A DNA stretch of 57,127 nucleotides. Origin: Planctomycetota bacterium. Lineage in GTDB: Bacteria > Planctomycetota > Phycisphaerae > Sedimentisphaerales > Anaerobacaceae. The translations under genes were made by a program, and so were the position numbers. Under the pieces are notes generated by a model, which made no database searches, had not been told where the DNA came from, and saw nothing but the letters and a program-made list of their open reading frames with translations. Numbering within the stretch: the first letter of the stretch is position 1; every line of letters begins with the position of its first letter. The stretch lies in contig JACNGQ010000233.1 in assembly GCA_014384025.1 (NCBI GenBank), forward strand, positions 1 to 57,127, given 5' to 3'. Positions 1 to 57,127 of this stretch are shown piece by piece.

Positions 1-1
1 A

Positions 2-295
2 GGTTACCCGGGTGTCCTGCACGGTGGAGTAATCTCATCGATTTTGGATGGTGCAATGGGTCATTGCATGTTCGTTCGCGGTCAAACAGCTGTAACTGCT
101 GAGATGACGATAAGGTTTCGGCACCCTGTTGTAACAAACCAAGAGGCGGCAGTTTCAGCACGAATTGCACGATCTTCACATCCTCTGTATCTATTAGAAG
201 CTGAGATTCTTCAAGCCGGCCAAGTCAAAGCTACAGCTAAAGCCAAATTCCTTGACCGTCCCCAATTGATTGACGCATCGGAGGAGATTTCATGA
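2..295 (+). CDS. PaaI-type hotdog thioesterase, 5' truncated by the window edge
   Basis: The reading frame is open from base 2 and ends at a TGA at 293-295, so the true start lies outside the window; 97 residues are visible. The segment GVLHGGVISSILDGAMG carries the HGG signature and the following helix of PaaI/4HBT hotdog-fold acyl-CoA thioesterases. These cytosolic enzymes hydrolyse acyl- or aryl-CoA esters, and the family is about 130-150 residues, so roughly the last two thirds is present. The stop overlaps the next gene's ATG in an ATGA junction, which suggests translational coupling with the metallo-hydrolase. The natural CoA substrate cannot be read from the sequence. Confidence 0.8.
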   Translation, partial: GYPGVLHGGVISSILDGAMGHCMFVRGQTAVTAEMTIRFRHPVVTNQEAAVSARIARSSHPLYLLEAEILQAGQVKATAKAKFLDRPQLIDASEEIS

Positions 296-1146
296 ATAAG
301 GATCTTTGCATAACAACGTTAGTTGAGGACACTGCATTAGATGGTGGCTTGTTAGCTGAGCACGGCTTGTCGTTCTTGATAGAATATGGCGACAAGCGAA
401 TACTTTTCGATACTGGTCAGAGTGATATCCTTGTCAAGAACGCAAAGACACTTGGTATCAATTTAGCCGAAGCCAATGCAATTGTACTAAGTCACGGCCA
501 TTATGACCATACAGGAGGTTTGCCGGCTGTCCTTGAAATTGCTCCAAAAGCAAAGATTTATTTGCACCCCGCTGCAACTGAGCCAAAGTTCAGTCGAAAA
601 GTCCTTGGGGTGAAATCGATTGGGATGTCTCATTTAGCGAAGAAGGCTGTTCAAAGGCGTCATGTTATCTGGACAGCTACACCTGCCCAAATTTTTCCTG
701 GAATGTCAGTAACTGGGCAGGTACCACGTATAAATAACTTTGAGGATGTCGGAGGAGCTTTTTTCGTTGATGAAAATTACCAGAAACCCGACGAATTGTT
801 AGATGACCAAACATTGTTTATCGAATCAGCCAAGGGGTTGGTTGTTGTTCTTGGATGTGCCCATTCAGGTGTTGTAAATGCACTCGACTATATCAGTAAT
901 TTAACAAGCCGAAATAAAATATACGCTGTCATCGGTGGTATGCACCTGTTGAATGCAAGTCGGATACGAATCGCAAATACAATAGAGGCCTTCAAAAGAT
1001 ACGAAATTCAAAAAATTGTACCTTTGCATTGTACCGGCCGGAAAGCTATGGGAGATTTAAAAAACGCTTTTGGTGATAAATGCGTTTTTTTGAGTGCTGG
1101 TGGACAAATCATTTTAACGGAGATTAACGTGCTGTATGTCAAATAA
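292..1146 (+). CDS. Metallo-beta-lactamase-fold hydrolase (COG1237-like)
   Basis: A 284-residue protein with the metal site SHGHYDHTGG: His68, His70, Asp72 and His73. Further ligand candidates lie in GCAHSG, GGMHLL and PLHCTG towards the C-terminus. This arrangement fits the COG1237 branch of metallo-beta-lactamase hydrolases, often labelled dihydropterin-aminobenzene-phosphate synthase-like after the methanopterin pathway; the label is weak and the substrate here is unknown. No signal peptide is visible, so it is probably cytosolic. The ATG overlaps the preceding stop (ATGA), and its own 3' end overlaps the next gene by 11 bp, so the three genes look like one transcript. Confidence 0.8.
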   Translation: MNKDLCITTLVEDTALDGGLLAEHGLSFLIEYGDKRILFDTGQSDILVKNAKTLGINLAEANAIVLSHGHYDHTGGLPAVLEIAPKAKIYLHPAATEPKFSRKVLGVKSIGMSHLAKKAVQRRHVIWTATPAQIFPGMSVTGQVPRINNFEDVGGAFFVDENYQKPDELLDDQTLFIESAKGLVVVLGCAHSGVVNALDYISNLTSRNKIYAVIGGMHLLNASRIRIANTIEAFKRYEIQKIVPLHCTGRKAMGDLKNAFGDKCVFLSAGGQIILTEINVLYVK

Positions 1147-1762
1147 AGGGCCGGAGTTGAATCTGATATGTAAAAGATTGACAAAAATCAGCGGTTCTGA
1201 CTGGGTGGCGATTAAGTTTGAGAAACAAATACCTGCAAATGACATTGAATCAATCAGGTTCTGTGAAGCTGTATATAAAGCAAAGAACAAACATATCTCT
1301 TTATCTCTCTGCCATATATGCTGTGATGGTGCCAGAAGATGCTTCGGTTGGCTTAAAAACAATGATGTGAAGCTGGCTCAAGGGCTTTCCGAGAAAATAG
1401 GCATTGAACGGGATGCAGCCTATGAATTGATAAGAAGTGTGCCTGTTCTGAATGAAAAAATCTCTGGGATTTCTCTTGGCAGAGATATTGAGGGTGATGT
1501 CTATATAAGTTATGCAAGCCCTGAATCAGCAATGAAGCTGATTAGATGTTGGCAGAAAATGACCAGCCGTAATCTCAACACAGAAATCTCAGGCATAATG
1601 TCTGTTTGTGGAAACGTTGCGGTTAAAAGTTTCCTTAAGCAAAAAATAAGTATTTCTTTCGGCTGTCCTGACTCCAGAAAATATGGAGGTATTGAAAAGG
1701 AAGAGCTTGTCATTGGTATTCCCCATAATATCGCATTCAGCGTATGCAGTATGAGTAGTTAA
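1136..1762 (+). CDS. DUF169 family protein
   Basis: A 208-residue protein resembling the DUF169 (COG2043) family of uncharacterised proteins found in anaerobic bacteria and archaea. Visible hallmarks are the cysteine cluster CHICCDGARRCFGW around residues 58-72, which may bind metal or an iron-sulfur centre, and the late segment ISFGCPDSRKYGG. The ATG at 1136 lies inside the end of the metallo-hydrolase gene, an 11-bp overlap that implies co-translation. No membrane segment or export signal is seen. The function is unknown; the cysteines suggest a redox or metal-binding role, which is inference only. Confidence 0.7.
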   Translation: MSNKGPELNLICKRLTKISGSDWVAIKFEKQIPANDIESIRFCEAVYKAKNKHISLSLCHICCDGARRCFGWLKNNDVKLAQGLSEKIGIERDAAYELIRSVPVLNEKISGISLGRDIEGDVYISYASPESAMKLIRCWQKMTSRNLNTEISGIMSVCGNVAVKSFLKQKISISFGCPDSRKYGGIEKEELVIGIPHNIAFSVCSMSS

Positions 1763-1824
1763 GGTGAATCCATAGGAAATCTTAAAGCTAAAATAGCAGA
1801 ATTATAACTCATTTGGAAACTGGC

Positions 1825-2400
1825 ATGAATGGTTTGGTTCCGACAAAGGTTTTCTTGACGAAAGGGGTGGGCAGACATAGATATCAGCTGAAATCATTTG
1901 AAGAAGCATTAAGGCAGGCGGGCGTGGCGCAGCAGAATCTGGTTCAGGTCTCATCGATACTTCCACCGAAGTGTAAGATTATTGGTCGTGATAATGGATT
2001 AAAAACGCTGGTTCCTGGTCAGATATCTTACTGCGTTATGGCAAGGTCACACACAGATGAACACGGTCGTTTAATCGCTTCTTCGATAGGTATCGCCGTT
2101 CCCAAAAATCGGAACAAATGGGGATACATCAGCGAAGTTCATAGTCATGGTATGAACCAGCAGGAAGCTGCCGATATGGCCGAGGATCTGGCCGCCGATA
2201 TGCTTGGAACAACTCTCGGGCTTGAAGTCGATCTGGATAAAGCATGGTCTGAAAAAGAGCAAGTCTATAAAGCAAGCGGGCTGATCATCAGAACCTCTAA
2301 TACTACGCAAACAGCCAGAGGGCAGAAAGGTCTCTGGACAACAACTGTTGCGATTGCAATGTTATTGTTTGAACCAATAAATTATGGAGATGTTCTATGA
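1825..2400 (+). CDS. pdaD: Pyruvoyl-dependent arginine decarboxylase
   Basis: Decarboxylates arginine to agmatine using a pyruvoyl group made from its own serine. The protein of 191 residues begins MNGLVPTKVFLTKGVG, typical of the family, and carries the self-cleavage site VSSILPP at about residues 42-48: cleavage between the two serines (43/44) gives a beta chain and a pyruvoyl-capped alpha chain. The ATG at 1825 is preferred over an in-frame TTG at 1813 because family members start with this MNGLVP block. In many anaerobes this enzyme starts polyamine synthesis; here no agmatinase or aminopropyltransferase follows, only a decayed gene. Length is normal and the gene looks intact. Confidence 0.9.
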   Translation: MNGLVPTKVFLTKGVGRHRYQLKSFEEALRQAGVAQQNLVQVSSILPPKCKIIGRDNGLKTLVPGQISYCVMARSHTDEHGRLIASSIGIAVPKNRNKWGYISEVHSHGMNQQEAADMAEDLAADMLGTTLGLEVDLDKAWSEKEQVYKASGLIIRTSNTTQTARGQKGLWTTTVAIAMLLFEPINYGDVL

Positions 2401-2446
2401 TCAATGATCCACTATTGCAATATATCCAAACACTCCCAGCTCATTT

Positions 2447-2671
2447 ATGAGCCAGATTGCTAATGCTAAATCGGTCGCCGGTGAACCTAATATCCGTGGT
2501 GCTATAGCCTTCGATAACTGAGATACAGTCTGAGGGTAAGGATATTTGAAAGAATCAAATACCTTGGTATACCCAGTAAATATGATGTATCGTTCCATGG
2601 GAATGACGAATTCCTATCAAGAGGCAATTGAAGAAGGCTCTAATATGTTGAGGACAAAAGCAAAATGTTTT
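2447..2671 (+). pseudogene. Decayed gene remnant with a YggS-like C-terminal piece
   Basis: One reading frame from the ATG at 2447 gives protein-like sequence interrupted by TGA, TGA and TAA between about 2519 and 2533, then runs on to a TAA at 2669-2671. The last part, with MMYRSMGMTNSYQEAIEEGS, resembles the SMGMSxDYxxAIxxGAT segment near the end of YggS/PLPBP pyridoxal-phosphate proteins. The first part (VAGEPNIRGAIAFDN) I do not recognise. Three stops in about 15 bases rule out a working gene. The YggS link is a by-eye resemblance only. Confidence 0.4.
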
Positions 2672-3036
2672 TAACTGATTTGATACAAAGAAGGAAAAAT
2701 ATAATCAATCAGGAAAGTAAAGGGATAAATTTAGCGATCTACTTAATAAATGAATTCAAAGATAGAACATTTTCTTTTAAGGGATTAAGAAATAAATATT
2801 TTGCAGTCACAGGGGAAGAACTCCTAAAACTAATTCAGGAGGAACTAGAGAGTATGATTGTACTGTACAATTATACAACGAGAGCAAAAACATATACTGA
2901 TAGAAAAGGAGTTTCTCAATTAAACATAAGATTAATTGGAAAAGTGAGCATGATGCATAGATATAATCCATTAGATATAAAACTGGATATAACAACGGAA
3001 ATGCCTCAAAATCACCCTAAATTAAGAGGGAAATAA
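2665..3036 (+). CDS. Small protein of unknown function
   Basis: A 123-residue, lysine- and isoleucine-rich protein beginning MFLTDLIQRRKN. Its ATG overlaps the last codons of the decayed gene upstream, and no clear ribosome binding site is visible because the region is AT-rich. Secondary structure looks mixed helical then strand (RAKTYTDRKGVSQLNIRLIG), which would be compatible with a small winged-helix-like domain, but no family is recognised. No cysteines, membrane segments or signal peptide. It may be a real orphan gene or the tail of the decayed neighbour; moderate doubt remains. Confidence 0.4.
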   Translation: MFLTDLIQRRKNIINQESKGINLAIYLINEFKDRTFSFKGLRNKYFAVTGEELLKLIQEELESMIVLYNYTTRAKTYTDRKGVSQLNIRLIGKVSMMHRYNPLDIKLDITTEMPQNHPKLRGK

Positions 3037-3390
3037 CGATATCTTGTTTTGTTAAAATGGAATGTATCAAAATATAATAAATTGTTATAGCAATGAACTG
3101 TATATTTTGCTTAAGAAATTTTCAAGGTGGTATTAGTGGTTATTATGCTACCCCGTTTTTAAAGTTCACCCTTTGTGAGAGTATCTCGCACAGTGTCGTT
3201 CACATCAGACCCAAGGTAAGTCGAAATAGATACAGTTGGAAGTGTTGGAATATCGCGTCGATACAATCCTCTGGATAGGACATTTCACTTTGCTACGGAA
3301 TCGTCAAGGTTCCATCATTCTATAGAAAAGCTGGCCAGAGTATTCATTCAAATACCTTAGACCTGGCTACTGACTGGAAAAGGAATCTAC
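3037..3390. other. Gene-free, AT-rich spacer before the radical SAM gene
   Basis: About 350 bases without a convincing gene. Short open frames are present but have no family resemblance or start signals. TATAAT-like stretches lie around 3075, where a promoter could be, without a matching -35 box. No tRNA-like fold, direct repeat array or clear terminator was seen. Confidence 0.5.
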
Positions 3391-4341
3391 ATTATTGCTA
3401 CCCGAACTACCAATAGCAACAATCGAGAATACATATATGGCCCTGTTCCATCAAGGAGGCTGGGACGTTCACTCGGAGTTGATGTTGTGCCGTTCAAGAT
3501 ATGTACTTACGACTGCATCTACTGTCAGTTGGGAAGAACGACTAATAAGACTACTCAACGCAGTGAGTGGACCCCACCAAAAACCGTTATCAAACAACTC
3601 AAAAGCAAACTTTACACCAAGCCAGACTACATAACAATATCCGGCTCTGGTGAACCAACGCTTTTCTCGCGACTTGAGGATCTCATTTCCAGGATTAAAG
3701 ACATTACTGATATTCCCATAGCTGTGCTTACAAACGGTTCACTGTTATGGCTGCCGGAAGTAAGAAAGGCCTTGAAATCTGCGGATATGGTTGTTCCATC
3801 ACTCGATGCAGGAAGCAACCGGATATTTCAATATGTTAACAGACCTCATCAGGATATTACATTCAGCAAAATGCTTCAAGGTCTTGTGGAATTCCGTAAA
3901 GCTTATAGTGGTCAGTACTGGTTGGAAGTGTTCCTTCTGGCAGGTGTAACCACACCAGAGATGGAAATAAAAAGACTGAAGACATGTATAAATGCTATCC
4001 AACCCGATAAAGTTCAGGTAAATACTGTTACTCGTCCACCTGCCGAGGGTTTTGCGGAACCAGTACCGCAAAAGCAATTACAAACTATAACCAAGAAGCT
4101 GTACGAGAAGGCAGAAGTTATCGCTGACTACAGTAATGTTCATAAACAACAGGATTTTTCCGCTCTCTGTGAAGATGTTCTGACGCTTTTGAAACGTCGG
4201 CCATGTTCTGTTGAAGATATTGCCGCAGGTCTTGGCCTCCATCGAAACGAAGCTGTTAAGTACGTAGAGGAGTTGTCGTTTGTGGGCAGAATCGAAGCAA
4301 AACCGCATAATCAACAGCTTTACTATCAAGCCGTAATATAA
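3391..4341 (+). CDS. Radical SAM protein with C-terminal winged-helix domain, probable ATT start
   Basis: Cytosolic radical SAM enzyme of the COG0731-like group. The cluster motif CTYDCIYC (Cys38, Cys42, Cys45 counted from 3391) has a CxxxCxxC arrangement, followed by ISGSGEPTL in the barrel and a helix-turn-helix-like tail (VEDIAAGLGLHRNEAVKY, about residues 268-285). The conserved family start YGPVPSRRLGRSLGVD is encoded upstream of the first GTG (3487), so the protein must start earlier; between the in-frame stop at 3358-3360 and this block there is no ATG, GTG or TTG. An AAAGGA box at 3379-3384 sits 6 nt before an ATT at 3391, the best start. Substrate unknown. Either a rare start codon is used or the true start has been lost. 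Confidence 0.75.
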   Translation: MIATRTTNSNNREYIYGPVPSRRLGRSLGVDVVPFKICTYDCIYCQLGRTTNKTTQRSEWTPPKTVIKQLKSKLYTKPDYITISGSGEPTLFSRLEDLISRIKDITDIPIAVLTNGSLLWLPEVRKALKSADMVVPSLDAGSNRIFQYVNRPHQDITFSKMLQGLVEFRKAYSGQYWLEVFLLAGVTTPEMEIKRLKTCINAIQPDKVQVNTVTRPPAEGFAEPVPQKQLQTITKKLYEKAEVIADYSNVHKQQDFSALCEDVLTLLKRRPCSVEDIAAGLGLHRNEAVKYVEELSFVGRIEAKPHNQQLYYQAVI

Positions 4342-4382
4342 CGTTATGAACTTCCTTTTAAAGTTGACCAAAGGCCAGACCG

Positions 4383-4505
4383 ATGCCTAAGCAAATATTG
4401 AAAGAGTTAAGAGGCCACGCTCCTTTTACTTTTGCCGGAACAATTTTACAAAGTTCTGGTCTAATCCTGCATAGCATCTCGTTCCAATCATGCTCGCGTG
4501 GATAA
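4383..4505 (+). pseudogene. Duplicated 5' end of the 5459 membrane-protein gene
   Basis: From the ATG at 4383 the first 30 bases are identical to the first 30 of the gene at 5459, and another block of 15 (cacgctccttttact) matches after three differing bases. The encoded starts are MPKQILKELRGHAPFT and MPKQILKELRKHAPFT. Beyond that similarity fades, and this copy ends at a TAA after 40 codons. It is a broken paralogue or partial duplication, leaving the 4543 gene between the two copies. Confidence 0.65.
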
Positions 4506-4542
4506 ATAACAAACAGATATCGTTAATAAAGGAGAAATTGTC

Positions 4543-5202
4543 ATGAAGAACTTGGACAAAACAAGACTTTGCGCTATCGGATGTGATGGTATTAACGTGC
4601 TCGTGACTGCTCTGGTTGTGCTGATCTGGGTGGCTGCTGCTCCAGGGCAACGGGGGATGGGTGACGACAAGGGTATTTCGCAGCAAAGGCTGAAACCTCG
4701 TTTGGTCCTCATCTCAGGCAAGTTGCAGGAGATCAAGACTCATCCATGTGAGAACACTACCGGCAAAGCTGACCTTGGAACTCATCTGATTCTTAGGGAC
4801 AAGCAAGGCCGAGAACTCAACATCCATTTGGGACCAGCGCCGGAGCTGTCTGAGACTGTCAAGCAGCTTACTGTGGGCAGGAAACTCGATTTACTTGGAT
4901 TCCGCACCGACAAGATGCCCCCGAATCAATATGTCGCTCAAACACTGATTATTGGCAGTAATATAGTCCAGTTGCGTGACTCTGACCTCCGTCCTTACTG
5001 GGCCGGGAGCAGGCTTGGCCAGGAAACACTGTCGCCATCTACTATGACAACTGCAGATCAAAAAACGGTCAGGAGAGGGAGTTGTCTCTATTATGGTCCC
5101 AAATTGTGGCAGTCTCGCTGTTTTCAAGACGCGCCTAGGCCACGTTGGAGGCGATTCTGTCGTGGAAGGGCTTACTGCCGACGGTGGGAATGGGACAACT
5201 GA
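4543..5202 (+). CDS. Exported protein of unknown function, 3' end possibly degraded
   Basis: A 219-residue frame with a good AAAGGAG ribosome binding site (4520s) before the ATG. The N-terminus has a hydrophobic stretch at about residues 16-34 (GINVLVTALVVLIWVAAA), a signal peptide or anchor. The central part (about 57-150) reads as a beta-rich domain with HPCENTTGKADLGTHLIL and HLGPAPE and ends in LRDSDLRPYWAG, which looks like a natural protein end. After this the frame turns arginine- and tryptophan-rich (RRWRRFCRGRAY-like), as expected if the original stop was lost. Other frames between 5093 and 5410 are open but unrecognised, so the region down to 5458 seems decayed. No named function; it sits beside metal-transport remnants. 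Confidence 0.5.
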   Translation: MKNLDKTRLCAIGCDGINVLVTALVVLIWVAAAPGQRGMGDDKGISQQRLKPRLVLISGKLQEIKTHPCENTTGKADLGTHLILRDKQGRELNIHLGPAPELSETVKQLTVGRKLDLLGFRTDKMPPNQYVAQTLIIGSNIVQLRDSDLRPYWAGSRLGQETLSPSTMTTADQKTVRRGSCLYYGPKLWQSRCFQDAPRPRWRRFCRGRAYCRRWEWDN

Positions 5203-5458
5203 GAACTGTGACGACACCCGCCATGTCAACATCGGAAGATATGAGAAGAAGGACTCGCTTCATCTGGCCTGTGACGCCAAGTCTTTTGCGACTAGGTACC
5301 CAGTGCACAGCAGCTATAAATCAAATAATGTAGAGCGACTCTTCTGCGCCAAAAGTGAAATCCAAACGGAGCTCAAGAATTGCCGACCTTATTATATAAT
5401 GAAGCCGTGACACGATATCGGAGATACTCGCTCGGAACGCAATTGAGCACAAAAACCC

Positions 5459-6070
5459 ATGCCTAAGCAAATATTGAAAGAGTTAAGAAAACACGCTCCT
5501 TTTACTCTTTTTGGGGCAATTACAGGAATAATCGTTATGTATCTTTCCCAGACATTGTCCCCTAAAGCTTCATATTCTATTTTCTATACACTTCATCCAA
5601 TTCATGTTCTGCTAAGTGCGCTTGTGACGGCTTCTATGTACAAAATCAACAAATGCGGACACATAAAAGGTAAGTGTAACCTTTGGATTTTACTAATGAT
5701 TGGCTATATAGGTTCTATCGGTATCGCAACAACAAGCGATTCATTAATCCCTTATTTAGGTGAGGTTTTGCTCGAGATGCCTAACAGAGGTCTCCATATA
5801 GGCTTTATCGAAAAATGGTGGTTAGTGAATCCCTTAGCAATAGCAGGTATTGTAATAGCATATTTTTGGCCCAAAACAAAATTTCCACATGCCGGACATG
5901 TTTTATTAAGTACGTGGACATCACTGTTTCATATTATCATGGCTAAAGGAGAAGCCTTGGGTGTGCTTTCCTACATTACTATCTTTTTGTTTCTTTTCCT
6001 CGCTGTGTGGATACCTTGTTGTGTAAGCGATATCGTGTTTCCGCTTTTGTTTGTAAAAGAATCGAATTAG
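5459..6070 (+). CDS. Polytopic membrane protein of unknown function
   Basis: A 203-residue inner-membrane protein with about six hydrophobic segments: residues 13-31, 44-60, 73-92, 121-139, 147-163 and 172-200. A histidine-containing loop (TLHPIHVLL) lies near the second segment, and WIPCCVSD lies in the last. The N-terminus is duplicated at 4383. No clear Shine-Dalgarno sequence precedes the ATG. The nearby tail of a zinc/manganese ABC permease (7384-7755) makes a metal-transport partner conceivable, but no known transporter family is recognised. Confidence 0.6.
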   Translation: MPKQILKELRKHAPFTLFGAITGIIVMYLSQTLSPKASYSIFYTLHPIHVLLSALVTASMYKINKCGHIKGKCNLWILLMIGYIGSIGIATTSDSLIPYLGEVLLEMPNRGLHIGFIEKWWLVNPLAIAGIVIAYFWPKTKFPHAGHVLLSTWTSLFHIIMAKGEALGVLSYITIFLFLFLAVWIPCCVSDIVFPLLFVKESN

Positions 6071-6252
6071 TACTCAATGCGAATTGATATTGTGGGTCCT
6101 GAAGGAGAGATTAACCTTGAGGATACTCGCAAGAAGGCTGTTGAACTTTTTAATTCAGCTGGAATTGTGCTGAGTCTGTATTCATAGCTATCAACGACAT
6201 TTTTACCTGCTCGGATATGGGACTACGGATTGGAATCTGAAAGGAACTTGAC

Positions 6253-6786
6253 ATGAACATTTCAAGACGTGCAGTGCTTTTTAACAGCCTTATCATGGCT
6301 GGCTGTAGTACAACATGCGCATTTGGCAATGACTCGGTGAAACCAAATACCATGAAAAGTGAGAATACCAGCAGTCTCTTCGAACTGTACCCGGTCGGCA
6401 GGATAGAAAGAAAAGGCAAGTCTGTGAGCTTGCATATTTTTAAGAAGTACAAAGATGCTCTTAAAGGGTTGGACGGCTTTTCACACGTTTTCGTGCTATA
6501 TTGGTTTGATAGAAACGATACACATGAAAAAAGAAGTATCCTTCAGGTTCATCCACGTGGCAATAAAAAAAATCCTCTAACCGGTGTTTTCGCCTGCCGC
6601 GCGCCTGTTCGGCCAAACCTTATTGCCCTGAGCTTATGCAAGATTATTTCAGTGAAAAAAAATATAGTGTATATTGAAAACATCGACGCCCTTAACAACA
6701 GTCCAATTCTTGATCTCAAACCATATATTCCCCACATAGACCACATCATCAAAGATGTTCGCGTACCTGATTGGCTAAAGGAGTAA
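6253..6786 (+). CDS. Exported TrmO/UPF0066-fold protein
   Basis: Residues from about 46 (YPVGRIERKG) to the end match TrmO, the SAM-dependent enzyme that methylates t6A37 in tRNA: LDGFSHVFVLYWFDR, VHPRGNKKNPLTGVFACRAPVRPNLIALS and PYIPHIDHI are close to the family pattern (given here as separate short blocks). What is odd is the front: SRRAVLFNSLIMAGCSTTC, a twin-arginine pair, a hydrophobic core and a lipobox-like LIMAGC. Cytosolic TrmO has no leader. The ATG at 6253 has an AAAGGAA box just upstream. If exported, it could not see tRNA or cytosolic SAM, so it may do something else, for example bind a metabolite. It is followed 63 bases on by the scaffold protein gene. Confidence 0.7.
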   Translation: MNISRRAVLFNSLIMAGCSTTCAFGNDSVKPNTMKSENTSSLFELYPVGRIERKGKSVSLHIFKKYKDALKGLDGFSHVFVLYWFDRNDTHEKRSILQVHPRGNKKNPLTGVFACRAPVRPNLIALSLCKIISVKKNIVYIENIDALNNSPILDLKPYIPHIDHIIKDVRVPDWLKE

Positions 6787-6849
6787 AGTTTTACTCAGTT
6801 TGGTCTTACAAATAATTAAATACGTAGAAAGAAATAGGGGCAAAGACAA

Positions 6850-7275
6850 ATGACAGAAAAGCATGACAAAATTGCGCAGGATCTCCAGGAAGCTATATTG
6901 GAGGGCTATTCGGAGAAGTTTAAAAAAGAGTTTTTGAGACCTGAAAACATTGGGAAGATAAAAGATTCAGACAGCTATGTCAGCATTACGGGTGTCTGTG
7001 GAGATACTCTCGATATATATTTAGTCGTCAGGGAAGGAAAGATAAGCGATATCAGGTTTATGACTGATGGTTGTGGTGCCTCAATTACATGCGCCAGCTA
7101 TGTCACAAGAACAGCAAAGGGAAAATCCTTAGAAGAAGCACTCCGGATTAAACCGGAAGATGTTAACAAATATTTTGAAGGTCTCCCCGAAGATCACAAA
7201 CATTGTGCTAAGCTGGCTGTAATTACACTTGCAGCTGCGATAGAAAAATATCAAGGTAAATCGAATAACAAATGA
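6850..7275 (+). CDS. NifU/IscU-like iron-sulfur cluster scaffold protein
   Basis: A 141-residue cytosolic protein of the IscU/NifU N-terminal family, which assembles Fe-S clusters for transfer to target proteins. The three cluster-binding cysteines are in place: Cys50 in GVCGDTLDIYL (with the partner Asp52), Cys75 in DGCGASITCAS and Cys119 in DHKHCAKLAV. The segment KGKSLEEALRIKPEDV is also typical. The LPPVK chaperone-recognition motif of housekeeping IscU is not present, which is common in anaerobe variants. No cysteine desulfurase is next to it. A GGGG box lies near 6837 before the ATG. Confidence 0.85.
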   Translation: MTEKHDKIAQDLQEAILEGYSEKFKKEFLRPENIGKIKDSDSYVSITGVCGDTLDIYLVVREGKISDIRFMTDGCGASITCASYVTRTAKGKSLEEALRIKPEDVNKYFEGLPEDHKHCAKLAVITLAAAIEKYQGKSNNK

Positions 7276-7383
7276 ACAAAATATTTACGATTTTATTGTG
7301 GATTTGGCAATTCGTTAAAATTGTAAGATCTCGCAGGATTGTTAAGTCATATTTGCGTGAAATCCCGGTTGAATAATTGTTGA

Positions 7384-7755
7384 ACCTCGAATGGTTATCG
7401 TCAAGCTCTTAATAAACGTATTGAGATAATATTTTGGGATTTTATTTTTTATTTGCTGCTTGGTATTGTAATAACGTTATCCGTTCAAATTGGCGGCGTT
7501 GTCGTGGTGTTTGCCTATCTCATAATACCTGCCACAATATCGGTGATTATTTCTTCGCGCTTAGTCGTGCAGTTGATAATCATATGGGCTGCAGCAACAG
7601 TGGCGTCAATAACAGGCCTGCTATTTTCGTATTATCTTGATTTTTCAATTGGACCTTCTATTGCATTGTTTCTCGGAGGTGAACTGATACTCGTCGCAAT
7701 TATTGCACAATTTTGCGGAGAAATAGGTTTACCGGAAGGGGAACCTCAGTTGTAA
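7384..7755 (+). pseudogene. C-terminal fragment of an ABC-3 (ZnuB/TroC) metal permease
   Basis: An open frame directly after a TGA at 7381 carries GYRQALNKRIEIIFWDFIFY, then hydrophobic segments with VQIGGVVVVFAYLIIPAT, the conserved late part of ABC-3 permeases for zinc, manganese or iron. Only about 120 of the usual 260-280 residues remain and there is no plausible start or ribosome site; no ATPase or binding protein is near. It is a 5'-truncated relic of a metal uptake operon. Confidence 0.7.
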
Positions 7756-7885
7756 GAAGAAAAGATATGAAAACGTATGATACATGCTTGATTTGATACT
7801 TTGGGGGTGGAAATACTTTTGAACACTTGCAGCAGAAGCGATGTAAATTGTAGTTGTATGAAAAACTATTTGAAAGGAGTATGAC

Positions 7886-9127
7886 ATGAGTGAAATTGGA
7901 CATTTAATTAGGACATTGGCGCTCTTACTAACGATGTCTATTACACCGGTGGCGGCGGTGGGTGAGACCGACGAATGGCCAGGCTGGCGGGGACTACATC
8001 GGGATGGGAAATCCCCTGATCGGGGCCTATTGAAAGCGTGGTCGGACGAGGGACCCGAGCTGCTGTGGAAAGAGGATGGGATTGGTAAAGGATTTTCCAG
8101 CGTAGCCGTTAGCGGGGGGCTGATCTACATTACCGGTGATATAGACAAACGATTGGTGCTGTTCGCCTTTGATCTCAATGGCAACCCCCAATGGAAGACC
8201 GACATTGATGCGGCATGGACCAGAAACCATCCCGGCTCGCGGTCAACACCGGTGATAGACAACGGAAACCTGTACCTTGTCTCTGGCCACGGACTGGTCG
8301 GCTGCTACGAAGCCAAGACCGGCAGGGAGAACTGGACCAGGCAGATGCGCGAGTTCGGCGGCGGCGTGCCGAATTGGGGCTATGCTGAGTCGGTGCTGAT
8401 CTATGACGATTTGGCTGTGGTTACGCCCGGCGGGGAAAACTGCATCGTCGCATTGGACAAGACCACCGGCAAGACCATATGGATCAGCCGAGGATTCAAG
8501 GCTGAAGCGCAGTATAGTTCTTGCTACCTGTTCACGTACCAAGGAGTGCCCATGATCGTCAACGGCACCCAGGGGGGCATCGTCTGTGTCGACCCTAAGG
8601 ATGGTCGCGTGCTCTGGTCCAATCCCTTCAGTGCCCGCAACACCGCCAATTGTCCCACACCAGCTTTCTCCGACGGATACGTGTTTTGGGCTAACGGATA
8701 CCGTAAGGGCGGTATCTGCTTCAAGCTCACCATCAACCGCGGCCAAGTTACTGCCGAGGAGGCCTGGAGAACAGGGGACATGGACTGCCATCACGGGGGC
8801 TACGTCCTGCACGATGGGTATATCTATGGCAATCACAGCAGGGGCTGGGTTTGCCTGGATCTCAAGACTGGCGAAAAGATGTGGCAAGAAAGGGGAGTTA
8901 GCAAAGGCTCTGTCTGCTTCGCCGACGGGATGCTGTACCTGTTTGGCGAGAGGGATGGGGCTGCGGGCCTGGCCACCTGCTCGCCTCAAGGCATGGAGAT
9001 GAAGGGCAACTTCAGCGTTCAGGGCGACGGCCCCAGTTGGGCTTATCCCGTGGTGACTGCCGGACGACTGTATCTGAGATATGACAATAACCTTTACTGC
9101 TTCGACGTGAAGGCGAAAGAGTTGTGA
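7886..9127 (+). CDS. Exported PQQ-type beta-propeller protein
   Basis: A 413-residue protein with a signal peptide (hydrophobic LIRTLALLLTMSITPVAAVG, cleavage near residue 25) and an AAAGGAG box 7 nt before the ATG. The mature part starts EWPGWRGLHRDGKS, the usual opening of exported planctomycete PQQ-like propellers, and then repeats blade patterns such as VALDKTTGKTIW, VDPKDGRVLW, LDLKTGEKMW. These fold into a seven- or eight-bladed propeller; most such proteins bind substrates or partners and have no PQQ enzyme activity. The gene is clearly richer in G and C than both neighbours, which hints at a separate origin. No partner gene is evident; the next gene has its own promoter. Confidence 0.8.
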   Translation: MSEIGHLIRTLALLLTMSITPVAAVGETDEWPGWRGLHRDGKSPDRGLLKAWSDEGPELLWKEDGIGKGFSSVAVSGGLIYITGDIDKRLVLFAFDLNGNPQWKTDIDAAWTRNHPGSRSTPVIDNGNLYLVSGHGLVGCYEAKTGRENWTRQMREFGGGVPNWGYAESVLIYDDLAVVTPGGENCIVALDKTTGKTIWISRGFKAEAQYSSCYLFTYQGVPMIVNGTQGGIVCVDPKDGRVLWSNPFSARNTANCPTPAFSDGYVFWANGYRKGGICFKLTINRGQVTAEEAWRTGDMDCHHGGYVLHDGYIYGNHSRGWVCLDLKTGEKMWQERGVSKGSVCFADGMLYLFGERDGAAGLATCSPQGMEMKGNFSVQGDGPSWAYPVVTAGRLYLRYDNNLYCFDVKAKEL

Positions 9128-9424
9128 TGATCAACTCGGAACGAATTCCCATACGGCCTTTGAAGTAGCAGAATTTCCTGCTAAAGCTATTTGCTTGCTG
9201 CAACGCTGAAAACAAAACAAGCAAACCGCCAAACATAATACTCTTGAATAAAGATTCTTGGGTTTGGCCCTGGTATAAGTGGCTCTGAATTGATAATCAA
9301 TCGGAATCTCTTTGGCGTTTCGCTTCTCTGTCAGTGTTATGACTTGTCTTTCTGGCCGCTCCGTATTCTCAACTTGCACACGAATTGTCTCAAAGCAACG
9401 CCCACAACTTGGTGTGGGGGTGAA
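9128..9424. other. Spacer between the propeller and methyltransferase genes
   Basis: About 300 bases with no convincing gene. A minus-strand frame of about 100 codons crosses it (ending near 9131) but has no start signal or family resemblance. No clear terminator hairpin was found after the propeller gene. Confidence 0.4.
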
Positions 9425-9453
9425 TTGACATTTGAGAAAAAGTGGCATATAAG
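9425..9453 (+). promoter_or_regulatory. Sigma70-type promoter
   Basis: TTGACA at 9425-9430 and TATAAG at 9448-9453 are separated by exactly 17 bases. Transcription would start near 9460, giving a leader of about 37 bases with a GGAGGA ribosome site before the ATG at 9497. Confidence 0.65.
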
Positions 9454-9496
9454 CCGTTTATTAAAATTCACTATCTTTCTTTTTTGGAGGAATACT

Positions 9497-11104
9497 ATGA
9501 AATTCCGAAAAGTCCCTAACCATAGCTTAGTGATGGCAGTATTTGTGTTTGCGATATGGCAAATGTCGCCTCACTTCATTACTTCGGTATCTGCTGACGA
9601 AAACAGAGCAGCAGGGCCATTCGCATCTCTGGACTCTATCGACAATAGCCCCAGGGTGGTCTCCGGGGAGTCTAACACATTGCACTCAGCTAAACCAAAT
9701 GATCGAGCGGGATCTGTCCGAGCCATAGTCTCACACCTTGACTTGGGCGAAGGGGCGGTTATTGCCGACATCGGGGCAGGTAGAGGCCGGGATACGTGGG
9801 TCTTTGCGAAGATTGTCGGAGAAACAGGATTGGTATTTGCGGAGGAAATCGTAGAAAGCAATGTGGAATCTTTAAAGACGGAGGCTCAGAAAAGAGACTT
9901 TAGTCAGGTTCGCGCAGTGCTTGGCCGCACAGATGATCCTTGTTTACCCTCGAATTCCGTTGATCTTGTCTATATGAATCACGTTTATCACCATCTTGCA
10001 AAACCACGAGAGATGTTACGAGGGATCTGGCGCTCACTGAGACCGGGCGGCCATCTTGTAGTGGTTGATCGACAACTCGGGACGTTACGTGACTGGGTTC
10101 CCCGGGAGCTACGTGAAAAGAAACATTTCTGGATTGCCGAAACAACGGTGGTCAGAGAGGCAAGAGAAGAGGGATTTGCTTTCATGGGCTGTGCCGAACA
10201 GTACTGGCATACAAAAGACAACTTTGTTCTCATATTTCAACGTCCCAAAGAACTGAAATATCCGAGCAGTGATCCAGATCCTTTTCTTTCTATTTCGGTA
10301 GAAAAGTATTCCCATCTATTCCTTCCACTTGCTTGTCCTTATAAGAATCCTGTTATAGTAGCACTGGGACAGGCACGCGAAGTGATAGTTCCAATCCTTG
10401 AAAACTCTTCCAGCGAAGGGCTGGATATTATTTTAGAGGAGTGGGCTACACAAAAAGAAGAGAGACAGTCGCTTCCCTCTGATATTCATCTTCCTTCGAT
10501 CCTTACAGAAAACGGCGATCCCAATCTGTCAACTGAGTCGATCGATGTAGTTTTCTTTATAGACAGCTATCACCTGCTTTTCCATGGAAAAACTATGCTT
10601 GCTAAGATTTATGAAAAGCTTTCACCAGTCGGTTGCATATATGTTCTTGATCGTAGAGCTCAGGAACTTTTGTCCCGGCGTGAGGCAAGCCATCACAGAA
10701 AGATACAGCCGAAGACCGTAAAACGAGAGATGACTGAAGCAGGCTTCTTCCTGTGGTTTCAGGGCCCACGACCGGCTCGCGACCGCTTTCTTCTTGTCTT
10801 TGGCAAGAACCAACCTGAAAAGATTCTACCTGAAGATGATCCTTTTATCGGTGGGCCGGTGATTCCCCAAGCTCCAGGTCAATGGCTCAAAAGGAACTAC
10901 TGGCGCCTTCGGGGACTTAAGGTAGATGATGGAAGATTTGTCCATTTCAGGACACCTGGGAAGAAAGGATCTGTTGAGAAAGTCCCAAGTAGTTCATCAA
11001 GTAAAGAAATGTGGAAAATCCCGAAAGAGAAACTTATGCTATACTTCGAGAAAAAGGGCGAAAAATATTTGCTAACCGATTATCAATCCTTGGACCGACG
11101 ATAG
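9497..11104 (+). CDS. Exported protein with a methyltransferase domain and a second degenerate copy
   Basis: The ATG at 9497 is chosen because GGAGG lies 6 nt upstream and the protein then begins with a signal peptide (residues 1-33, ending SVSA). The 535-residue product has a class I SAM methyltransferase domain at about 70-250: DIGAGRGRD (91-99) is the SAM loop, SVDLVYMNHVYHHL and LRPGGHLVVVDR are later core motifs. A second domain (about 290-440) has the same late pattern (ESIDVVFFIDSYH, SPVGCIYVLDR) but no glycine-rich SAM loop, so it looks like a degenerate duplicate. The tail past 450 is unrecognised. Exported COG4798-type methyltransferases exist, but no periplasmic SAM source is known, so its true ligand is uncertain. 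Confidence 0.7.
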   Translation: MKFRKVPNHSLVMAVFVFAIWQMSPHFITSVSADENRAAGPFASLDSIDNSPRVVSGESNTLHSAKPNDRAGSVRAIVSHLDLGEGAVIADIGAGRGRDTWVFAKIVGETGLVFAEEIVESNVESLKTEAQKRDFSQVRAVLGRTDDPCLPSNSVDLVYMNHVYHHLAKPREMLRGIWRSLRPGGHLVVVDRQLGTLRDWVPRELREKKHFWIAETTVVREAREEGFAFMGCAEQYWHTKDNFVLIFQRPKELKYPSSDPDPFLSISVEKYSHLFLPLACPYKNPVIVALGQAREVIVPILENSSSEGLDIILEEWATQKEERQSLPSDIHLPSILTENGDPNLSTESIDVVFFIDSYHLLFHGKTMLAKIYEKLSPVGCIYVLDRRAQELLSRREASHHRKIQPKTVKREMTEAGFFLWFQGPRPARDRFLLVFGKNQPEKILPEDDPFIGGPVIPQAPGQWLKRNYWRLRGLKVDDGRFVHFRTPGKKGSVEKVPSSSSSKEMWKIPKEKLMLYFEKKGEKYLLTDYQSLDRR

Positions 11105-11312
11105 CTACCATTGTTTCTGAAACACCAATTTGCATTGTTTGATTATTAACCTTGTTAAAAACAAAAGGAATATTTGATTGGAACTTAGTTATTTCCTTGA
11201 GTATAGGAGCTTTACTTGGAGTCTTGAGGTCGTAGCCAATTCCATCGGCTCCTGTTCTCTCGGACTCGGCTAATGAAAGCAATTGTTGTGCCGTAGTAAT
11301 TCTTGAAGATAG
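11105..11312 (-). pseudogene. Possible unidentified gene remnant on the minus strand
   Basis: Reading right to left from 11312, the frame gives protein-like sequence: an alpha-helical start (TTAQQLLSLAESERTGADG), then YDLKTPSKAPILKEI and MQIGVSETMVAIVGPRID. It has no start codon signal (a TGA lies just upstream at 11313-11315) and then runs into the end of the methyltransferase gene. It reads like a piece of a globular protein, but I cannot name the family. It may be chance. Confidence 0.25.
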
Positions 11313-11394
11313 TCAAATTTTGTGCTTTTGCCTAAGAGTCTTTATCTCTAGTCGAGGTGAAGTGGAAAGGTAATCTTATTGTTATATACGACTG

Positions 11395-11407
11395 ATACTC
11401 AGAGTAT
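11395..11407. promoter_or_regulatory. 13-bp palindrome upstream of the second methyltransferase gene
   Basis: ATACTC-A-GAGTAT has perfect 6-base arms around a single base. It lies 38-50 bases before the ATG at 11445, in the zone expected for a promoter or operator (TATATT follows at 11405). A dimeric regulator could bind here; no regulator gene is in the window. Confidence 0.25.
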
Positions 11408-11444
11408 ATTGATTATACCAAAGTTTTAAGAGGAGATTAGATTG

Positions 11445-12215
11445 ATGATGGAACTGTTAAAGCGATTTTACTTGCTTGCTCTGATACTGTTCTTTTGTGG
11501 AGCGGGATGCTTCAACGGCAAACCTATGTCTTCACCATCGGACGAGAAATATACCAAGCAAAATGCACTTGGTATGATAAGAACAATTCGTAAGACACTT
11601 GCGCCTGTCTATGCTCCTTTGGCTGAGCAGATTGTTTCAGATTTCGACTTGAGCGAACAAGATGGTATCGGGATTGACTTAGGAAGCGGTCCGGGCACAC
11701 TAATTATTGAATTGTGCAAGTGCAGCCGACTTCATTGGGTTAATGCAGACATCAATCCAAATTATTTTTCAAATTTTTACCGGCGAGTGGAAGAAAATGG
11801 TGTAGGACATCAGGTGAGTGCCATCTTCGCCGATGCCCACAATCTCCCTTTTCGAGATAATTTTGCAGATATCATTGTTTCCAGAGGTTCATATCATTTC
11901 TGGGAGGATAAGGTACAAGCCTTCAGTGAGATATATCGTGTGCTTAAACCAGGAGCGGTGGCTTATATTGAACGAGGCTTTTCGAGAAATCTGCCTGTTG
12001 AAACGGCAAAAAAGATACGCGCAAAACAGGGCAAAAAATTGCAATATGATGTGGATAAAAAAGCCCATGAACTGTCAAACATTATGAATGTCCTGGGAAT
12101 CAAGGACTATCGCATTGACAGGCCGAAACCGCCTGGTAGTGAAAATGTTAACTATGGGATTTGGGTTGAATTCCGAAAAACTGAAGCAAACGTTTCCAAA
12201 GAAGAGGGAAAATAA
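11445..12215 (+). CDS. Membrane-anchored or lipoprotein class I methyltransferase
   Basis: A 256-residue protein. After a short hydrophobic leader (FYLLALILFFCGAGC, possible lipobox with Gly at -3) comes a class I SAM methyltransferase fold: the glycine loop GIDLGSGPGTL at about residues 76-86, NADINPNYF (ribose-binding acidic residue), FADAHNLPF and the later VLKPGAVAYIERG. An AGAGGAG box lies 7-10 nt before the ATG at 11445 (an in-frame TTG at 11442 and ATG at 11448 are alternatives). The glycine loop looks intact, unlike the second domain of the protein upstream. Only 6 bases separate it from the pseudopilin gene, suggesting an operon. A methyltransferase outside the cytoplasm is unusual. 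Confidence 0.7.
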   Translation: MMELLKRFYLLALILFFCGAGCFNGKPMSSPSDEKYTKQNALGMIRTIRKTLAPVYAPLAEQIVSDFDLSEQDGIGIDLGSGPGTLIIELCKCSRLHWVNADINPNYFSNFYRRVEENGVGHQVSAIFADAHNLPFRDNFADIIVSRGSYHFWEDKVQAFSEIYRVLKPGAVAYIERGFSRNLPVETAKKIRAKQGKKLQYDVDKKAHELSNIMNVLGIKDYRIDRPKPPGSENVNYGIWVEFRKTEANVSKEEGK

Positions 12216-12221
12216 CGTAGA

Positions 12222-12974
12222 ATGCTAAATCAAATCTTTTCAAAAACAGGTTTTACCTTAATCGAGCTATTAGTGGTCATTGCTGTTATAGCTCTATTGT
12301 TGGGGATACTCATACCTGCTATGCACAAGGTGCGATTTAGAGCCCATGAAACAACATGTCTGAGTAACCTTCGTCAGGTTAATATTGCTCTGATAATGTA
12401 CGCCAATGATGACAGAAATAATCGATATCCACTGGAGGCAACCGAACATAATCCTCATCGCAATTTGCTGCAGAAGCTCAATGCCTATAAAAACGGCAGC
12501 CTGTTTGAAGCTTTCTATTGTCCACAAGCCAAATTATTGGAGCAGATCGCGAACGATCCAAACGGTGGTGTACCTACCGGGGGTATGGATTCTGTGATTG
12601 ATACACCTTATAACCGTCAAATCGGTAATATTACTTATATTTACTGGAGTTTCCACGCCAACAAACAGGAGTTAGATGGAAGTACCTGGCGTGATCCCAC
12701 TTTATTCCTGCCGCGACAATTGACTTTGCATGGCATGGAGGCTCATCGTAATTGGCTTGGCCAGACGAGCAAGACCGGCATCCAGGATGAGCGATATCGC
12801 CAGTGCAGTAATGCGAGACCCGCAGAGATTTGGGTAGTATGCGACTTCTTCCGTAAGCAAGGCATCTTCCCGCATGGCCGCAAACCGGGACAAACAGAAG
12901 GTGGTGTTAATGTTAATTTCCTTGACGGTCATGTCGGCCGAGTTAATAAAAGTCCAAAGGACAGCTATCGCTAA
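12222..12974 (+). CDS. Type II pseudopilin-like protein of the planctomycete H-X9-DG type
   Basis: A 250-residue protein with a short basic leader, then the prepilin cleavage and methylation site GFTLIELLVVIAVIALLLG: cleavage is after Gly and the new N-terminal Phe is methylated, with Glu at +5. The long hydrophobic helix follows, then a globular domain with CLSNLRQVNIALIMYANDD. The end VNVNFLDGHVGRV is the FxDGHV tail common in planctomycete exported pseudopilin-like proteins. These are numerous per genome and probably serve in cell-envelope or secretion complexes; a direct role is unknown. It follows the methyltransferase gene by 6 bases. Family members are 230-350 residues, so length is normal. 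Confidence 0.85.
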   Translation: MLNQIFSKTGFTLIELLVVIAVIALLLGILIPAMHKVRFRAHETTCLSNLRQVNIALIMYANDDRNNRYPLEATEHNPHRNLLQKLNAYKNGSLFEAFYCPQAKLLEQIANDPNGGVPTGGMDSVIDTPYNRQIGNITYIYWSFHANKQELDGSTWRDPTLFLPRQLTLHGMEAHRNWLGQTSKTGIQDERYRQCSNARPAEIWVVCDFFRKQGIFPHGRKPGQTEGGVNVNFLDGHVGRVNKSPKDSYR

Positions 12975-13304
12975 ATAAAAAAAGATATATATCGAGCCCA
13001 CGTCGAAATCATCGTTGTACATCGAGCTTGCGGTAATCCTACCACAGATTGGCTGCCTAAGAAATCTGGACAACAACGATGAGTTTATCGAAACAGCATA
13101 CACGTTTCGGGCGCCCCCAGGTCAATTTCAACGACTTCCGAGCAAGACTCAAACGCAAATCATGATTCTCTCGCTAAATTGCAGACGAGAATATTACTAT
13201 TAACTTACCAACAAACAAGAGTTTAAGTACTGATCAGTATTTGCACTGTACGGGCTTATTTTTAAGACAATCAATAATCGGCTTTTTCTAACTCACCTTG
13301 TCAA
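12975..13304. other. Convergent spacer between the pseudopilin and TpsA genes
   Basis: About 330 bases between two genes that point towards each other. No gene, repeat or strong terminator was recognised; the A-run after the pseudopilin stop has no stem before it. Confidence 0.4.
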
Positions 13305-16300
13305 TTACTGAGGGAAAGTTTCACCGCTTTCCAAACGTGCCGCAACGAAAGCTGCCATGTTTGCGTTATCGCTGCCAGTTATGCCTGAGCCGTATTTTTC
13401 TATTACATAGGCAACAGAATCACCAACTGGTGAGCCTATATCGTTATTTAGAACAGCAATATATTGAACAAAAGCATCAATGTATTCTATTGCTGTGGCA
13501 TACTGGGTTCCATCATTGATGCGTCCGGCGAAAGCTGTAACAATCGATGAGGCCACTTCCGGGGTGAACGGAGCGCTAGCAGGTGCCAGCTCGTTAAATA
13601 CCTGATTCATTGCAGCCATGCCTGAACCGTTCTCGTCAGCCAAGATTACCGCAGCGTCAAGGAGCCTTGCGCAGCTTTCACACGGCTGAATATCGGTGTT
13701 AAGCGCGTAGGAATTTGCCAGGGACACTTCGATGGTTTCTTCCGGAATTCCAAGCTCTGCAGAGACTGCTGCAATCAGAATAGGACAACCATCTAAGCCC
13801 AAAATTTGCTTTTGAGCCTGTTCACCTGCTTCTCTATCAAGAGGCGCATTATCCGGATCCACAAGAACCCAGGCTCTACCGTCTGTGATAGCAGGATTGT
13901 CAAGGCCGGCCCCGCGGAGCACATATGTGTAACCGGGCGGGAAAGGCCCCACGCCATTATACGGATAAGACGAATAGGGCAGGCGGCCTTCAGCCTGGAA
14001 CAGCCATTCGGTTATGCGAGAGACAACCTCCAGCCTGTCACCAACGTCTCCATTTGTAAGAGAGTCTTCAAATGCGCCTCCTACAATTCCAGATTCATCG
14101 AAGGTGACAGTATCATAGGCGTCGATAACCATTGCTCCTTCAGATACAATAACAGGCAACTCCTCTTCTATTATAGAAGAGGAAATGCTGACTGCCGAAC
14201 TGACATCGATGTCTCCATCAGTACTTGCAAGATAGATTGCCGCATCGAATGGACCACCTTCATACCTCGGGAAACCACTTGGTATTTCAGTTCGGACATC
14301 CAATAAATTGAGACCTTCACGGTCATCAACATCGCCGGTTGTGTCGTACGTTCCAGAAGCTGTAAGTGTGGTATTCTCACCTAACATCAGGTCTTCGGCA
14401 CCCATAATCACAATTGCCGCTTTACCGGGTCCATAAGGCAGGTCAACACCTATATCCAGTTCGTCATCGGAAGTGCCGGTTATGGCAACATTATCGAGGA
14501 TAGCGTAGTCTGGGTCTGGGTTTGCTGTACGGACTGTGTGGTTATCCGATATTATTGATACTCCGCCTTCAGAAGATTCCACAATACCGCCAAACGGATG
14601 GCTTATCTGCTCAAAACCGGGATGAGTACCAATCTTAATATCTTCATCAGCGTCTGAACCCTGAAGCACAATGTTATTGACGGCTAATGCCTGTATGGAT
14701 TGCCACTGATCAGCCGCATTATCATCATTTCCGCCGTTAGCCGTATCAACTGTTGTAAATCCACCATCTGTGATTTCAACCATAAGATCAGTGTTTGCCT
14801 GATTAGCAAATGTAAAGCCTGCCAAATCCAAATCGTTCTGTTGTACCAATGTCAAGGTACTGCTGCCGGCTTCGATTGTAGTACCACTACCAACATGAGT
14901 CATTCCTCCCAGAGTTGCCTCCAGATATATGCTGCCGGAGGTAGCGATTATGTCGTATAAATCCACATCATCTGTTTCAACTATCACAATATCACCAGAA
15001 CCGCTGGATTGAGCATCAAGGCCATTAACCGTAGTCTCAATAGCACCGAGAGTATCTATCGTCTTAGCTATCGGACTACCGCCTATTTCATCAACGGCAG
15101 TAAGAGTTAACATATCAGCTGCAACATCCACATCTGTGTCGTCCGAAGAGTCGTTGATAGAACCGGCTGAATCAACATCTACCTCATCATCAAGAGCAGT
15201 TACTGATCCAAGCATTATATCGCCGCTGGTCGTTGTAGTTAATTGAACATCACCTGCACCACCAGCTATCACTTCCACTGCAGTGAGATCTGCTTCGGTT
15301 ACATCTATCGCAATACTACCATCGGTTGTTGTTTCTGCGTATGTCACAGTCAGGTTACCGTCTCCGTCCTGACTAAACAGGATGTTTCCTGTACCTGTGG
15401 TCAAAGATGTTACGAGGACATCTGAAGCATGGGTGTTGTCAATATCGATATCGCCATCTGTCGTATCTGCCGCTATCAAAGTCGCCGCAGTCTCGATGGG
15501 TGAGAGGCCGTATATGCCGGATACCGCGTCCAAATCCAGCTCATCAGCCGTAAGGTCGGAATCAGCGTCATCGTCATATTCCTCGATGGAACCGGCCGAG
15601 TCAATCGTTATAGTATTGCCGAGAGCCTCGACATCATCCACAAAAACGTCACCAGCCGTAGTGGTAAGCCAAACATCAGAGTCGCCGCCGGCTTCAACTG
15701 AAATAGCCGTAAGGTCCCCTCCATCAGCAACCTCTATATCTATATAGCCGTCGCCCGTGGTGGCCAGGTCAACCTGTAAACTGCCGCCGCCGTGCTGGTA
15801 GAAATCAATATCGCCTGCATCTGTGGTTAACGATGTCGCAGTTGTGTCTTCAGTATTTTCATTGGAAATGTCTATATTGCCATCTGTCGTATCTGCCGCT
15901 ATCAAAGTCGCCGCAGTCTCGATGGGTGAGAGGCCGTATATGCCGGATACCGCGTCCAAATCCAGCTCATCAGCCGTAAGGTCGGAATCAGCGTCATCGT
16001 CATATTCCTCGATGGAACCGGCCGAGTCAATCGTTATAGTGTTGCCTACAGCCCTGACATCCGTTACCACTACATCACCGGAGGTAGTCGTCAGGCTAAC
16101 GTCACCTGCTCCACCGGCCTCAACCCGGCCACGGAGGCTTATGTCGCGGTCCGCTTCAAGAGTCAACATCCCATCACTGTCCATAGTCTTGTCAACTGCC
16201 AAAATTATGTCCCGGCCGGCTTCCATCCCTATCTCACCTGCTTGAATATTATCATTGAGGACGATATCCCTATTTGCTACGGCTGATAAGCTGTCAACGC

Positions 16301-17129
16301 CTGAGATAGCAGTGGAATAGATATCACCGGCAGCAAGAACTACTTTTCCTACGTTTCCGCTTGATGCTTCAAATGAACCGGTGTTATCAACGGTGTGCTG
16401 GGCCGGGTTAGTCATATTAACCTGAACAACGATATTGCTGCCAACCTCACTAAGTAACACAGTTTCGCCGGCGGCCATTACAACAGCTCCGCCCGGCGCT
16501 GTTGTTCTTATAGTACCTTTATTAGTAACATTTTGACCAATAAGAGCTATATTTTCTGCATTGATTCCATTTGTCACACCCTCATTTGTCACATCACCAA
16601 TAACGTTGCTGTAAGGGTGTCCAACTGCCGGAAAGCTCTCAAATTGATAAATGCCACTCATAAAGTTGTTATTTTGGATATCGATACCTGAGGCAACGAA
16701 GTTTCGGGCCTGGATGTAAGAGTCAGGCCCGAAGATGACGCCACGAGTGTTAACAATGAAGATCTCGCCCTGATTACCATAAAGGGAACCGTTAAATAGC
16801 GTTTCACCTCCCGCAATTACTCTGTTCAAGACAGCAAAATTCCCACTCGCTAGGAAATGAAGCTCCTCGGTTGACAGGGTATTCAGACTATCCCAGTTGA
16901 TAACTGCGCGGACGTCGGCATTCATATGCACATTGGTAACGTTAGGAGCCACGCTGTATGTTATGGTGCCTCCAACGGGAGCCACCTGCACTGGATTAGT
17001 GGGTGTGGCCAGTACAACCTGTGCCGGAACTGCTAAAAGGATACAGTACACCAGCAGGCAAGCTACAATTTGCCTCGAATAATAAGTTTTTGACATTTTC
17101 CTAAGCTTTCCCATCATTTTTTTCCTCAT
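13305..17129 (-). CDS. Two-partner secretion exoprotein (TpsA, filamentous haemagglutinin-like)
   Basis: Secreted beta-helix protein of up to 1274 residues exported by the TpsB next door. It has a signal peptide ending near AQVVLA (about residue 41), then the TPS secretion domain with INWDSLN, FLASGNFAVLNRV and FIVNTRGVIFG (residues 70-140). A long repeat-rich middle (about 300-700) of acidic beta-strand repeats follows, including two copies of EEYDDDADSDLTADELDLDA from an exact DNA duplication. The C-terminal part (about 1090-1274) is a different, helical domain with a CESC pair (QPCESCARLLDAA). ATG at 17129 or the one at 17117, which has AGGA before it, could be the start. Acidic composition suggests calcium binding; adhesion or surface function is inferred from the family. 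Confidence 0.85.
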   Translation of the reverse strand: MRKKMMGKLRKMSKTYYSRQIVACLLVYCILLAVPAQVVLATPTNPVQVAPVGGTITYSVAPNVTNVHMNADVRAVINWDSLNTLSTEELHFLASGNFAVLNRVIAGGETLFNGSLYGNQGEIFIVNTRGVIFGPDSYIQARNFVASGIDIQNNNFMSGIYQFESFPAVGHPYSNVIGDVTNEGVTNGINAENIALIGQNVTNKGTIRTTAPGGAVVMAAGETVLLSEVGSNIVVQVNMTNPAQHTVDNTGSFEASSGNVGKVVLAAGDIYSTAISGVDSLSAVANRDIVLNDNIQAGEIGMEAGRDIILAVDKTMDSDGMLTLEADRDISLRGRVEAGGAGDVSLTTTSGDVVVTDVRAVGNTITIDSAGSIEEYDDDADSDLTADELDLDAVSGIYGLSPIETAATLIAADTTDGNIDISNENTEDTTATSLTTDAGDIDFYQHGGGSLQVDLATTGDGYIDIEVADGGDLTAISVEAGGDSDVWLTTTAGDVFVDDVEALGNTITIDSAGSIEEYDDDADSDLTADELDLDAVSGIYGLSPIETAATLIAADTTDGDIDIDNTHASDVLVTSLTTGTGNILFSQDGDGNLTVTYAETTTDGSIAIDVTEADLTAVEVIAGGAGDVQLTTTTSGDIMLGSVTALDDEVDVDSAGSINDSSDDTDVDVAADMLTLTAVDEIGGSPIAKTIDTLGAIETTVNGLDAQSSGSGDIVIVETDDVDLYDIIATSGSIYLEATLGGMTHVGSGTTIEAGSSTLTLVQQNDLDLAGFTFANQANTDLMVEITDGGFTTVDTANGGNDDNAADQWQSIQALAVNNIVLQGSDADEDIKIGTHPGFEQISHPFGGIVESSEGGVSIISDNHTVRTANPDPDYAILDNVAITGTSDDELDIGVDLPYGPGKAAIVIMGAEDLMLGENTTLTASGTYDTTGDVDDREGLNLLDVRTEIPSGFPRYEGGPFDAAIYLASTDGDIDVSSAVSISSSIIEEELPVIVSEGAMVIDAYDTVTFDESGIVGGAFEDSLTNGDVGDRLEVVSRITEWLFQAEGRLPYSSYPYNGVGPFPPGYTYVLRGAGLDNPAITDGRAWVLVDPDNAPLDREAGEQAQKQILGLDGCPILIAAVSAELGIPEETIEVSLANSYALNTDIQPCESCARLLDAAVILADENGSGMAAMNQVFNELAPASAPFTPEVASSIVTAFAGRINDGTQYATAIEYIDAFVQYIAVLNNDIGSPVGDSVAYVIEKYGSGITGSDNANMAAFVAARLESGETFPQ
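15453..15614 (-). repeat. 162-bp repeat copy A inside tpsA
   Basis: As far as I can read by eye, this block is identical to 15879-16040. The copies start 426 bases (142 codons) apart and encode the same segment with EEYDDDADSD and DAVSGIYGLSPIETAATL. The surrounding parts of the 142-residue unit are similar but diverged. Confidence 0.85.
15879..16040 (-). repeat. 162-bp repeat copy B inside tpsA
   Basis: Second copy of the block at 15453-15614, in the same orientation and reading frame. The absence of silent changes points to a recent duplication or gene conversion. Confidence 0.85.
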
Positions 17130-17209
17130 TCAAAAATCCCCATTTATATTTTATATCCATAAACGATTTTATACTTCCATTCCGACTACCTGGTCGGATA
17201 AATTCACCA

Positions 17210-19102
17210 TTACCATCTCAACATCACGCCGGCACTCACACGCCCTTTACCTGTTCGTGTATTGTCGGTTGACTTGAGGGGATAGCCGTAATAGACAGCA
17301 CCACTGAAATTGTCCCCAAGCTCTATAAGTGCTCCTGCGCCTACAGAAAAGAAATCTTCATCTGCTCGTTCTGTTCCAACAGGGTGTCTTATCTTGGCTC
17401 TTCCATAGTCAACAAAAACCAAAGGAGCAAGTTTTCTCAGGAATGGCTTGCTTTGTTTGTCCCCGGTATCATCAAGGAATTTAGACTCCTCATATTTCAC
17501 AAGGTCAAACTCATATTGCCCGGATGCAAACATTCCGCCATCAGCAACAAGTTCATATTCGTCGTAGCCTCTGATACTGTACATTCCGCCGAAGGCGGTC
17601 ATTTTTGCGGGGACCAGTCTTTCGTCCGATGTTGTCCAGCTAAAAGAGCCGCTAACGCGCTGAATCTTATTCGTATCGAGATACTGGTTGTGAGCAGCAG
17701 AAGCAGTATAAATGGCAAAATCGGATTCAGAATTTACTCGTGCCAGACGAAACTCATCGCCACCGGATTCACCTCCCATGCTTTCATAACGGCCGAGTGT
17801 GATAGAGCTTTCCGACAAATCGTCTGAGCGGTGCAAGTCAATCCCGCCCCCCCACAGCCAAAACTTTATGTCCGTTCCCAAAAAGGTCGGGAACAATGAA
17901 GGTGTAACCTTGCTTCTTGTATGCTCAAGAGAGCCTTTGATATCAAAGAACCAACCATCTTCAGTCTGGAGCAGGTTGTAACGCAGTATTCCGCCATAAA
18001 ATGTACCTCTGCCAAGAAAGTCAATCGGACCAGAGGAAGAGCTTATGTCAAACTCACTGTGACCTCCATAAAGGTTAAGACGCAGCCGAGGTCCTAACAG
18101 CGGAAAATCGTAACTGCCGAATAATCCGTAATTCTCGTCCACCGTTGAATCCCATGGCGCCTGGTATATGACCGTTAATGTGTCGTCTATACCTAAAAAG
18201 TTTGTATTGACGAGGCCGACTCTTGGGTCCCATTGCCTTGGTCTTGTGCCAGAGTTATCCGCCTGAATGAACCAATGCCAGGGATTTGCCTCGTAAATAT
18301 TATATCCCAGAGAAATAGAGTTTGGTTCGGTTCCCTTCGATACGACCCCACTAACATACCTGTCAGGATTCAGGTTGAGCAAGTTAATAAAATCATTCAT
18401 TTCTTTCTGATTTGTCACCTCTCCGAGTTTTACAGGCGACCAGCCAATCACCGCTGAGCTGCAGAGATAACCCTTTTCAATTATCTCATTTTCAGGAGTG
18501 TAATAAGTAGTTGTAATTGCACTGACGGGTGCCTCAATGACTTTTAAAAGCAAAATTTCATCCTGCAATTCTCGTCCTTCCCTCATTGTATTTGCGGGAA
18601 CATAAACATATATGCCGGCATAATTCTTATCCTGATAAACCGAGAGAAGATATTGAGTAAAACCCTGTATAGTCCTTGTTGAAACCTGTCGAGCCTGTCC
18701 GGGTTCCAAAATGATATCATGCAGTGCTCTGAAATCGTAAAGATTGTCACTTTCAGCCATCTTTAATGTCTCGGTGGAAGCGTTGTAAATCAGAGGCATG
18801 TCAGCCAACAATTCATCGGTTGTTAAAAGGGTGTTGCCGCTGATACGAATTTCCTTTACACTTATGCGCTGTGTTGTGTCTTCCGGCAAGTCAATTTCCG
18901 AGATTTCTTCCTGGAGCTTTGCTTTAGCTTTTTCAATAGCCTCTCGTCTGGTCTTAACAGAAGCATCTTTCTTTTTTTGGATTTGTTCAGCTTCTGTTGA
19001 ACTCACAACATTCCCGGCCATCGTGTCCCAAATGGGAACACACAAGATAATACATAAGAATATACAGCGTACTAAACTTGCCATTGTTGTCGTGCTATTC
19101 AT
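17210..19102 (-). CDS. Two-partner secretion outer-membrane transporter (TpsB/FhaC-like)
   Basis: Outer-membrane barrel that exports the TpsA encoded 80 bases downstream. The start at 19102 is chosen because AAGGAG lies 8 nt before it and a signal peptide follows (to about MAGN, residue 30). Then come a charged coiled coil (about 37-70, QKKKDASVKTRREAIEKAK), POTRA domains with VKEIRISGNTLLTTDELL and VIEAPVSAI (about 80-205), and a beta-barrel. SIRGYDEYEL at about residue 506 is the VRGY motif 6 that reaches into the pore, and the chain ends in an aromatic residue (VMLRW), as outer-membrane proteins do. At 630 residues it is of family length. It is transcribed first of the pair. Confidence 0.9.
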   Translation of the reverse strand: MNSTTTMASLVRCIFLCIILCVPIWDTMAGNVVSSTEAEQIQKKKDASVKTRREAIEKAKAKLQEEISEIDLPEDTTQRISVKEIRISGNTLLTTDELLADMPLIYNASTETLKMAESDNLYDFRALHDIILEPGQARQVSTRTIQGFTQYLLSVYQDKNYAGIYVYVPANTMREGRELQDEILLLKVIEAPVSAITTTYYTPENEIIEKGYLCSSAVIGWSPVKLGEVTNQKEMNDFINLLNLNPDRYVSGVVSKGTEPNSISLGYNIYEANPWHWFIQADNSGTRPRQWDPRVGLVNTNFLGIDDTLTVIYQAPWDSTVDENYGLFGSYDFPLLGPRLRLNLYGGHSEFDISSSSGPIDFLGRGTFYGGILRYNLLQTEDGWFFDIKGSLEHTRSKVTPSLFPTFLGTDIKFWLWGGGIDLHRSDDLSESSITLGRYESMGGESGGDEFRLARVNSESDFAIYTASAAHNQYLDTNKIQRVSGSFSWTTSDERLVPAKMTAFGGMYSIRGYDEYELVADGGMFASGQYEFDLVKYEESKFLDDTGDKQSKPFLRKLAPLVFVDYGRAKIRHPVGTERADEDFFSVGAGALIELGDNFSGAVYYGYPLKSTDNTRTGKGRVSAGVMLRW

Positions 19103-19168
19103 AATTTTTCTCCTTGAAATACACAAGTTAGATTGGAAGGCCCGATTCTAAATAAAAACCACGGCAAG

Positions 19169-19197
19169 ATAATATCATACTTCTTTCTCATAAACAA
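19169..19197 (-). promoter_or_regulatory. Probable promoter of the tpsB-tpsA operon
   Basis: On the minus strand TTGTTT (19197-19192) and TATTAT (19174-19169) are 17 bases apart, about 67 bases before the tpsB start. Both boxes deviate from consensus by one or two bases. Confidence 0.4.
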
Positions 19198-19584
19198 GAA
19201 AGGAACTCTAAAGTACTAAAAAATCAACTAGAAATAGACGCGGAAGAAATAATCCCAATAGATAATTATATCATTTATTTTGCGATATATCAAGGATAAA
19301 GTCCCCAAAAACCCAAGATCGGATTTATTATCACCTACTGTGTTTTTAGTATGTCCGATAAACAAGTATTGGTATATATGCCTACAAATAAACTACTCAC
19401 TCATATACCAGAGTCTAATAACTTCCTCAAGCAAATATGAAATCATCGAACTGTTTGGAGCGACCGATGATGCTGTTAATCCCGACTTGCCCTACTTTTG
19501 AAGTCTATAATTTCAGTGAATCAATTACACCGATAATTATTGACTTCAAACGAGTAAAAAGTCAGAAGCAGAAGCATTTCGATG
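19198..19584. other. AT-rich gene-free spacer
   Basis: Nothing convincing. A 73-codon plus-strand frame (19280-19501) lacks a start signal and family resemblance. The AT-rich character fits a non-coding or decayed region next to mobile-element remains. Confidence 0.4.
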
Positions 19585-19719
19585 TTATGCAAGACGCCTG
19601 ATAACCTGGATTACCCTGGCTCTTGATATCCCAAGATTTCTTCCCAGGTCAGCTTTGGTTTCGATGCCATCTGTGCCGATTATGCAAACCACAGGATTCA
19701 AAAGTATGCTGAAGATGGA
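19585..19719 (-). pseudogene. Remnant with a recombinase-associated helix-turn-helix
   Basis: Read on the minus strand this frame ends IETKADLGRNLGISRARVIQ followed by VIRRLA and a TAA at 19585-19587. This is the classic HTH pattern (L-x-x-x-L-G-I-S-R-A-R-V) seen in small DNA-binding tails of site-specific recombinases and ParB-like proteins. No start or catalytic part remains. Confidence 0.4.
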
Positions 19720-19750
19720 GTTCCCATTGGCTAGTGGGGTGGATGTACTG

Positions 19751-19783
19751 ATGCTAAGCTACCTGTAAAAAGTTTTTAGACAA
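19751..19783 (+). repeat. Left inverted repeat of the IS630 element
   Basis: Begins ATGCTAAGCTACCT and ends TTTTTAGACAA. Pairs with 20900-20932 with five mismatches in 33. Confidence 0.8.
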
Positions 19784-19842
19784 TAAGTGCTTTTTGCCGA
19801 TGAAACTTCTGAGTTATTAAATTGAAATGGGAGAACGTCGGC

Positions 19843-20929
19843 ATGAAGCCACAAAGATTTATTAGAACTCTGACCAAAACAGAGTGTCAGGAAGTTGAAG
19901 AAGTGTACCGCCGTGGGCCGAATAATCGTGTTCGCAAGCGAGCACACGCAATTCGCCTCAGCGCAATGGGCTATGCGGTTACCCAGATTGCAGAAATACT
20001 CGGATGCAACCGACAAAGTATTCACAATTGGTTCGATTTGTTCGAGGCACAAGGCTACCAGGGTATTTACGACAAACCTCGTTCCGGAAGGCCGGTTATT
20101 GCCACGGTCGATTATCGAACACGACTTATAGAAGCGATCAAGACCAATCCGAGAAAGATGGGCTATCCTTTTACTGTTTGGACCCTTACACGGATACGGG
20201 CACACATGACCAGAGAGATGAAAATTTTGTTGAGCGAATCGAGAGTCCGTCAAATTATGAAAGAAGAAGGACTCGTTTTCAAACGTCCCAAACATACACT
20301 TGCCCAAAAACGCGACAAGGATGCTTTTGCAGAGGTTCGAGACATCCTGGAGCAAGTAAAAAAAAGTCCATGGAACCCGGTTCCGGTATAGAACTTTTAT
20401 TCCTTGATTAAAGTGAGATTCATTTATATCCGCATTTGGTTCGAATGTGGATGCCCAGAGGCTGGTGTGTTGAAGTGCCGGCACCTGGCAAAAATCAAAA
20501 GATTCCCATATATGGGGCACTGAATTATCGCACGAATAAGGTCTCTTACCAAGTTGGCTATGGGAAAAATGCGGTAGAGTTTCTTGGTTTTCTCGCGCAA
20601 TTAGCCTGTGAGTATCATGAAAAGCATTGTGTTGTTGTACTTGATAACGCCAGCTACCATACCGCCTGTGTGGTTCAGAAATTTTGGATGAGTTGTCTTG
20701 TCGTTTTCAGGTAATTTGATTGCCACCGTACAGTCCTGAACTAAATGATATCGAACATATCTGGAAGTATGTCAAAGGAGCAAGTCTGGCAAATTTTGAT
20801 TTTGGTGATAGCAATTCTCTTCGTCAGGCAATCGCCGAAGTTTTTGACGGACTTAATAGTAATCCGGAAAGCGATTTGACGCTTCGCTTCCGTGACCCGT
20901 TGTCTAAAAATTTACTCAAGGTAGCTTAG
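19843..20929 (+). pseudogene. IS630-family transposase with two frameshifts and a stop
   Basis: Three consecutive frames make up one transposase. Frame one from ATG 19843 has the HTH (TQIAEILGCNRQSIHNWF) and the linker with KPRSGRPV. It breaks near 20370-20390. Frame two gives ELLFLD, the first catalytic Asp, then hits a TAA at 20409-20411 where a Glu normally follows, and continues through VVVLDNASYHTA, the second Asp. It breaks again near 20700. Frame three gives LPPYSPELNDIEHIW, with the catalytic Glu. All DDE residues are still recognisable, so the inactivation is recent. Confidence 0.85.
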
Positions 20930-20932
20930 CAT
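20900..20932 (-). repeat. Right inverted repeat of the IS630 element
   Basis: Reverse complement begins ATGCTAAGCTACCT. It includes the last codons and TAG of the transposase, so the gene runs into the repeat. Confidence 0.8.
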
Positions 20933-21301
20933 TTTACAGCTCACGAAAATGGGGGTATTTTAGAAGTGGAATGTCGCTCATCCAAAGTTTTTATTTGCAG
21001 CAGCTTCGCTCATGACTAAGGAGCTTCCCTTATTTATTTCCAGGATTCATAGAGTGTTGTTTGTCGGGCAGTTCTATCAGCTTGAAGCCGATGTCCTCGA
21101 ACCAGAGAAACTCGTCGATATGGCATCTGATATGTATTTGTTGGGTTTGCCATAAACACACATTTTGGCATAGTTTTTCCTTGAAAATCTGACTTATGCA
21201 GCATATTTTATTTAGCGGTTATGCACACAGTGAAACCGCTACGGATTTTTATCCGGAAACCATATAAACATAGTAATTTGATGACGCACTGGAGGTACAA
21301 T
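20933..21301. other. Spacer between the IS element and deoC
   Basis: About 370 bases with no gene recognised. In-frame extension of the deoC frame up to 21221 is open but lacks a start signal, so it is treated as leader. No repeat matching the IS ends was found here. Confidence 0.4.
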
Positions 21302-21997
21302 ATGTTCGGTGTGACAAAAGAAGAGATCAAATGCCTTATATCGGTTATCGATTATTCTGAGGCGCTTACGATTACGGCAACGCAAGATGATGTCAGGACG
21401 GCCTGTGAGATGGCAAAGACATATGGTTTTCGTGCTGTTGTGGCGTTCCCCCAATACCTCGGTATTCTGGTCGATACCCTGAAAGGGACAAATGTACGTG
21501 CACAGATTCCTGTTGGCTTTCCTTGTGGTGGAGTGACCACATATGTCAAGTGCAAAGAGGCCGAGGAAGGATTGAATCGAGGAGCTACGGACCTGGATAT
21601 GGTAATGAATATTTCAGCTTTCCAAGCCGGAGATTATAAAAGTCTATCAAAGGATATATCAGCGGTCATGGATGTGGCCAGGCCGTTCAATGTGCCATTT
21701 AAGGTGATTATTGAAATAGGAGTCCTGAGCGATCAACAGATTGTTACCGCAGCAAAATTAGTTGCAGACTGTGGAGCTGATTTTATTAAGACCTGTACGG
21801 GATTCGGGCCAGGCCGGGCTACAGTGCATAGTGTCGGCTTGATAAAGGAAGTTGTGGGCGATCGTGTTGGGATAAAGGCCTCAGGAGGGGTAGCTTCCAT
21901 CGAAGACGGGGTGACTCTCATGCGCTCCGGGGCCACAGTCGTAGCTATGCGCCGATATCTTGTTGATCAACTCAGAGAGCTTGAATCGACTGTTTAA
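21302..21997 (+). CDS. deoC: Deoxyribose-phosphate aldolase family protein
   Basis: A 231-residue class I aldolase. The ATG at 21302 follows a CTGGAGG box at 7 nt spacing. The catalytic pattern of DeoC is present: the acidic pair in TDLDMVMN (Asp97/Asp99), Schiff-base Lys163 in FIKTCTGFGPGRAT and relay Lys192 in GIKASGGV. DeoC normally splits 2-deoxyribose 5-phosphate to acetaldehyde and glyceraldehyde 3-phosphate. Its place beside a sugar-acid operon suggests it may act on another aldol substrate, but the catalytic residues do not decide this. It is the only + strand gene before the minus-strand operon, and the two converge at 21998-22099. Confidence 0.8.
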   Translation: MFGVTKEEIKCLISVIDYSEALTITATQDDVRTACEMAKTYGFRAVVAFPQYLGILVDTLKGTNVRAQIPVGFPCGGVTTYVKCKEAEEGLNRGATDLDMVMNISAFQAGDYKSLSKDISAVMDVARPFNVPFKVIIEIGVLSDQQIVTAAKLVADCGADFIKTCTGFGPGRATVHSVGLIKEVVGDRVGIKASGGVASIEDGVTLMRSGATVVAMRRYLVDQLRELESTV

Positions 21998-22099
21998 CAA
22001 CACAGCTCATAATGACAAAAGGATGGAATTTTCAGGAGAGACAACACGCAGGCCACAAAAGAGAAAAATAAAATAAATTCGTAATACGTAGTCCTTATC

Positions 22100-23263
22100 T
22101 CAGAATGTTGGGCCGATTCGATTGACTGAAAACTCTCTGCAATTGTTGAGCTCGGAGGCAGTTTGCCTTCCGTTACACACGTCGATTATAAACTCGAATA
22201 TCTCATCAGCTACGCCATCGACCGGAGTGCCTCCGATTATCTTGCCGGCATCGATATCGATGAAGTTGCTCATTCGCTGATACATTTTCGTATTGGAAGA
22301 GATTTTTATCACCGGCGCAACCGGATTGCCGACAGGTGTTCCCGTACCTGTGGTAAAGAGTATCAGATTTGCACCGCCGGCAGCCATTCCAGTAACCGAT
22401 TCGGGGTCGTTTCCGGGCGTGTCCATCACAACAAGCCCTTTACACAATGGTTGCCGAGAGTACTCGACGAATTCATTAATATTGGAATGGCCGCCTTTGA
22501 TAATACAACCCAAAGATTTTTCCTCAATGGTACTGAGCCCTGCCTTGATGTTGCCAGGAGCCGGATTACAGCCTCGCGGGTCACCACCGGCATCTTTTAT
22601 CATTTGAACATAGGCCTTAATTCGGGCAAGAATTCTTAGCTTTACAGCCTCATCCGGAATTCTGGATTCCAGGCTCGCTTCTGCTCCGATCATCTCAGGT
22701 ATTTCGGAGAGAACCACTGTAGCACCAAGCTCCACAAGCTTATCACTTACTAATCCAACAGCGGGATTGGCGGTGATCCCGGAAAATGGGTCCGAGCCGC
22801 CGCACTCAAGACCTATTGTCAGACTGCTGATATCAAAGTCGCTTCGCTGCTGCTTCGAGACGAATCCTTTTATCTGCCGAAGATAATCGCAAGCAATATC
22901 CATAATTTTCCGTACTTCGCCGATTTCCTGAATCACAATCGTTTTAACAAGTTTTTCACCGCTATCGATCCGCGATGCAATGCTATTTACATTTACACTC
23001 TCGCAACCAAGCCCAACCAGCAAGACACCTCCGACATTCGGATTGTTACAAGTGCCGCTAAGTGTTCTGAGCACTTGTTCTGTGTCGGCGCCCATGTGCG
23101 TGCAGCCGTGTTGATGTGTAATTGGGATAATACCGGTATCGATCCTGGCTATTTGCTCCACAATGAAATTCGCACACGAAACGCTGGACATTACGATAAT
23201 GTGGTTACGTATGCCAAAAAGGTTCTCCCTTCTCAGATATCCTTCGATTTTGATTGTGGACAT
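22100..23263 (-). CDS. UxaA-family dehydratase, large (C-terminal) subunit
   Basis: A 387-residue protein matching the C-terminal domain of altronate/galactarate dehydratases (UxaA/GarD), iron-dependent enzymes that remove water from aldonates or aldarates. Visible signatures are THQHGCTHMGAD, GVLLVGLGCES, LECGGSDPFSGITANPAVG and GNIKAGLSTIEEKSLGC. The ATG at 23263 lies 20 bases after the stop of the small subunit gene, with GGGGAGATGAA as ribosome site; upstream in-frame codons overlap the neighbour and are not used. Together with the SAF-domain subunit it makes one enzyme, probably turning altronate into KDG. Last gene of the operon. Confidence 0.85.
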   Translation of the reverse strand: MSTIKIEGYLRRENLFGIRNHIIVMSSVSCANFIVEQIARIDTGIIPITHQHGCTHMGADTEQVLRTLSGTCNNPNVGGVLLVGLGCESVNVNSIASRIDSGEKLVKTIVIQEIGEVRKIMDIACDYLRQIKGFVSKQQRSDFDISSLTIGLECGGSDPFSGITANPAVGLVSDKLVELGATVVLSEIPEMIGAEASLESRIPDEAVKLRILARIKAYVQMIKDAGGDPRGCNPAPGNIKAGLSTIEEKSLGCIIKGGHSNINEFVEYSRQPLCKGLVVMDTPGNDPESVTGMAAGGANLILFTTGTGTPVGNPVAPVIKISSNTKMYQRMSNFIDIDAGKIIGGTPVDGVADEIFEFIIDVCNGRQTASELNNCREFSVNRIGPTF

Positions 23264-23283
23264 ACGTTCATCTCCCCACAGAA

Positions 23284-23571
23284 CTATACTAAGCTGATTA
23301 AATTGTGTATATGAACACAATCGCCTTTTTTAATATCTGCAATAGCAAGACCTATTACATACCCATATTTATATACCGGCCCTGACTTGCTGACGTCCGA
23401 AAGTGCTATCTTAAAACCTGCTCTGATATCTTCAGGTACGGTGATGGTAGTGGCGCTTTCGCCGGAGCTGAATATATAATCTCCCGCCGGCAAATCAATC
23501 AGCGCTGTCGCTACGTTATCGTTTTCGCAGAGAATAACTGCGTAATCTGCGAGATTTCGACATTGGCTCAT
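23284..23571 (-). CDS. UxaA-family dehydratase, small SAF-domain subunit
   Basis: A 95-residue SAF-domain protein equal to the N-terminal domain of UxaA/GarD. The end, YKYGYVIGLAIADIKKGDCV then HIHNL, is the conserved SAF block. In E. coli the SAF and catalytic domains are one polypeptide; here they are two adjacent genes, as in many anaerobes. It lies 40 bases after the glucarate-dehydratase-type gene and 20 before the large subunit gene, so equal co-expression is expected. Confidence 0.8.
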   Translation of the reverse strand: MSQCRNLADYAVILCENDNVATALIDLPAGDYIFSSGESATTITVPEDIRAGFKIALSDVSKSGPVYKYGYVIGLAIADIKKGDCVHIHNLISLV

Positions 23572-23611
23572 TTATTCCTCCAAAGCAGCGTGAAATCACA
23601 GTCTTTATCAT

Positions 23612-24916
23612 TTACCATCGCGGAAGTATCCGTTCCCAACTTGGATCTATGTGTTTGCGCATTTGAGCTTCATCATCCCTTTTACGATAGGGACATTTCC
23701 GGTAGCGCTCACGTCCTTTTGCCAATTGGTCGTAGTCCAATTCCACTCCTAATCCGGGCTTATCAGGAATCATAACACAACCGGCCACAATCGGTACGCG
23801 GCCTCCGGCGACCACTTCATCTTTTTCCGACTGCCATGGATAATGGGTGTCACAAGCATAGGTAAGATGCGGAGTTGCCGCCGCCACATGCGCCATGGCC
23901 ATCAAAGATACACCCAAATGACTGTTGGAATGCATCGACAACCCGATACCGAATACCTTACATAGATTTGCCAGATGCCGGACCTGTCGCATTCCTCCCC
24001 AATAGTGATGGTCACAAAGAATAACTTGTACGGCATCAAGTTCCAGGGCTCGTGGTATGTCTGCAAACGATGTAACTACCACATTAGTTGCCAGGGGTGT
24101 CTTGATATCCTCTGCCATGAGCCGTTTTCTCACTTCCGCCATATTCTCAAGACCTGCAGTCGGATCTTCCAAATATCCTCCACATGACAGCTCTTTTGCC
24201 AATTCTTTACCCACACGCACCGAGGTATTAACCGTCCATGCCGAGTTCGGATCGATACGTAGAGGTATTTCGGCCCCAAGCTCCTGGTAGAGTAGCCTTA
24301 TGGCTTCAATTTCTATATCGGGCTCAAGCACACCACCTTTGAACTTAATGGAGCTGAATCCGTATTTAGCAATCATTTGTTTGACTTCCCGGACAAGTGT
24401 ATCCGGAGTCATAACTTCGCCATATTCGTCCTCGCGCAGATCATCACCTTCTCCACCGCCACCGGCGTGTTTGAAAAATGGATAGGCAGAGAAAGCGACC
24501 CGATCCCGTACACGACCACCGATGAGATCGCATACTGGCTGGCTGACAGATTTACCTATCAAGTCAAGGCAGGCTACTTCGAGAGCTGCGTACGTTCGAG
24601 TTGTTTGATCAAGAGGATTCTCGCCGGGTACAAGGTAGGTCTGCGAGCGTTCGATTCCGGAGCCCTCACCTTCCACCATCGAAGAAAGCAAGCCAGTCAG
24701 CCGGTAAGGATTTTGACCAATAATCTTTTGGCGGTCCGCCTCGAGTGTGCGTGCAGGTATTTCTCCACCATATGTTTCAGAGATTCCAATTATGCCATCT
24801 TCACTTTCTATTTCCAGAATCGTCCGCAGGGCATAGGGTGCATGAAGGCCATAGGAGCTGCGTAAAGGGGGGTCTGCGATAGCGATGGAGTGAACACGCA
24901 TGTCGGTAATTTTCAT
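23612..24916 (-). CDS. Glucarate dehydratase-type enolase-superfamily enzyme
   Basis: A 434-residue cytosolic enzyme of the GlucD group, which dehydrates D-glucarate (or L-idarate) to 5-keto-4-deoxyglucarate. All expected active-site residues are visible: the KxK pair Lys191/Lys193 in IKFKGG, metal ligands Asp222 (RIDPNSAW), Glu250 (YLEDPT) and Asn278 (LATN), Asp302 and the base His329 (GLSMHSNSHLG). The start ATG has AAGGA before it. Length fits E. coli GudD (about 446). It sits between a GntP permease gene and the UxaA subunits; the HpcH aldolase of the same operon and GarR at 42977 would complete the route to glycerate. Related sugar-acid dehydratases of this group can differ in substrate. 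Confidence 0.85.
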   Translation of the reverse strand: MKITDMRVHSIAIADPPLRSSYGLHAPYALRTILEIESEDGIIGISETYGGEIPARTLEADRQKIIGQNPYRLTGLLSSMVEGEGSGIERSQTYLVPGENPLDQTTRTYAALEVACLDLIGKSVSQPVCDLIGGRVRDRVAFSAYPFFKHAGGGGEGDDLREDEYGEVMTPDTLVREVKQMIAKYGFSSIKFKGGVLEPDIEIEAIRLLYQELGAEIPLRIDPNSAWTVNTSVRVGKELAKELSCGGYLEDPTAGLENMAEVRKRLMAEDIKTPLATNVVVTSFADIPRALELDAVQVILCDHHYWGGMRQVRHLANLCKVFGIGLSMHSNSHLGVSLMAMAHVAAATPHLTYACDTHYPWQSEKDEVVAGGRVPIVAGCVMIPDKPGLGVELDYDQLAKGRERYRKCPYRKRDDEAQMRKHIDPSWERILPRW

Positions 24917-24948
24917 TATGAATCCTTACTTTATGTTTATCGATATTG

Positions 24949-26394
24949 TTAAACCAATGGGAAAAGACGAGCTAGAATCATAATCACAAACAGACCAACG
25001 ATTCCCATTAGCGTCATCATCGTCGAGCAGGTTTTCAACGTTTCGGCCTCCGTCATACCAGACATCTTGCATATAACCCAGAAACCACTGTCATTCATCC
25101 ATGGAATGAGTTTTGACCCACATCCGATGACCAGTGCCAGATAAACCGGATGGAATCCCAACTGTCCGCTACCGGCCAGACCACCGAGAATGCCAACCGC
25201 TGTTATCATGGCAACCGTTGCGGAACCCTGGGCCGTTCGGACAATAGCTGTTACACAAAATGCCAGAGGAAGTACTGCGATGTGGTAAGAAGCAGCCAGC
25301 TCCTGAATGCGATAACCAATACCGGTCTGCTGCAGGATTCCACCAAAGGCACCGCCGGCAGAGGTTATCAAAATGATTAAGCCGCCGCTCGAGAGTGCAT
25401 TCTGAAGGAACATTGTGATATTCATCTTACTGCCTCGATTCCACCACGCATAAGTCAATAAAGCAATTCCAGCCGAGATGGTCAGGGCCACGTTGGGATT
25501 GCCGACATTGTCAATCAACACTGCAATGCTTTGCCACAATGGGGCCGTTGTTATGGAAGATTGTGTCTTCTGCAAGGACTTGAAAAACGTCCCTCCGGCA
25601 ATCAAAATAACGGGCAGGATGATGGGCAGCATCGAAAGCCAAAACGGCGGCAGGATTGCTTCATCTTTTTCTGTCATGCTTTTAAGGTCGGCGGCAGAAG
25701 TATCGGCCGTGTCCCTGACGGGGATTGGCCATTTTCGATTCGCCCATAGCGCATAAAGATAACCGGCGCTTACTGTAAATAAGCCGACTACGATTCCCCC
25801 TATGATCATCAGTCCCAAGTTTACAGAAAGTGCACCTGCAACGAACAAAGGGCCCGGCGTCGGCGGCACAAGAGAATGGGTCATTGTCGCCCCTGCGACA
25901 ATCGACATTATGTAGAGACCATAATTGCGACCTGTCCTGACTCCCATCGCCTTGCCCAGGGGCATCATCAGATAAAAAACCGTGTCGAAAAAGACAGGCA
26001 TCCCGAGCAGGAAGCCGCTGCTTAAAAATGCGTACGACGTGCGTTGTTCCCCCAGCCATTTTACAAGCGAACGGACAATTCTCTCGGCCGCACCGCTTTC
26101 AAGCAAAAACTTTCCGATGATGGAAGCCATTGCAATTAGAATTCCGATCTTAGTGCATGTGCGGCCGAATCCATGAGCCACCCTTTCCCCCACGGAAGAT
26201 TCCACCAGAGCGGTTTTTTCCTTAACTGTCATCTGTTTTTGATTGGCGTACCTCTCCAACCCCGCTGATGTTGTAAGACTTCCGACAATCAGTGCTCCAA
26301 GTATCAACGCCAGAAATGCGTGCAAACGCAGGATCAATATCCCACCCAACACAACAATCATGCCAATCAGCAGAAGCCACAGGGGGTCGATCAT
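24949..26394 (-). CDS. GntP-family sugar-acid:proton symporter
   Basis: A 481-residue inner-membrane permease of the gluconate (GntP) family with about 12-14 hydrophobic segments. Typical family blocks are SGFLLGMPVFFDTVFYL, VAGATMTHSLVPPTPGP and GCGSKLIPWMNDSGFW. GntP carriers import gluconate or related aldonates and aldarates with protons. The ATG at 26394 overlaps the stop of the preceding dehydratase gene (ATGA), so the two are translationally coupled and the permease probably imports that enzyme's substrate. A second GntP gene lies at 41582. Confidence 0.9.
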   Translation of the reverse strand: MIDPLWLLLIGMIVVLGGILILRLHAFLALILGALIVGSLTTSAGLERYANQKQMTVKEKTALVESSVGERVAHGFGRTCTKIGILIAMASIIGKFLLESGAAERIVRSLVKWLGEQRTSYAFLSSGFLLGMPVFFDTVFYLMMPLGKAMGVRTGRNYGLYIMSIVAGATMTHSLVPPTPGPLFVAGALSVNLGLMIIGGIVVGLFTVSAGYLYALWANRKWPIPVRDTADTSAADLKSMTEKDEAILPPFWLSMLPIILPVILIAGGTFFKSLQKTQSSITTAPLWQSIAVLIDNVGNPNVALTISAGIALLTYAWWNRGSKMNITMFLQNALSSGGLIILITSAGGAFGGILQQTGIGYRIQELAASYHIAVLPLAFCVTAIVRTAQGSATVAMITAVGILGGLAGSGQLGFHPVYLALVIGCGSKLIPWMNDSGFWVICKMSGMTEAETLKTCSTMMTLMGIVGLFVIMILARLFPLV

Positions 26395-27620
26395 GACGTG
26401 TTTCCTTTCACCCATTTGACACTGTGATCCCCAGTCACGGCAATAGTCTCGGCCGTAGAACTCAACTTAAAAATAGACCAGGGACCTTGAATAAAAGGAT
26501 ATTTTTCGAAGACAGTTTCGTTAATTTCAACTCCCATGCCATGCCCATCCGGCAGAACAAGATACCCGTTCTCAATTTCCAGAGCCTCGGATAATATCTC
26601 GTCAGCCAGCGGAAAGGAATACATCACCGGATGTTCCCTGTGCGAGTAACATGGGTATTCGAGCCACTCAACAACATTGTCGGGCCAGCAAACACCCAAC
26701 TGCCCGGCCGTTAATACTTCAAGGGTCGTGCCCCAGCTATGAAATGCAAATCGCAGCCCCTGTTTGCTGACACCTTCAAAGATTTCCTGGGCACTCGAGA
26801 AACCTCCCTGGCAAAGAACATCCATCTGAACATAATCAACCGCTTCTGAGTTAATCAGATCTTGAAAGCCCAAATCATCCGGTTCGTGTTCACCTGAAGC
26901 CAGTTTCACATCCGATTGGGCGTGCAATTTTCTGTACGCAGCATGGTCATCCGGCGGTAAAGGTTCTTCCAGCCAGACAGGATGATACTCCTTCATATCA
27001 TGAGCCAATTTCGCAATAGTCTCGAAGGAATAATTTTTGTCCCCCATCCTCCACCACGTATGAGCATCGACCATGAGTCCGGCATCAGGGCCTACAGCCT
27101 CCCGCATCATAGCAACAGTCTTGAGGTCCTTCTCCGGTCCGTTACCAGGGCGCATTTTGTACGCCGGAAATCCCATGTCTATGACAGCCTGTGCTTCTTC
27201 GGCATACTCCTCAGGTTCCATGTACATACCAGCACTGCCATACAGTTTGATTCTGTCACGCTGCCGGCCGCCAAGCAAAGCCGACAGTGTACATCCTTCA
27301 TACTTCGCCACAAGATCGAGTAACGCTATTTCAACAGCCTTATAGATTTTCATGACTTCCAGGTTTGCTGAAAAGCAAAATTCCTGCCAGAGCCGAGGGT
27401 CCTTGCCTATCAGAAAAGGTGCGATTGTCTGCTTTATTTCTCTATCTGCTCGCTCGTGAGCAGGGCCTGGAGCATATCCCTTCAAGCCAGAATCGGTGGT
27501 TATTCGAATCAACATTGCGTCTCTTTTTAAAATTGTCCGTTCTCCGGCCCAAAACTGCAATTTGACAGGCTCAGGCATTTGATAGGACATAAGAAAAGAG
27601 TCAACCTGCGTAATTTTCAA
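26391..27620 (-). CDS. Mandelate racemase/muconate lactonising-type sugar-acid dehydratase
   Basis: A 409-residue enolase-superfamily enzyme. Candidate active-site residues are Lys155 in AYKMRPGN (a KxR pair, not KxK), metal ligands Asp185 (VDAHTWW), Glu219 (WLEEPL) and Glu244 (SGEHE), Asp267 and the base His294 (FAFHSWGTT). This pattern fits acid-sugar dehydratases of the mandelate racemase subgroup, but the substrate cannot be named. It starts with TTG at 27620, behind a GAGGAAA box at 9 nt. It is coupled to the GntP permease by an ATGA overlap and follows the aldolase gene by 46 bases. A different enzyme from the GlucD-type one in the same operon, so the operon handles at least two acids. 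Confidence 0.8.
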   Translation of the reverse strand: MKITQVDSFLMSYQMPEPVKLQFWAGERTILKRDAMLIRITTDSGLKGYAPGPAHERADREIKQTIAPFLIGKDPRLWQEFCFSANLEVMKIYKAVEIALLDLVAKYEGCTLSALLGGRQRDRIKLYGSAGMYMEPEEYAEEAQAVIDMGFPAYKMRPGNGPEKDLKTVAMMREAVGPDAGLMVDAHTWWRMGDKNYSFETIAKLAHDMKEYHPVWLEEPLPPDDHAAYRKLHAQSDVKLASGEHEPDDLGFQDLINSEAVDYVQMDVLCQGGFSSAQEIFEGVSKQGLRFAFHSWGTTLEVLTAGQLGVCWPDNVVEWLEYPCYSHREHPVMYSFPLADEILSEALEIENGYLVLPDGHGMGVEINETVFEKYPFIQGPWSIFKLSSTAETIAVTGDHSVKWVKGNTS

Positions 27621-27666
27621 AGTTTGTTTCCTCGCTAATCCTCAAGATTAGATTTATATATGATTT

Positions 27667-28449
27667 CTATTTCCCTGTTTCGTGAGAGTTTTTCAGCTCA
27701 TTTAAACTCTCTGCCATTTTGCGGGCTCCAATCTGGACAAAACTCGAATCCGAACTACAGGCAATAAAACGAAATCCTAATTCATAGTACTTCTTAAATT
27801 CTTCGGGATTCTGTAGCAAGATACCGGCCGCCTTACCTTTTTTTGCGGCCGCATCAGCAGTGGCTTTAAGAGCATCCATAAATCTCGGATGGTCGGGCTG
27901 CCCGAAAACACCCAACGCAATTGAGAGATCCATCGGTCCAACAAACAGCACATCGATTTCGTCGATTGCCGCGACCGAATCCAGACTGTTTAGTATTTCT
28001 TCCGTTTCGATTTGGACGATGCAGACGAGGTTCTTCTTTTGATTGGCATAATATTCACTAAAATCAGAACCGAAATTTGTCGCCCTTACCATTCGAGCGA
28101 CACCTCTTATCCCATCCGGTGGATATCGGATTGCTTTTGCCGCCTGCCGGGCTTCCTCCAGGGTATTGATTCGAGGACACATAATACCTTCTGCGCCTAA
28201 ATCCAGAATCCGATGGAAACGCTGTCTCTGATAAGATTCAACCCTGACAAAGGTTGCAGCAGGCGTGTGCTCCAATGCCTGCAACTGCTGTAATATCTGA
28301 GCTTCAGAACCCGACCCATGTTCAATATCTATGAGGACCCAATCAAATCCCGACATACCTACTATTTCAGATGTGAGCGATGACCCAAGATTTAACCAGC
28401 ATCCAATCAAAGTTTCGCCGTTGTATATACGCGCCTTGATGTTCTTCAT
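27667..28449 (-). CDS. HpcH/HpaI-type class II aldolase (GarL-like)
   Basis: A 260-residue metal-dependent aldolase. Compared with E. coli GarL the key residues are present: base His44 (DIEHG), Arg69 (FVRVES), and metal ligands Glu148 (VQIETEE) and Asp174 (GPMDLS). GarL splits 5-keto-4-deoxyglucarate (and 2-keto-3-deoxyglucarate) into pyruvate and tartronate semialdehyde, exactly the step needed after the glucarate dehydratase of this operon and before GarR. The start ATG has GGAGATG just upstream. The gene lies 95 bases after the exported protein gene and 46 before the dehydratase. Other members of the family use HHED or KDR-type acids, so GarL activity is inferred from context. Confidence 0.85.
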   Translation of the reverse strand: MKNIKARIYNGETLIGCWLNLGSSLTSEIVGMSGFDWVLIDIEHGSGSEAQILQQLQALEHTPAATFVRVESYQRQRFHRILDLGAEGIMCPRINTLEEARQAAKAIRYPPDGIRGVARMVRATNFGSDFSEYYANQKKNLVCIVQIETEEILNSLDSVAAIDEIDVLFVGPMDLSIALGVFGQPDHPRFMDALKATADAAAKKGKAAGILLQNPEEFKKYYELGFRFIACSSDSSFVQIGARKMAESLNELKNSHETGK

Positions 28450-28544
28450 TGCATCTCCAGTTCTGGTCTATTGGAATAGTGATTGAGCAAAAGCCGCCCT
28501 GTATTATATAGAACCGCAAGACATATCGGCTTAGCCGCATTGTT

Positions 28545-29567
28545 TTATGCCATCCATGTTCGAGCGCGACCTTTGCGCTTAATCTCAGCGATGATGTCAC
28601 GGGTAATAAGCGCGTCTTCACGAACCTGGAAGTCAAACATGCCAACATTGGCGAAATCCGCTCCATTTTCAAATGCAAATCTGAAGCCCTTTTGCGGGCG
28701 TATGGCTCCGGCCGCTAAAACCTTAAAGGCAATCCAGGGTTTCCTGACGTTTTTCATGAACCCGATTGTCTCCTCAGGCCTGGAACACCACATATTATCG
28801 TGAGGCGGCAATCCACGCTTGGGACGTTCGGGCTTTGGTGTGGCTGACCAATAATCTCCACTGTGCAGTGTCTTCATATAGAAGTCCACATTAACGCATG
28901 CCTTTTCCAGGGCCATTGGCACTTCAAGAGAATGGCAGGCACAACCGGCAATCAGCCCATTTTTCTTGATAAAATCAACAGCTTTGGCCAGCAGATCCAC
29001 GCGTTTATTCCTGACCCAGTTGTCACCTATGCCCCCATGTATAAAGGCACCGACTGCACCATTATCGATTGCCGTTTGAATCGAACCGTAAAGGTCATAG
29101 GTTTTAGGATAAGTTTGGGCAATCCACTGAATCTTTCCGCCCCATTCATTACGATACCGGTTATACACTCGAATAGTTGGGTCCTCACCGAAGGCGTAGG
29201 GGCTGTTGACAGGCCCTATCATCGTGTTGATACCGCATTCTTCACATATTTGCCATGTCTCAATAATCTTTTTGTCTGTGAAGTAGTGCCTCATCAACGA
29301 GGCAACGTAAATCAAATCACGGTCATGGGCACTGCCGATTATTAAATTACCTCCGCAAATCAGACGGCTGATGTTGATATGCTTAATCCTGCCCATCGGC
29401 ATATCTATATCTGTGCTTTTCTGTAGGGATGGTGTTTGTTCATCTGTTCCCTGAGCGGTTGATTTGGCTGAAAGAACATGTTCATTATGACCTGCCGCCA
29501 ATGACAGGCCGGCAGAAGCTGCTAAAGACCTCTTTATAAACAGACGGCGATTCACGGTTTTGGCCAT
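28545..29567 (-). CDS. Exported TIM-barrel-like protein of unknown function, first gene of the aldarate operon
   Basis: The ATG at 29567 gives a 340-residue protein with a twin-arginine-like leader (NRRLFIKRSLAASAGLSLAA). The mature part begins INISRLICGGNLIIGSAHDR and then alternates strands and helices (GINTMIGPVNSPY, AIDNGAVGAFIHGGIGD, WIAFKVLAAGAIRP), as in an (alpha/beta)8 barrel; distant aldo/keto-reductase resemblance is possible but no catalytic tetrad is evident. Similar exported proteins occur in planctomycetes without a function. A strong promoter at 29602-29630 lies just upstream, making this the leader gene of the minus-strand operon. An exported protein heading a catabolic operon suggests an early, extracytoplasmic step. 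Confidence 0.6.
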   Translation of the reverse strand: MAKTVNRRLFIKRSLAASAGLSLAAGHNEHVLSAKSTAQGTDEQTPSLQKSTDIDMPMGRIKHINISRLICGGNLIIGSAHDRDLIYVASLMRHYFTDKKIIETWQICEECGINTMIGPVNSPYAFGEDPTIRVYNRYRNEWGGKIQWIAQTYPKTYDLYGSIQTAIDNGAVGAFIHGGIGDNWVRNKRVDLLAKAVDFIKKNGLIAGCACHSLEVPMALEKACVNVDFYMKTLHSGDYWSATPKPERPKRGLPPHDNMWCSRPEETIGFMKNVRKPWIAFKVLAAGAIRPQKGFRFAFENGADFANVGMFDFQVREDALITRDIIAEIKRKGRARTWMA

Positions 29568-29601
29568 AAAACAATCCTGTGGTTGCTTTACATCAATGAT
29601 G

Positions 29602-29630
29602 AGTGTATCACGGTAGCTAATATCTGTCAA
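29602..29630 (-). promoter_or_regulatory. Sigma70-type promoter of the aldarate operon
   Basis: On the minus strand TTGACA (29630-29625) and TACACT (29607-29602) are exactly 17 bases apart, with a start of transcription about 28 bases before the ATG at 29567. It separates the operon below from larA and its upstream genes. Confidence 0.65.
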
Positions 29631-29684
29631 CTATGAACGCATGAAATTTAGCTGAAAGACTCGTTCGTGCAATGTTATATCATC

Positions 29685-30968
29685 TCACATTAGGCTGTCA
29701 TGAGATATATAGGGAATTGTCTGAGGTCCTTCAGGTAGAATACAAATGGAAGCATCCCGCCCATATTTGTGCAGAAGCTCTTCGACTGTTTCTTCTACTT
29801 TTGAACATGGTTTGAGAAGAGCACGCTCAATTTGCTCATCGCTGAGATTGTGACTGTAGAAATAAACATCCGCTTTCTGTAAGATTAAACCATGAAGCTG
29901 TACCTGCCACATATCGTGTCTGAAGTAACCTTCCTGGCGGATTGTTCTCAGCAGAGATTCATAGCTGTCGGCCTCAGACAGTAACTTGCTATATTCTCCA
30001 TGGTCGGGGATTCCATCCCAGCAGTCAGCCACCACTACAATGCTGCCGCCTTTCTTAACGATCCGTGCGGCCGCACTCATACCTTTAATAGTCTGGTACA
30101 GATTCAAGTCCAATGGATACCCTGAATTGCTGGTAATAACAATGTCGTACGGTTTCTCCACGGCAGCCATTGCATTTTTCTTTACATAGGCGCAACCCTG
30201 TTCGTGTGCTTTGTAAAAGTCACCGGAAAAGATGGCTGTAATTTCCTTTTTTCTGTTGAGCGCCACGTTCAATAAAAAACTCGGCGGCACCAGTGACGCG
30301 GCTTGTCGTATCTCTTCGTATATGGGATTGCCGGCTGTCACACCCCATGTCGCCTTCGGGTGATCTACGTTTTTCACACTATGGTTTCTAAGTACAGTTT
30401 CCAGCAAAGCCAGCCCGGGCATGACAGCCTTGCCGCCACCCGAAAAACCAGCGAAGATATGCGGCTCTATGAAACCGGTCACAATTCGAGTATCACAGTC
30501 CAGATATTCTTTATGAAGCCGGATTTCATTTCCGCTACTCGTAGCCCCAACAGTTTTGTGTGAAGGCTGATCCAGGGCATCATTCTGGATAATCCGATAC
30601 CTCCTCAATACATCATCTCCCAACATCTCCCGAAGCTCCGCTTCCGTATTTGCTCGATGGGTGCCGGTAGCGTTAAAGAACAATATCCGTTCGTCGGGAA
30701 TATTACCAAGCTCCTGTAAAAGAATCGGTAAGATAATTTGATAAGGTGTCGGGCGGGTGATGTCATTGAAAACAATACCTACTGTGCTCGATTGTCTGAC
30801 TAAATCTCGCAGGGGCTTAGAATCTATCGGTCTAAGTAATGCATCTTCTATTGCAGCAGCCTGGTCCGGCAGAGCTTCTCTATACATGGGCTCCACGACA
30901 TCGACGTTCAGAGAATCGGAGAGGTTAATATTCAGCCCTGTCTTGCCATAATCCAACTTTATTTTCAT
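29685..30968 (-). CDS. larA: LarA-type nickel-pincer racemase/epimerase
   Basis: A 427-residue protein aligning well with lactate racemase LarA, which uses a covalently bound nickel-pincer nucleotide to swap stereochemistry at a 2-hydroxyacid carbon. Counterparts of the known residues are present: Arg72 (DITRPTP), His104 (GTHR), His170 and cofactor-binding Lys180 (PHIFAGFSGGGK), His196 (LRNHS), Gln292 and Lys295 (YQTIKG). Spacing from the Lactobacillus plantarum enzyme is off by only 3-4 residues. The cofactor makers LarB, LarC and LarE are not in the window. Its position 12 bases after a dehydrogenase and within a uronate/aldarate locus suggests a sugar-acid 2-epimerase and not lactate racemase; this is inference. 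Confidence 0.85.
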   Translation of the reverse strand: MKIKLDYGKTGLNINLSDSLNVDVVEPMYREALPDQAAAIEDALLRPIDSKPLRDLVRQSSTVGIVFNDITRPTPYQIILPILLQELGNIPDERILFFNATGTHRANTEAELREMLGDDVLRRYRIIQNDALDQPSHKTVGATSSGNEIRLHKEYLDCDTRIVTGFIEPHIFAGFSGGGKAVMPGLALLETVLRNHSVKNVDHPKATWGVTAGNPIYEEIRQAASLVPPSFLLNVALNRKKEITAIFSGDFYKAHEQGCAYVKKNAMAAVEKPYDIVITSNSGYPLDLNLYQTIKGMSAAARIVKKGGSIVVVADCWDGIPDHGEYSKLLSEADSYESLLRTIRQEGYFRHDMWQVQLHGLILQKADVYFYSHNLSDEQIERALLKPCSKVEETVEELLHKYGRDASICILPEGPQTIPYISHDSLM

Positions 30969-30980
30969 AGCTTCAGATTC

Positions 30981-32252
30981 CTATTTCACGTTCTTAATCA
31001 GTGCAAGGTTTCCGTCCCGTGCCGCTTCTAATATCGGTCCCATATAGTCATCTATCATCTCAACCGTAAGCGGCACAGGCATATTCTGGAGCTTCATCTT
31101 TAGCTGAGGATTTTTGGCGGCTGTCAGGGCTCGGTCGATATGCTGCCGGCTGAATCCATCAACATCGCTGAGCCGTATAGGATAGCTTATCCTTCGAGCC
31201 AGCTCAAACATACCCTCGGCCACAGCAACCCCAAGGTCCCTTCCTTTAAGGGATTCAATATCGGCGTCTATGAGCGCTGCCTGCTGATAGATTTTACCGA
31301 TAACGCGCAACGAATGTTCAATGGCCGGGGCAAAAAAGACTGTGTAGTACGGATTCATAATAGCGCAGGCCCGTCCGTGCGGAAGAATATCCACCAAGGA
31401 GAAGCTGGTCAAGTGTCCCCCATTGGTTCCGCCTATCATAATGGAATATCCGCCCAAATCTGTGGCCAGGCAGAGTGCTTCCCGTGCTTCTTTGTCCTTA
31501 GGATTGTCGATTGCCAGCGGCAGGTAATTGACCGCCAAATAAATGCAGGCGGAGGCCACTTCTTCGATCTTGTCGTAGCCGGGCTTGCCAACAGCTCCGT
31601 AAAGAACCTCCAGCGAGTGCGAGATACCGTCGAGTGCTCCATCGGCGGTCAGGTCCAGGGGTGTACTGTATGTTACCTTATAGTCGAAGACTGGAAAAGC
31701 AGGCACAATTGCATCATCCACAATCAACTTCTTCTGGCCCGTTGAGACTTCTGTGATGTTCGAGTACTTTGTCAGGTGGGCCGCAGAACTGGCAACAGTC
31801 TGAATAGCCATGTGTGTAGTAAGAGACTTACCCCTGTCATGCAATGCTTTTGTGACAAGCCCCATCCCAAAATATGCGTCGATATCACCGTCGAGTGTAC
31901 GAAGAACATCAGCGGCCTTTACAGCATCGATTGTGCTGCCACCGCCGAAACTTATCACCACATCGGCCTTAATCTCTCTCAGGCTGTCCGCAATTCGAAA
32001 CAGGTCTTCTCTCGGACAGTTCGGTCTGGCACCTCTGATTTCTGCGACAAGATTCACTGCGGACTTAGCCAAAGAGTCGCGAATAATCCCCACATAATCA
32101 TCGCTACCCTTAAATGAGTCACGAACCAGCGCCGCGTTCTTACCTGCAGAAGCAACCACTTGCCCTACTTTCGAAAGGACATCCGTGCCGAACAGATATG
32201 AATTTCCTTTGAACTCGTGCAACAAAGCACGTGCTTTCTCAAAATCGGTCAT
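30981..32252 (-). CDS. Iron-containing alcohol dehydrogenase
   Basis: A 423-residue group III alcohol dehydrogenase. The nucleotide loop is SFGGGSTIDA (about 101-110) and the metal ligands are Asp208 and His212 in DGISHSLE, His280 in GGTNGGHLTSF and His292 in DILPHGR. Members reduce aldehydes or ketones, or oxidise secondary alcohols, with NAD(P). The start has AGAGGAA at good distance. It lies 40 bases after the SDR and 12 bases before larA, so these four genes probably form a second transcription unit headed by uxaE. In this setting the substrate may be a ketouronate or aldonate, replacing UxaB or UxuB, which are absent. Confidence 0.85.
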   Translation of the reverse strand: MTDFEKARALLHEFKGNSYLFGTDVLSKVGQVVASAGKNAALVRDSFKGSDDYVGIIRDSLAKSAVNLVAEIRGARPNCPREDLFRIADSLREIKADVVISFGGGSTIDAVKAADVLRTLDGDIDAYFGMGLVTKALHDRGKSLTTHMAIQTVASSAAHLTKYSNITEVSTGQKKLIVDDAIVPAFPVFDYKVTYSTPLDLTADGALDGISHSLEVLYGAVGKPGYDKIEEVASACIYLAVNYLPLAIDNPKDKEAREALCLATDLGGYSIMIGGTNGGHLTSFSLVDILPHGRACAIMNPYYTVFFAPAIEHSLRVIGKIYQQAALIDADIESLKGRDLGVAVAEGMFELARRISYPIRLSDVDGFSRQHIDRALTAAKNPQLKMKLQNMPVPLTVEMIDDYMGPILEAARDGNLALIKNVK

Positions 32253-32292
32253 GTTTTGGTTCCTCTATACTTGTATCTCAAGCCTCATTTAG

Positions 32293-33114
32293 TCAATTCA
32301 TTTCAAATCCGCCGTCAATATTCAGCGTCTGTCCGGTCATATAATCCGAATCCGGCGAACATAAAAAAGCAACAACACCAGCCACTTCCTCAGGACTGCC
32401 AGCCCTTTTTAATGCAGTTCGTTCAATGAATGATTTCATTGACTCACCCGGCGCAAGGCCGGATATACGTCCCCTATCCTGGTCGATTTGTTCCCACATT
32501 GGTGTGGGAATGACACCGGGGCATACGGCATTGACATTGATATTATACTTAGCAAAGGCCAGAGCGGCAGATTGTGTGATGCTGATAATCCCAGCCTTGC
32601 TCGCCGCATAAGGCACTTGCTCGGCTCTGCCGTGCCGTCCGGAGATTGAGGAAAAGTTCACAATCTTCCCGTAACTGCGATTTGCGTGCCCTGTTGATTT
32701 GACTTGCTCTGGAACTTGCTTTATCATCTGGCGGCCAACGGCCTGAATAATGAAAGTCGTCCCTTTCAGGTTGGTATCAACAACGCGGTCCCATTCCTGC
32801 TCGGTTAGCTCCAAAAAGGGCCCCGTTTGTGCCACACCTGCGGCATTCACGAGAATGTCGATTCTGCCGAATTCAGCCACAGCACGATCAATCATCGGCT
32901 GAATCTCAGCAATATTGGCAATGTCAATCTGACAGGCCAATGCGCGGCGATTTAACACCCGAATTTCATCAGCGGTCTGTTCAGCAGTCTTTGGATTCAT
33001 GTCCGCAACAACGACGTTTGCACCTTCCTCGGTCAGGCGCAACGCCACAGCCTTGCCGATTCCCTGGCCGGCACCGGTAACGATTGCTGTTTTTTCACTT
33101 AAACGCTGCTCCAT
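32293..33114 (-). CDS. SDR-family oxidoreductase
   Basis: A 273-residue classical short-chain dehydrogenase. TGAGQGIG (about 13-20) binds NAD(P), ADMN after strand 2 suggests NAD preference, NAAG follows, and the catalytic Ser156, Tyr169 and Lys173 (YAASK) are in place. The C-terminal SDYMTGQTLNIDGG is the usual tetramer end. It lies 84 bases after uxaE and 40 before the iron dehydrogenase. A ketouronate, deoxyketo-uronate (KduD/DEH reductase) or aldonate substrate is likely from context but not shown by sequence. Confidence 0.85.
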   Translation of the reverse strand: MEQRLSEKTAIVTGAGQGIGKAVALRLTEEGANVVVADMNPKTAEQTADEIRVLNRRALACQIDIANIAEIQPMIDRAVAEFGRIDILVNAAGVAQTGPFLELTEQEWDRVVDTNLKGTTFIIQAVGRQMIKQVPEQVKSTGHANRSYGKIVNFSSISGRHGRAEQVPYAASKAGIISITQSAALAFAKYNINVNAVCPGVIPTPMWEQIDQDRGRISGLAPGESMKSFIERTALKRAGSPEEVAGVVAFLCSPDSDYMTGQTLNIDGGFEMN

Positions 33115-33198
33115 TGCATTATTTCCTAATTACGTACCATATCATACGAAAAGCAAACCGGTTACTCAAAACATCTCTGAATTCCTTAAGAGACTTCT

Positions 33199-34935
33199 TT
33201 ATGTTCGATGAAAGACGTCCGTCGCCACTTCACAAAGGTAGCTGCAAATGCGATTCTGATATTCTCTATAGAAATCTGCCGACAGGTCATAAAACTTCTC
33301 GCGGTGAATAAACTGTCCTTTTTGGTTACGTTTGCCCACAGAAGCAAAATTGTAATAGTGAAAAACCGTATGATCAGGTGAACGTTCCCGATTATCACCT
33401 GTCTCATACCGTTCTAAACATTGTGCGGCAAAATCTGAACCGGCTGCAGCTTCACGGCGCGCATAGTCAAGTGTGTCATCCCACCAAAAACGAAACCTCT
33501 CGGATTCTACATCCTTCATCGTCTCAGCGAATATCACCTGCGAGAAAGGAGATATCTTAAAGTGTATATTACCTTGTGCAGCTCGGCCGATGGCCCGCCG
33601 GGTCGCCGGTTTAAGATCATCGCCCGAATGACAATCCAGCATAAATCCAAACTCACAAGCGATTTCATAATGCCCCCGAATGCGTTTCTCTAAAGCGACA
33701 AGGCCGTCCTGCCCTCTGTAGTCCGAACCTTTTTCTACTCCAAAATTTGGAGCTATATGTGTCACGGGTATCCCCCGCCTTTGCAGTTCAAGTATTAGAA
33801 ACATCAACTCTCTCTCTGTTGTCAAGCAGGTAAATGCATCTACACCCGAAGGCGTCTCATCAATGCTAAGCTCGAGATCGAAAGAGACCTCATTCCTTAC
33901 CGCTCTGATATGATTGGATAGTTCCTCAACTGCGTTCAGGGCAGTCCAGTATTTACCTACCAACCGTCCGACAGATGCTTTATCCAACTGGTACTGTTGC
34001 CCGGGTAAACACCTCTGACTGTGATAAGCAACGACTTCTTTTTGTAGCTTCGGCTGACAAATATGATTGGCAAGATAGTCCTCGGCTGCGGTTTTAGAGC
34101 TAACCTTCATTGCATCATAATCCAGGATATCAGACACATCCAGAGTAAAAAAAGTGTAACGGCGAGCTGCTTCTATAATGCGTTTGGCACGAATGATATC
34201 ATCGGCACTGCGCCTTACGGTTATGTGGTCTGCATCGGCACCGAACGCCGGAGAAGAAGAGGCCTTGAGTGCTTCCAGCACACCGGCCACCCAGAGCCCT
34301 TCGAAAGTGCTGCCGGTGTGCCCTTCCTCGACCCGGCCAAAATTGGCCAAGTAATTAAAGCGTGGCGGCCGGCAAGCCAGTATGTCCTGAAGCAGATTTA
34401 CTTCACGAACTGAGTTCTGAATCGGGTTGGCCTGAAAATTATATTTGTTCATCGCCTGCCACACACCCTGCCAGGCGGCAGTTGACATTCTCGAACCAAC
34501 ACCTAATCTTGGTACGGCGCCGAGTGCTTTAGGGCCCCTTTTCGGCCTTATCAGAGTGACATAGCGGTCAATAGTCTCGGCATCTGTACGATACGCGGCC
34601 AGATGAGTTCCATTTTCAAGAGAGCGGGTGCCAATCGGCTCTCCCATGATGGTATCTTTACTATCGGTTCCAAGCTGAATAAATACCTGCTGACCATCCA
34701 CAAGTCCGGCGAGGAAGAACATACTTTTTCTATATTCGGCACAAGACCCGGCATATACAACACAACGTTTATCAACAGGCAATGGGTACCCTTCCCTGGC
34801 TGCTTGTAACACAGAGTTCCAGTGGGATTCGCCCACAGCCGAAACTGTGCTCCAGGCACTTGCGGCTTCCCAGGTCGCAGTGTCCAATATCGCAGGATTC
34901 TTCCGTGGATCTATTTCTATTTTCTCGAATCTCAT
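33199..34935 (-). CDS. uxaE: Tagaturonate/fructuronate epimerase UxaE
   Basis: A 578-residue protein resembling UxaE (Thermotoga TM0440 group), which interconverts D-tagaturonate and D-fructuronate and so joins galacturonate and glucuronate catabolism. Recognisable blocks are VPRLGVGSRMSTAAW, NFGRVEEGHTG, LELSIDETPSGVDAFT, HIAPNFGVEKGSDYRGQD and LDCHSGDDLKPATR, with histidine and acid residues fit to bind a metal. The ATG at 34935 is preferred to one at 34950 because AGGTG lies before it. The next genes (SDR, iron dehydrogenase, LarA) follow on the same strand. A palindrome at 35018-35039 lies in its upstream region. Confidence 0.8.
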   Translation of the reverse strand: MRFEKIEIDPRKNPAILDTATWEAASAWSTVSAVGESHWNSVLQAAREGYPLPVDKRCVVYAGSCAEYRKSMFFLAGLVDGQQVFIQLGTDSKDTIMGEPIGTRSLENGTHLAAYRTDAETIDRYVTLIRPKRGPKALGAVPRLGVGSRMSTAAWQGVWQAMNKYNFQANPIQNSVREVNLLQDILACRPPRFNYLANFGRVEEGHTGSTFEGLWVAGVLEALKASSSPAFGADADHITVRRSADDIIRAKRIIEAARRYTFFTLDVSDILDYDAMKVSSKTAAEDYLANHICQPKLQKEVVAYHSQRCLPGQQYQLDKASVGRLVGKYWTALNAVEELSNHIRAVRNEVSFDLELSIDETPSGVDAFTCLTTERELMFLILELQRRGIPVTHIAPNFGVEKGSDYRGQDGLVALEKRIRGHYEIACEFGFMLDCHSGDDLKPATRRAIGRAAQGNIHFKISPFSQVIFAETMKDVESERFRFWWDDTLDYARREAAAGSDFAAQCLERYETGDNRERSPDHTVFHYYNFASVGKRNQKGQFIHREKFYDLSADFYREYQNRICSYLCEVATDVFHRT

Positions 34936-35017
34936 TTCGACACCTATCATAGAGCAAATCCAAATGAATACATATAGAAAATAAAAAAGTGTTGCTCAAA
35001 ACATAAACATAAACTAT

Positions 35018-35039
35018 AAATTTCACCAAGGTAAAATTT
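35018..35039. promoter_or_regulatory. 22-bp palindrome, possible operator between divergent genes
   Basis: AAATTT-c-ACC-aa-GGT-a-AAATTT: arms match except at one position and in the two central bases. It lies between the divergent uxaE (minus) and transporter (plus) genes, 83 and 115 bases from their starts. This is where a dimeric sugar-acid repressor would bind both promoters. No regulator gene is nearby. Confidence 0.4.
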
Positions 35040-35153
35040 GTCGGATACGGTAATTAGTAAGCAGTGAATATTGAGTTGTGAGTATCCAAATTATCTATAT
35101 GACCAATTAGACACTCACAAATTAACCAATTAACCACAGCGCCGGACAGCTAC

Positions 35154-36758
35154 ATGCCAAAAGAGACTGAGTCAAAAGCTAACAATGCTGGTAATAGCGA
35201 GCAATCCTCATCCGTAGATGCTTCACTTATACAGGAACCGCCGCGGACGCTGGGTGCGACGCTTCTTCGGCTTGGACCGGGTATGATAATCGCCGGCTCA
35301 ATAGTCGGGTCGGGCGAATTAATTGCCACGACTAAAGCCGGAGCTGAGGCGGGTTTCTGGCTGCTTTGGCTTATTATCCTCGGTTGTGTAATCAAGGTTT
35401 CTACGCAGATAGAATTCGGTCGATACACCATCACATGGAGCCAGACACCGCTCAAGGCATTGAATAACTTACCGGGACCGCGACTGAAAGTAAACTGGAT
35501 CCTCTGGTACTGGTTAATTATGACTGTGCTGGTGGTCTCCCAACAAGGTGGTATTGTAGGTGGTGTCGGACAGACATTGGCCATCAGTAAACCGTTAACA
35601 AGCTATGGCAGACAATATAACCGCTTGCAAAATGAGCTGGTCAGAACCAGAGTTGAGTTAAAGGTAGCTCAGGCACAAAGTGCAGAAAGTACCATTATTC
35701 AAGACTTGCAACAGAAGATCACCTCATTAACCTCTGAAACAGCTGAGCTTAGAGAGCCGACGGACACATATATCTGGGCTACGATTCTGGCAATTATGAC
35801 TTCTGTGTTGCTGTATGTAGGCCGATATGGATTGATCCAGTTTGTTGCAACAGTATTAGTTGTAACATTCACAATCGTAACGATAATCACTTTAATCGTT
35901 TTGCAGACCAAACCGGAATGGGCTGTTACCGGCGGTGACTTAGCCAGTGGTCTGAGTTTTCGTCTACCACCTGCTGCTGAAGGTACAAACATTAAGCCAA
36001 TCGCCACAGCGCTGGCGGCATTCGGTATAATAGGGGTCGGTTCTTTGGAACTGATGATGTACCCATACTGGTGTCTGGAAAAGGGCTATGCAAAGTATAC
36101 CGGTCCCAGAGATAGCACGGCACAATGGTTAAAGCGTGCCCGCGGCTGGCTGCATGTACTGCATATCGACGCATGGACATCGATGGTGGTCTATACTTTA
36201 GCTACGGTCGCCTTCTACCTGCTCGGAGCCGCCGTGCTTGGCAGAACGGCCCTTAATCCAAGCGGCAAACATATGGTACGTACGCTGGCGGCGATGTATG
36301 TGCCTGTCTTCGGCCCCTGGGCCGATAGAGTATTTCTATCCGGGGCCTTTGCAGTACTTTACTCTACATTCCTTGTCGCCGCAGCAGGTAATGCCAGAAT
36401 GGTAGCCGATGCTTTGGGTCTGTTCGGAATCACTGACGGCTCCGAACAGGCACGATTAAAATGGACACGCATTGTTTGCGCCATTTGGCCGCTGGTTGCA
36501 CTGATGTTATATATAGGTGTGCGTGCACCAACGAAAATGATTTTGGCTTGCGGAACCGCCCAGGCAATAATGTTGCCGATGCTGGGAGCGGCGGTTTTGT
36601 ATTTTCGCTACAAACGTAGTGATGAGAACCTGCGGCCGGGCCGGATTTGGAGTGCTATGCTATGGCTCTCTCTTGCAGGTTTTGTAATCATCGCCGGCTG
36701 GTCGCTGCGTTTTGTAATTATCGCCGGCTGGTCACTGCTAAGCAAATTTTTCGGATAG
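35154..36758 (+). CDS. Divergent Nramp-like membrane transporter
   Basis: A 534-residue inner-membrane protein related to Nramp (SLC11) carriers, with about 11 hydrophobic segments. The first segment, GPGMIIAGSIVGSGELIATT, has GSGE where metal-transporting Nramps have DPGN, and the sixth (ELMMYPYWC) lacks the metal-binding methionine motif MPH. Metal transport as in MntH is thus doubtful. A charged helix (about 155-200, NRLQNELVRTRVELKVAQAQ and SLTSETAELREP) interrupts the transmembrane core as a coiled-coil insert. The C-terminus has an in-frame 30-base tandem repeat. It stands divergent to uxaE and may import an organic anion; that is inference. Confidence 0.7.
   Translation: MPKETESKANNAGNSEQSSSVDASLIQEPPRTLGATLLRLGPGMIIAGSIVGSGELIATTKAGAEAGFWLLWLIILGCVIKVSTQIEFGRYTITWSQTPLKALNNLPGPRLKVNWILWYWLIMTVLVVSQQGGIVGGVGQTLAISKPLTSYGRQYNRLQNELVRTRVELKVAQAQSAESTIIQDLQQKITSLTSETAELREPTDTYIWATILAIMTSVLLYVGRYGLIQFVATVLVVTFTIVTIITLIVLQTKPEWAVTGGDLASGLSFRLPPAAEGTNIKPIATALAAFGIIGVGSLELMMYPYWCLEKGYAKYTGPRDSTAQWLKRARGWLHVLHIDAWTSMVVYTLATVAFYLLGAAVLGRTALNPSGKHMVRTLAAMYVPVFGPWADRVFLSGAFAVLYSTFLVAAAGNARMVADALGLFGITDGSEQARLKWTRIVCAIWPLVALMLYIGVRAPTKMILACGTAQAIMLPMLGAAVLYFRYKRSDENLRPGRIWSAMLWLSLAGFVIIAGWSLRFVIIAGWSLLSKFFG
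36681..36740 (+). repeat. 30-bp tandem duplication at the transporter's C-terminus
   Basis: 36681-36710 and 36711-36740 are near-identical (three differing bases by eye) and encode FVIIAGWSLR and FVIIAGWSLL in series, adding ten residues to the last membrane segment. Confidence 0.9.
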
Positions 36759-36921
36759 ATGTTTTGTTCGGAGAAATAACCAATCAATAGCTTGACTGCG
36801 CCGGTATATTACCTAAAATCAGTAACATAGATATAATAAATGTCCCAACAAAAAGTACAACCGGAATGCTCTGGATTGTGCCAGGTAACAAATCGTTGGC
36901 CAAACAAGGAAGGATTGAATT

Positions 36922-37653
36922 ATGGATTTGAACGGCAAGATAGTTTTAGTTGTCGGTGGAGCAGGAGGTATTGGTTTAGGTATCGCCAGTGCTCTTGCCA
37001 CCGAAGGCTGTAGAGTAGCAATTGCAGATTCGAACGAAGAGGCCCTGGTAAATGCTGCCAAAGCCGGAGGCGGCGACTCTGAATTTTTATGGCAGACCTG
37101 TGACATCACCAAGCGTAAGCAAGTATCGCAGCTATTTAAATGGCTTGGCGATGAACTTGGGCCAGTTGATATCCTCGTCAATAGTGCAGGTATTAATGTT
37201 GGTAATCGAATGATGTCCAACATTGACCCCGAAGACTTCGACCACGTGATGGAGGTTAATACAACGGGAACTTTTAACTGCATCCATGCCGCACTTCCGA
37301 TAATGCGTCAGAAAGGTTCGGGACTTATCGTCAATATTGTATCTCTTGCGGGCAAACGTGCGATGCTGCTGGCGGGTATGCCATATTGTGTCTCGAAGTT
37401 TGCCGCGAGCGCTCTTGGGACTTTTGTCAACCTGGAGGAATGTGGAAACGGTATAAAAGTAACAAATATTTATCCGGGCGAAACAAACACGCCGATTGTT
37501 GACAAGCGTCCCTCGCCGCCACCGCCTGAAAAACGTGTGAAAATGCTGCAGCCGGAGGATATTGCCGCCTGCGTGGTGACAGTCGCCAAGCTGCCGGATC
37601 GAGCGATTGTTCCAGAGCTGATAATTACTCCCACACATATGATGATTGCCTGA
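36922..37653 (+). CDS. SDR-family oxidoreductase
   Basis: A 243-residue short-chain dehydrogenase with GGAGGIGLG (about 12-20), ADSN after strand 2 (NAD-type acidic residue), NSAG, Ser141, Tyr155 and Lys159 (YCVSK). The C-terminus is short and unlike the SDR at 32293; the PSPPPPEKR stretch with PGETNTPIV resembles the 'clavulanate/3-ketoacyl-like' SDR subgroup. A GGAAGG box lies 10 bases before the ATG, and TATAAT at 36832-36837 may be part of a promoter. It follows the transporter by 163 bases on the same strand and is probably part of the sugar-acid locus; substrate unknown. Confidence 0.8.
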   Translation: MDLNGKIVLVVGGAGGIGLGIASALATEGCRVAIADSNEEALVNAAKAGGGDSEFLWQTCDITKRKQVSQLFKWLGDELGPVDILVNSAGINVGNRMMSNIDPEDFDHVMEVNTTGTFNCIHAALPIMRQKGSGLIVNIVSLAGKRAMLLAGMPYCVSKFAASALGTFVNLEECGNGIKVTNIYPGETNTPIVDKRPSPPPPEKRVKMLQPEDIAACVVTVAKLPDRAIVPELIITPTHMMIA

Positions 37654-37665
37654 GCTTGCTTTTGA

Positions 37666-37694
37666 TTTACAATTTAATGTTTATTATTTATAAC
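37666..37694 (+). promoter_or_regulatory. Probable promoter of the mutarotase operon
   Basis: TTTACA at 37666-37671 and TATAAC at 37689-37694 are 17 bases apart, ending 30 bases before the ATG at 37725. It would drive the mutarotase, Gfo/Idh, isomerase and GntP genes that follow. Confidence 0.45.
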
Positions 37695-37724
37695 TTGTGC
37701 TAAGGAAATTTTGAGGGCTTTTCT

Positions 37725-38870
37725 ATGGCTAATTACCGCTTTGTTATTTGCATGGTGCTGACAGCGATCTGTTTCAACGGCGGAAAAGCCGTTGGCAGGT
37801 CATTCCAGAAAACTCAGGCCGGCTTGGGAGTAAAAGAGAAGTTGTTCGGTCAAATGCCGGACGGCCGGGAGGTAACTCTCTATGAGCTGACGAATGCAAA
37901 AGGACTGCGTGCAGGGATTATTAATTACGGAGCAATATTGGTGTCACTGGATGTGCCGGATCGGGACGGCAAATCAGCCGATGTAGCGCTTGGATTCGAT
38001 GATATGGACTCCTATATCAATAGAAACCCTCTATTTGGGGCCGTTGTCGGTCGCTTTGCCAATCGTATTGAAAACGCCAGTTTCACACTTGACGGCACAG
38101 AATACAAGCTGACCGCCAATGCCGGCAAGAACCACATACACGGCGGAAGAAACAAGAGATTCGATAAGGTCTTGTGGGAAGGCAGCCTGTTGCCCGGTGG
38201 CAAAGAGGCCGGTGTTAGATTTTCATATCTCAGCAGGGACGGTGACGAGGGATTTCCCGGTAACCTTAAGTGCATTGTTACCTATACCCTGACGAACAAC
38301 AATGAGTTGAAAATAAGCTACCAAGCCACTACAGACAAACCTACTATTATCAATCTTACCAATCACAGCTATTTTAATCTCGCCGGAGCAGGCAATGGTG
38401 ACGTTCTCGACCATGAGATGATAATCAACGCCGATTACTATACCCCTTCAGATACCGCACTAATACCTACCGGGGAGATTCATAATGTCAAAGATACTCC
38501 TCTGGATTTTACCACTCCAAAGACAATCGGCGCAAGGATAAGCCTGCTTACACAAACACGCGGCTATGATCATAACTATGTGCTGAAAAATTCAGGCGGC
38601 GCACTTATTCCAGCCGCCAGAGTCTATGAACCTAAAAGCGGGCGGGTAATGGAAGTTCAAACCACTGAACCGGGCATGCAGTTTTATACCGCAAATGGTA
38701 TGAGGGGAGTTAAAGGTAAGGGTGGAAAGATTTACGACAATCATTATGGCTTTTGCCTTGAGACTCAGCATTTTCCTGATTCACCCAACAAGCCGCATTT
38801 TCCATCCGTTGTGTTGCGACCGGGTGAAAAGTTCAATACTATAACCGTATTTACGTTTTCAACACAATAG
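37725..38870 (+). CDS. galM: Exported aldose 1-epimerase (galactose mutarotase)
   Basis: Interconverts alpha and beta anomers of aldoses. A signal peptide (MANYRFVICMVLTAICFNGG, cleavage near residue 24) puts it outside the cytoplasm, as is common for planctomycete and Bacteroidetes GalM. Family blocks are visible: GFDDMDSYI, FGAVVGRFANRI, NHIHGG (catalytic His), NLTNHSYFNLAG (catalytic His), RGYDHNYVL, TTEPGMQFYTAN and CLETQHFPDSPNKP (catalytic Glu). At 381 residues with leader it is full length. It is followed after 22 bases by the Gfo/Idh gene, so the two are likely co-transcribed. Confidence 0.9.
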   Translation: MANYRFVICMVLTAICFNGGKAVGRSFQKTQAGLGVKEKLFGQMPDGREVTLYELTNAKGLRAGIINYGAILVSLDVPDRDGKSADVALGFDDMDSYINRNPLFGAVVGRFANRIENASFTLDGTEYKLTANAGKNHIHGGRNKRFDKVLWEGSLLPGGKEAGVRFSYLSRDGDEGFPGNLKCIVTYTLTNNNELKISYQATTDKPTIINLTNHSYFNLAGAGNGDVLDHEMIINADYYTPSDTALIPTGEIHNVKDTPLDFTTPKTIGARISLLTQTRGYDHNYVLKNSGGALIPAARVYEPKSGRVMEVQTTEPGMQFYTANGMRGVKGKGGKIYDNHYGFCLETQHFPDSPNKPHFPSVVLRPGEKFNTITVFTFSTQ

Positions 38871-38892
38871 ATAGTATTCAGGGGCAAAACCA

Positions 38893-40350
38893 ATGAACAG
38901 ACTCACTCGCAGAGACTTTATCAGGAACTTAACAGCTGCTGCGTGTGTTGGATTCGGCTCAGCATCTGCCAGGGCCTCCTCGAAGGTTCTCGGGTCAAAC
39001 GATGACATTCGCATTGCTATTGTGGGTCTTCGCAAAAAAGGCAAGGAGCATATCGACATCTTCAGCAAAGTGCCGGGCGTCCGCATAGTTGCTCTCTGCG
39101 ATGTTGACACAGAATTCCTGGACTTCGAGGCCAGGCAATTCAGGGACCGTAATGAGAAAGTCGCTACATATGTGGACTACCGAAAGTTGCTCGATGATAA
39201 AGACATCGATGCCGTTATAATCGTCACCCCTGACCACTGGCATGCTCTGATGACCATTTGGGCTTGCCAGGCAGGTAAAGACATGTACGTTGAGAAGCCG
39301 CTCTCCCATAATATCTGGGAAGGCTATAGGATGGTAGAAGCAGCTCGCAAGTATAATCGGATTGCCCAAACCGGCAGCCAGGACCGCTCCGATGTAGGCC
39401 TGCGGGCGGCCGTGGAATATATCAAACAAGGCAACCTTGGCTCTATCAAACTCGCCAGGGCAATCAGCTACAATCTCCGTGAGAGCATTGGCAAAGTCAA
39501 TGGTCCCCAGCCTATCCCTGCATCCGTGGACTATAATCTCTTTCAGGGACCGGCTTCACTCACACCCTTGATGCGGAAGAACCTGCACTATGATTGGCAC
39601 TGGTTTTGGGACACCGGTACCGGGGAAGTCGGCAATCTCGGTGCCCACAATATCGACGAGAGCCGGTGGGCAATTGGTCATCAGAACATCGCCCCCAAAG
39701 CAATCAGCATCGGCGGACGGTTGGTGTTGGACGATGACGGGCAAACGGCTAATACGCAGATTACTTTCTTTGACTATAAGCCGGTTCCGATGATTTATGA
39801 AGTTCGTAACCTGCGACGTAGAAAGGGCCTTCGCGCCGAAGACCATTTTAGAGGAACAAACTTTGGCATGGTGGTCAATTGTGAGGGAGGCTATTTTCGA
39901 GGGGGTAGAGGCGGCGGCTGGGTATATGACAATAACAACAAAAAGGTCAAGCAGTTTCCCGGCGAAGGCGGTCTCGATCATCAGGCAAATTTCATTCAGG
40001 CGATGCGAAGCCGGAAAGTCAGTGACCTGAGAGCCGATATTCTCGAAGGTCATATCTCTGCGGCACTCTGTCACATGGCCAATATATCCTATCGGCTTGG
40101 ACGCAAAGAACCCGTTGAGAAAATCAGGGAGCAAATCGCAGGAAACAGTATCCTTGCAGAATCTTTTGAGAGTTGTCTGAAACATCTGAAAGCCAATGAG
40201 GTGGACCTTCGAAAGGAACCTTTGACAATAGGACCTTATTTAACGTTTGATCAGACAAGTGAGAAATTCGTCGGCCAGGCCAGTGACTGGGCAAATATGT
40301 TGATACGCCGAAATTACCGTGAACCTTTTGTGGTACCCGATAAAGTGTGA
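38893..40350 (+). CDS. Tat-exported Gfo/Idh/MocA-family oxidoreductase
   Basis: A 485-residue NAD(P)-dependent sugar oxidoreductase with a twin-arginine leader (NRLTRRDFIRNL, signal to about residue 29). Tat export lets it leave the cell already folded with cofactor. The Rossmann part has IRIAIVGLRKKGKEH, where the usual GxGxxG is altered, then DHWHALMT and YVEKPLSHN (the EKP motif). WHWFWDTGTGEVGNLGAHNID is part of the C-terminal sheet (given in shortened form: WFWDTGTGEVGNLGAHN). Such exported members are typical of planctomycete polysaccharide loci and act on sugars or glycosides. Gap of 22 bases to the mutarotase upstream. The substrate is unknown. Confidence 0.8.
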   Translation: MNRLTRRDFIRNLTAAACVGFGSASARASSKVLGSNDDIRIAIVGLRKKGKEHIDIFSKVPGVRIVALCDVDTEFLDFEARQFRDRNEKVATYVDYRKLLDDKDIDAVIIVTPDHWHALMTIWACQAGKDMYVEKPLSHNIWEGYRMVEAARKYNRIAQTGSQDRSDVGLRAAVEYIKQGNLGSIKLARAISYNLRESIGKVNGPQPIPASVDYNLFQGPASLTPLMRKNLHYDWHWFWDTGTGEVGNLGAHNIDESRWAIGHQNIAPKAISIGGRLVLDDDGQTANTQITFFDYKPVPMIYEVRNLRRRKGLRAEDHFRGTNFGMVVNCEGGYFRGGRGGGWVYDNNNKKVKQFPGEGGLDHQANFIQAMRSRKVSDLRADILEGHISAALCHMANISYRLGRKEPVEKIREQIAGNSILAESFESCLKHLKANEVDLRKEPLTIGPYLTFDQTSEKFVGQASDWANMLIRRNYREPFVVPDKV

Positions 40351-40476
40351 TATTATCTTAAAAAGTTAAAACGAAATGAGTTCCGCGACCGAATTGCTGT
40401 AATTTTTGCTTAATAAGGTTCTATAATTGAAAGATATACATTGCCGGTAACGTAAAGCATGGGAGATTGTAGAAAG

Positions 40477-41544
40477 ATGAATCGCCGAGAAGCACTTTTT
40501 TCTATTGCCGGCGGATTTACGGCAGCTACTGTAGGGAACCTGACAAAAGTATACGGCGCAGACCAAAACAGAAAATCCCGGCTTGGCATTGCGGACTTTT
40601 CCTATAACCTTCGATTCAGAGCAGAACGCTCCCGGCGAATGAAGGGAGGACTTAGTGATCCACTAAACTTCCTCGACCATTGTTACAACATTGGTGCCGG
40701 CGGTGTTCAGATGAACATCGGGGCTCGTGACGAAGATTACACCCGCAGACTACGCCAACAGGCTGAAGCTTTTGATATGTTTGTCGAGGGCTCAACATCT
40801 TTGCCAAAGGATAGGCCCGGGGTAGATAGATTCGAAGCAGCAGTGCGGACAGCCAGACAGGCCGGAGCAAAGGTAATCCGTATCGCAATAGGCGGGCGCC
40901 GCTATGAACAGTTCAGCAAGGCCGAACAATTCAAAGCATTTGCCGAACGTTCACTGAAATCGGTGCAACTGGCTGAGCCGGTGGCAGCCCGACACCGTAT
41001 GCGATTGGCGATTGAAAATCATAAAGACTGGCGAATCGACCAAATGCTTGATATGCTCAGGCGCGCCAGCAGCGAATACGTAGGTGTGTGTGTTGACACA
41101 GGTAACAGTTTTTCTCTTCTGGAAGATTCAATGGCGTTTGTAGAGGCATACGCACCTTATGCCTTTGCAACTCATCTTAAAGATATGGCTGTGGCTGAAT
41201 ACGAAGACGGATTTCTGCTTGCCGATGTCCCGTTGGGTCAGGGCCTGCTTGACCTGCCTCGAATAGTGCGTGTACTCCGCAAGGCAAGGCCTGAAATTCG
41301 GTTCAGTCTTGAGATGGCAACACGAGATCCCTTGAAAGTCCCATGCCTGACCGAAAAGTACTGGGTGACGTTCGCGAACGTGCCCGGTTCTGATTTGGCT
41401 CGTGCTCTCAGGTATGTCCGCGATAATGCATCACCGGAGCATCTGCCGAAGGTAAACCATCTGCCTCCGAATGAGCTGGTCAAACTCGAAGAAGCTAACA
41501 TCAAAAAATGCCTTACTTTCGCAAAGGAGCACTTGAATTTGTGA
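40477..41544 (+). CDS. Exported sugar-phosphate isomerase/epimerase-like TIM barrel
   Basis: A 355-residue xylose-isomerase-like barrel. From the ATG at 40477 it has a leader with twin arginines (NRREALFSIAGGFTAATVG). Candidate metal ligands of the family are visible: Glu in RLAIENHKDW, Asp in VCVDTGNSF, His in FATHLKDM and Glu in FSLEMATRDP. Such proteins isomerise or epimerise sugars or inositols. The lead-in ATG at 40459 is less likely because the next ATG has AGAAAG before it and gives a cleaner leader. It lies 37 bases before the second GntP gene and a TATAAT at 40422-40427 may provide its own promoter. Confidence 0.75.
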   Translation: MNRREALFSIAGGFTAATVGNLTKVYGADQNRKSRLGIADFSYNLRFRAERSRRMKGGLSDPLNFLDHCYNIGAGGVQMNIGARDEDYTRRLRQQAEAFDMFVEGSTSLPKDRPGVDRFEAAVRTARQAGAKVIRIAIGGRRYEQFSKAEQFKAFAERSLKSVQLAEPVAARHRMRLAIENHKDWRIDQMLDMLRRASSEYVGVCVDTGNSFSLLEDSMAFVEAYAPYAFATHLKDMAVAEYEDGFLLADVPLGQGLLDLPRIVRVLRKARPEIRFSLEMATRDPLKVPCLTEKYWVTFANVPGSDLARALRYVRDNASPEHLPKVNHLPPNELVKLEEANIKKCLTFAKEHLNL

Positions 41545-41581
41545 GTGACTGTATAGAGACAATATTTGGAGGTCCGTTATT

Positions 41582-42934
41582 ATGAATCCGGTAGTTATTT
41601 TGATTATTGGGGTTGTTTTACTCATCGGTATGATTCTTGTATTGCGTCTAAATGCCTTTGTCGCGCTGATTACGTCAGCGATGGTCATCAGTCTGCTCTC
41701 GCCGGGTGACTTTGCCGACAAGATTGCCCGTGTGGGCAAGGCATTCGGAGGGGCCGCCGGAAACATCGGCATTGTAATCGCCATGGCGGCCATTATCGGC
41801 AAGTGCATGATGGACAGCGGTGCAGCCGACCGGATTGTGCGGTCTTTTCTAAAGGTTTTGGGTGAAAAAAGAGCTGCGACGGCATTGATGCTAAGCGGAT
41901 TCGTACTGTCCGTGCCGGTCTTTTTCGACACCGTTTTCTATTTGCTGGTCCCGCTGGCCCGCTCGTTATGGGGACGGACACACAAAAACTATATGCTGTA
42001 CGTAACAGCCATCGTCGCCGGTGCCGCAATTACTCACACACTTGTTCCCCCAACACCCGGTCCGTTGCTTATGGCAAGTGAACTCAAAGTCGATGTCGGC
42101 TTGATGATGATAATCGGTCTGCTCATTGGTCTGCCAACTGCCGCGCTCGGTGTGCTGGTATGCAAGATGATTAACAGACGAATGGATATCCCCATGCGTC
42201 CGTATGCCGGCCAGGCGGAACCGGAACTGCTCGATGACAACCAGCTACCTCCGTTTTGGATTTCGTTCGCTCCGATTGCTCTTCCGATAATTCTAATCTC
42301 TCTGAACACCGTGACCAATGCCCTGAACGTTGGTAAACCGATGAGTGAAATCGCGGCTGTTCTGGGCCACCGTGATTCAGCACTGGTGCTCGCAGCGGCT
42401 GTTGCCATGTTTGTGCTGGTCCGCCAGCGAAAGTTATCTTTCAAGGAACTGGCCTCCAGATGCGAAACAGCTCTCATGAGCGGCGGTATGATCATCCTGA
42501 TCACGGCTGCCGGCGGAGCATTCGGCGCCATGCTGCGAGAGGCTGGCATTAAGGCTTTACTCCAGGAGTTGCTCGGCGTTCAAGGCGGGTCAGTTATGTT
42601 GCTGATGGCATTTGCCGTTGCCGTCGTAATGAAATTCGCCCAGGGCTCCGGAACCGTTTCGATGATCACCACTGTCTCTATATTCGCCGCTATGGGCATC
42701 TCGCCTACAATGCTTGGCTGCAATCCGGTTTATCTTGCAATGGCGATTGGAAGCGGCTCGCTGGTTGGTGACTGGATGAACAACAGCGGCTTCTGGATAT
42801 TCGCGCGGATGGGCGGTTTTACAGAAATCGAAACGCTCAAATCATGGACTATTCTCACGGCTGCACTCGGAGTAATAGGACTCGGATTCACACTTCTTTT
42901 CGCGTATCTGCTGCCCATGATGCCAGCCGCATAA
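41582..42934 (+). CDS. GntP-family sugar-acid permease (second copy)
   Basis: A 450-residue inner-membrane symporter of the gluconate permease family with about 12 hydrophobic segments and the family blocks SGFVLSVPVFFDTVFYLL, THTLVPPTPGP, KFAQGSGTVSM and GDWMNNSGFW. It is shorter than the copy at 24949 and differs clearly in sequence, so the two are not a recent duplication and may take different acids. GGAGG lies 8 nt before the ATG. Last gene of the + strand group; it converges with garR. Confidence 0.9.
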   Translation: MNPVVILIIGVVLLIGMILVLRLNAFVALITSAMVISLLSPGDFADKIARVGKAFGGAAGNIGIVIAMAAIIGKCMMDSGAADRIVRSFLKVLGEKRAATALMLSGFVLSVPVFFDTVFYLLVPLARSLWGRTHKNYMLYVTAIVAGAAITHTLVPPTPGPLLMASELKVDVGLMMIIGLLIGLPTAALGVLVCKMINRRMDIPMRPYAGQAEPELLDDNQLPPFWISFAPIALPIILISLNTVTNALNVGKPMSEIAAVLGHRDSALVLAAAVAMFVLVRQRKLSFKELASRCETALMSGGMIILITAAGGAFGAMLREAGIKALLQELLGVQGGSVMLLMAFAVAVVMKFAQGSGTVSMITTVSIFAAMGISPTMLGCNPVYLAMAIGSGSLVGDWMNNSGFWIFARMGGFTEIETLKSWTILTAALGVIGLGFTLLFAYLLPMMPAA

Positions 42935-42940
42935 ACAGAA

Positions 42941-42975
42941 CCAAGCTGTCGGTCGTATTCAGCCGACTGGTTTGA
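42941..42975. terminator. Possible two-way terminator between gntP and garR
   Basis: The 42-base gap between convergent genes holds an imperfect stem: CAAGCTGTCGG pairs with CCGACTGGTTTG with one bulged base and a loop around CGTATTCA. There is no long T-run on the plus strand. Confidence 0.3.
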
Positions 42976-42976
42976 G

Positions 42977-43867
42977 CTATTGTTGTCTTACCTGGACTTT
43001 AGCGAGTTTCTCGTAGAACTGAATAATCCCGCCATGGTCGTCTGAGCCCTTGCCGTCCACCTTCAATGCCTGCATCACTTCCATTACAGCGCTGGATAGT
43101 GGAACTGGGACTCCTACTTCATGGGCGGTATCCAATGCGTTGGCCAGATCCTTAATGTGCAACTCTATACGGAATCCAGGTTTGAAGTTGCCTTTGAGCA
43201 CGAGCGGCATCTTTGCATCCAGGACCGTACTGCCGGCAAGTCCCCCGCGAATCGCCTGGAAGACCTTTTCTGCATTGACGCCTGCTTTGGCTGCCAACAC
43301 CATTGCCTCCGACATTGCGGCAATATTCAGTGCCACGATAATCTGGTTGGCTAATTTTGTCATATTGCCGCTTCCAATATCGCCCACCAGTGTCACGGAA
43401 GCCCCCATTACACCCAGAATGTCTTTTACCTCATCGAATGTCTCTTGCGGTCCACCGACCATGATTGCAAGCGTACCTTCTTTGGCTTTGGGCTCACCTC
43501 CGCTCACCGGAGCATCGAGCATAACAACTCCTTTTTCCTTTGCTCTTTCTGCCACCTCCTTGCTCGCTAAAGGTGCTATGGAACTCATATCGATAAGGAT
43601 AGTGCCCGGCTTTGCCCCCTCCAGAACACCGTTTTTACCCAGCACAGCGTCCTTGACATCCGGGGAATTGGGCAGCATTGTTATTACAATCTCGCTCTTT
43701 TCGGCAACATCTTTGCTCGATGAGCCTGCCTTCGCTCCGGCTGCGACTGCTTCTTCGACCTTCCCGGGTACAATGTCATAAACAGTGAGTGAGTATCCCT
43801 TTTTGAGTAGATTTCCGGCCATAGGATTGCCCATTATTCCCAATCCAATAAAACCAATCTTCTTCAT
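42977..43867 (-). CDS. garR: Tartronate semialdehyde reductase (2-hydroxy-3-oxopropionate reductase)
   Basis: A 296-residue beta-hydroxyacid dehydrogenase. GLGIMGNPMAGNL at the N-terminus binds NAD(H), DAPVSGGE (about 118-125) binds substrate, and the catalytic Lys171 sits in GNMTKLANQ. In E. coli GarR reduces tartronate semialdehyde to D-glycerate, the step that follows the GarL aldolase. With the aldolase at 27667 and the dehydratase at 23612 it completes a glucarate/galactarate route. A close family relative is 3-hydroxyisobutyrate dehydrogenase, but DAPVSGGEPKAKEGTL and the context favour GarR. AAAGG lies 7 nt before the ATG. The transaldolase-family gene is 85 bases upstream on the same strand. 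Confidence 0.85.
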   Translation of the reverse strand: MKKIGFIGLGIMGNPMAGNLLKKGYSLTVYDIVPGKVEEAVAAGAKAGSSSKDVAEKSEIVITMLPNSPDVKDAVLGKNGVLEGAKPGTILIDMSSIAPLASKEVAERAKEKGVVMLDAPVSGGEPKAKEGTLAIMVGGPQETFDEVKDILGVMGASVTLVGDIGSGNMTKLANQIIVALNIAAMSEAMVLAAKAGVNAEKVFQAIRGGLAGSTVLDAKMPLVLKGNFKPGFRIELHIKDLANALDTAHEVGVPVPLSSAVMEVMQALKVDGKGSDDHGGIIQFYEKLAKVQVRQQ

Positions 43868-43952
43868 ATTAAAACCTTTCTCTGTATTCTTGTTAGCAGA
43901 TTCTTATAACAAAGCCGACGTCAATATACTCTTGTCAGCCGTCACAAAAACA

Positions 43953-44993
43953 TTATATCAGTTGGAAATTCTCCAATAATTTCCAGCCGCCTTCATAGAA
44001 CTGCGTAATTGTCCTTTGTGTCACTCCGTATGTAATGAAGTCCTTTGGCTCCATTCCATCAGGTTCGTAAGCCCGAACAAACTCAGGTAATGCCGAAAGT
44101 CTCTCAATCACATCTTCGGGTACGGGACGGTCTATGTGCTCCTCGAAGGGCAATTCTTCAGACAGTAACATCTCCTGGTACGGCGGTGCAATAGACATAA
44201 TGATTTCCGCTCCCGCTAATTCCGTCATATGATAAGTCCCCCTTAAAGCCGCAACAATCAAAGTAGCTTCGTAGCTTTGCTGTTTGTATATGGAATAAGC
44301 ACGTTTGGAAACAGCCAAACCAGCCTGACGAATATCGGATTCGCTGATACCTGCTTCGCTGTCGTGTGCCACATCTCTAAGATAGTCATCAAGACGCCCT
44401 ATCATGATGACGGCAAAGCACTTGCCTGGTTCGATGCCATTCTGTTCGGCTCGCTGTATCCCTTTGCGGTGTCTTTCGGCAATGGCAATTACCTGCGGCA
44501 CAGTATAGCTTATGGTCAGTGTGGCTGTAATTCCCTCGGCCGTACAGTCCTCAAGCACATCCAGCCCTGCCGCCGTGGCGGGCAGCTTAACGGCAATGTT
44601 GGGTGCCCAGGTATGAAAACGCCTTGCCATTGAAAGCATACACTCTCTGTCTGCCGCCCGGGCGGGATTCACTTGGGCGCAGACATAGCCCATCCGGCCT
44701 TTGCTTTTTTCATATTGAATCTCGAACTGATTAGCAGCGTGCCTTATTGCTATGCTCATGAGCTGTTCGGCTTTTCTTTCCGGCTCCGCTTGCTCGGAAA
44801 GTACCCTGCCAACTTCCTTTGCCCACGTGTCTTTGTTCAGGGACAGCGCAAGGTGTGAGAGAAAAGGATTGGTTGTAGCTCCGACGGCGCCCCTCTGTAT
44901 TCCTCGCTCAATTTCACTCGGTTCTGCCGAATCATGCCACCATACGGTATTGGTATTTTCAACTGCCCACTGCAAGTAGCCTGTCTGCTTCAT
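43953..44993 (-). CDS. Transaldolase-family protein
   Basis: A 346-residue TIM-barrel protein of the transaldolase family. VGATTNPFLS resembles the TxNP block after the first strand, and VKLPAT (Lys136) is the Schiff-base lysine. FAVIMIGRLDDYLRD matches the S-x-x-V-x-R-x-D region of the family. Classical transaldolase moves a three-carbon ketol in the pentose phosphate pathway; longer divergent members in sugar-acid loci may act as aldolases. GGGAG lies before the ATG. It is upstream of garR, and just downstream of the damaged insertion-sequence zone, so it may have been separated from its original promoter. Confidence 0.75.
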   Translation of the reverse strand: MKQTGYLQWAVENTNTVWWHDSAEPSEIERGIQRGAVGATTNPFLSHLALSLNKDTWAKEVGRVLSEQAEPERKAEQLMSIAIRHAANQFEIQYEKSKGRMGYVCAQVNPARAADRECMLSMARRFHTWAPNIAVKLPATAAGLDVLEDCTAEGITATLTISYTVPQVIAIAERHRKGIQRAEQNGIEPGKCFAVIMIGRLDDYLRDVAHDSEAGISESDIRQAGLAVSKRAYSIYKQQSYEATLIVAALRGTYHMTELAGAEIIMSIAPPYQEMLLSEELPFEEHIDRPVPEDVIERLSALPEFVRAYEPDGMEPKDFITYGVTQRTITQFYEGGWKLLENFQLI

Positions 44994-45366
44994 TGCTGAC
45001 TCCCGGGAATTTTTAAATAAAGAATATAAGGTTAAGTCCTGTCAGGCAAGGTATTTTTTATTTCTGCGTAATGGCTTTCGGTATATAACGCATTTTTCTA
45101 ATTCAGGGCTAATTACTTCAGGCATAGCAGGTACTTCTACTCGTAGATGATTTATGTCTGTGTCATCGATAGGTTTCGCTTCTACCGGAGACACCTTCCT
45201 GACATATGAGGCTGTGTCGTAATGTTGTTTCAATAACTTATGGTTTTGTTCGGAGACTTGATTTCTCGGATATTCTCTTAGAATTGATTCGTATATCCAG
45301 TTGCGACGCATATGATAACTCAATATCACTGTGTTTTCGGTAAAAAAACAACCGTACTCTGCGGTT
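44994..45366. other. Spacer next to the IS1182 remnant
   Basis: About 370 bases. A 120-codon minus-strand frame (45042-45404) runs through it and overlaps the transposase end by 38 bases; it has no family resemblance or start signal and I do not count it as a gene. No clear IS end repeat was found. Confidence 0.35.
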
Positions 45367-46457
45367 TTAAACGGCGAGTTTTTCAACCAACCCACAAACA
45401 CCAATAATATTTATCATACGGACAATATTAAAACATCCACTCAACAAAGACATCTCAGCTTTGACACCATCAAAACCACGTAATAAAAAGTGATTGGCTC
45501 CCAAGTTGCGTTTGATATGTCCGAATGGTAGTTCAACTTTTTGCTTTCGAAGTGCATAAATCTTCTGAGATGAAGGCAAGTCATATAACTTTTCCAGCTT
45601 CTCACGAAGTTCTTCTTTGAACAACCTTAGAATTTTTCGTCCATCTCTTTTGTTCTTTGTACATCTTCCGAAATGCTTGCAATTTTGGCATGTAGCTCCG
45701 GCAGCATAATACCTCATTTTACGTTTTTCGTTTATCCCATAGAATTTTAATACTTGTCCCTCAGGGCATATATAAACATCATCTTGTGAGTCATATTTAA
45801 ACTGTGATTTATTAAATTTACCATGCTCTTTTTTGCTTGCCTGTCTTTGTGAAGGAACGATCACCTTAACACCTTGTTCATCAGCAATCGCAAGGACGTT
45901 AGTGTCAGCATAACCAGCATCGGCACAGGCGGTTTTACATGGCCTACTAAGGACTTCATTGGCTTGATTAACCTGTTCGGAAAACTGATGATAATCATGG
46001 TTATCTGAAACCACATCGCTATTAACAATAAGGCCATACTTTTCATCTACAGTCAGTTGTGCGTTATAACCGGCTCCAGGGCCCTGTCTGGTACGCATAG
46101 ACTTGCTATCAGAATCTGTTGTATTAATCGATTGTTTCTTTTCGGTTTTAATTTCCTTGAGAATATTTTTAACTTTGGTCTTGAGGGCTTCTTTATCTTC
46201 AAGCTCTTGTCTCATCTTTATAAGCGACTGCTGCGAATCCCATAGGAATAACCATAGACCAAGAGCTTTAGCATAACTTTTGGGTCATATTCCGGACAGC
46301 CGACTTTGTGTGGGGCAATTTCCATGCCCAACTCGTCGAAATCCAGTGAGTCAATGATAACGTCATATGCCCTAACAGGAACATCATAGGGAATGTATTC
46401 ATCGATGCTTTGTGGGAAAAACGTTTTTTGATAGCGATCTCCATATCGATATGCCAT
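45367..46457 (-). pseudogene. Internally deleted IS1182-type transposase
   Basis: On the minus strand the frame from ATG 46457 (MAYRYGDRYQKTFFPQSIDE) gives the N-terminal domain up to YSYGIRSSR, about 80 residues. It then stops at about 46218. The C-terminal part continues in another frame from 46215: GPGAGYNAQLTVDEKYG, the segment with CADAGYADTNVL (catalytic Asp), CQNCKHFGRC and ELPFGHIKRNLGA (catalytic Glu) to the TAA at 45367. About 150 residues that should follow IRSSR, with the first catalytic Asp, are missing. The remnant directly abuts the truncated decarboxylase gene. Confidence 0.8.
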
Positions 46458-46460
46458 ATC

Positions 46461-47678
46461 GCCTATAAAGACATCGATCGGGTGATTCACGCCGTTGAGC
46501 GTTACAAGAGGCCTGGATATGTCGAACTGCCTTCGGATATGGTTAATGTTGTTCAATCGCATAAACACCGCGACCAAAGTCTGGCTGAGTTGACCGACAC
46601 CGCGGCATTGCAGGAGTGTATCGCCGAAGCTGCGATGATGCTCAACCAGAGCCGGCGTCCTGTGATCCTTGCAGGAGTGGAGATACACCGCTTCGGGCTG
46701 CAGGACGCACTAATCGAACTTGTAGAGAAAACACGTATTCCTGTAGCAGCTACAATCCTGGGCAAATCCGTCGTCAGTGAGGCTCACCCTCTCTATTTGG
46801 GAGTCTATGAAGGCGCCGTGGGACGTACTGATGTACAGCAGTATGTCGAGTCTGCTGACTGTGTTCTCATGTTGGGTTGCTTTATGACCGACATCAATCT
46901 CAGTGTTTACACGGCCAACCTTGATGCGAACCGCACCATTTACACAACTTCAGAAAAGACCTCTATTCGGCGTCATTCCTTTGAGAACGTGCCCTTCCGC
47001 AGTTTCTTAAAGACCTTAATCAAGGCACCCTTGAAACGACGCCAAAAACCCGAATTGCCGAAACCGGAATTGACACTAAGTTCCGACCCCCAGGACGACG
47101 ACCGAATCACCACACGCGTACTGTTTTCGATTCTTAACGACTTTATCACCGACGACATGGTAGTCATCTCGGATATTGGCGACTGTCTTTTTGGCGCCGT
47201 CGATTTGAAGATACACAAGCGGACGGAGTTTTTGAGCCCCGCATATTACACATCGATGGGATTTGGTGTACCGGCGTCACTTGGTACTCAGTTGGCAAAC
47301 AGTTCACTCCGACCGCTGGTGCTGGTCGGCGACGGAGCGTTTCAGATGACCGGATTAGAGCTTTCCACAGTGGTACGCCTTGGTCTCAATCCTGTGGTTG
47401 TCATACTCAATAACCACGGCTACAGTACCGAGCGGCAGATAATGGACGGCTCCTTTAATGACATCCTTAATTGGAACTTCAGCAAAGTGCCGGAGTTGCT
47501 GGGCGGCGGGCTGGGATTTGTCGCACACACTGTTGGTGATGTGCGCAAAGCTCTAAAGGAATCACTGGCCAATCTTGACAGCTTCAGCCTTATCGAAGTG
47601 GATCTCGATCCATTCGACATCTCGCCGGCACTCGTTCGCCTGGGCCAGCGTCTTGGCAAACGAGTAAAGGGCACATGA
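46461..47678 (+). pseudogene. 2-oxoacid decarboxylase (thiamine-diphosphate enzyme) lacking its N-terminal domain
   Basis: Recognisable homology begins at about 46461 (YKDIDRVIHAVERYKRPGYV) and runs to a normal end (ISPALVRLGQRLGKRV). Present are the middle domain (VILAGVEIHRFGL, VAATILGKSV) and the C-terminal ThDP-binding domain with VGDGAFQMTG and LNNHGYS, the GDG...NN motif. Missing is the first ~150 residues, including the Glu that activates the cofactor, so the product is inactive or the gene is dead. The break point lies 4 bases from the start of the oppositely oriented transposase remnant. The intact relatives are pyruvate/indolepyruvate decarboxylases of about 550 residues. Confidence 0.8.
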
Positions 47679-47724
47679 GCCATTGACATTTTTGCGGACA
47701 GCGTGAATAGCATCCCCACTTCAT

Positions 47725-47738
47725 CCACAATCCTGTGG
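47725..47738 (+). terminator. Possible weak terminator hairpin
   Basis: CCACA-atcc-TGTGG is a 5-base stem with a 4-base loop, followed by GTTGTTCTTGAATTTTTG, a loose T-rich run. It lies 47 bases after the decarboxylase stop. Confidence 0.3.
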
Positions 47739-47789
47739 GTTGTTCTTGAATTTTTGAGTTCCAGAGTATATCATGATTCGTTGATTTAG

Positions 47790-47808
47790 AAAGGTCAGTT
47801 CGACCTTT
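47790..47808. promoter_or_regulatory. Perfect 7-bp inverted repeat before the M23 peptidase gene
   Basis: AAAGGTC-agttc-GACCTTT, 42 bases upstream of the ATG at 47850. TATAAT at 47830-47835 lies after it. It could be an operator or an RNA hairpin in the leader. Confidence 0.3.
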
Positions 47809-47849
47809 GATCAGCCCATACGAACAAGTATAATAAAGGGTTTTCAAAA

Positions 47850-49328
47850 ATGCACACAAATCACCGAATCACAGTTTTCATGCTGGTCTGCTTTTTAGCA
47901 CCCTCTACCCTTATTGCAGCGATAATTGAGCCTCTCGTGCGTGCAGTTGACCTGGATGTGGGCGAAACGCACCAGGTTACGCTACACGATGGCACCAGGG
48001 CGACAGTGACGCTTCTGGAATTAAACGAAAAACGCGACTCGGTCCGTAACGCAGTGCGCAGTACGCAGGTCGAAGTAAAAGTCAACGGGCAATGGGCTTC
48101 GTTAGTCTCGTCGACATATAATCTGCCGACGGCCATAGGCGGCGTCCAGATCGATTGTCCGATCACAAAGGGCTACATACAGAACAGCAGCAAAGCCAAC
48201 GCCTGGGGCCTCGTTAAAGACGCTCGCCTTCGACTCTGGCCCTCCGGTTCGCCATGGATTCACCCCGGCACATTCATTTACCCGGTAAAGCAGAAGTGGT
48301 TCGCCAGTGATACGCAGATGGCAAATGCCCCCTGCTATGTTAATGCCTGTGACATACCTGGCCAGAAGAGCATCTACTATCACTACGGCCTGGACTTCGG
48401 TGGTTCAGAGGGAATGGTGGAGGTGGTCGCAGCCACGGATGGTTTGGTAGTTTCTGTACGTGATCATGTACTCGACGACCATAAAGACTCTCCGATCGCA
48501 CCACGCTACGATGTGGTTTGCGTTCTCGACGATCGTGGCTGGTACTATCGCTATAGCCACCTTCAGATGATTGCCACACCGGTGATTCTGGGCAAGCGCG
48601 TGAAGATGGGGCAGCGCATCGGGCTCATCGGCAAGGAAGGCGGCAGCGGCGGCTGGTCGCATTTACACTTTGACATCAAGTGCCGCCAGCCTTCGGGAAA
48701 GTGGGGCACGCAGAATGGTTATGCATTCATCTGGCAGGCGTACCAGCAGCAATACAGCCCAGAGATTATAGCCGTGGCCAGACCTCATCATTTGGTATAT
48801 ACCGATGAGATAGTCCAGCTTGACGCTTCAAAGAGCTGGGCCAAAACAGACAAGATTGTCCAGTACGAGTGGACATTCTGTGATGGGACCAGGGCAAAGG
48901 GCGACACAGTCAAGCGAGTGTATAAGCGAGCAGGCCAATACAGCGAAATTGTAAAGGTAACGGACTCGGCTGGAAACTTTTCATATGACTTTGCGGTGGT
49001 TTATGTAATCGACCGCAACCATCCCGAGCGTGTGCCGCCGGCGATACATGCGAATTATTATCCCACGTTCGGCCTGAGGGCGAATGATGAGGTGATGTTC
49101 GAGGTGCGGTCATTCGGAACGCAGCATGGCGAGGAGGTGTGGGATTTTGGAGACCGAAGCACCACGGTGAAGGTACATTCGGACGGCAATGCGAATCAGC
49201 ATAATCCCGAGGGCTATGCCATAACGCGGCATCGGTATAGAAAGGCCGGGGATTATATCGTTACTGTTAGACACAGCGATGAGCATGGATACGAGGCGGT
49301 TGGCCACTTGCATGTGCGCATCAATTAA
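47850..49328 (+). CDS. Exported M23 (LytM-type) peptidase with PKD-like domains
   Basis: A 492-residue secreted protein with a signal peptide (VFMLVCFLAPSTLIAA, cleavage near residue 24). The M23 zinc endopeptidase domain covers about residues 140-290: ligands His178 and Asp182 (YHYGLDFGG), His237 (YSHLQ) and the HxH pair His271/His273 (SHLHFD). M23 enzymes cut peptidoglycan cross-links or peptides; planctomycetes have thin peptidoglycan, so wall remodelling is possible. Then comes a PKD domain (about 305-395; VQLDASKSWAKTDKIVQYEW) and a second beta-sandwich with WDFGDRSTTV to the end, likely for carbohydrate or protein binding. It is directly followed by a truncated lyase fragment. Confidence 0.85.
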   Translation: MHTNHRITVFMLVCFLAPSTLIAAIIEPLVRAVDLDVGETHQVTLHDGTRATVTLLELNEKRDSVRNAVRSTQVEVKVNGQWASLVSSTYNLPTAIGGVQIDCPITKGYIQNSSKANAWGLVKDARLRLWPSGSPWIHPGTFIYPVKQKWFASDTQMANAPCYVNACDIPGQKSIYYHYGLDFGGSEGMVEVVAATDGLVVSVRDHVLDDHKDSPIAPRYDVVCVLDDRGWYYRYSHLQMIATPVILGKRVKMGQRIGLIGKEGGSGGWSHLHFDIKCRQPSGKWGTQNGYAFIWQAYQQQYSPEIIAVARPHHLVYTDEIVQLDASKSWAKTDKIVQYEWTFCDGTRAKGDTVKRVYKRAGQYSEIVKVTDSAGNFSYDFAVVYVIDRNHPERVPPAIHANYYPTFGLRANDEVMFEVRSFGTQHGEEVWDFGDRSTTVKVHSDGNANQHNPEGYAITRHRYRKAGDYIVTVRHSDEHGYEAVGHLHVRIN

Positions 49329-49332
49329 CTGA

Positions 49333-50595
49333 AAAGTCCAACCTGAGTTGGCCCAAAAGCTGGTTCACCGAGCGGTTAATGGAGTACAGGTCGTAATGAA
49401 ACTTTATGAACCGGATGGGGCCTATCCGGAAGGACCCGGCTATTGGGTATATGGGACCAGCTATAATGTAATCTTGCTGGCTGCTTTGGAGTCGGTGCTG
49501 GGAACGCATTTCAACCTCTCGCAGGCATCTGGTTTTGCTCGCACTGCTGCTTATTACCTGCACATTATTGGGCCGACAGGATTGTATTTCAATTATCCGG
49601 ATAGCGGTTCAAAGGGTAATTTTTCACCGACGATGTTCTGGTTTGCACAGAAATACGACCAGCCGTCACTGACTTGGTATCAATATCAGCTTTGGAAAGA
49701 TTCTTCGGCACAGAATTCTTCGACATTGGTTCAGAGCCGCTTTTCTCCACTGAACCTGCTCTGGTGCGGCAGCAAGCAGGCGATTCCCAAAGATCTCAGT
49801 TGGATGGGGCGCGGAAGCAATCCGGTAGCCATGTTTCGTAGTTCCTGGACCGACCCGGATGCAGTGTACCTGGCGATAAAAGGCGGCTCACCAAGTGTTT
49901 CGCATGGTCATATGGACGTGGGCTCGTTTGTGCTTGATGCTGAAGGTCTGCGCTGGGTTATTGATTTGGGACCGGAGAGTTATCATAAAATTGAATCTCT
50001 GGGCATGGACCTTTGGGGCAGAAGTCAGGATGCCGAACGCTGGAGGATATTCCGCTACAATAATCTGTCTCATAGTTCGTTGGTCGTGAACGGTCAGCAC
50101 CAGAGGGTTGATGGGAATGCGCCGATTGTTCGTTATTCTGATGAAAAATCATTTCCACACGTGGTATTTTATATGTCGGATGTGTATGAGGGGCAGTTGG
50201 CAAAGGCACTTCGCGGTGCGGCACTGCTACCAACAGGTCAAGTTATCATACAAGATGAGTTCAAAGCAGCCAATCAATCCACGACGGTGCGTTGGGCCAT
50301 GGTGACTCCGGCTGAGGTTTCTATTGAAAGCAACAAAAGTGCTTTACTGCAAAAAGAAGGAAAAACCATACATTTAACCGTGCTAACGGATGAAGAGATA
50401 CAGCTAAGAACCTATTCGACCGAACCGAAAGCTGACTATGATGCGCCCAATCCGGGTACGCGTTTAATTGGCTTTGAAGTATCTTTGTCTTCAAGGCAGG
50501 CTGTTCGTACGGCTGTACTTATAAGTCCATCGAGAGCGAATGCAAAATCTCCAATTGATCTACGGCCGGTTCTGCAATGGTCAAAGCAGCGATAG
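49333..50595 (+). pseudogene. 3' fragment of a heparinase II/III-type polysaccharide lyase
   Basis: The frame opens right after a TGA at 49330-49332, only 5 bases beyond the M23 gene, with no ribosome site. It starts in the middle of a known pattern, PELAQKLVHRAVNGVQ then EPDGAYPEGPGYW, which lies near residue 200-300 in full heparinase II/III enzymes. It ends normally. The C-terminal beta-sandwich block SHGHMDVGSFVLDAEGLRW is the family hallmark. About 420 residues of a usual 600-750 remain, so the N-terminal toroid with part of the catalytic site and the signal peptide is gone. The intact ancestor would cut uronate-containing polysaccharide, a fitting source for the uronate locus. Confidence 0.8.
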
Positions 50596-50625
50596 AACAA
50601 GATAATAAGATATAGTCCTAAAAAT

Positions 50626-51549
50626 TCATTTACTGTCTGGTTTGAGCTTTGCAATGAGGAAACCTGCGGGGGACTTATACTTTGTTTGGGCTCCCGGGTA
50701 TTTCAGGTTAGCTTCCACGCCTAATTGGTCCATTTTCTCCTTTAGCTTAATGCCAAAAACAACATGATGAACTTTCCAGCCCTGCGCTCTTTTCGCATCG
50801 CTCGGAATTGGGGCATCCGGCTTCATGCCATAACTCATGAAAATGGGGGGATCGTCTGCGGTGATAAGCGACATGGCTGAAATATCCTTCACAATCTCTG
50901 TTAGCTCATCGTCTGTAATGTCACCATAGACCTCAGTGCGGTCTCGATGTGGTTTGTCATAGCCCGGAACCCACCTCTTCCACCAATCCATGTCCATAGT
51001 AGTTTGCCCACCGTTGGTCATTACGCATGTTAGCCGGGAGGACTCGTGCTTCAGTGGCTCGCTGCTCTGTGGATCAGCCATTTCATCGTGAAATGCCAAC
51101 CACATGCAGATTTGTGCACCGGCAGAACCGCCGAATGCTCCGGCTCTCTTCTTGTCGATATTCCATTTGGCTGCTTTGGAGCGGATAAACTGGAGCGCCC
51201 GCAGTGAGTCGTGGTGTGCCGCAGGCAAGGGTTTGTCCGCAACGAACCGGTACTCTATGGCCACGACCGAAATCCCAGCAGCCAGCAGCTCTTTGAGCAC
51301 GCCTTGATTCACAGTCTTTTTGCTCCCCCCACGAAATCCTCCTCCGTGGATGTACAGCACCACCGGCGTGGGTTTGTCGGAACCGGCTTTGTAAAAATCC
51401 AGCACATTCCTGGCGTGTGAACCATATTTGACATCTGCTATTGTGGGATTGATTTGTGGACCTTTCTTAGCTTTTGCCTGAGCGTACAATCCGGCGCAGG
51501 AATACATACAAATCAGAATTGCGATGATTCCTTTTTTCATAATGTACAT
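50626..51549 (-). CDS. Exported alpha/beta-hydrolase (esterase/lipase type)
   Basis: A 307-residue protein with a signal peptide (KKGIIAILICMYSCAGLYA, residues 5-23) and GAAGGAG 6 nt before the ATG at 51549. The oxyanion motif HGGGFRGG (68-75) and nucleophile Ser142 in GGSAGA mark the hormone-sensitive-lipase branch of serine esterases. The later acid and histidine residues lie near the C-terminus (KVHHVVFG region). Such exported hydrolases deacetylate or de-esterify polysaccharides in planctomycete loci. It is encoded opposite to the lyase fragment, whose stop lies 31 bases away. Confidence 0.8.
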   Translation of the reverse strand: MYIMKKGIIAILICMYSCAGLYAQAKAKKGPQINPTIADVKYGSHARNVLDFYKAGSDKPTPVVLYIHGGGFRGGSKKTVNQGVLKELLAAGISVVAIEYRFVADKPLPAAHHDSLRALQFIRSKAAKWNIDKKRAGAFGGSAGAQICMWLAFHDEMADPQSSEPLKHESSRLTCVMTNGGQTTMDMDWWKRWVPGYDKPHRDRTEVYGDITDDELTEIVKDISAMSLITADDPPIFMSYGMKPDAPIPSDAKRAQGWKVHHVVFGIKLKEKMDQLGVEANLKYPGAQTKYKSPAGFLIAKLKPDSK

Positions 51550-51967
51550 ATCAAACTCCTTCCTCGATTGTAGGTGTTCAGTAAATATTGATTAACTTGC
51601 GCAGTACAGCCGGCCAGACTTTCGGGCCTGACTCGATCAGGTACATCATATTCATAAGAGTGATGAGTTACCATAAGATTTTTGTTTTCCTGCCATTGTT
51701 TTGGTTCGATTAGGTACGTCTGAAATTGGTTTTGATTGGATTTGTTTTGGGTTTGTTTTTTCATAACCCATATGGATGACAACTCTCTCAAGCTACCAGC
51801 TCTTTGAGTATGAACTGTCGTTTCATATGTATTAGCAGCATTTCTTCTGGAAGCTTTCATTTAGTAAATGAGCAAAGCTAAGAAACTGATGTTTATGCTC
51901 CTTCTGAATCCGTTGCGATAACCACCGCGCTGAAGCTCTGTTATGGAGAAGCCTTCATGTGAGATGT
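51550..51967. other. Spacer with a repeat-like NKSNQ-rich stretch
   Basis: About 420 bases without a reliable gene. A minus-strand frame includes MKKQTQNKSNQNQFQTYL and YLIEPKQWQENKN. Asparagine-rich NKPNQ-type stretches recur as dispersed repeats in metagenomic planctomycete sequence, as I recall, so this may be one. Not assigned as a CDS. Confidence 0.3.
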
Positions 51968-54619
51968 TTATTCCCACAGAACAGTAAACGAATCTGCCTC
52001 TGCTCCAAAGACCTGAGAGACCTGCAGGCCATTTGCCTGGGAGGTATAGAAAATGCGGCCGTTTGATACAATTGCGCTCACACATTCCCTCGCATCCACA
52101 CAGGGTCCGGAAGAGACCAGTTTGTTACCATCTGAAGTATCAATTAGATCCATATTGGCTCCGATTATATAAGGCTCTGATAAAGTGAATCGCGTGCAGG
52201 CATAACCTTTGTCGAAGACAGATAGGATTTTTCCTGTATCTTTGTCTAACAGATAGCTCGGTTTACCTGTAGAAGCATGTGTGAAGAGAAAATTCTGTCC
52301 AATCGTAATCACATTAACAGCCTTGGCAACCGGCTCTGACCGCCATATTAATGAGCCATTCTCGGCATCCAGAGAAAGGACATAACGGTTTTCTGTTCCT
52401 TCGTTGGGCTGATTATACCCACCCAGATACAGACGCCCATCTTTTGCGGAAACGGTACAGCCGGCGGTAACATAATACTTCGTCGTCAGCCAAATGACCT
52501 GGCCGGTCATCGGATTAATAGCTGCCGTCAGACCTTTTGCCTTGGGTTTGCCTTCCTTTGTTTTAGAAGCATATCCAAAGAAAGTTGAATAATAAAGCGT
52601 CTCGCCCATAAGACATACACCGGAATCATTACCGCCGGAGCCGAATTGTGAAAAATCGATTGTCCAAACCTCTTTTCCGGTATTGATGTCCCATGCCCGT
52701 ATGAGGGGTTTATTGTCTTTGGGGTAGTAGGGATTATTATGGCCGTAAATCCAGCTCATTACCTCAACTCCATCATTGGCTTCTACCGGCTTCCCCTTGT
52801 GCACATAAGCTTTTTCTGTTCCCTGTGGTGCATACCTGCCCGATCCAAAAGAATAAATTGCAAAGTTATTATGTATGATTGGCGGTTGTTGCCGGCTCCA
52901 GCTTGGTGAGCCTGTAAATGGTGCATCCCAAAGCAGCTCTCCCGTCTTGGCATCCAGGCAGCGCAGACTGGATTTCTTCATCCCTGCTTGAGGGATTAAT
53001 AGCTGTTCTTTATGGTAAATTGGACTGGTAAAGGAGACATGCACACCAGGCCAGTACCGCCGCCACAATAGTCTGCCTGTTTCCTGTTCAACAGCAAAAA
53101 TCTGGCCCTCAGAGGTATGAGTGTACATCCGGCCTCCACCGCAGACCGGAATATGTTTGAAAGTGCCCTCATAGCGCCGAATCCATTTGATTTTGAAAGG
53201 AGGTTTGAGACCCTGATTATTTGCATTTGTACTTGCCAAGTCACCGTAGTTAGTGAACCAATCGTATTTCGAGTCGGCGAGTTTGCTTGTTAGTGGACTT
53301 CTAATTTTACATAGCTGTAGGTCTTTGAACGGCAGTGGCGCTTTACCTTTTTGTCCCAGGATATACAGATAACCATCCTCACAACCGAAATAAATCCGAC
53401 CATCGCAAACTGCTACCGGGGCAGAAATTGCTTTCCCGAAAGCCGTCTTAAATGACCAGAGTTCACCACTTCCGGACAGTGGGACAACATAAAGATTCCC
53501 ATCCAGACCGCCATATACTCCCGTATCGCCAAGAAGAATCGGCGGAGCTATAGATGGATATCCTCCAAGATACTGAGTTTCTCCTTGGCCGGGTGAATGT
53601 TTGCAGAATCCAAAACCCTCTTCCGGGCGGCATCGGTAAACATCTCGACCACGAATGCTAACCGAGCAAAAGCTCAGCAGTCCCGGCCTATTTATCTCCG
53701 TGAGCGTGCCGGGGACATAATCTGTTTTTACTTTACCGTTAAGAAGCTGTATTATCTCGACTCTGCCTGTATTATCTCGTCGATGCCACTGCCGATATAT
53801 AAGCCCGTCTTCGCTTATACTTAATCCGAATGTGGATGGTTTCTCCGAACCTGCATAGGACGGTACGGTTGCCATTCCTTTAATCTCAACATTACTTCCT
53901 TTATCTTCCATGCAGACCGCAGAGCCGCCTGCAGGAATAACAAGCATTTTGCCATATGCCGCCAAATTACTTGAACAACAGAATTGGTCACGCCATGTTA
54001 CCCTTTCCGCCTTATATTTATACCATTCTTCACCACTCCAGCGATTACCGTTGAACTTAAGAATCTCCTTAACGAAATCCCAAACCCAGCAAATTGTGCC
54101 ATCAGGCTCAAGGGCATAGACTTGTGAGCCGAGCGTGGCGAAATATACTCGGCCATTGAAAACTACAGGGGTACTCAGGATTGGCTCACCGCAGGCGATT
54201 TCTTTGACTACGTCTCCGCTAAATTTATCAAGTACGTAGTAAGATCCGGCCATTGTGCCGAAGTGAAGATAGCACCCTGCAATGGCCGGCGATGATACGT
54301 TATTGCAGTTGACTCTGCCCCCTTGGCTTCGGAATTTCCAGATGACATTCGTCGTAGCAGCATCGAGGCAAAAAGCAACTCCTGATCCGTCCACAACATA
54401 AACACGTCCATCTTCCACTACTGGAGCAGTAAAGATAGCATCAGTTAGCGGAATCGCACCAATAAGACCAAGAGGGGTAGTCACACTTCTATCGGGAACA
54501 TTGCCCGAATGCCCGGAATCATATTTAAATTGCAGCCAGTTCTCTCCGGCGGATGCCGTTAGAGCCAATATCAAATTAAGAACTATAAGCAGTATTATAT
54601 TTGTTTTTGGAGTTCTCAT
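51968..54619 (-). CDS. Large exported PQQ-type double beta-propeller protein
   Basis: An 883-residue protein with a signal peptide (NIILLIVLNLILALTASAG, residues 7-25). The mature part starts NWLQFKYDSGHSGNVPDRS. Blade motifs run through the whole length: VYVVDGSGVAFCLDAAT, FATLGSQVYALEPDG, GGLDGNLYVVPLSG, SLRCLDAKTGELLW, AINPMTGQVIW, VLSLDAENGSLIW. The number of blades fits two propellers of about 400 residues each, the first ending near residue 425. There are many cysteines for an exported protein. No PQQ enzyme active site was seen. Function unknown; a binding or scaffold role is likely. It precedes a Tat-type sugar isomerase gene's end by about 70 bases and is followed by an esterase gene. 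Confidence 0.75.
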   Translation of the reverse strand: MRTPKTNIILLIVLNLILALTASAGENWLQFKYDSGHSGNVPDRSVTTPLGLIGAIPLTDAIFTAPVVEDGRVYVVDGSGVAFCLDAATTNVIWKFRSQGGRVNCNNVSSPAIAGCYLHFGTMAGSYYVLDKFSGDVVKEIACGEPILSTPVVFNGRVYFATLGSQVYALEPDGTICWVWDFVKEILKFNGNRWSGEEWYKYKAERVTWRDQFCCSSNLAAYGKMLVIPAGGSAVCMEDKGSNVEIKGMATVPSYAGSEKPSTFGLSISEDGLIYRQWHRRDNTGRVEIIQLLNGKVKTDYVPGTLTEINRPGLLSFCSVSIRGRDVYRCRPEEGFGFCKHSPGQGETQYLGGYPSIAPPILLGDTGVYGGLDGNLYVVPLSGSGELWSFKTAFGKAISAPVAVCDGRIYFGCEDGYLYILGQKGKAPLPFKDLQLCKIRSPLTSKLADSKYDWFTNYGDLASTNANNQGLKPPFKIKWIRRYEGTFKHIPVCGGGRMYTHTSEGQIFAVEQETGRLLWRRYWPGVHVSFTSPIYHKEQLLIPQAGMKKSSLRCLDAKTGELLWDAPFTGSPSWSRQQPPIIHNNFAIYSFGSGRYAPQGTEKAYVHKGKPVEANDGVEVMSWIYGHNNPYYPKDNKPLIRAWDINTGKEVWTIDFSQFGSGGNDSGVCLMGETLYYSTFFGYASKTKEGKPKAKGLTAAINPMTGQVIWLTTKYYVTAGCTVSAKDGRLYLGGYNQPNEGTENRYVLSLDAENGSLIWRSEPVAKAVNVITIGQNFLFTHASTGKPSYLLDKDTGKILSVFDKGYACTRFTLSEPYIIGANMDLIDTSDGNKLVSSGPCVDARECVSAIVSNGRIFYTSQANGLQVSQVFGAEADSFTVLWE

Positions 54620-54690
54620 AATTTATATTCTCCTTCTCAATTCATGTTTGAAGATTTGCCATAGTTACCAAAATTCATTTAGCCTCGCTG

Positions 54691-55644
54691 TTAAATCAAT
54701 GTGCTTTCGATTTGTTTCAGAGTCTTCATTGATTCTTCAGCGATCCTTTTGCCACCGGGTGAAAAATCAAATACTTCGAGAGATATCCACTTATCATATC
54801 TTAAATCCTTAAGGGCCTGAAAGGCCTTCACATAATCATTCACCGCTGTTCCTGTACCGAGATATTTACCGCTCATTTCCTGGACATGAATGTGATGAAT
54901 ATACTTGTAGTATTTTCGCAGCAGGACATCAAAAGGCTCCGTTTCATCAACAGTATTACTAAAATCAAACATTATTTGGATTGCCGGATGATTGACTTGT
55001 TTGGCCAGCTTCAGGGCTTCTGCTAAGGTATTAACGACATCAGTTGTGCGTTTACCTAAAGGTTCGATAAGTATTTTAATGCCGCGTTGCTGAGCATGAT
55101 CGGCAACTGTTACAAGGTTTTCAGCAAAATACTTTTTAGCCTCTTCAATAGAAATGTTCTTTGTATTACGTTGTTTCGGAGAACCAAAAATCATATAAGA
55201 TCCGTCGAGGTCACCACAAAAGTCGATAAGTTCGTGAAAATAAGTGATGGTTTTTTTAGCGACAGCAGCATCAGGTGTAGTAAAGTGCAATCCTTTTGGC
55301 GGCGGGGCCAATAGCCAATGAAGGCCGGCGCATTCGATGCCGACACTTCTCATGACCGAAACCATCTCGTTTCGCCTTGCTGGGTTTATTTCGCCCACAC
55401 CTTCCTTAACCAGAGTAAACGCCGCGATTTCAATTCCCTTATACTCGGCATTACTTACGATTTGACATTGTTCTGCCCAACTTAATTCAGCCATGCTCTC
55501 ATTGCACATGGCATATCTAAAATCACTCCAACCAGAAGGCGAAACTTCTTTATTATGGCAACTAAGCGTCAATCCACTCAAAGCTGCACCACCTAATATA
55601 CTCCCTGATGTTTTGATGAAATCTCTCCGGCTACAATTTGACAT
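54691..55644 (-). CDS. Exported sugar-phosphate isomerase/epimerase-like TIM barrel
   Basis: A 317-residue protein starting at the ATG at 55644, behind an AAAGGAAAG box, with the Tat motif SRRDFIKTSG and a lipobox-like LTLSC near residue 28. The xylose-isomerase-like barrel shows the usual metal set: Glu in ILIEPLGKR, Asp in IMFDFSNT, His in HHIHVQEM and Glu in ISLEVFDF. It probably isomerises or epimerises a sugar outside the cytoplasm. Full length. A possible promoter lies at 55744-55772. It is transcribed towards the large propeller gene, with 71 bases between them. Confidence 0.8.
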   Translation of the reverse strand: MSNCSRRDFIKTSGSILGGAALSGLTLSCHNKEVSPSGWSDFRYAMCNESMAELSWAEQCQIVSNAEYKGIEIAAFTLVKEGVGEINPARRNEMVSVMRSVGIECAGLHWLLAPPPKGLHFTTPDAAVAKKTITYFHELIDFCGDLDGSYMIFGSPKQRNTKNISIEEAKKYFAENLVTVADHAQQRGIKILIEPLGKRTTDVVNTLAEALKLAKQVNHPAIQIMFDFSNTVDETEPFDVLLRKYYKYIHHIHVQEMSGKYLGTGTAVNDYVKAFQALKDLRYDKWISLEVFDFSPGGKRIAEESMKTLKQIESTLI

Positions 55645-55743
55645 GAACTTTCCTTTGTGTGACATCACATCAATCCTCAAAATATGTTTTCCTACACAAT
55701 ACAGTAATGTGCAGACATTCTCCTGTCACTTATTTTGGCTTTG

Positions 55744-55772
55744 ATTATACCGCAAAACCAGGATAATTGAAA
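55744..55772 (-). promoter_or_regulatory. Possible promoter of the isomerase gene
   Basis: On the minus strand TATAAT (55749-55744) is a perfect -10 box; TTTCAA (55772-55767) at 17 bases is a weak -35 box. The leader would be about 95 bases. Confidence 0.35.
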
Positions 55773-56166
55773 TAGTAGTTTTAATTGGTTTATCTGTTCG
55801 ATAAGTCGGGGAAAGCTGAGGATTGGCGAACAAAATTGCCACAAACAGAAGCTACACAACAGTGGCCAGTCACCACTAAAAAAGTCCCATTTTCATAAGT
55901 TGTAAAATTCCAGAATTATTCAAAAATTTTGATGTCTAATCGGATTAAATATCCGGATGAAATGAAACCTAAGTATCCAGAGGTCTTTATTAAAATCTCC
56001 GCTCTTATGAAAAAAAAGTTGGCAATAAATCTAATTTGAAAAAACGATTCACAAAAATTGTTTCGATAGTGAGAGCAGAATAATGAGTCTCAGGCAAAGC
56101 CCCCCCCACAAAGGCGCTCTACCCCCCCCTTGTTGTTTTGACTTTGCTGACTTCAAGTCTTGTGAG
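55773..56166. other. Gene-free region with two C-runs
   Basis: AT-rich sequence with no recognised gene. Two runs of eight C (about 56100-56107 and 56122-56129) separated by 14 bases stand out in otherwise AT-rich sequence, just before the integrase-type remnant. No hairpin of note was found. Confidence 0.4.
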
Positions 56167-56370
56167 TTACTTAGCTTCTTTGTTATGGATTCGGATTAAG
56201 GTTCTGATGGTGGCTTTCGTATCTTCTGGCAGTTTCGGTCAGACCTTGATAAGTTCTCCTAATTCGGGGTATTTCTGCAAGGTTTTGTCCAAGCTGATGG
56301 ACAAGGCAGGATTGCTGTTTTCTGAAAGCTCTTTATTTATTAGGGCAAGACTGTGAACATATTGCCACCA
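56167..56370 (-). pseudogene. Remnant of a recombinase-type C-terminal tail with an in-frame TGA
   Basis: On the minus strand from 56370 the frame reads WWQYVHSLALINKELSENSN and then LQKYPELGELIKV-stop-PKLPEDTKATIRTLI, ending in TAA at 56167-56169. The stop is TGA exactly where these tails have tryptophan (VWPKLPE), a one-base change from TGG. Tails of this kind follow tyrosine recombinases and related small proteins in planctomycete genomes, as I recall. No catalytic part is present, so it is a relic. Confidence 0.4.
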
Positions 56371-56375
56371 CTAGC

Positions 56376-57125
56376 CTAAAGAGTCTCCAGTACTAAAACA
56401 GCGCCATCAAAACCGGCATCCCCAAATGTATAATAACCATTTAGAGGACCTGTGAGCATAAAGGTTACATAGTTATCGAACAAATCTTGCGACCAGTCGT
56501 GCTGGTTAATATCAACATCAGTTGTTATCCATGTCCAGCCGTCATGATTGAAATTGATTACAGATATCAGTTCGGTTACCTCTTTAGGAACATCATAGTC
56601 CGGGTCGTGTTGCCATGTGAAAGCCCAGTCGTCATCCGGGTCGTACCATAGCGTTCTTTGGGTGGTGGCGTTGTCGGCAAAGTCACGCATACGAACTGTG
56701 AAGGTTGCCGATACAATCTGTTCCGAATCGGGTATTTCAGTAATATCGAAACAGTACCAAGTCTGTTCATTACCTATCTGAGCTATCGTATCTGCATGAT
56801 CACCCACAGGATTTTCCCCAACCCAATCAGCTATTTGAGGCTGGGAGAACTGGAACGCTTCTATCGAGTAGGTCTTAGTAACAGCAGGAGGTGTCGTATC
56901 GGAACCTTCAACTAATATATTATCGAAGTTACTGCCTGCATTTCCCCAGCTGTATAACGCTATTGTCCCCGATGAAAAGCTGCCGTCGTTTACCGAGAAG
57001 ACCGGGCTGCCGTCTATAGAGACATTCAATAAGCTGCCCTGGGCGGAAATCTTAACCTGATAACTCTTGCCCGTAACATACGGAACGGAATCTTGTGCCA
57101 GGATGGTAAATTGACCGTTAACACA
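56376..57125 (-). CDS. C-terminal part of a large exported lectin-like protein, 5' end beyond the window
   Basis: The frame is open to the right edge; about 249 residues are visible, ending at the TAG at 56376-56378. The first part, with SYQVKISAQGSLLNVSIDG, DGSFSSGTIALYSWGNAGSNF and FDNILVEG (given as separate short blocks), is a concanavalin/laminin-G-type beta-sandwich that commonly binds glycan. After a Thr-rich linker follows an unrecognised beta-rich domain with aromatic and acidic motifs (YDPDDDWAFTWQHDPDYD), likely calcium-binding. No anchor or sorting signal was found at the end (LVLETL). Probably secreted; the signal peptide and any catalytic domain would lie outside the window. Confidence 0.7.
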   Translation of the reverse strand, partial: CVNGQFTILAQDSVPYVTGKSYQVKISAQGSLLNVSIDGSPVFSVNDGSFSSGTIALYSWGNAGSNFDNILVEGSDTTPPAVTKTYSIEAFQFSQPQIADWVGENPVGDHADTIAQIGNEQTWYCFDITEIPDSEQIVSATFTVRMRDFADNATTQRTLWYDPDDDWAFTWQHDPDYDVPKEVTELISVINFNHDGWTWITTDVDINQHDWSQDLFDNYVTFMLTGPLNGYYTFGDAGFDGAVLVLETL

Positions 57126-57127
57126 TT

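Follow-up and report, generated by a model that had tools for sequence, protein, structure and literature searches.

Exported-looking methyltransferase-fold proteins of a planctomycete and the question of SAM outside the cytoplasm

The genes P1 and P2 of a Planctomycetota bacterium encode real, exported-looking class I methyltransferase-fold proteins, and the observation of such proteins is confirmed here and found to be wider than first reported. Both genes lie in a window of 57,127 nucleotides (the whole stretch of DNA analysed; assembly GCA_014384025.1, contig JACNGQ010000233.1), where the coordinates, reading frames and features of P1, P2 and a pseudopilin agree with a preliminary description of this DNA (Table 1). 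Bacterial SAM chemistry is generally regarded as cytoplasmic, and exported proteins of this fold raise the question whether SAM also serves as a cofactor outside it. P1 and P2 may be extracytoplasmic class I methyltransferases, with P2 being a periplasmic, probably membrane-tethered and SAM-binding protein that acts at an envelope module, a reading to which we assign about even chances. In the open-licence literature we found no account of the proteins reported here.

Table 1. Features of the window discussed in the text
Feature	Position	Strand	Basis
TrmO-family protein, Tat-type leader SRRAVLF	6253..6786	+	sole TrmO_N match in the genome
NifU-like scaffold	6850..7275	+	Pfam match
PQQ-type beta-propeller protein, exported-looking start, upstream of P1	7886..9127	+	
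P1, exported-looking tandem methyltransferase-fold protein (signal, residues 1-33; intact domain, ~65-250; degenerate second domain, ~270-440; extra C-terminal module, ~445-535)	9497..11104	+	frame, Pfam, alignment, model
P2, exported-looking methyltransferase-fold protein, lipoprotein-like leader	11445..12215	+	Pfam, alignment, model
Pseudopilin, N_methyl, YPLEATEHNPH subfamily	12222..12974	+	Pfam/NCBIfam match

Fold and SAM-type pocket of P1 and P2

The ATG start codons of P1 and P2 are preceded by GGAGG and AGGAG, respectively. The leader of P1, MKFRKVPNHSLVMAVFVFAIWQMSPHFITSVSA/DE, reads by eye as a Sec-type signal, and P2 begins with MMELLKRFYLLALILFFCGAGC. Pfam Methyltransf_11 matches residues 91-189 of P1 (E 6e-17) and residues 78-174 of P2 (E 9e-17), where the glycine loop DLGSGPG is intact. 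All 43 aligned family members, drawn from eleven groups (by record title), share D78, G80, G82, G84, D102 and D130 of P2, which correspond to the canonical SAM contacts, i.e., the loop, the ribose acid and the adenine Asp. The alignment omits six of the 47 family loci (L128, L130, L138, L139, L140 and L142), which are cut at a contig end, have no ATG nearby or were missed by the motif script. In the P1 family, D91, G93, G95 and G97 are invariant in the 28 aligned rows, every one of which also carries an acid after strand 2. The second domain of P1 gave no Pfam match at E 0.01, and the alignment reveals ALGQARE where the glycine loop DIGAGRG is expected. The SAM-type pocket signature noted earlier for these proteins is intact in P2 and, as to the loop and the acid after strand 2, in domain 1 of P1, yet its loop is lost in domain 2 of P1.

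Structure modelling assigns P2 (pLDDT 91.8, pTM 0.85) to the class I methyltransferase fold, with Z scores of at least 8 to all 1000 chains preselected by Foldseek. The closest solved structure, 3DLC (Z 27.6, rmsd 2.5 over 207 residues; sequence profile E 4e-44), is MMP1179 of Methanococcus maripaludis, titled a putative SAM-dependent methyltransferase, which is 32% identical to P2 and has the motifs DxGSGPG, SRGS and FWED in common with it. In contrast to the P2 family with its export leader, 3DLC has no leader and aligns from residue 3, and after strand 5 it reads GGGF instead of GRGF. For 3OCJ of Bordetella parapertussis, a methyltransferase-fold match to the P2 model (Foldseek E 1.4e-10, TM 0.53, 13% identity), the entry title "possible exported protein" by itself already hinted at such an oddity. 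The P1 model has a mean pLDDT of 71.8 with a well modelled domain 1 of the class I methyltransferase fold (best match 3DH0, Z 22.2 over 171 residues); one domain filled the fold-search list, which barely covers the rest of P1.

Among the NCBIfam models, UbiE/MenG, BioC, ArsM and DVU_1556 gave the best yet weak matches for both proteins, all of those listed falling far under the curated cut-offs. The best-ranked match to the UbiE/ArsM/BioC equivalogs reached 57.5 bits for P1 and 39.1 bits for P2, compared to a cut-off of 510 bits.

Export-type leaders and receptor fusions

The P2 family comprises 47 named loci, all metagenome-assembled, in Planctomycetota, Verrucomicrobia and about ten other groups (each by record title), and its distribution is uneven, with members in 6 of 198 genomes of the class and in 3 of 294 of the phylum. 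The genome under study holds two close P2 copies; the C141 paralogue was considered as a pseudogene and rejected as such, since the TAG flagged inside it reflects a match that runs past the normal stop.

The preliminary description had taken the hydrophobic N-terminal stretches of P1 and P2 for export signals, and both leaders are present and conserved in homologues. All 46 P2-family proteins with an N-terminus (44 of the 47 named loci, P2 of the window and its paralogue L008) carry a hydrophobic export-type segment, as judged by a hydrophobicity heuristic and by eye rather than by a trained predictor. Forty leaders were scored (H12 1.79-3.31), four more were assessed by eye, and P2 of the window and L008 make up the other two; among the 46, the leaders of L128 and L130 depend on start codons picked by the analyst. 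A leader is likewise seen by eye in 29 of 29 P1-family loci fetched from among 55 places outside the own genome. A lipobox of the form [LVI][ASTVIGLM][GAS]C within residues 11-45 occurs in 9 of 46 P2-family members; P2 of the window falls outside this strict pattern and has a weak GAGC instead. A loose twin-arginine-like match was found in one of the 46 leaders (L110), and the distant relatives L022 and L181 have no export-type leader.

The location of the domain is indicated by fusions to TonB-dependent receptors, which occur in four loci: L129, L131 (confirmed by Pfam as Methyltransf_11 plus Plug), L137 and L142 (its start cut off). A receptor gene related to the fused ones adjoins P2 in L111, L133 and L141, the last of which holds just the start of its receptor. 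The N-terminal periplasmic extensions described for TonB-dependent receptors are signalling domains and are not known to be of the methyltransferase fold, and the open-licence literature yielded no description of a fusion between such a receptor and a methyltransferase fold. In L129, L131 and L137 the P2 domain fills the gap between leader and plug and would therefore be periplasmic; this arrangement speaks strongly for a location outside the cytoplasm in these relatives.

The leaders had alternatively been proposed to anchor the proteins inwards, as uncleaved segments with the domains facing the cytoplasm, where SAM is available. The leaders of the P2 family are short and carry a few positive charges, and the lipobox of the window's P2 is weak, as inward anchoring would have it. 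Against it stand the receptor fusions, by which inward anchoring is contradicted for the P2 family, and the same kind of leader on proteins with PQQ-type propellers. For the other exported methyltransferase domains of the genome, several of which are joined to such propellers, inward anchoring is unlikely, and as a general explanation we hold it to be very improbable.

Export-type leaders also accompany other methyltransferase domains of this genome, where at least 14 of the 43 places matched by Methyltransf_11 belong to proteins that look exported; in this count P1 was added by hand, its start being outside the scanned part, and C180:8602 was removed as a false call inside a domain. The hydropathy scans of the genome and of the P2 family covered slightly different stretches. 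Several of these exported-looking proteins join the methyltransferase domain to a beta-propeller of the PQQ/BamB type seen in planctomycetes, unlike P1 and P2, which are without a propeller.

The window encodes another SAM-enzyme fold that bears an export-type leader, namely the TrmO-family protein, which scores 119.4 bits against the TrmO NCBIfam model (cut-off 93.25). The TrmO/TsaA profile is matched only from position 31, the Tat-type leader being extra. At least six of 30 fetched TrmO-type loci (32 places) have export-type leaders, a lower bound because a wrong-strand frame was picked for several other loci, and similar leaders occur in five relatives.

Gene neighbourhoods of P1 and P2

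As described earlier, the pseudopilin gene starts at position 12222, 6 bases behind the P2 stop and in the same orientation, and its product has an N_methyl prepilin motif (PF07963, 26.2 versus 21.2 bits; TIGR02532, 27 versus 16.3). Of the 46 loci that extend 450 bases or more beyond P2, 14 have a pilin gene there; a script found 13 of them, and the remaining one is L100, where the pilin and the P2 reading frame overlap. The pilins behind P2 in related planctomycetes are similar, often belonging to one subfamily. The genes had been expected to occur together in related genomes; this holds for the P2-pilin pair in these 14 loci, and for the triad of P1, P2 and pilin once, in L098. Chance adjacency of P2 and pilin was rejected on the grounds of this recurrence, in a set of loci that are related to one another and in a genome where pilin genes are very common: 150 of 153 candidates were scored, and TIGR02532 is matched 117 times across 6.7 Mb.

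A large set of pseudopilin paralogues, with 67 homologues, is also documented for Verruconatronum in passages of PMC13274419, where the methyltransferases named are for glycine betaine. The genome studied here likewise resembles other PVC bacteria in its multi-copy pseudopilins, but differs from such sets at large in that one subfamily recurs beside P2. The tight and recurrent pair, often with the same pilin subfamily, might suggest that P2 is a dedicated modifier of the adjoining pseudopilin or of the pilus. However, the pair was seen solely in planctomycetes, and P2 loci of other phyla have no pilin within 400 bases downstream; moreover, the 117 pilin-type matches of one genome compare with two close P2 copies, and the known methylation of prepilins, by prepilin peptidase, takes place on the cytoplasmic side. 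A dedicated pilin modifier is accordingly a poor prospect.

In ten loci the gene immediately upstream of P2 encodes a PQQ-type protein with a pseudo-methyltransferase domain, which has lost the SAM loop (in L099, L101 and L106 this gene is present in part), and ModA-type binding proteins are encoded near some P2 loci. Among the P2-family neighbours no family-wide pathway was found; the partners vary by phylum, and these lineage-specific neighbours imply no single pathway for P2. The orthologues of P1 are accompanied by MBL-fold, NifU/NifX/Mrp or TrmO genes, including a NifU-like relative that adjoins the orthologue in G134 (L175). In G122 and G134 the P1 orthologue is followed by genes other than P2, the G282 contig stops 38 bases past P1 so that its downstream side is unseen, and the G213 orthologue is in pieces with stops.

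Outside the window, P1 was seen beside P2 only in the near relative L098, whose P1 (cut at the contig start) and P2 are 94% and 87% identical to those of the window. Identical order and strand of P1, P2 and pilin in both would fit a single functional unit. Yet L098 is closely related, a gap of 340 bases separates P1 from P2, the slot before P2 is taken by the PQQ-type gene in ten loci, and P1 has other followers in G122 and G134; a unit of the three genes is thus improbable, and chance is kept as a possible explanation for the adjacency of P1 and P2, which was seen again once. The idea of an enzyme pair formed by P1 and P2 is not supported, since the two differ both in family and in gene neighbours. 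P1 would rather be a separate exported methyltransferase that carries its own degenerate second domain and goes with a set of genes of the metal-cluster type (MBL fold, NifU/NifX/Mrp, TrmO).

Proposed role of P2 and the SAM question

Tethered in the periplasm, P2 would act at an envelope module with lineage-specific partners: in several phyla a fused or adjoining TonB-dependent outer-membrane receptor, and in planctomycetes a PQQ-propeller protein whose methyltransferase domain is dead, a pseudopilin and, in some cases, an ABC importer of the molybdate/tungstate type. There P2 would bind a ligand that is either imported or exposed at the envelope and transfer a methyl group to it, provided that SAM is present in the periplasm. 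Sequence and gene context bear out the export-type leaders, the intact SAM signature, the recurring neighbours and, for relatives with receptor fusions, the periplasmic position; for P2 we infer SAM as the ligand, catalysis, a substrate, lipid anchoring and physical contact with the partners.

Alternatively, the fold of the exported domains might be retained for a different ligand, or for binding alone as a sensor, chaperone or carrier of a ligand imported through the envelope, with no methyl transfer outside. The periplasm is not expected to contain SAM, domains with lost SAM loops lie beside P2 and within P1, and a binding role fits the receptor fusions and the nearby ModA-type binding proteins. 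In fact, the loop losses in the PQQ-fused domain and in domain 2 of P1 imply that SAM is dispensable for some of the exported copies. A repurposed pocket, however, need not retain the SAM contacts, all of which are invariant in the 43 P2-family sequences. Between the two options raised at the outset, SAM reaching the proteins or the fold serving another ligand, these residues favour SAM, as far as sequence conservation can tell, and we regard the non-catalytic alternative as rather unlikely, albeit a serious contender.

Export by itself is no proof of extracellular SAM use, given that some secreted bacterial methyltransferases act inside host cells, where SAM occurs. Such enzymes of pathogens, e.g., Mycobacterium tuberculosis, also leave the bacterium, but act in host cells, whereas P2 is linked to envelope proteins of bacteria. 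Periplasmic methylation by P2-type enzymes, if true, calls for SAM to be supplied outside the cytoplasm. To our knowledge no such supply has been described, and we know of neither a SAM transporter nor a periplasmic SAM pool in these bacteria; no SAM transporter came to notice among the recurrent neighbours named.

Tentatively, and at less than even odds, we envisage that periplasmic SAM-dependent methylation may occur in many phyla, where P2-type enzymes under or fused to TonB receptors would modify the ligand entering. The P2 family also offers a way into planctomycete gene sets for the envelope that lack an explanation and combine PQQ-type propellers, pseudopilins and methyltransferase folds. 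That a recurrent exported family keeps its SAM signature intact and is fused to outer-membrane receptors in several phyla renders the assumption that SAM is confined to the cytoplasm testable with one small soluble protein.

Exported-looking methyltransferase folds and the P2 family

The window lies on contig C326 of a 6.7-Mb genome in 448 contigs, whose closest named relatives mark it as a planctomycete, and encodes P1, a tandem methyltransferase-fold protein with an export-type leader, P2, with a lipoprotein-like leader, and a pseudopilin (Table). Pfam places Methyltransf_11 at residues 91-189 of P1 (E 6e-17) and 78-174 of P2 (E 9e-17); NCBIfam names neither, the scores shown being far under the cut-offs. 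The preliminary description of P1 as a signal peptide with one intact and one degenerate methyltransferase domain is borne out: beside the match in domain 1, Pfam finds nothing in the second half at E 0.01, where the loop is ALGQARE instead of the DIGAGRG of domain 1. The gene directly behind P2 is indeed a pseudopilin gene.

Searching named genomes with an alignment of six sequences yielded 47 P2-family loci, which by record title belong to Planctomycetota (Sedimentisphaerales, Phycisphaerae), Sumerlaeota, Aminicenantes, Poribacteria, Hydrogenedentota, Victivallales, Latescibacterota, Glassbacteria, Omnitrophota, Verrucomicrobia, Kiritimatiellae and Acidobacteria. The family is patchy, occurring in 6/198 class genomes and 3/294 phylum genomes (own included). 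A second copy in the same genome (contig C141) is 81% identical to the window P2. It too has a pilin gene behind it, and the gene in front encodes an exported-looking PQQ-propeller protein whose methyltransferase domain is degenerate.

The leader of P2 had been described as export-like, and by script and eye a hydrophobic export-type segment is kept in every N-terminus of the family that is present, i.e., in 44 of 44 loci plus the window and L008 (C141) copies, leaving out three of the 47 (L138, L140, L142) whose contigs begin downstream of the leader. The best 12-residue hydropathy ranges from 1.79 to 3.31 in the 40 proteins scored by script; L119, L128, L130 and L139 were judged by eye, and for L128 and L130, which have no ATG nearby, the start was chosen manually. 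As a yardstick, on a similar measure 28 of 43 Methyltransf_11 places in the own genome fall below 1.9, and exported-looking proteins hold 14 of the 43 (P1 added by hand); the one remaining place is a false call inside the domain. No leader is present in the distant relatives L022 and L181.

Receptor fusions locate the domain. In L131 (Glassbacteria) a single 912-codon frame combines leader, Methyltransf_11, TonB plug (Pfam) and barrel (by eye), in this order. The same arrangement is found in L137 and L129 (Latescibacterota), the latter running off its contig, and the methyltransferase-receptor order recurs in L142 (Acidobacteria), where the protein start is cut off. A profile of these four fused receptors detects separate related receptors adjoining P2 in L111 (Planctomycetota), L133 (Verrucomicrobia) and L141 (Kiritimatiellae; cut by the contig end), and none further within the available flanks of 49 loci. 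By NCBIfam the receptor is nearest to siderophore receptors, with a score well below cut-off. In TonB-dependent receptors the region between signal and plug is periplasmic, and therefore the P2 domain of the fused receptors lies outside the cytoplasm. It is nearly certain that the P2 family is extracytoplasmic, and very likely that the window's own P1 and P2 are so too.

Features of the window and of related loci
Feature	Location	Strand or context	Basis
MBL fold	292	upstream of P1	by eye
Radical SAM	3487	upstream of P1	
Membrane protein gene start	5459-5520	repeated almost exactly at 4382-4440, ~1.1 kb upstream, as if partially duplicated	
TrmO	6253-6786	upstream of P1	
NifU	6850	upstream of P1	
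ABC-3 (zinc/manganese-type) permease, C-terminal fragment	7453-7755	remainder of gene absent beside it among listed frames	
P1	9497-11104	plus; co-oriented with P2, pseudopilin	ribosome-binding site and leader seen directly
P2	11445-12215	plus; co-oriented with P1, pseudopilin	ribosome-binding site and leader seen directly
Pseudopilin	12222-12974	plus; co-oriented with P1, P2	pilin methylation motif (Pfam)
1274-residue repeat protein, start like filamentous-haemagglutinin-type secreted protein	13305-17129	minus	by eye
Likely two-partner outer-membrane transporter	17210-19126	minus; adjoins repeat protein	by eye
Methyltransferase/PQQ frames (eight)	C128, C141, C197, C220, C239, C277, C367, C446	own genome	
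DegT-type aminotransferase, Tat-like leader	L008:13922-15313	own genome, near sulfatases	by eye
Envelope-type families CRYNVRE... and CSTPVFRYALERW...	L102:13426-14775, L109:1422-2666	near P2	

A probable SAM pocket

The alignment of 43 P2 sequences has 25 invariant columns, including D78, G80, G82 and G84 of the glycine loop, D102 at the end of strand 2 and D130 after strand 3; from the fold in general we take D102 to be the ribose-binding acid and D130 to lie on the adenine side. The AlphaFold model of P2 (mean pLDDT 91.8, pTM 0.85) finds its closest solved match in 3DLC, at Z 27.6 and 32% identity (207 residues, rmsd 2.5). This entry, a putative SAM-dependent methyltransferase by its title, also ranks first by sequence profile (E 4e-44); the lower-ranking 3OCJ carries the title of a possible exported protein. 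In P1 domain 1, D91, G93, G95 and G97 are kept in 28 rows, and an acid after strand 2 in every row. Domain 1 comes out well in the P1 model (mean pLDDT 71.8, pTM 0.53), which shows predicted elements of domain 2 in similar order at lower confidence. Among solved structures the model matches 3DH0 best, at Z 22.2 (171 residues, rmsd 3.1), and ArsM (4FR0) matches as well (Z 18.6). P2 and P1 domain 1 thus keep the SAM signature in exported-looking proteins. SAM is the likely ligand of both; methyl transfer outside the cytoplasm is possible, with perhaps an even chance or less.

P1 and other exported-looking enzymes

P1 and P2 had been proposed as an enzyme pair and should not be treated as one, for P1 belongs to a different gene set. 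Its orthologues are found in L098 (94%, start cut off), G122 (66%), G134 (63%) and G282 (50%), with pieces in G213. With gene names assigned by eye, the G282 orthologue stands last in a row of Mrp, NifX-like, thioesterase, MBL-fold, FTR-like and TrmO genes that adjoins radical SAM and MinD-like genes, the contig ending 38 bases further on; NifU-like and MBL-fold genes precede the orthologue in G134, and a sigma-factor and a zinc-finger gene that in G122. The window's own set at 1-7275 resembles the G282 (L176) run. Single-domain P1 relatives are common in the class (match at 1e-15 in 50/298 genomes, own and orthologues counted), and all 29 loci fetched, out of 55 non-own places, have a leader by eye.

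Beyond P1 and P2, the genome encodes eight long exported-looking frames in which a methyltransferase-type domain is linked to PQQ-type repeats. Proteins of this kind form a large paralogous family there (loci L008, L009, L010, L083, L084, L090, L091, L097). The propeller part is confirmed by profile for C367 and for L102, a relative of the C141 type, and otherwise by eye. The loop reads HxGCGxG on C239, C251, C367, C395 and C446, HINCGDG on C220 and DLGCGxG on C197 and C277; a pattern search found no such loop on C128 or C141. One N-terminal domain of this kind has relatives in 25/199 phylum genomes, and some of the own-genome proteins have a C-terminal GCxC-type cysteine motif (by eye). The window TrmO-family protein, the sole TrmO_N match in the genome, adds a different SAM-enzyme fold, likewise preceded by an export-type (Tat-type) leader; among five relatives with leaders (L071, L073, L075, L076, L078), four have Tat-type ones and the fifth a lipobox. 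The DegT-type aminotransferase is a further cytosolic enzyme type that looks exported.

Neighbours and proposed role of P2

Of the 46 loci with 450 or more downstream bases, 14 have a pilin gene directly 3' of P2 on the same strand (13 by script, plus L100, where it overlaps the P2 frame); L117 and L121 have one nearby on the opposite strand. The named P2-pilin loci are planctomycete without exception, and many of the pilins belong to one subfamily (YPLE[AP]TEHNPH); the loci share ancestry and are therefore not independent events. The own genome has 117 pilin-type matches. Directly 5' of P2, a PQQ-propeller gene is found in 10 loci, its SAM loop lost in the full copies read. A script detects it in 9 of the 44 loci that have 1500 upstream bases, L101 is the tenth, and 3/10 are partial.

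ModA-type binding proteins occur at the planctomycete loci L099, L102, L104, L109, L110 and L127, with an ABC permease in addition at L102, L104, L109 and L110. The tested ABC components lie near molybdate/tungstate models, the L104 binding protein slightly above the modA cut-off and the L127 binding protein, L109 permease and L110 ATPase each below that of its own model. The window P2 has neither a PQQ-propeller gene directly upstream nor the ModA/ABC set; P1 fills the upstream slot, as in L098. The two envelope-type families at L102 and L109 are without Pfam or NCBIfam match, and besides P2 they have FtsX-type ABC permeases nearby in some loci.

In the portions of the open-licence literature covered by our search, P1/P2-type proteins are not described, and secreted methyltransferases of pathogens do occur. 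The receptor fusions point to ligand uptake, and the pilin and propeller neighbours to a planctomycete-specific surface. We read P2 as an envelope module that may serve the uptake or display of a ligand.

Follow-up and report, generated by a model that had tools for sequence, protein, structure and literature searches.

A LarA-type racemase gene within a uronate/aldarate operon of a planctomycete: a putative glycerate racemase in a genome in which larC was not found

The DNA analysed here, referred to as the window, is a stretch of 57,127 nucleotides from a Planctomycetota bacterium of the class Phycisphaerae (assembly GCA_014384025.1, contig JACNGQ010000233.1), whose genome has a size of 6.69 Mb and is 95.4% complete. 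It contains a run of 11 minus-strand open reading frames (ORFs; positions 22100–34950), separated by intergenic gaps of −37 to 95 bases and arranged in the order uxaE-SDR-FeADH-larA-orf-garL-MLE-gntP-glucD-uxaA. This run is a uronate/aldarate operon, as had been recognised when the DNA was read from sequence alone. It begins with a divergent UxaE-like tagaturonate/fructuronate epimerase (33199–34950; PF16257; PDB 9kcs and 9lhu) and a short-chain-type (SDR) oxidoreductase of the polyol/uronate type (32293–33114; Pfam, NCBIfam), the order UxaE-SDR-(FeADH)-LarA being conserved. These are followed by an iron-containing alcohol dehydrogenase (Fe-ADH; 30981–32252), for which a Pfam Fe-ADH match and a PDB match were obtained and no NCBIfam equivalog cut-off was reached; the family assignment should be taken as a loose one. 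The larA homologue (29685–30968) starts 12 bases past the stop of the Fe-ADH gene, exactly the spacing first given for the pair. On the basis of Pfam, NCBIfam, pocket residues, tree and structural model, it is annotated as a 2-hydroxyacid racemase of the LAR/SAR type dependent on the nickel-pincer nucleotide (NPN), putatively acting on glycerate and also on lactate.

Downstream of larA lies orf361 (28545–29630), which has an apparent Tat-type leader (by eye), is conserved at the same place in the related genome G001 and gave no match in searches of Pfam, NCBIfam and the PDB. The remainder of the operon encodes an HpcH/HpaI aldolase closest to the 5-keto-4-deoxyglucarate aldolase GarL (27667–28449; Pfam, NCBIfam, PDB), an enolase-superfamily (MR/MLE) sugar-acid dehydratase or cycloisomerase (26391–27620), a GntP-family sugar-acid permease (24949–26415) and a glucarate-dehydratase-like enolase-superfamily enzyme (23612–24916), the last three assigned by Pfam and NCBIfam. 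At the end of the operon, a SAF domain ORF (23284–23571) and the adjoining altronate/galactarate dehydratase ORF (22100–23320; Pfam, NCBIfam) together make up a split dehydratase of the UxaA/GarD type, the former encoding its N-terminal half and the latter its C-terminal part. The split of this dehydratase (22100–23571) recurs in G001 (locus L050).

About 8 kb from the operon, garR forms a separate unit (42977–43867, minus strand). Its product, tartronate semialdehyde (2-hydroxy-3-oxopropionate) reductase, exceeds the cut-offs of both NF008592 (487 bits; cut-off 397) and TIGR01505 (409 bits; cut-off 341). The operon together with garR represents a glucarate/galactarate-type route with glycerate as its end, and profile searches of the locus identified no genes for lactate use (lactate permease, lactate dehydrogenase) around larA. 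Divergent from the operon, an Nramp-like transporter gene (35154–36758, plus strand) is a recurrent neighbour of larA loci. Inspection by eye indicates that its product has IVGSGE and MYPYW where DPGN and MPH would normally stand; a role as nickel importer is disfavoured, since the usual metal-site motifs are apparently missing. On the other side of the operon, a helix-turn-helix ORF (19822–20391) is similar to the N-terminal part of a transposase.

The larA ORF runs from ATG to TGA and encodes 427 amino acids. Its product matches Lar_N with 207.7 bits and LarA_C with 100.5 bits and passes the lactate racemase equivalog model NF033504 (487.4 bits; cut-off 460). The six residues named in the sequence-only reading (His104, His170, Lys180, His196, Gln292, Lys295) are indeed all kept, as are Asp69, Arg72 and Tyr291; in an alignment of 20 homologues, D69, R72, H104, H170, K180, H196, Y291 and K295 are invariant. 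Likewise, the residues of the LarA superfamily (D72, R75, H108, H174, K184, H200 and K298 in the numbering of LarALp) are all found in the protein, together with both domains (Lar_N and LarA_C) and the LarA fold in an AlphaFold model. Comparison with the copy from the same genus (89% amino acid identity) yielded a dN of 0.058 against a dS of 0.43, which marks larA as a conserved gene under purifying selection and, with a dN/dS of about 0.14, rules out a pseudogene or a chance ORF. Thus, larA is a real, intact gene. The earlier view that it encodes a complete nickel-pincer-type 2-hydroxyacid racemase or epimerase whose substrate is probably tied to the surrounding pathway holds, and the protein is predicted to be loaded with NPN.

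Within the LarA superfamily, selectivity is associated with positions 175, 176, 358 and 359 of LarALp, which are occupied by F, F, W and E/Q in lactate racemases and by E, V, A and H in gluconate epimerases (PMC11770544), the pocket signature of GntE being described as E, V/S, A, H (PMC11770544, PMC7583248). In the window LarA, these positions read I171-F172-W354-Q355 (I-F-W-Q); Ile thus stands at position 175 in place of the Phe of the LAR signature, and the GntE signature is absent. Within its clade, I-F-W-Q is found in the window and in G001 and F-F-W-Q elsewhere; full-length relatives of at least 45% identity have F-F-W-Q nearly throughout, while the same-genus copy shares the Ile. In agreement with the pocket, the hexonate epimerase model NF052594 was not reached (20.1 bits; cut-off 500), and the tree places the window clade near LarALp/LarATt and LarAIp and apart from the malate-type and GntE-type paralogues, with some deep forks remaining open. 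Structural matches of the AlphaFold model rank in the same way, with TM scores of 0.83 for LarAIp and LarALp, 0.71 for Mar2 and 0.59 for GntE2. The model is of modest quality (pLDDT 70), and since its active-site loops fall below a pLDDT of 50, it was used for the fold and not for conclusions on the pocket. Family models and tree assign the window LarA to the LAR/SAR branch and not to the GntE branch, and its pocket is close to the LAR signature.

The gene settings of close homologues were read by placing reference proteins on 13 loci with a LarA of at least 60% identity, comprising 12 genomes (the host included) and the fragment L072, which were collected in family and class searches. Three settings emerged. 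In the first, found in the window, G001, G380 and G422, the order is UxaE-SDR-FeADH-LarA; with G407, where Fe-ADH, LarA and glycerate kinase are consecutive, and the outgroup G239, where the order is FeADH-LarA, pairing of Fe-ADH and larA extends to five genomes besides the host. In the second, present in 6 of the 13 loci (G366, G436, G434, G295, G407 and L072), larA stands immediately before a PF02595 glycerate kinase gene; in G366 and G295 the order is UxaE-SDR-LarA-glycerate kinase, and GarR is also present. In the third, confined to G002, G022 and G311, larA comes after a YdiJ-type dehydrogenase gene that itself follows one for a lactate permease (LctP-YdiJ-LarA), and the LarA proteins have the four-residue pocket of the window copy except at position 175. 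Since the third setting is nested inside the first on the tree, the link to Fe-ADH looks older than that to lactate genes.

Adjacency of larA and the kinase gene is hardly expected by chance, the rough estimate being 4 in 10,000 per independent lineage (one gene among some 5,000), with G366, G436, G434 and G295 counted once because they belong to one genus. A kinase of PF02595, the glycerate kinase family covered by the search, is encoded in all 13 genomes tested, apparently once in each, with split HMM pieces lying side by side in three. In the five whole genomes of the second setting, the kinase gene next to larA is apparently the sole PF02595 gene, and the host genome has its one such gene on contig C426, not beside larA. 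Two of the lactate-permease-type larA loci (L049 in G022, 5854–10409; L108 in G311, 13485–14603) lie beside genes that are glycine-cleavage-like by sequence, the latter locus also carrying a class V aminotransferase gene; these glycine-cleavage-like neighbours may hint at the use of glycerate or glycolate over lactate there.

The reading which we favour, at somewhat better than even chances, is that the window LarA is a small-pocket NPN racemase of the LAR branch whose main reaction is the interconversion of L- and D-glycerate and which accepts lactate as its second substrate. We infer the substrate, the direction of racemisation and the role of the Fe-ADH from gene context and protein sequence. 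In the proposed route, the GarD/GlucD-type dehydratases would form 5-keto-4-deoxyglucarate, which the GarL-type aldolase would cleave to pyruvate and tartronate semialdehyde. An aldehyde-reducing enzyme, putatively the neighbouring Fe-ADH besides GarR, would then produce glycerate. Because reduction of the aldehyde leaves C2 untouched, part of this glycerate may have the wrong hand (L-glycerate), and LarA would convert it to D-glycerate for a D-specific glycerate kinase. At the active site, one of His104 and His170 would take the proton of the C2 hydroxyl group, while the C2 hydride would pass to the NPN cofactor held by Lys180 and His196 and then back onto the opposite face, in a proton-coupled hydride transfer. 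The six kinase-adjacent loci and the GarR above its cut-offs in the window speak for glycerate, whereas the lack of an adjacent glycerate kinase gene in the host genome, the Ile at position 175 and the missing larC speak against it. The three close orthologues in the lactate-permease setting also count against it, so that lactate is plausible as a second or even the main substrate. Moreover, GarR of the usual type yields D-glycerate directly; hence, a racemase would be needed only if L-glycerate arises from some source, which is assumed here. The biochemical precedent is divided as well: LarAH43, the published LAR enzyme with Gln at the fourth pocket residue, favours glycerate over lactate (114,000 versus 83,000 M-1 s-1; PMC11770544), while LarAIp, despite its Trp-Gln pair, prefers lactate and 2-hydroxybutyrate, followed by glycerate (PMC11851776), so that the Gln by itself is no proof of glycerate.

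Rather unlikely, in our judgement, is a plain lactate racemase, which would equilibrate L- and D-lactate that the operon makes or imports, for instance via lactaldehyde from the HpaI-type aldolase. Such a role would agree with the NF033504 score, with the position of the clade near LarALp/LarATt and LarAIp and with the three close orthologues in lctP-ydiJ-larA loci. The last also qualify the earlier statement that the gene is not in a lactate context, which is correct for the window locus and fails for these orthologues. However, the operon is of the aldarate type with GarL and GarR, neither a lactate permease nor a lactate dehydrogenase turned up in the surroundings of larA, the close relatives at six loci pair larA with glycerate kinase, and the lactate-permease context is nested on the tree inside the apparently older Fe-ADH pairing. 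Compared with the LAR group itself (LarALp, LarAH43), the window copy shares the fold, the catalytic His pair, the NPN ligands and the Trp of the pocket (in the case of LarAH43 also the Gln), but differs in the replacement of Phe175 by Ile, in its uronate/aldarate operon, in the lack of adjacent larB, larC and larE and in a genome where larC was not found.

Epimerisation of a sugar acid at C2, by which, according to the sequence-only reading, LarA might extend what the locus can use, now appears improbable if a C5 or C6 sugar acid (mannonate/gluconate or an aldarate) is meant. Its model is the Thermotoga maritima arrangement uxaE-uxaD-gntE-gntK. The order UxaE-SDR-LarA-kinase in relatives of the window resembles uxaRED-gntEK of that organism (PMC3750489), LarAH10 epimerises gluconate/mannonate and is no typical GntE (PMC11770544), and GntE1 has been suggested to act on aldarates (PMC7583248). 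GntE2 of T. maritima (LarAH20, PDB 4NAR; gnd-uxaRED-gntEK) likewise is a LarA-family protein encoded in a hexuronate locus with UxaE and an oxidoreductase, and even its locus kinase has a counterpart among the relatives. Yet pocket, subgroup and kinase differ: the bulky Trp354 with Gln355 in a pocket close to LAR and far from GntE lends poor support to such an activity, identity to GntE2 is 16% in the structural alignment, the kinase in the relatives is a glycerate kinase and not a gluconate kinase, and the phylogeny proposed as a check on the idea groups the window LarA with lactate racemases. What the relatives' contexts point to is glycerate, formally a C3 aldonate, and in some cases lactate.

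In addition, the host has a better candidate for this activity. A GntE-type LarA with an E-V loop, whose best PDB match is GntE2 (4NAR; E 2e-58), is encoded on contig C337 (L056, 1666–2934), in a stretch that also carries genes for 6-phosphogluconate dehydrogenase (gnd) and glucuronate isomerase (uxaC) and closely resembles the gnd-uxaRED-gntEK operon of T. maritima (PMC3750489); if the host epimerises a hexonate at C2, this copy is the likelier enzyme. The hexonate reading for the window LarA is thus demoted by the family models and the tree as well as by the pocket residues and the paralogues. A third copy, on contig C250 (L055, 12773–13984), is malate-racemase-like, reaches no model cut-off, has the pocket Y-G-V-S and carries Asn where Asp72 is usual; its gene adjoins a zinc-type dehydrogenase gene and an Nramp-like gene, an arrangement repeated in G005 (L061).

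A broad short-chain 2-hydroxyacid racemase without a single pathway substrate, resembling LarAIp (LarAH2; SAR) of the planctomycete Isosphaera pallida, is very doubtful, since tight and conserved co-location with glycerate kinase and Fe-ADH or with lactate permease suggests defined roles, even though LarAIp is the closest solved enzyme (PDB 9eia/9eid; 36% identity in the structural alignment), shares the Trp-Gln pair (its loop is Leu-Met instead of Ile-Phe), and the Ile that replaces Phe at position 175 may give the window enzyme a wider pocket.

Supply of the cofactor presents a puzzle of its own. The sequence-only reading had called for a search for larB, larC and larE in the same genome; LarB (295 bits) and LarE (320 bits) were found, neither encoded beside the window larA, whereas a profile search of the host genome for the nickel insertase LarC (PF01969) gave no match. 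The host LarE has the CXXC...C pattern that characterises the Fe-S type of this enzyme (PMC9283937), and its gene lies among genes that are thiazole-synthesis-like, NifS-like and NifU-like by sequence. LarC was equally absent from all six genomes of the genus and from 12 of 12 genomes with a close larA, while it is present in 17 of 89 family genomes and in 6 of 14 control genomes; most of the family thus lacks it, even though genes for LarB, LarE and LarA-family proteins are common there. Loss to an assembly gap is unlikely, given that the 12 draft genomes are 78–95% complete and other family members give matches above 350 bits. Among the 41 genomes (own and relatives) searched for all four parts (LarA, LarB, LarC, LarE), 16 combine a LarA-family protein, LarB and LarE with no LarC. 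The literature searches made found no paper describing this combination, which is no proof of novelty. As a tentative and still less than even proposition, NPN might be made without LarC, another enzyme or unassisted nickel insertion replacing the CTP-dependent cyclometallase, and might supply a glycerate racemase devoted to the breakdown of aldarates.

The nearest known pathway is the gud/gar system of Escherichia coli (gudD/garD-garL-garR-garK), on which the proposed pathway logic is based and which has in common with the window the dehydratases, GarL, GarR, a glycerate kinase and the last intermediates, tartronate semialdehyde and glycerate; its five core genes include no LarA (PMC11775122), whereas the window operon incorporates both larA and the Fe-ADH gene. 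The missing larC raises the question of how nickel enters the cofactor where LarA, LarB and LarE are kept. LarA enzymes are known to racemise glycerate in vitro, a reaction whose physiological significance its finders left open (PMC11770544); a conserved linkage of Fe-ADH, LarA and glycerate kinase in sugar-acid operons would give this reaction a natural role.
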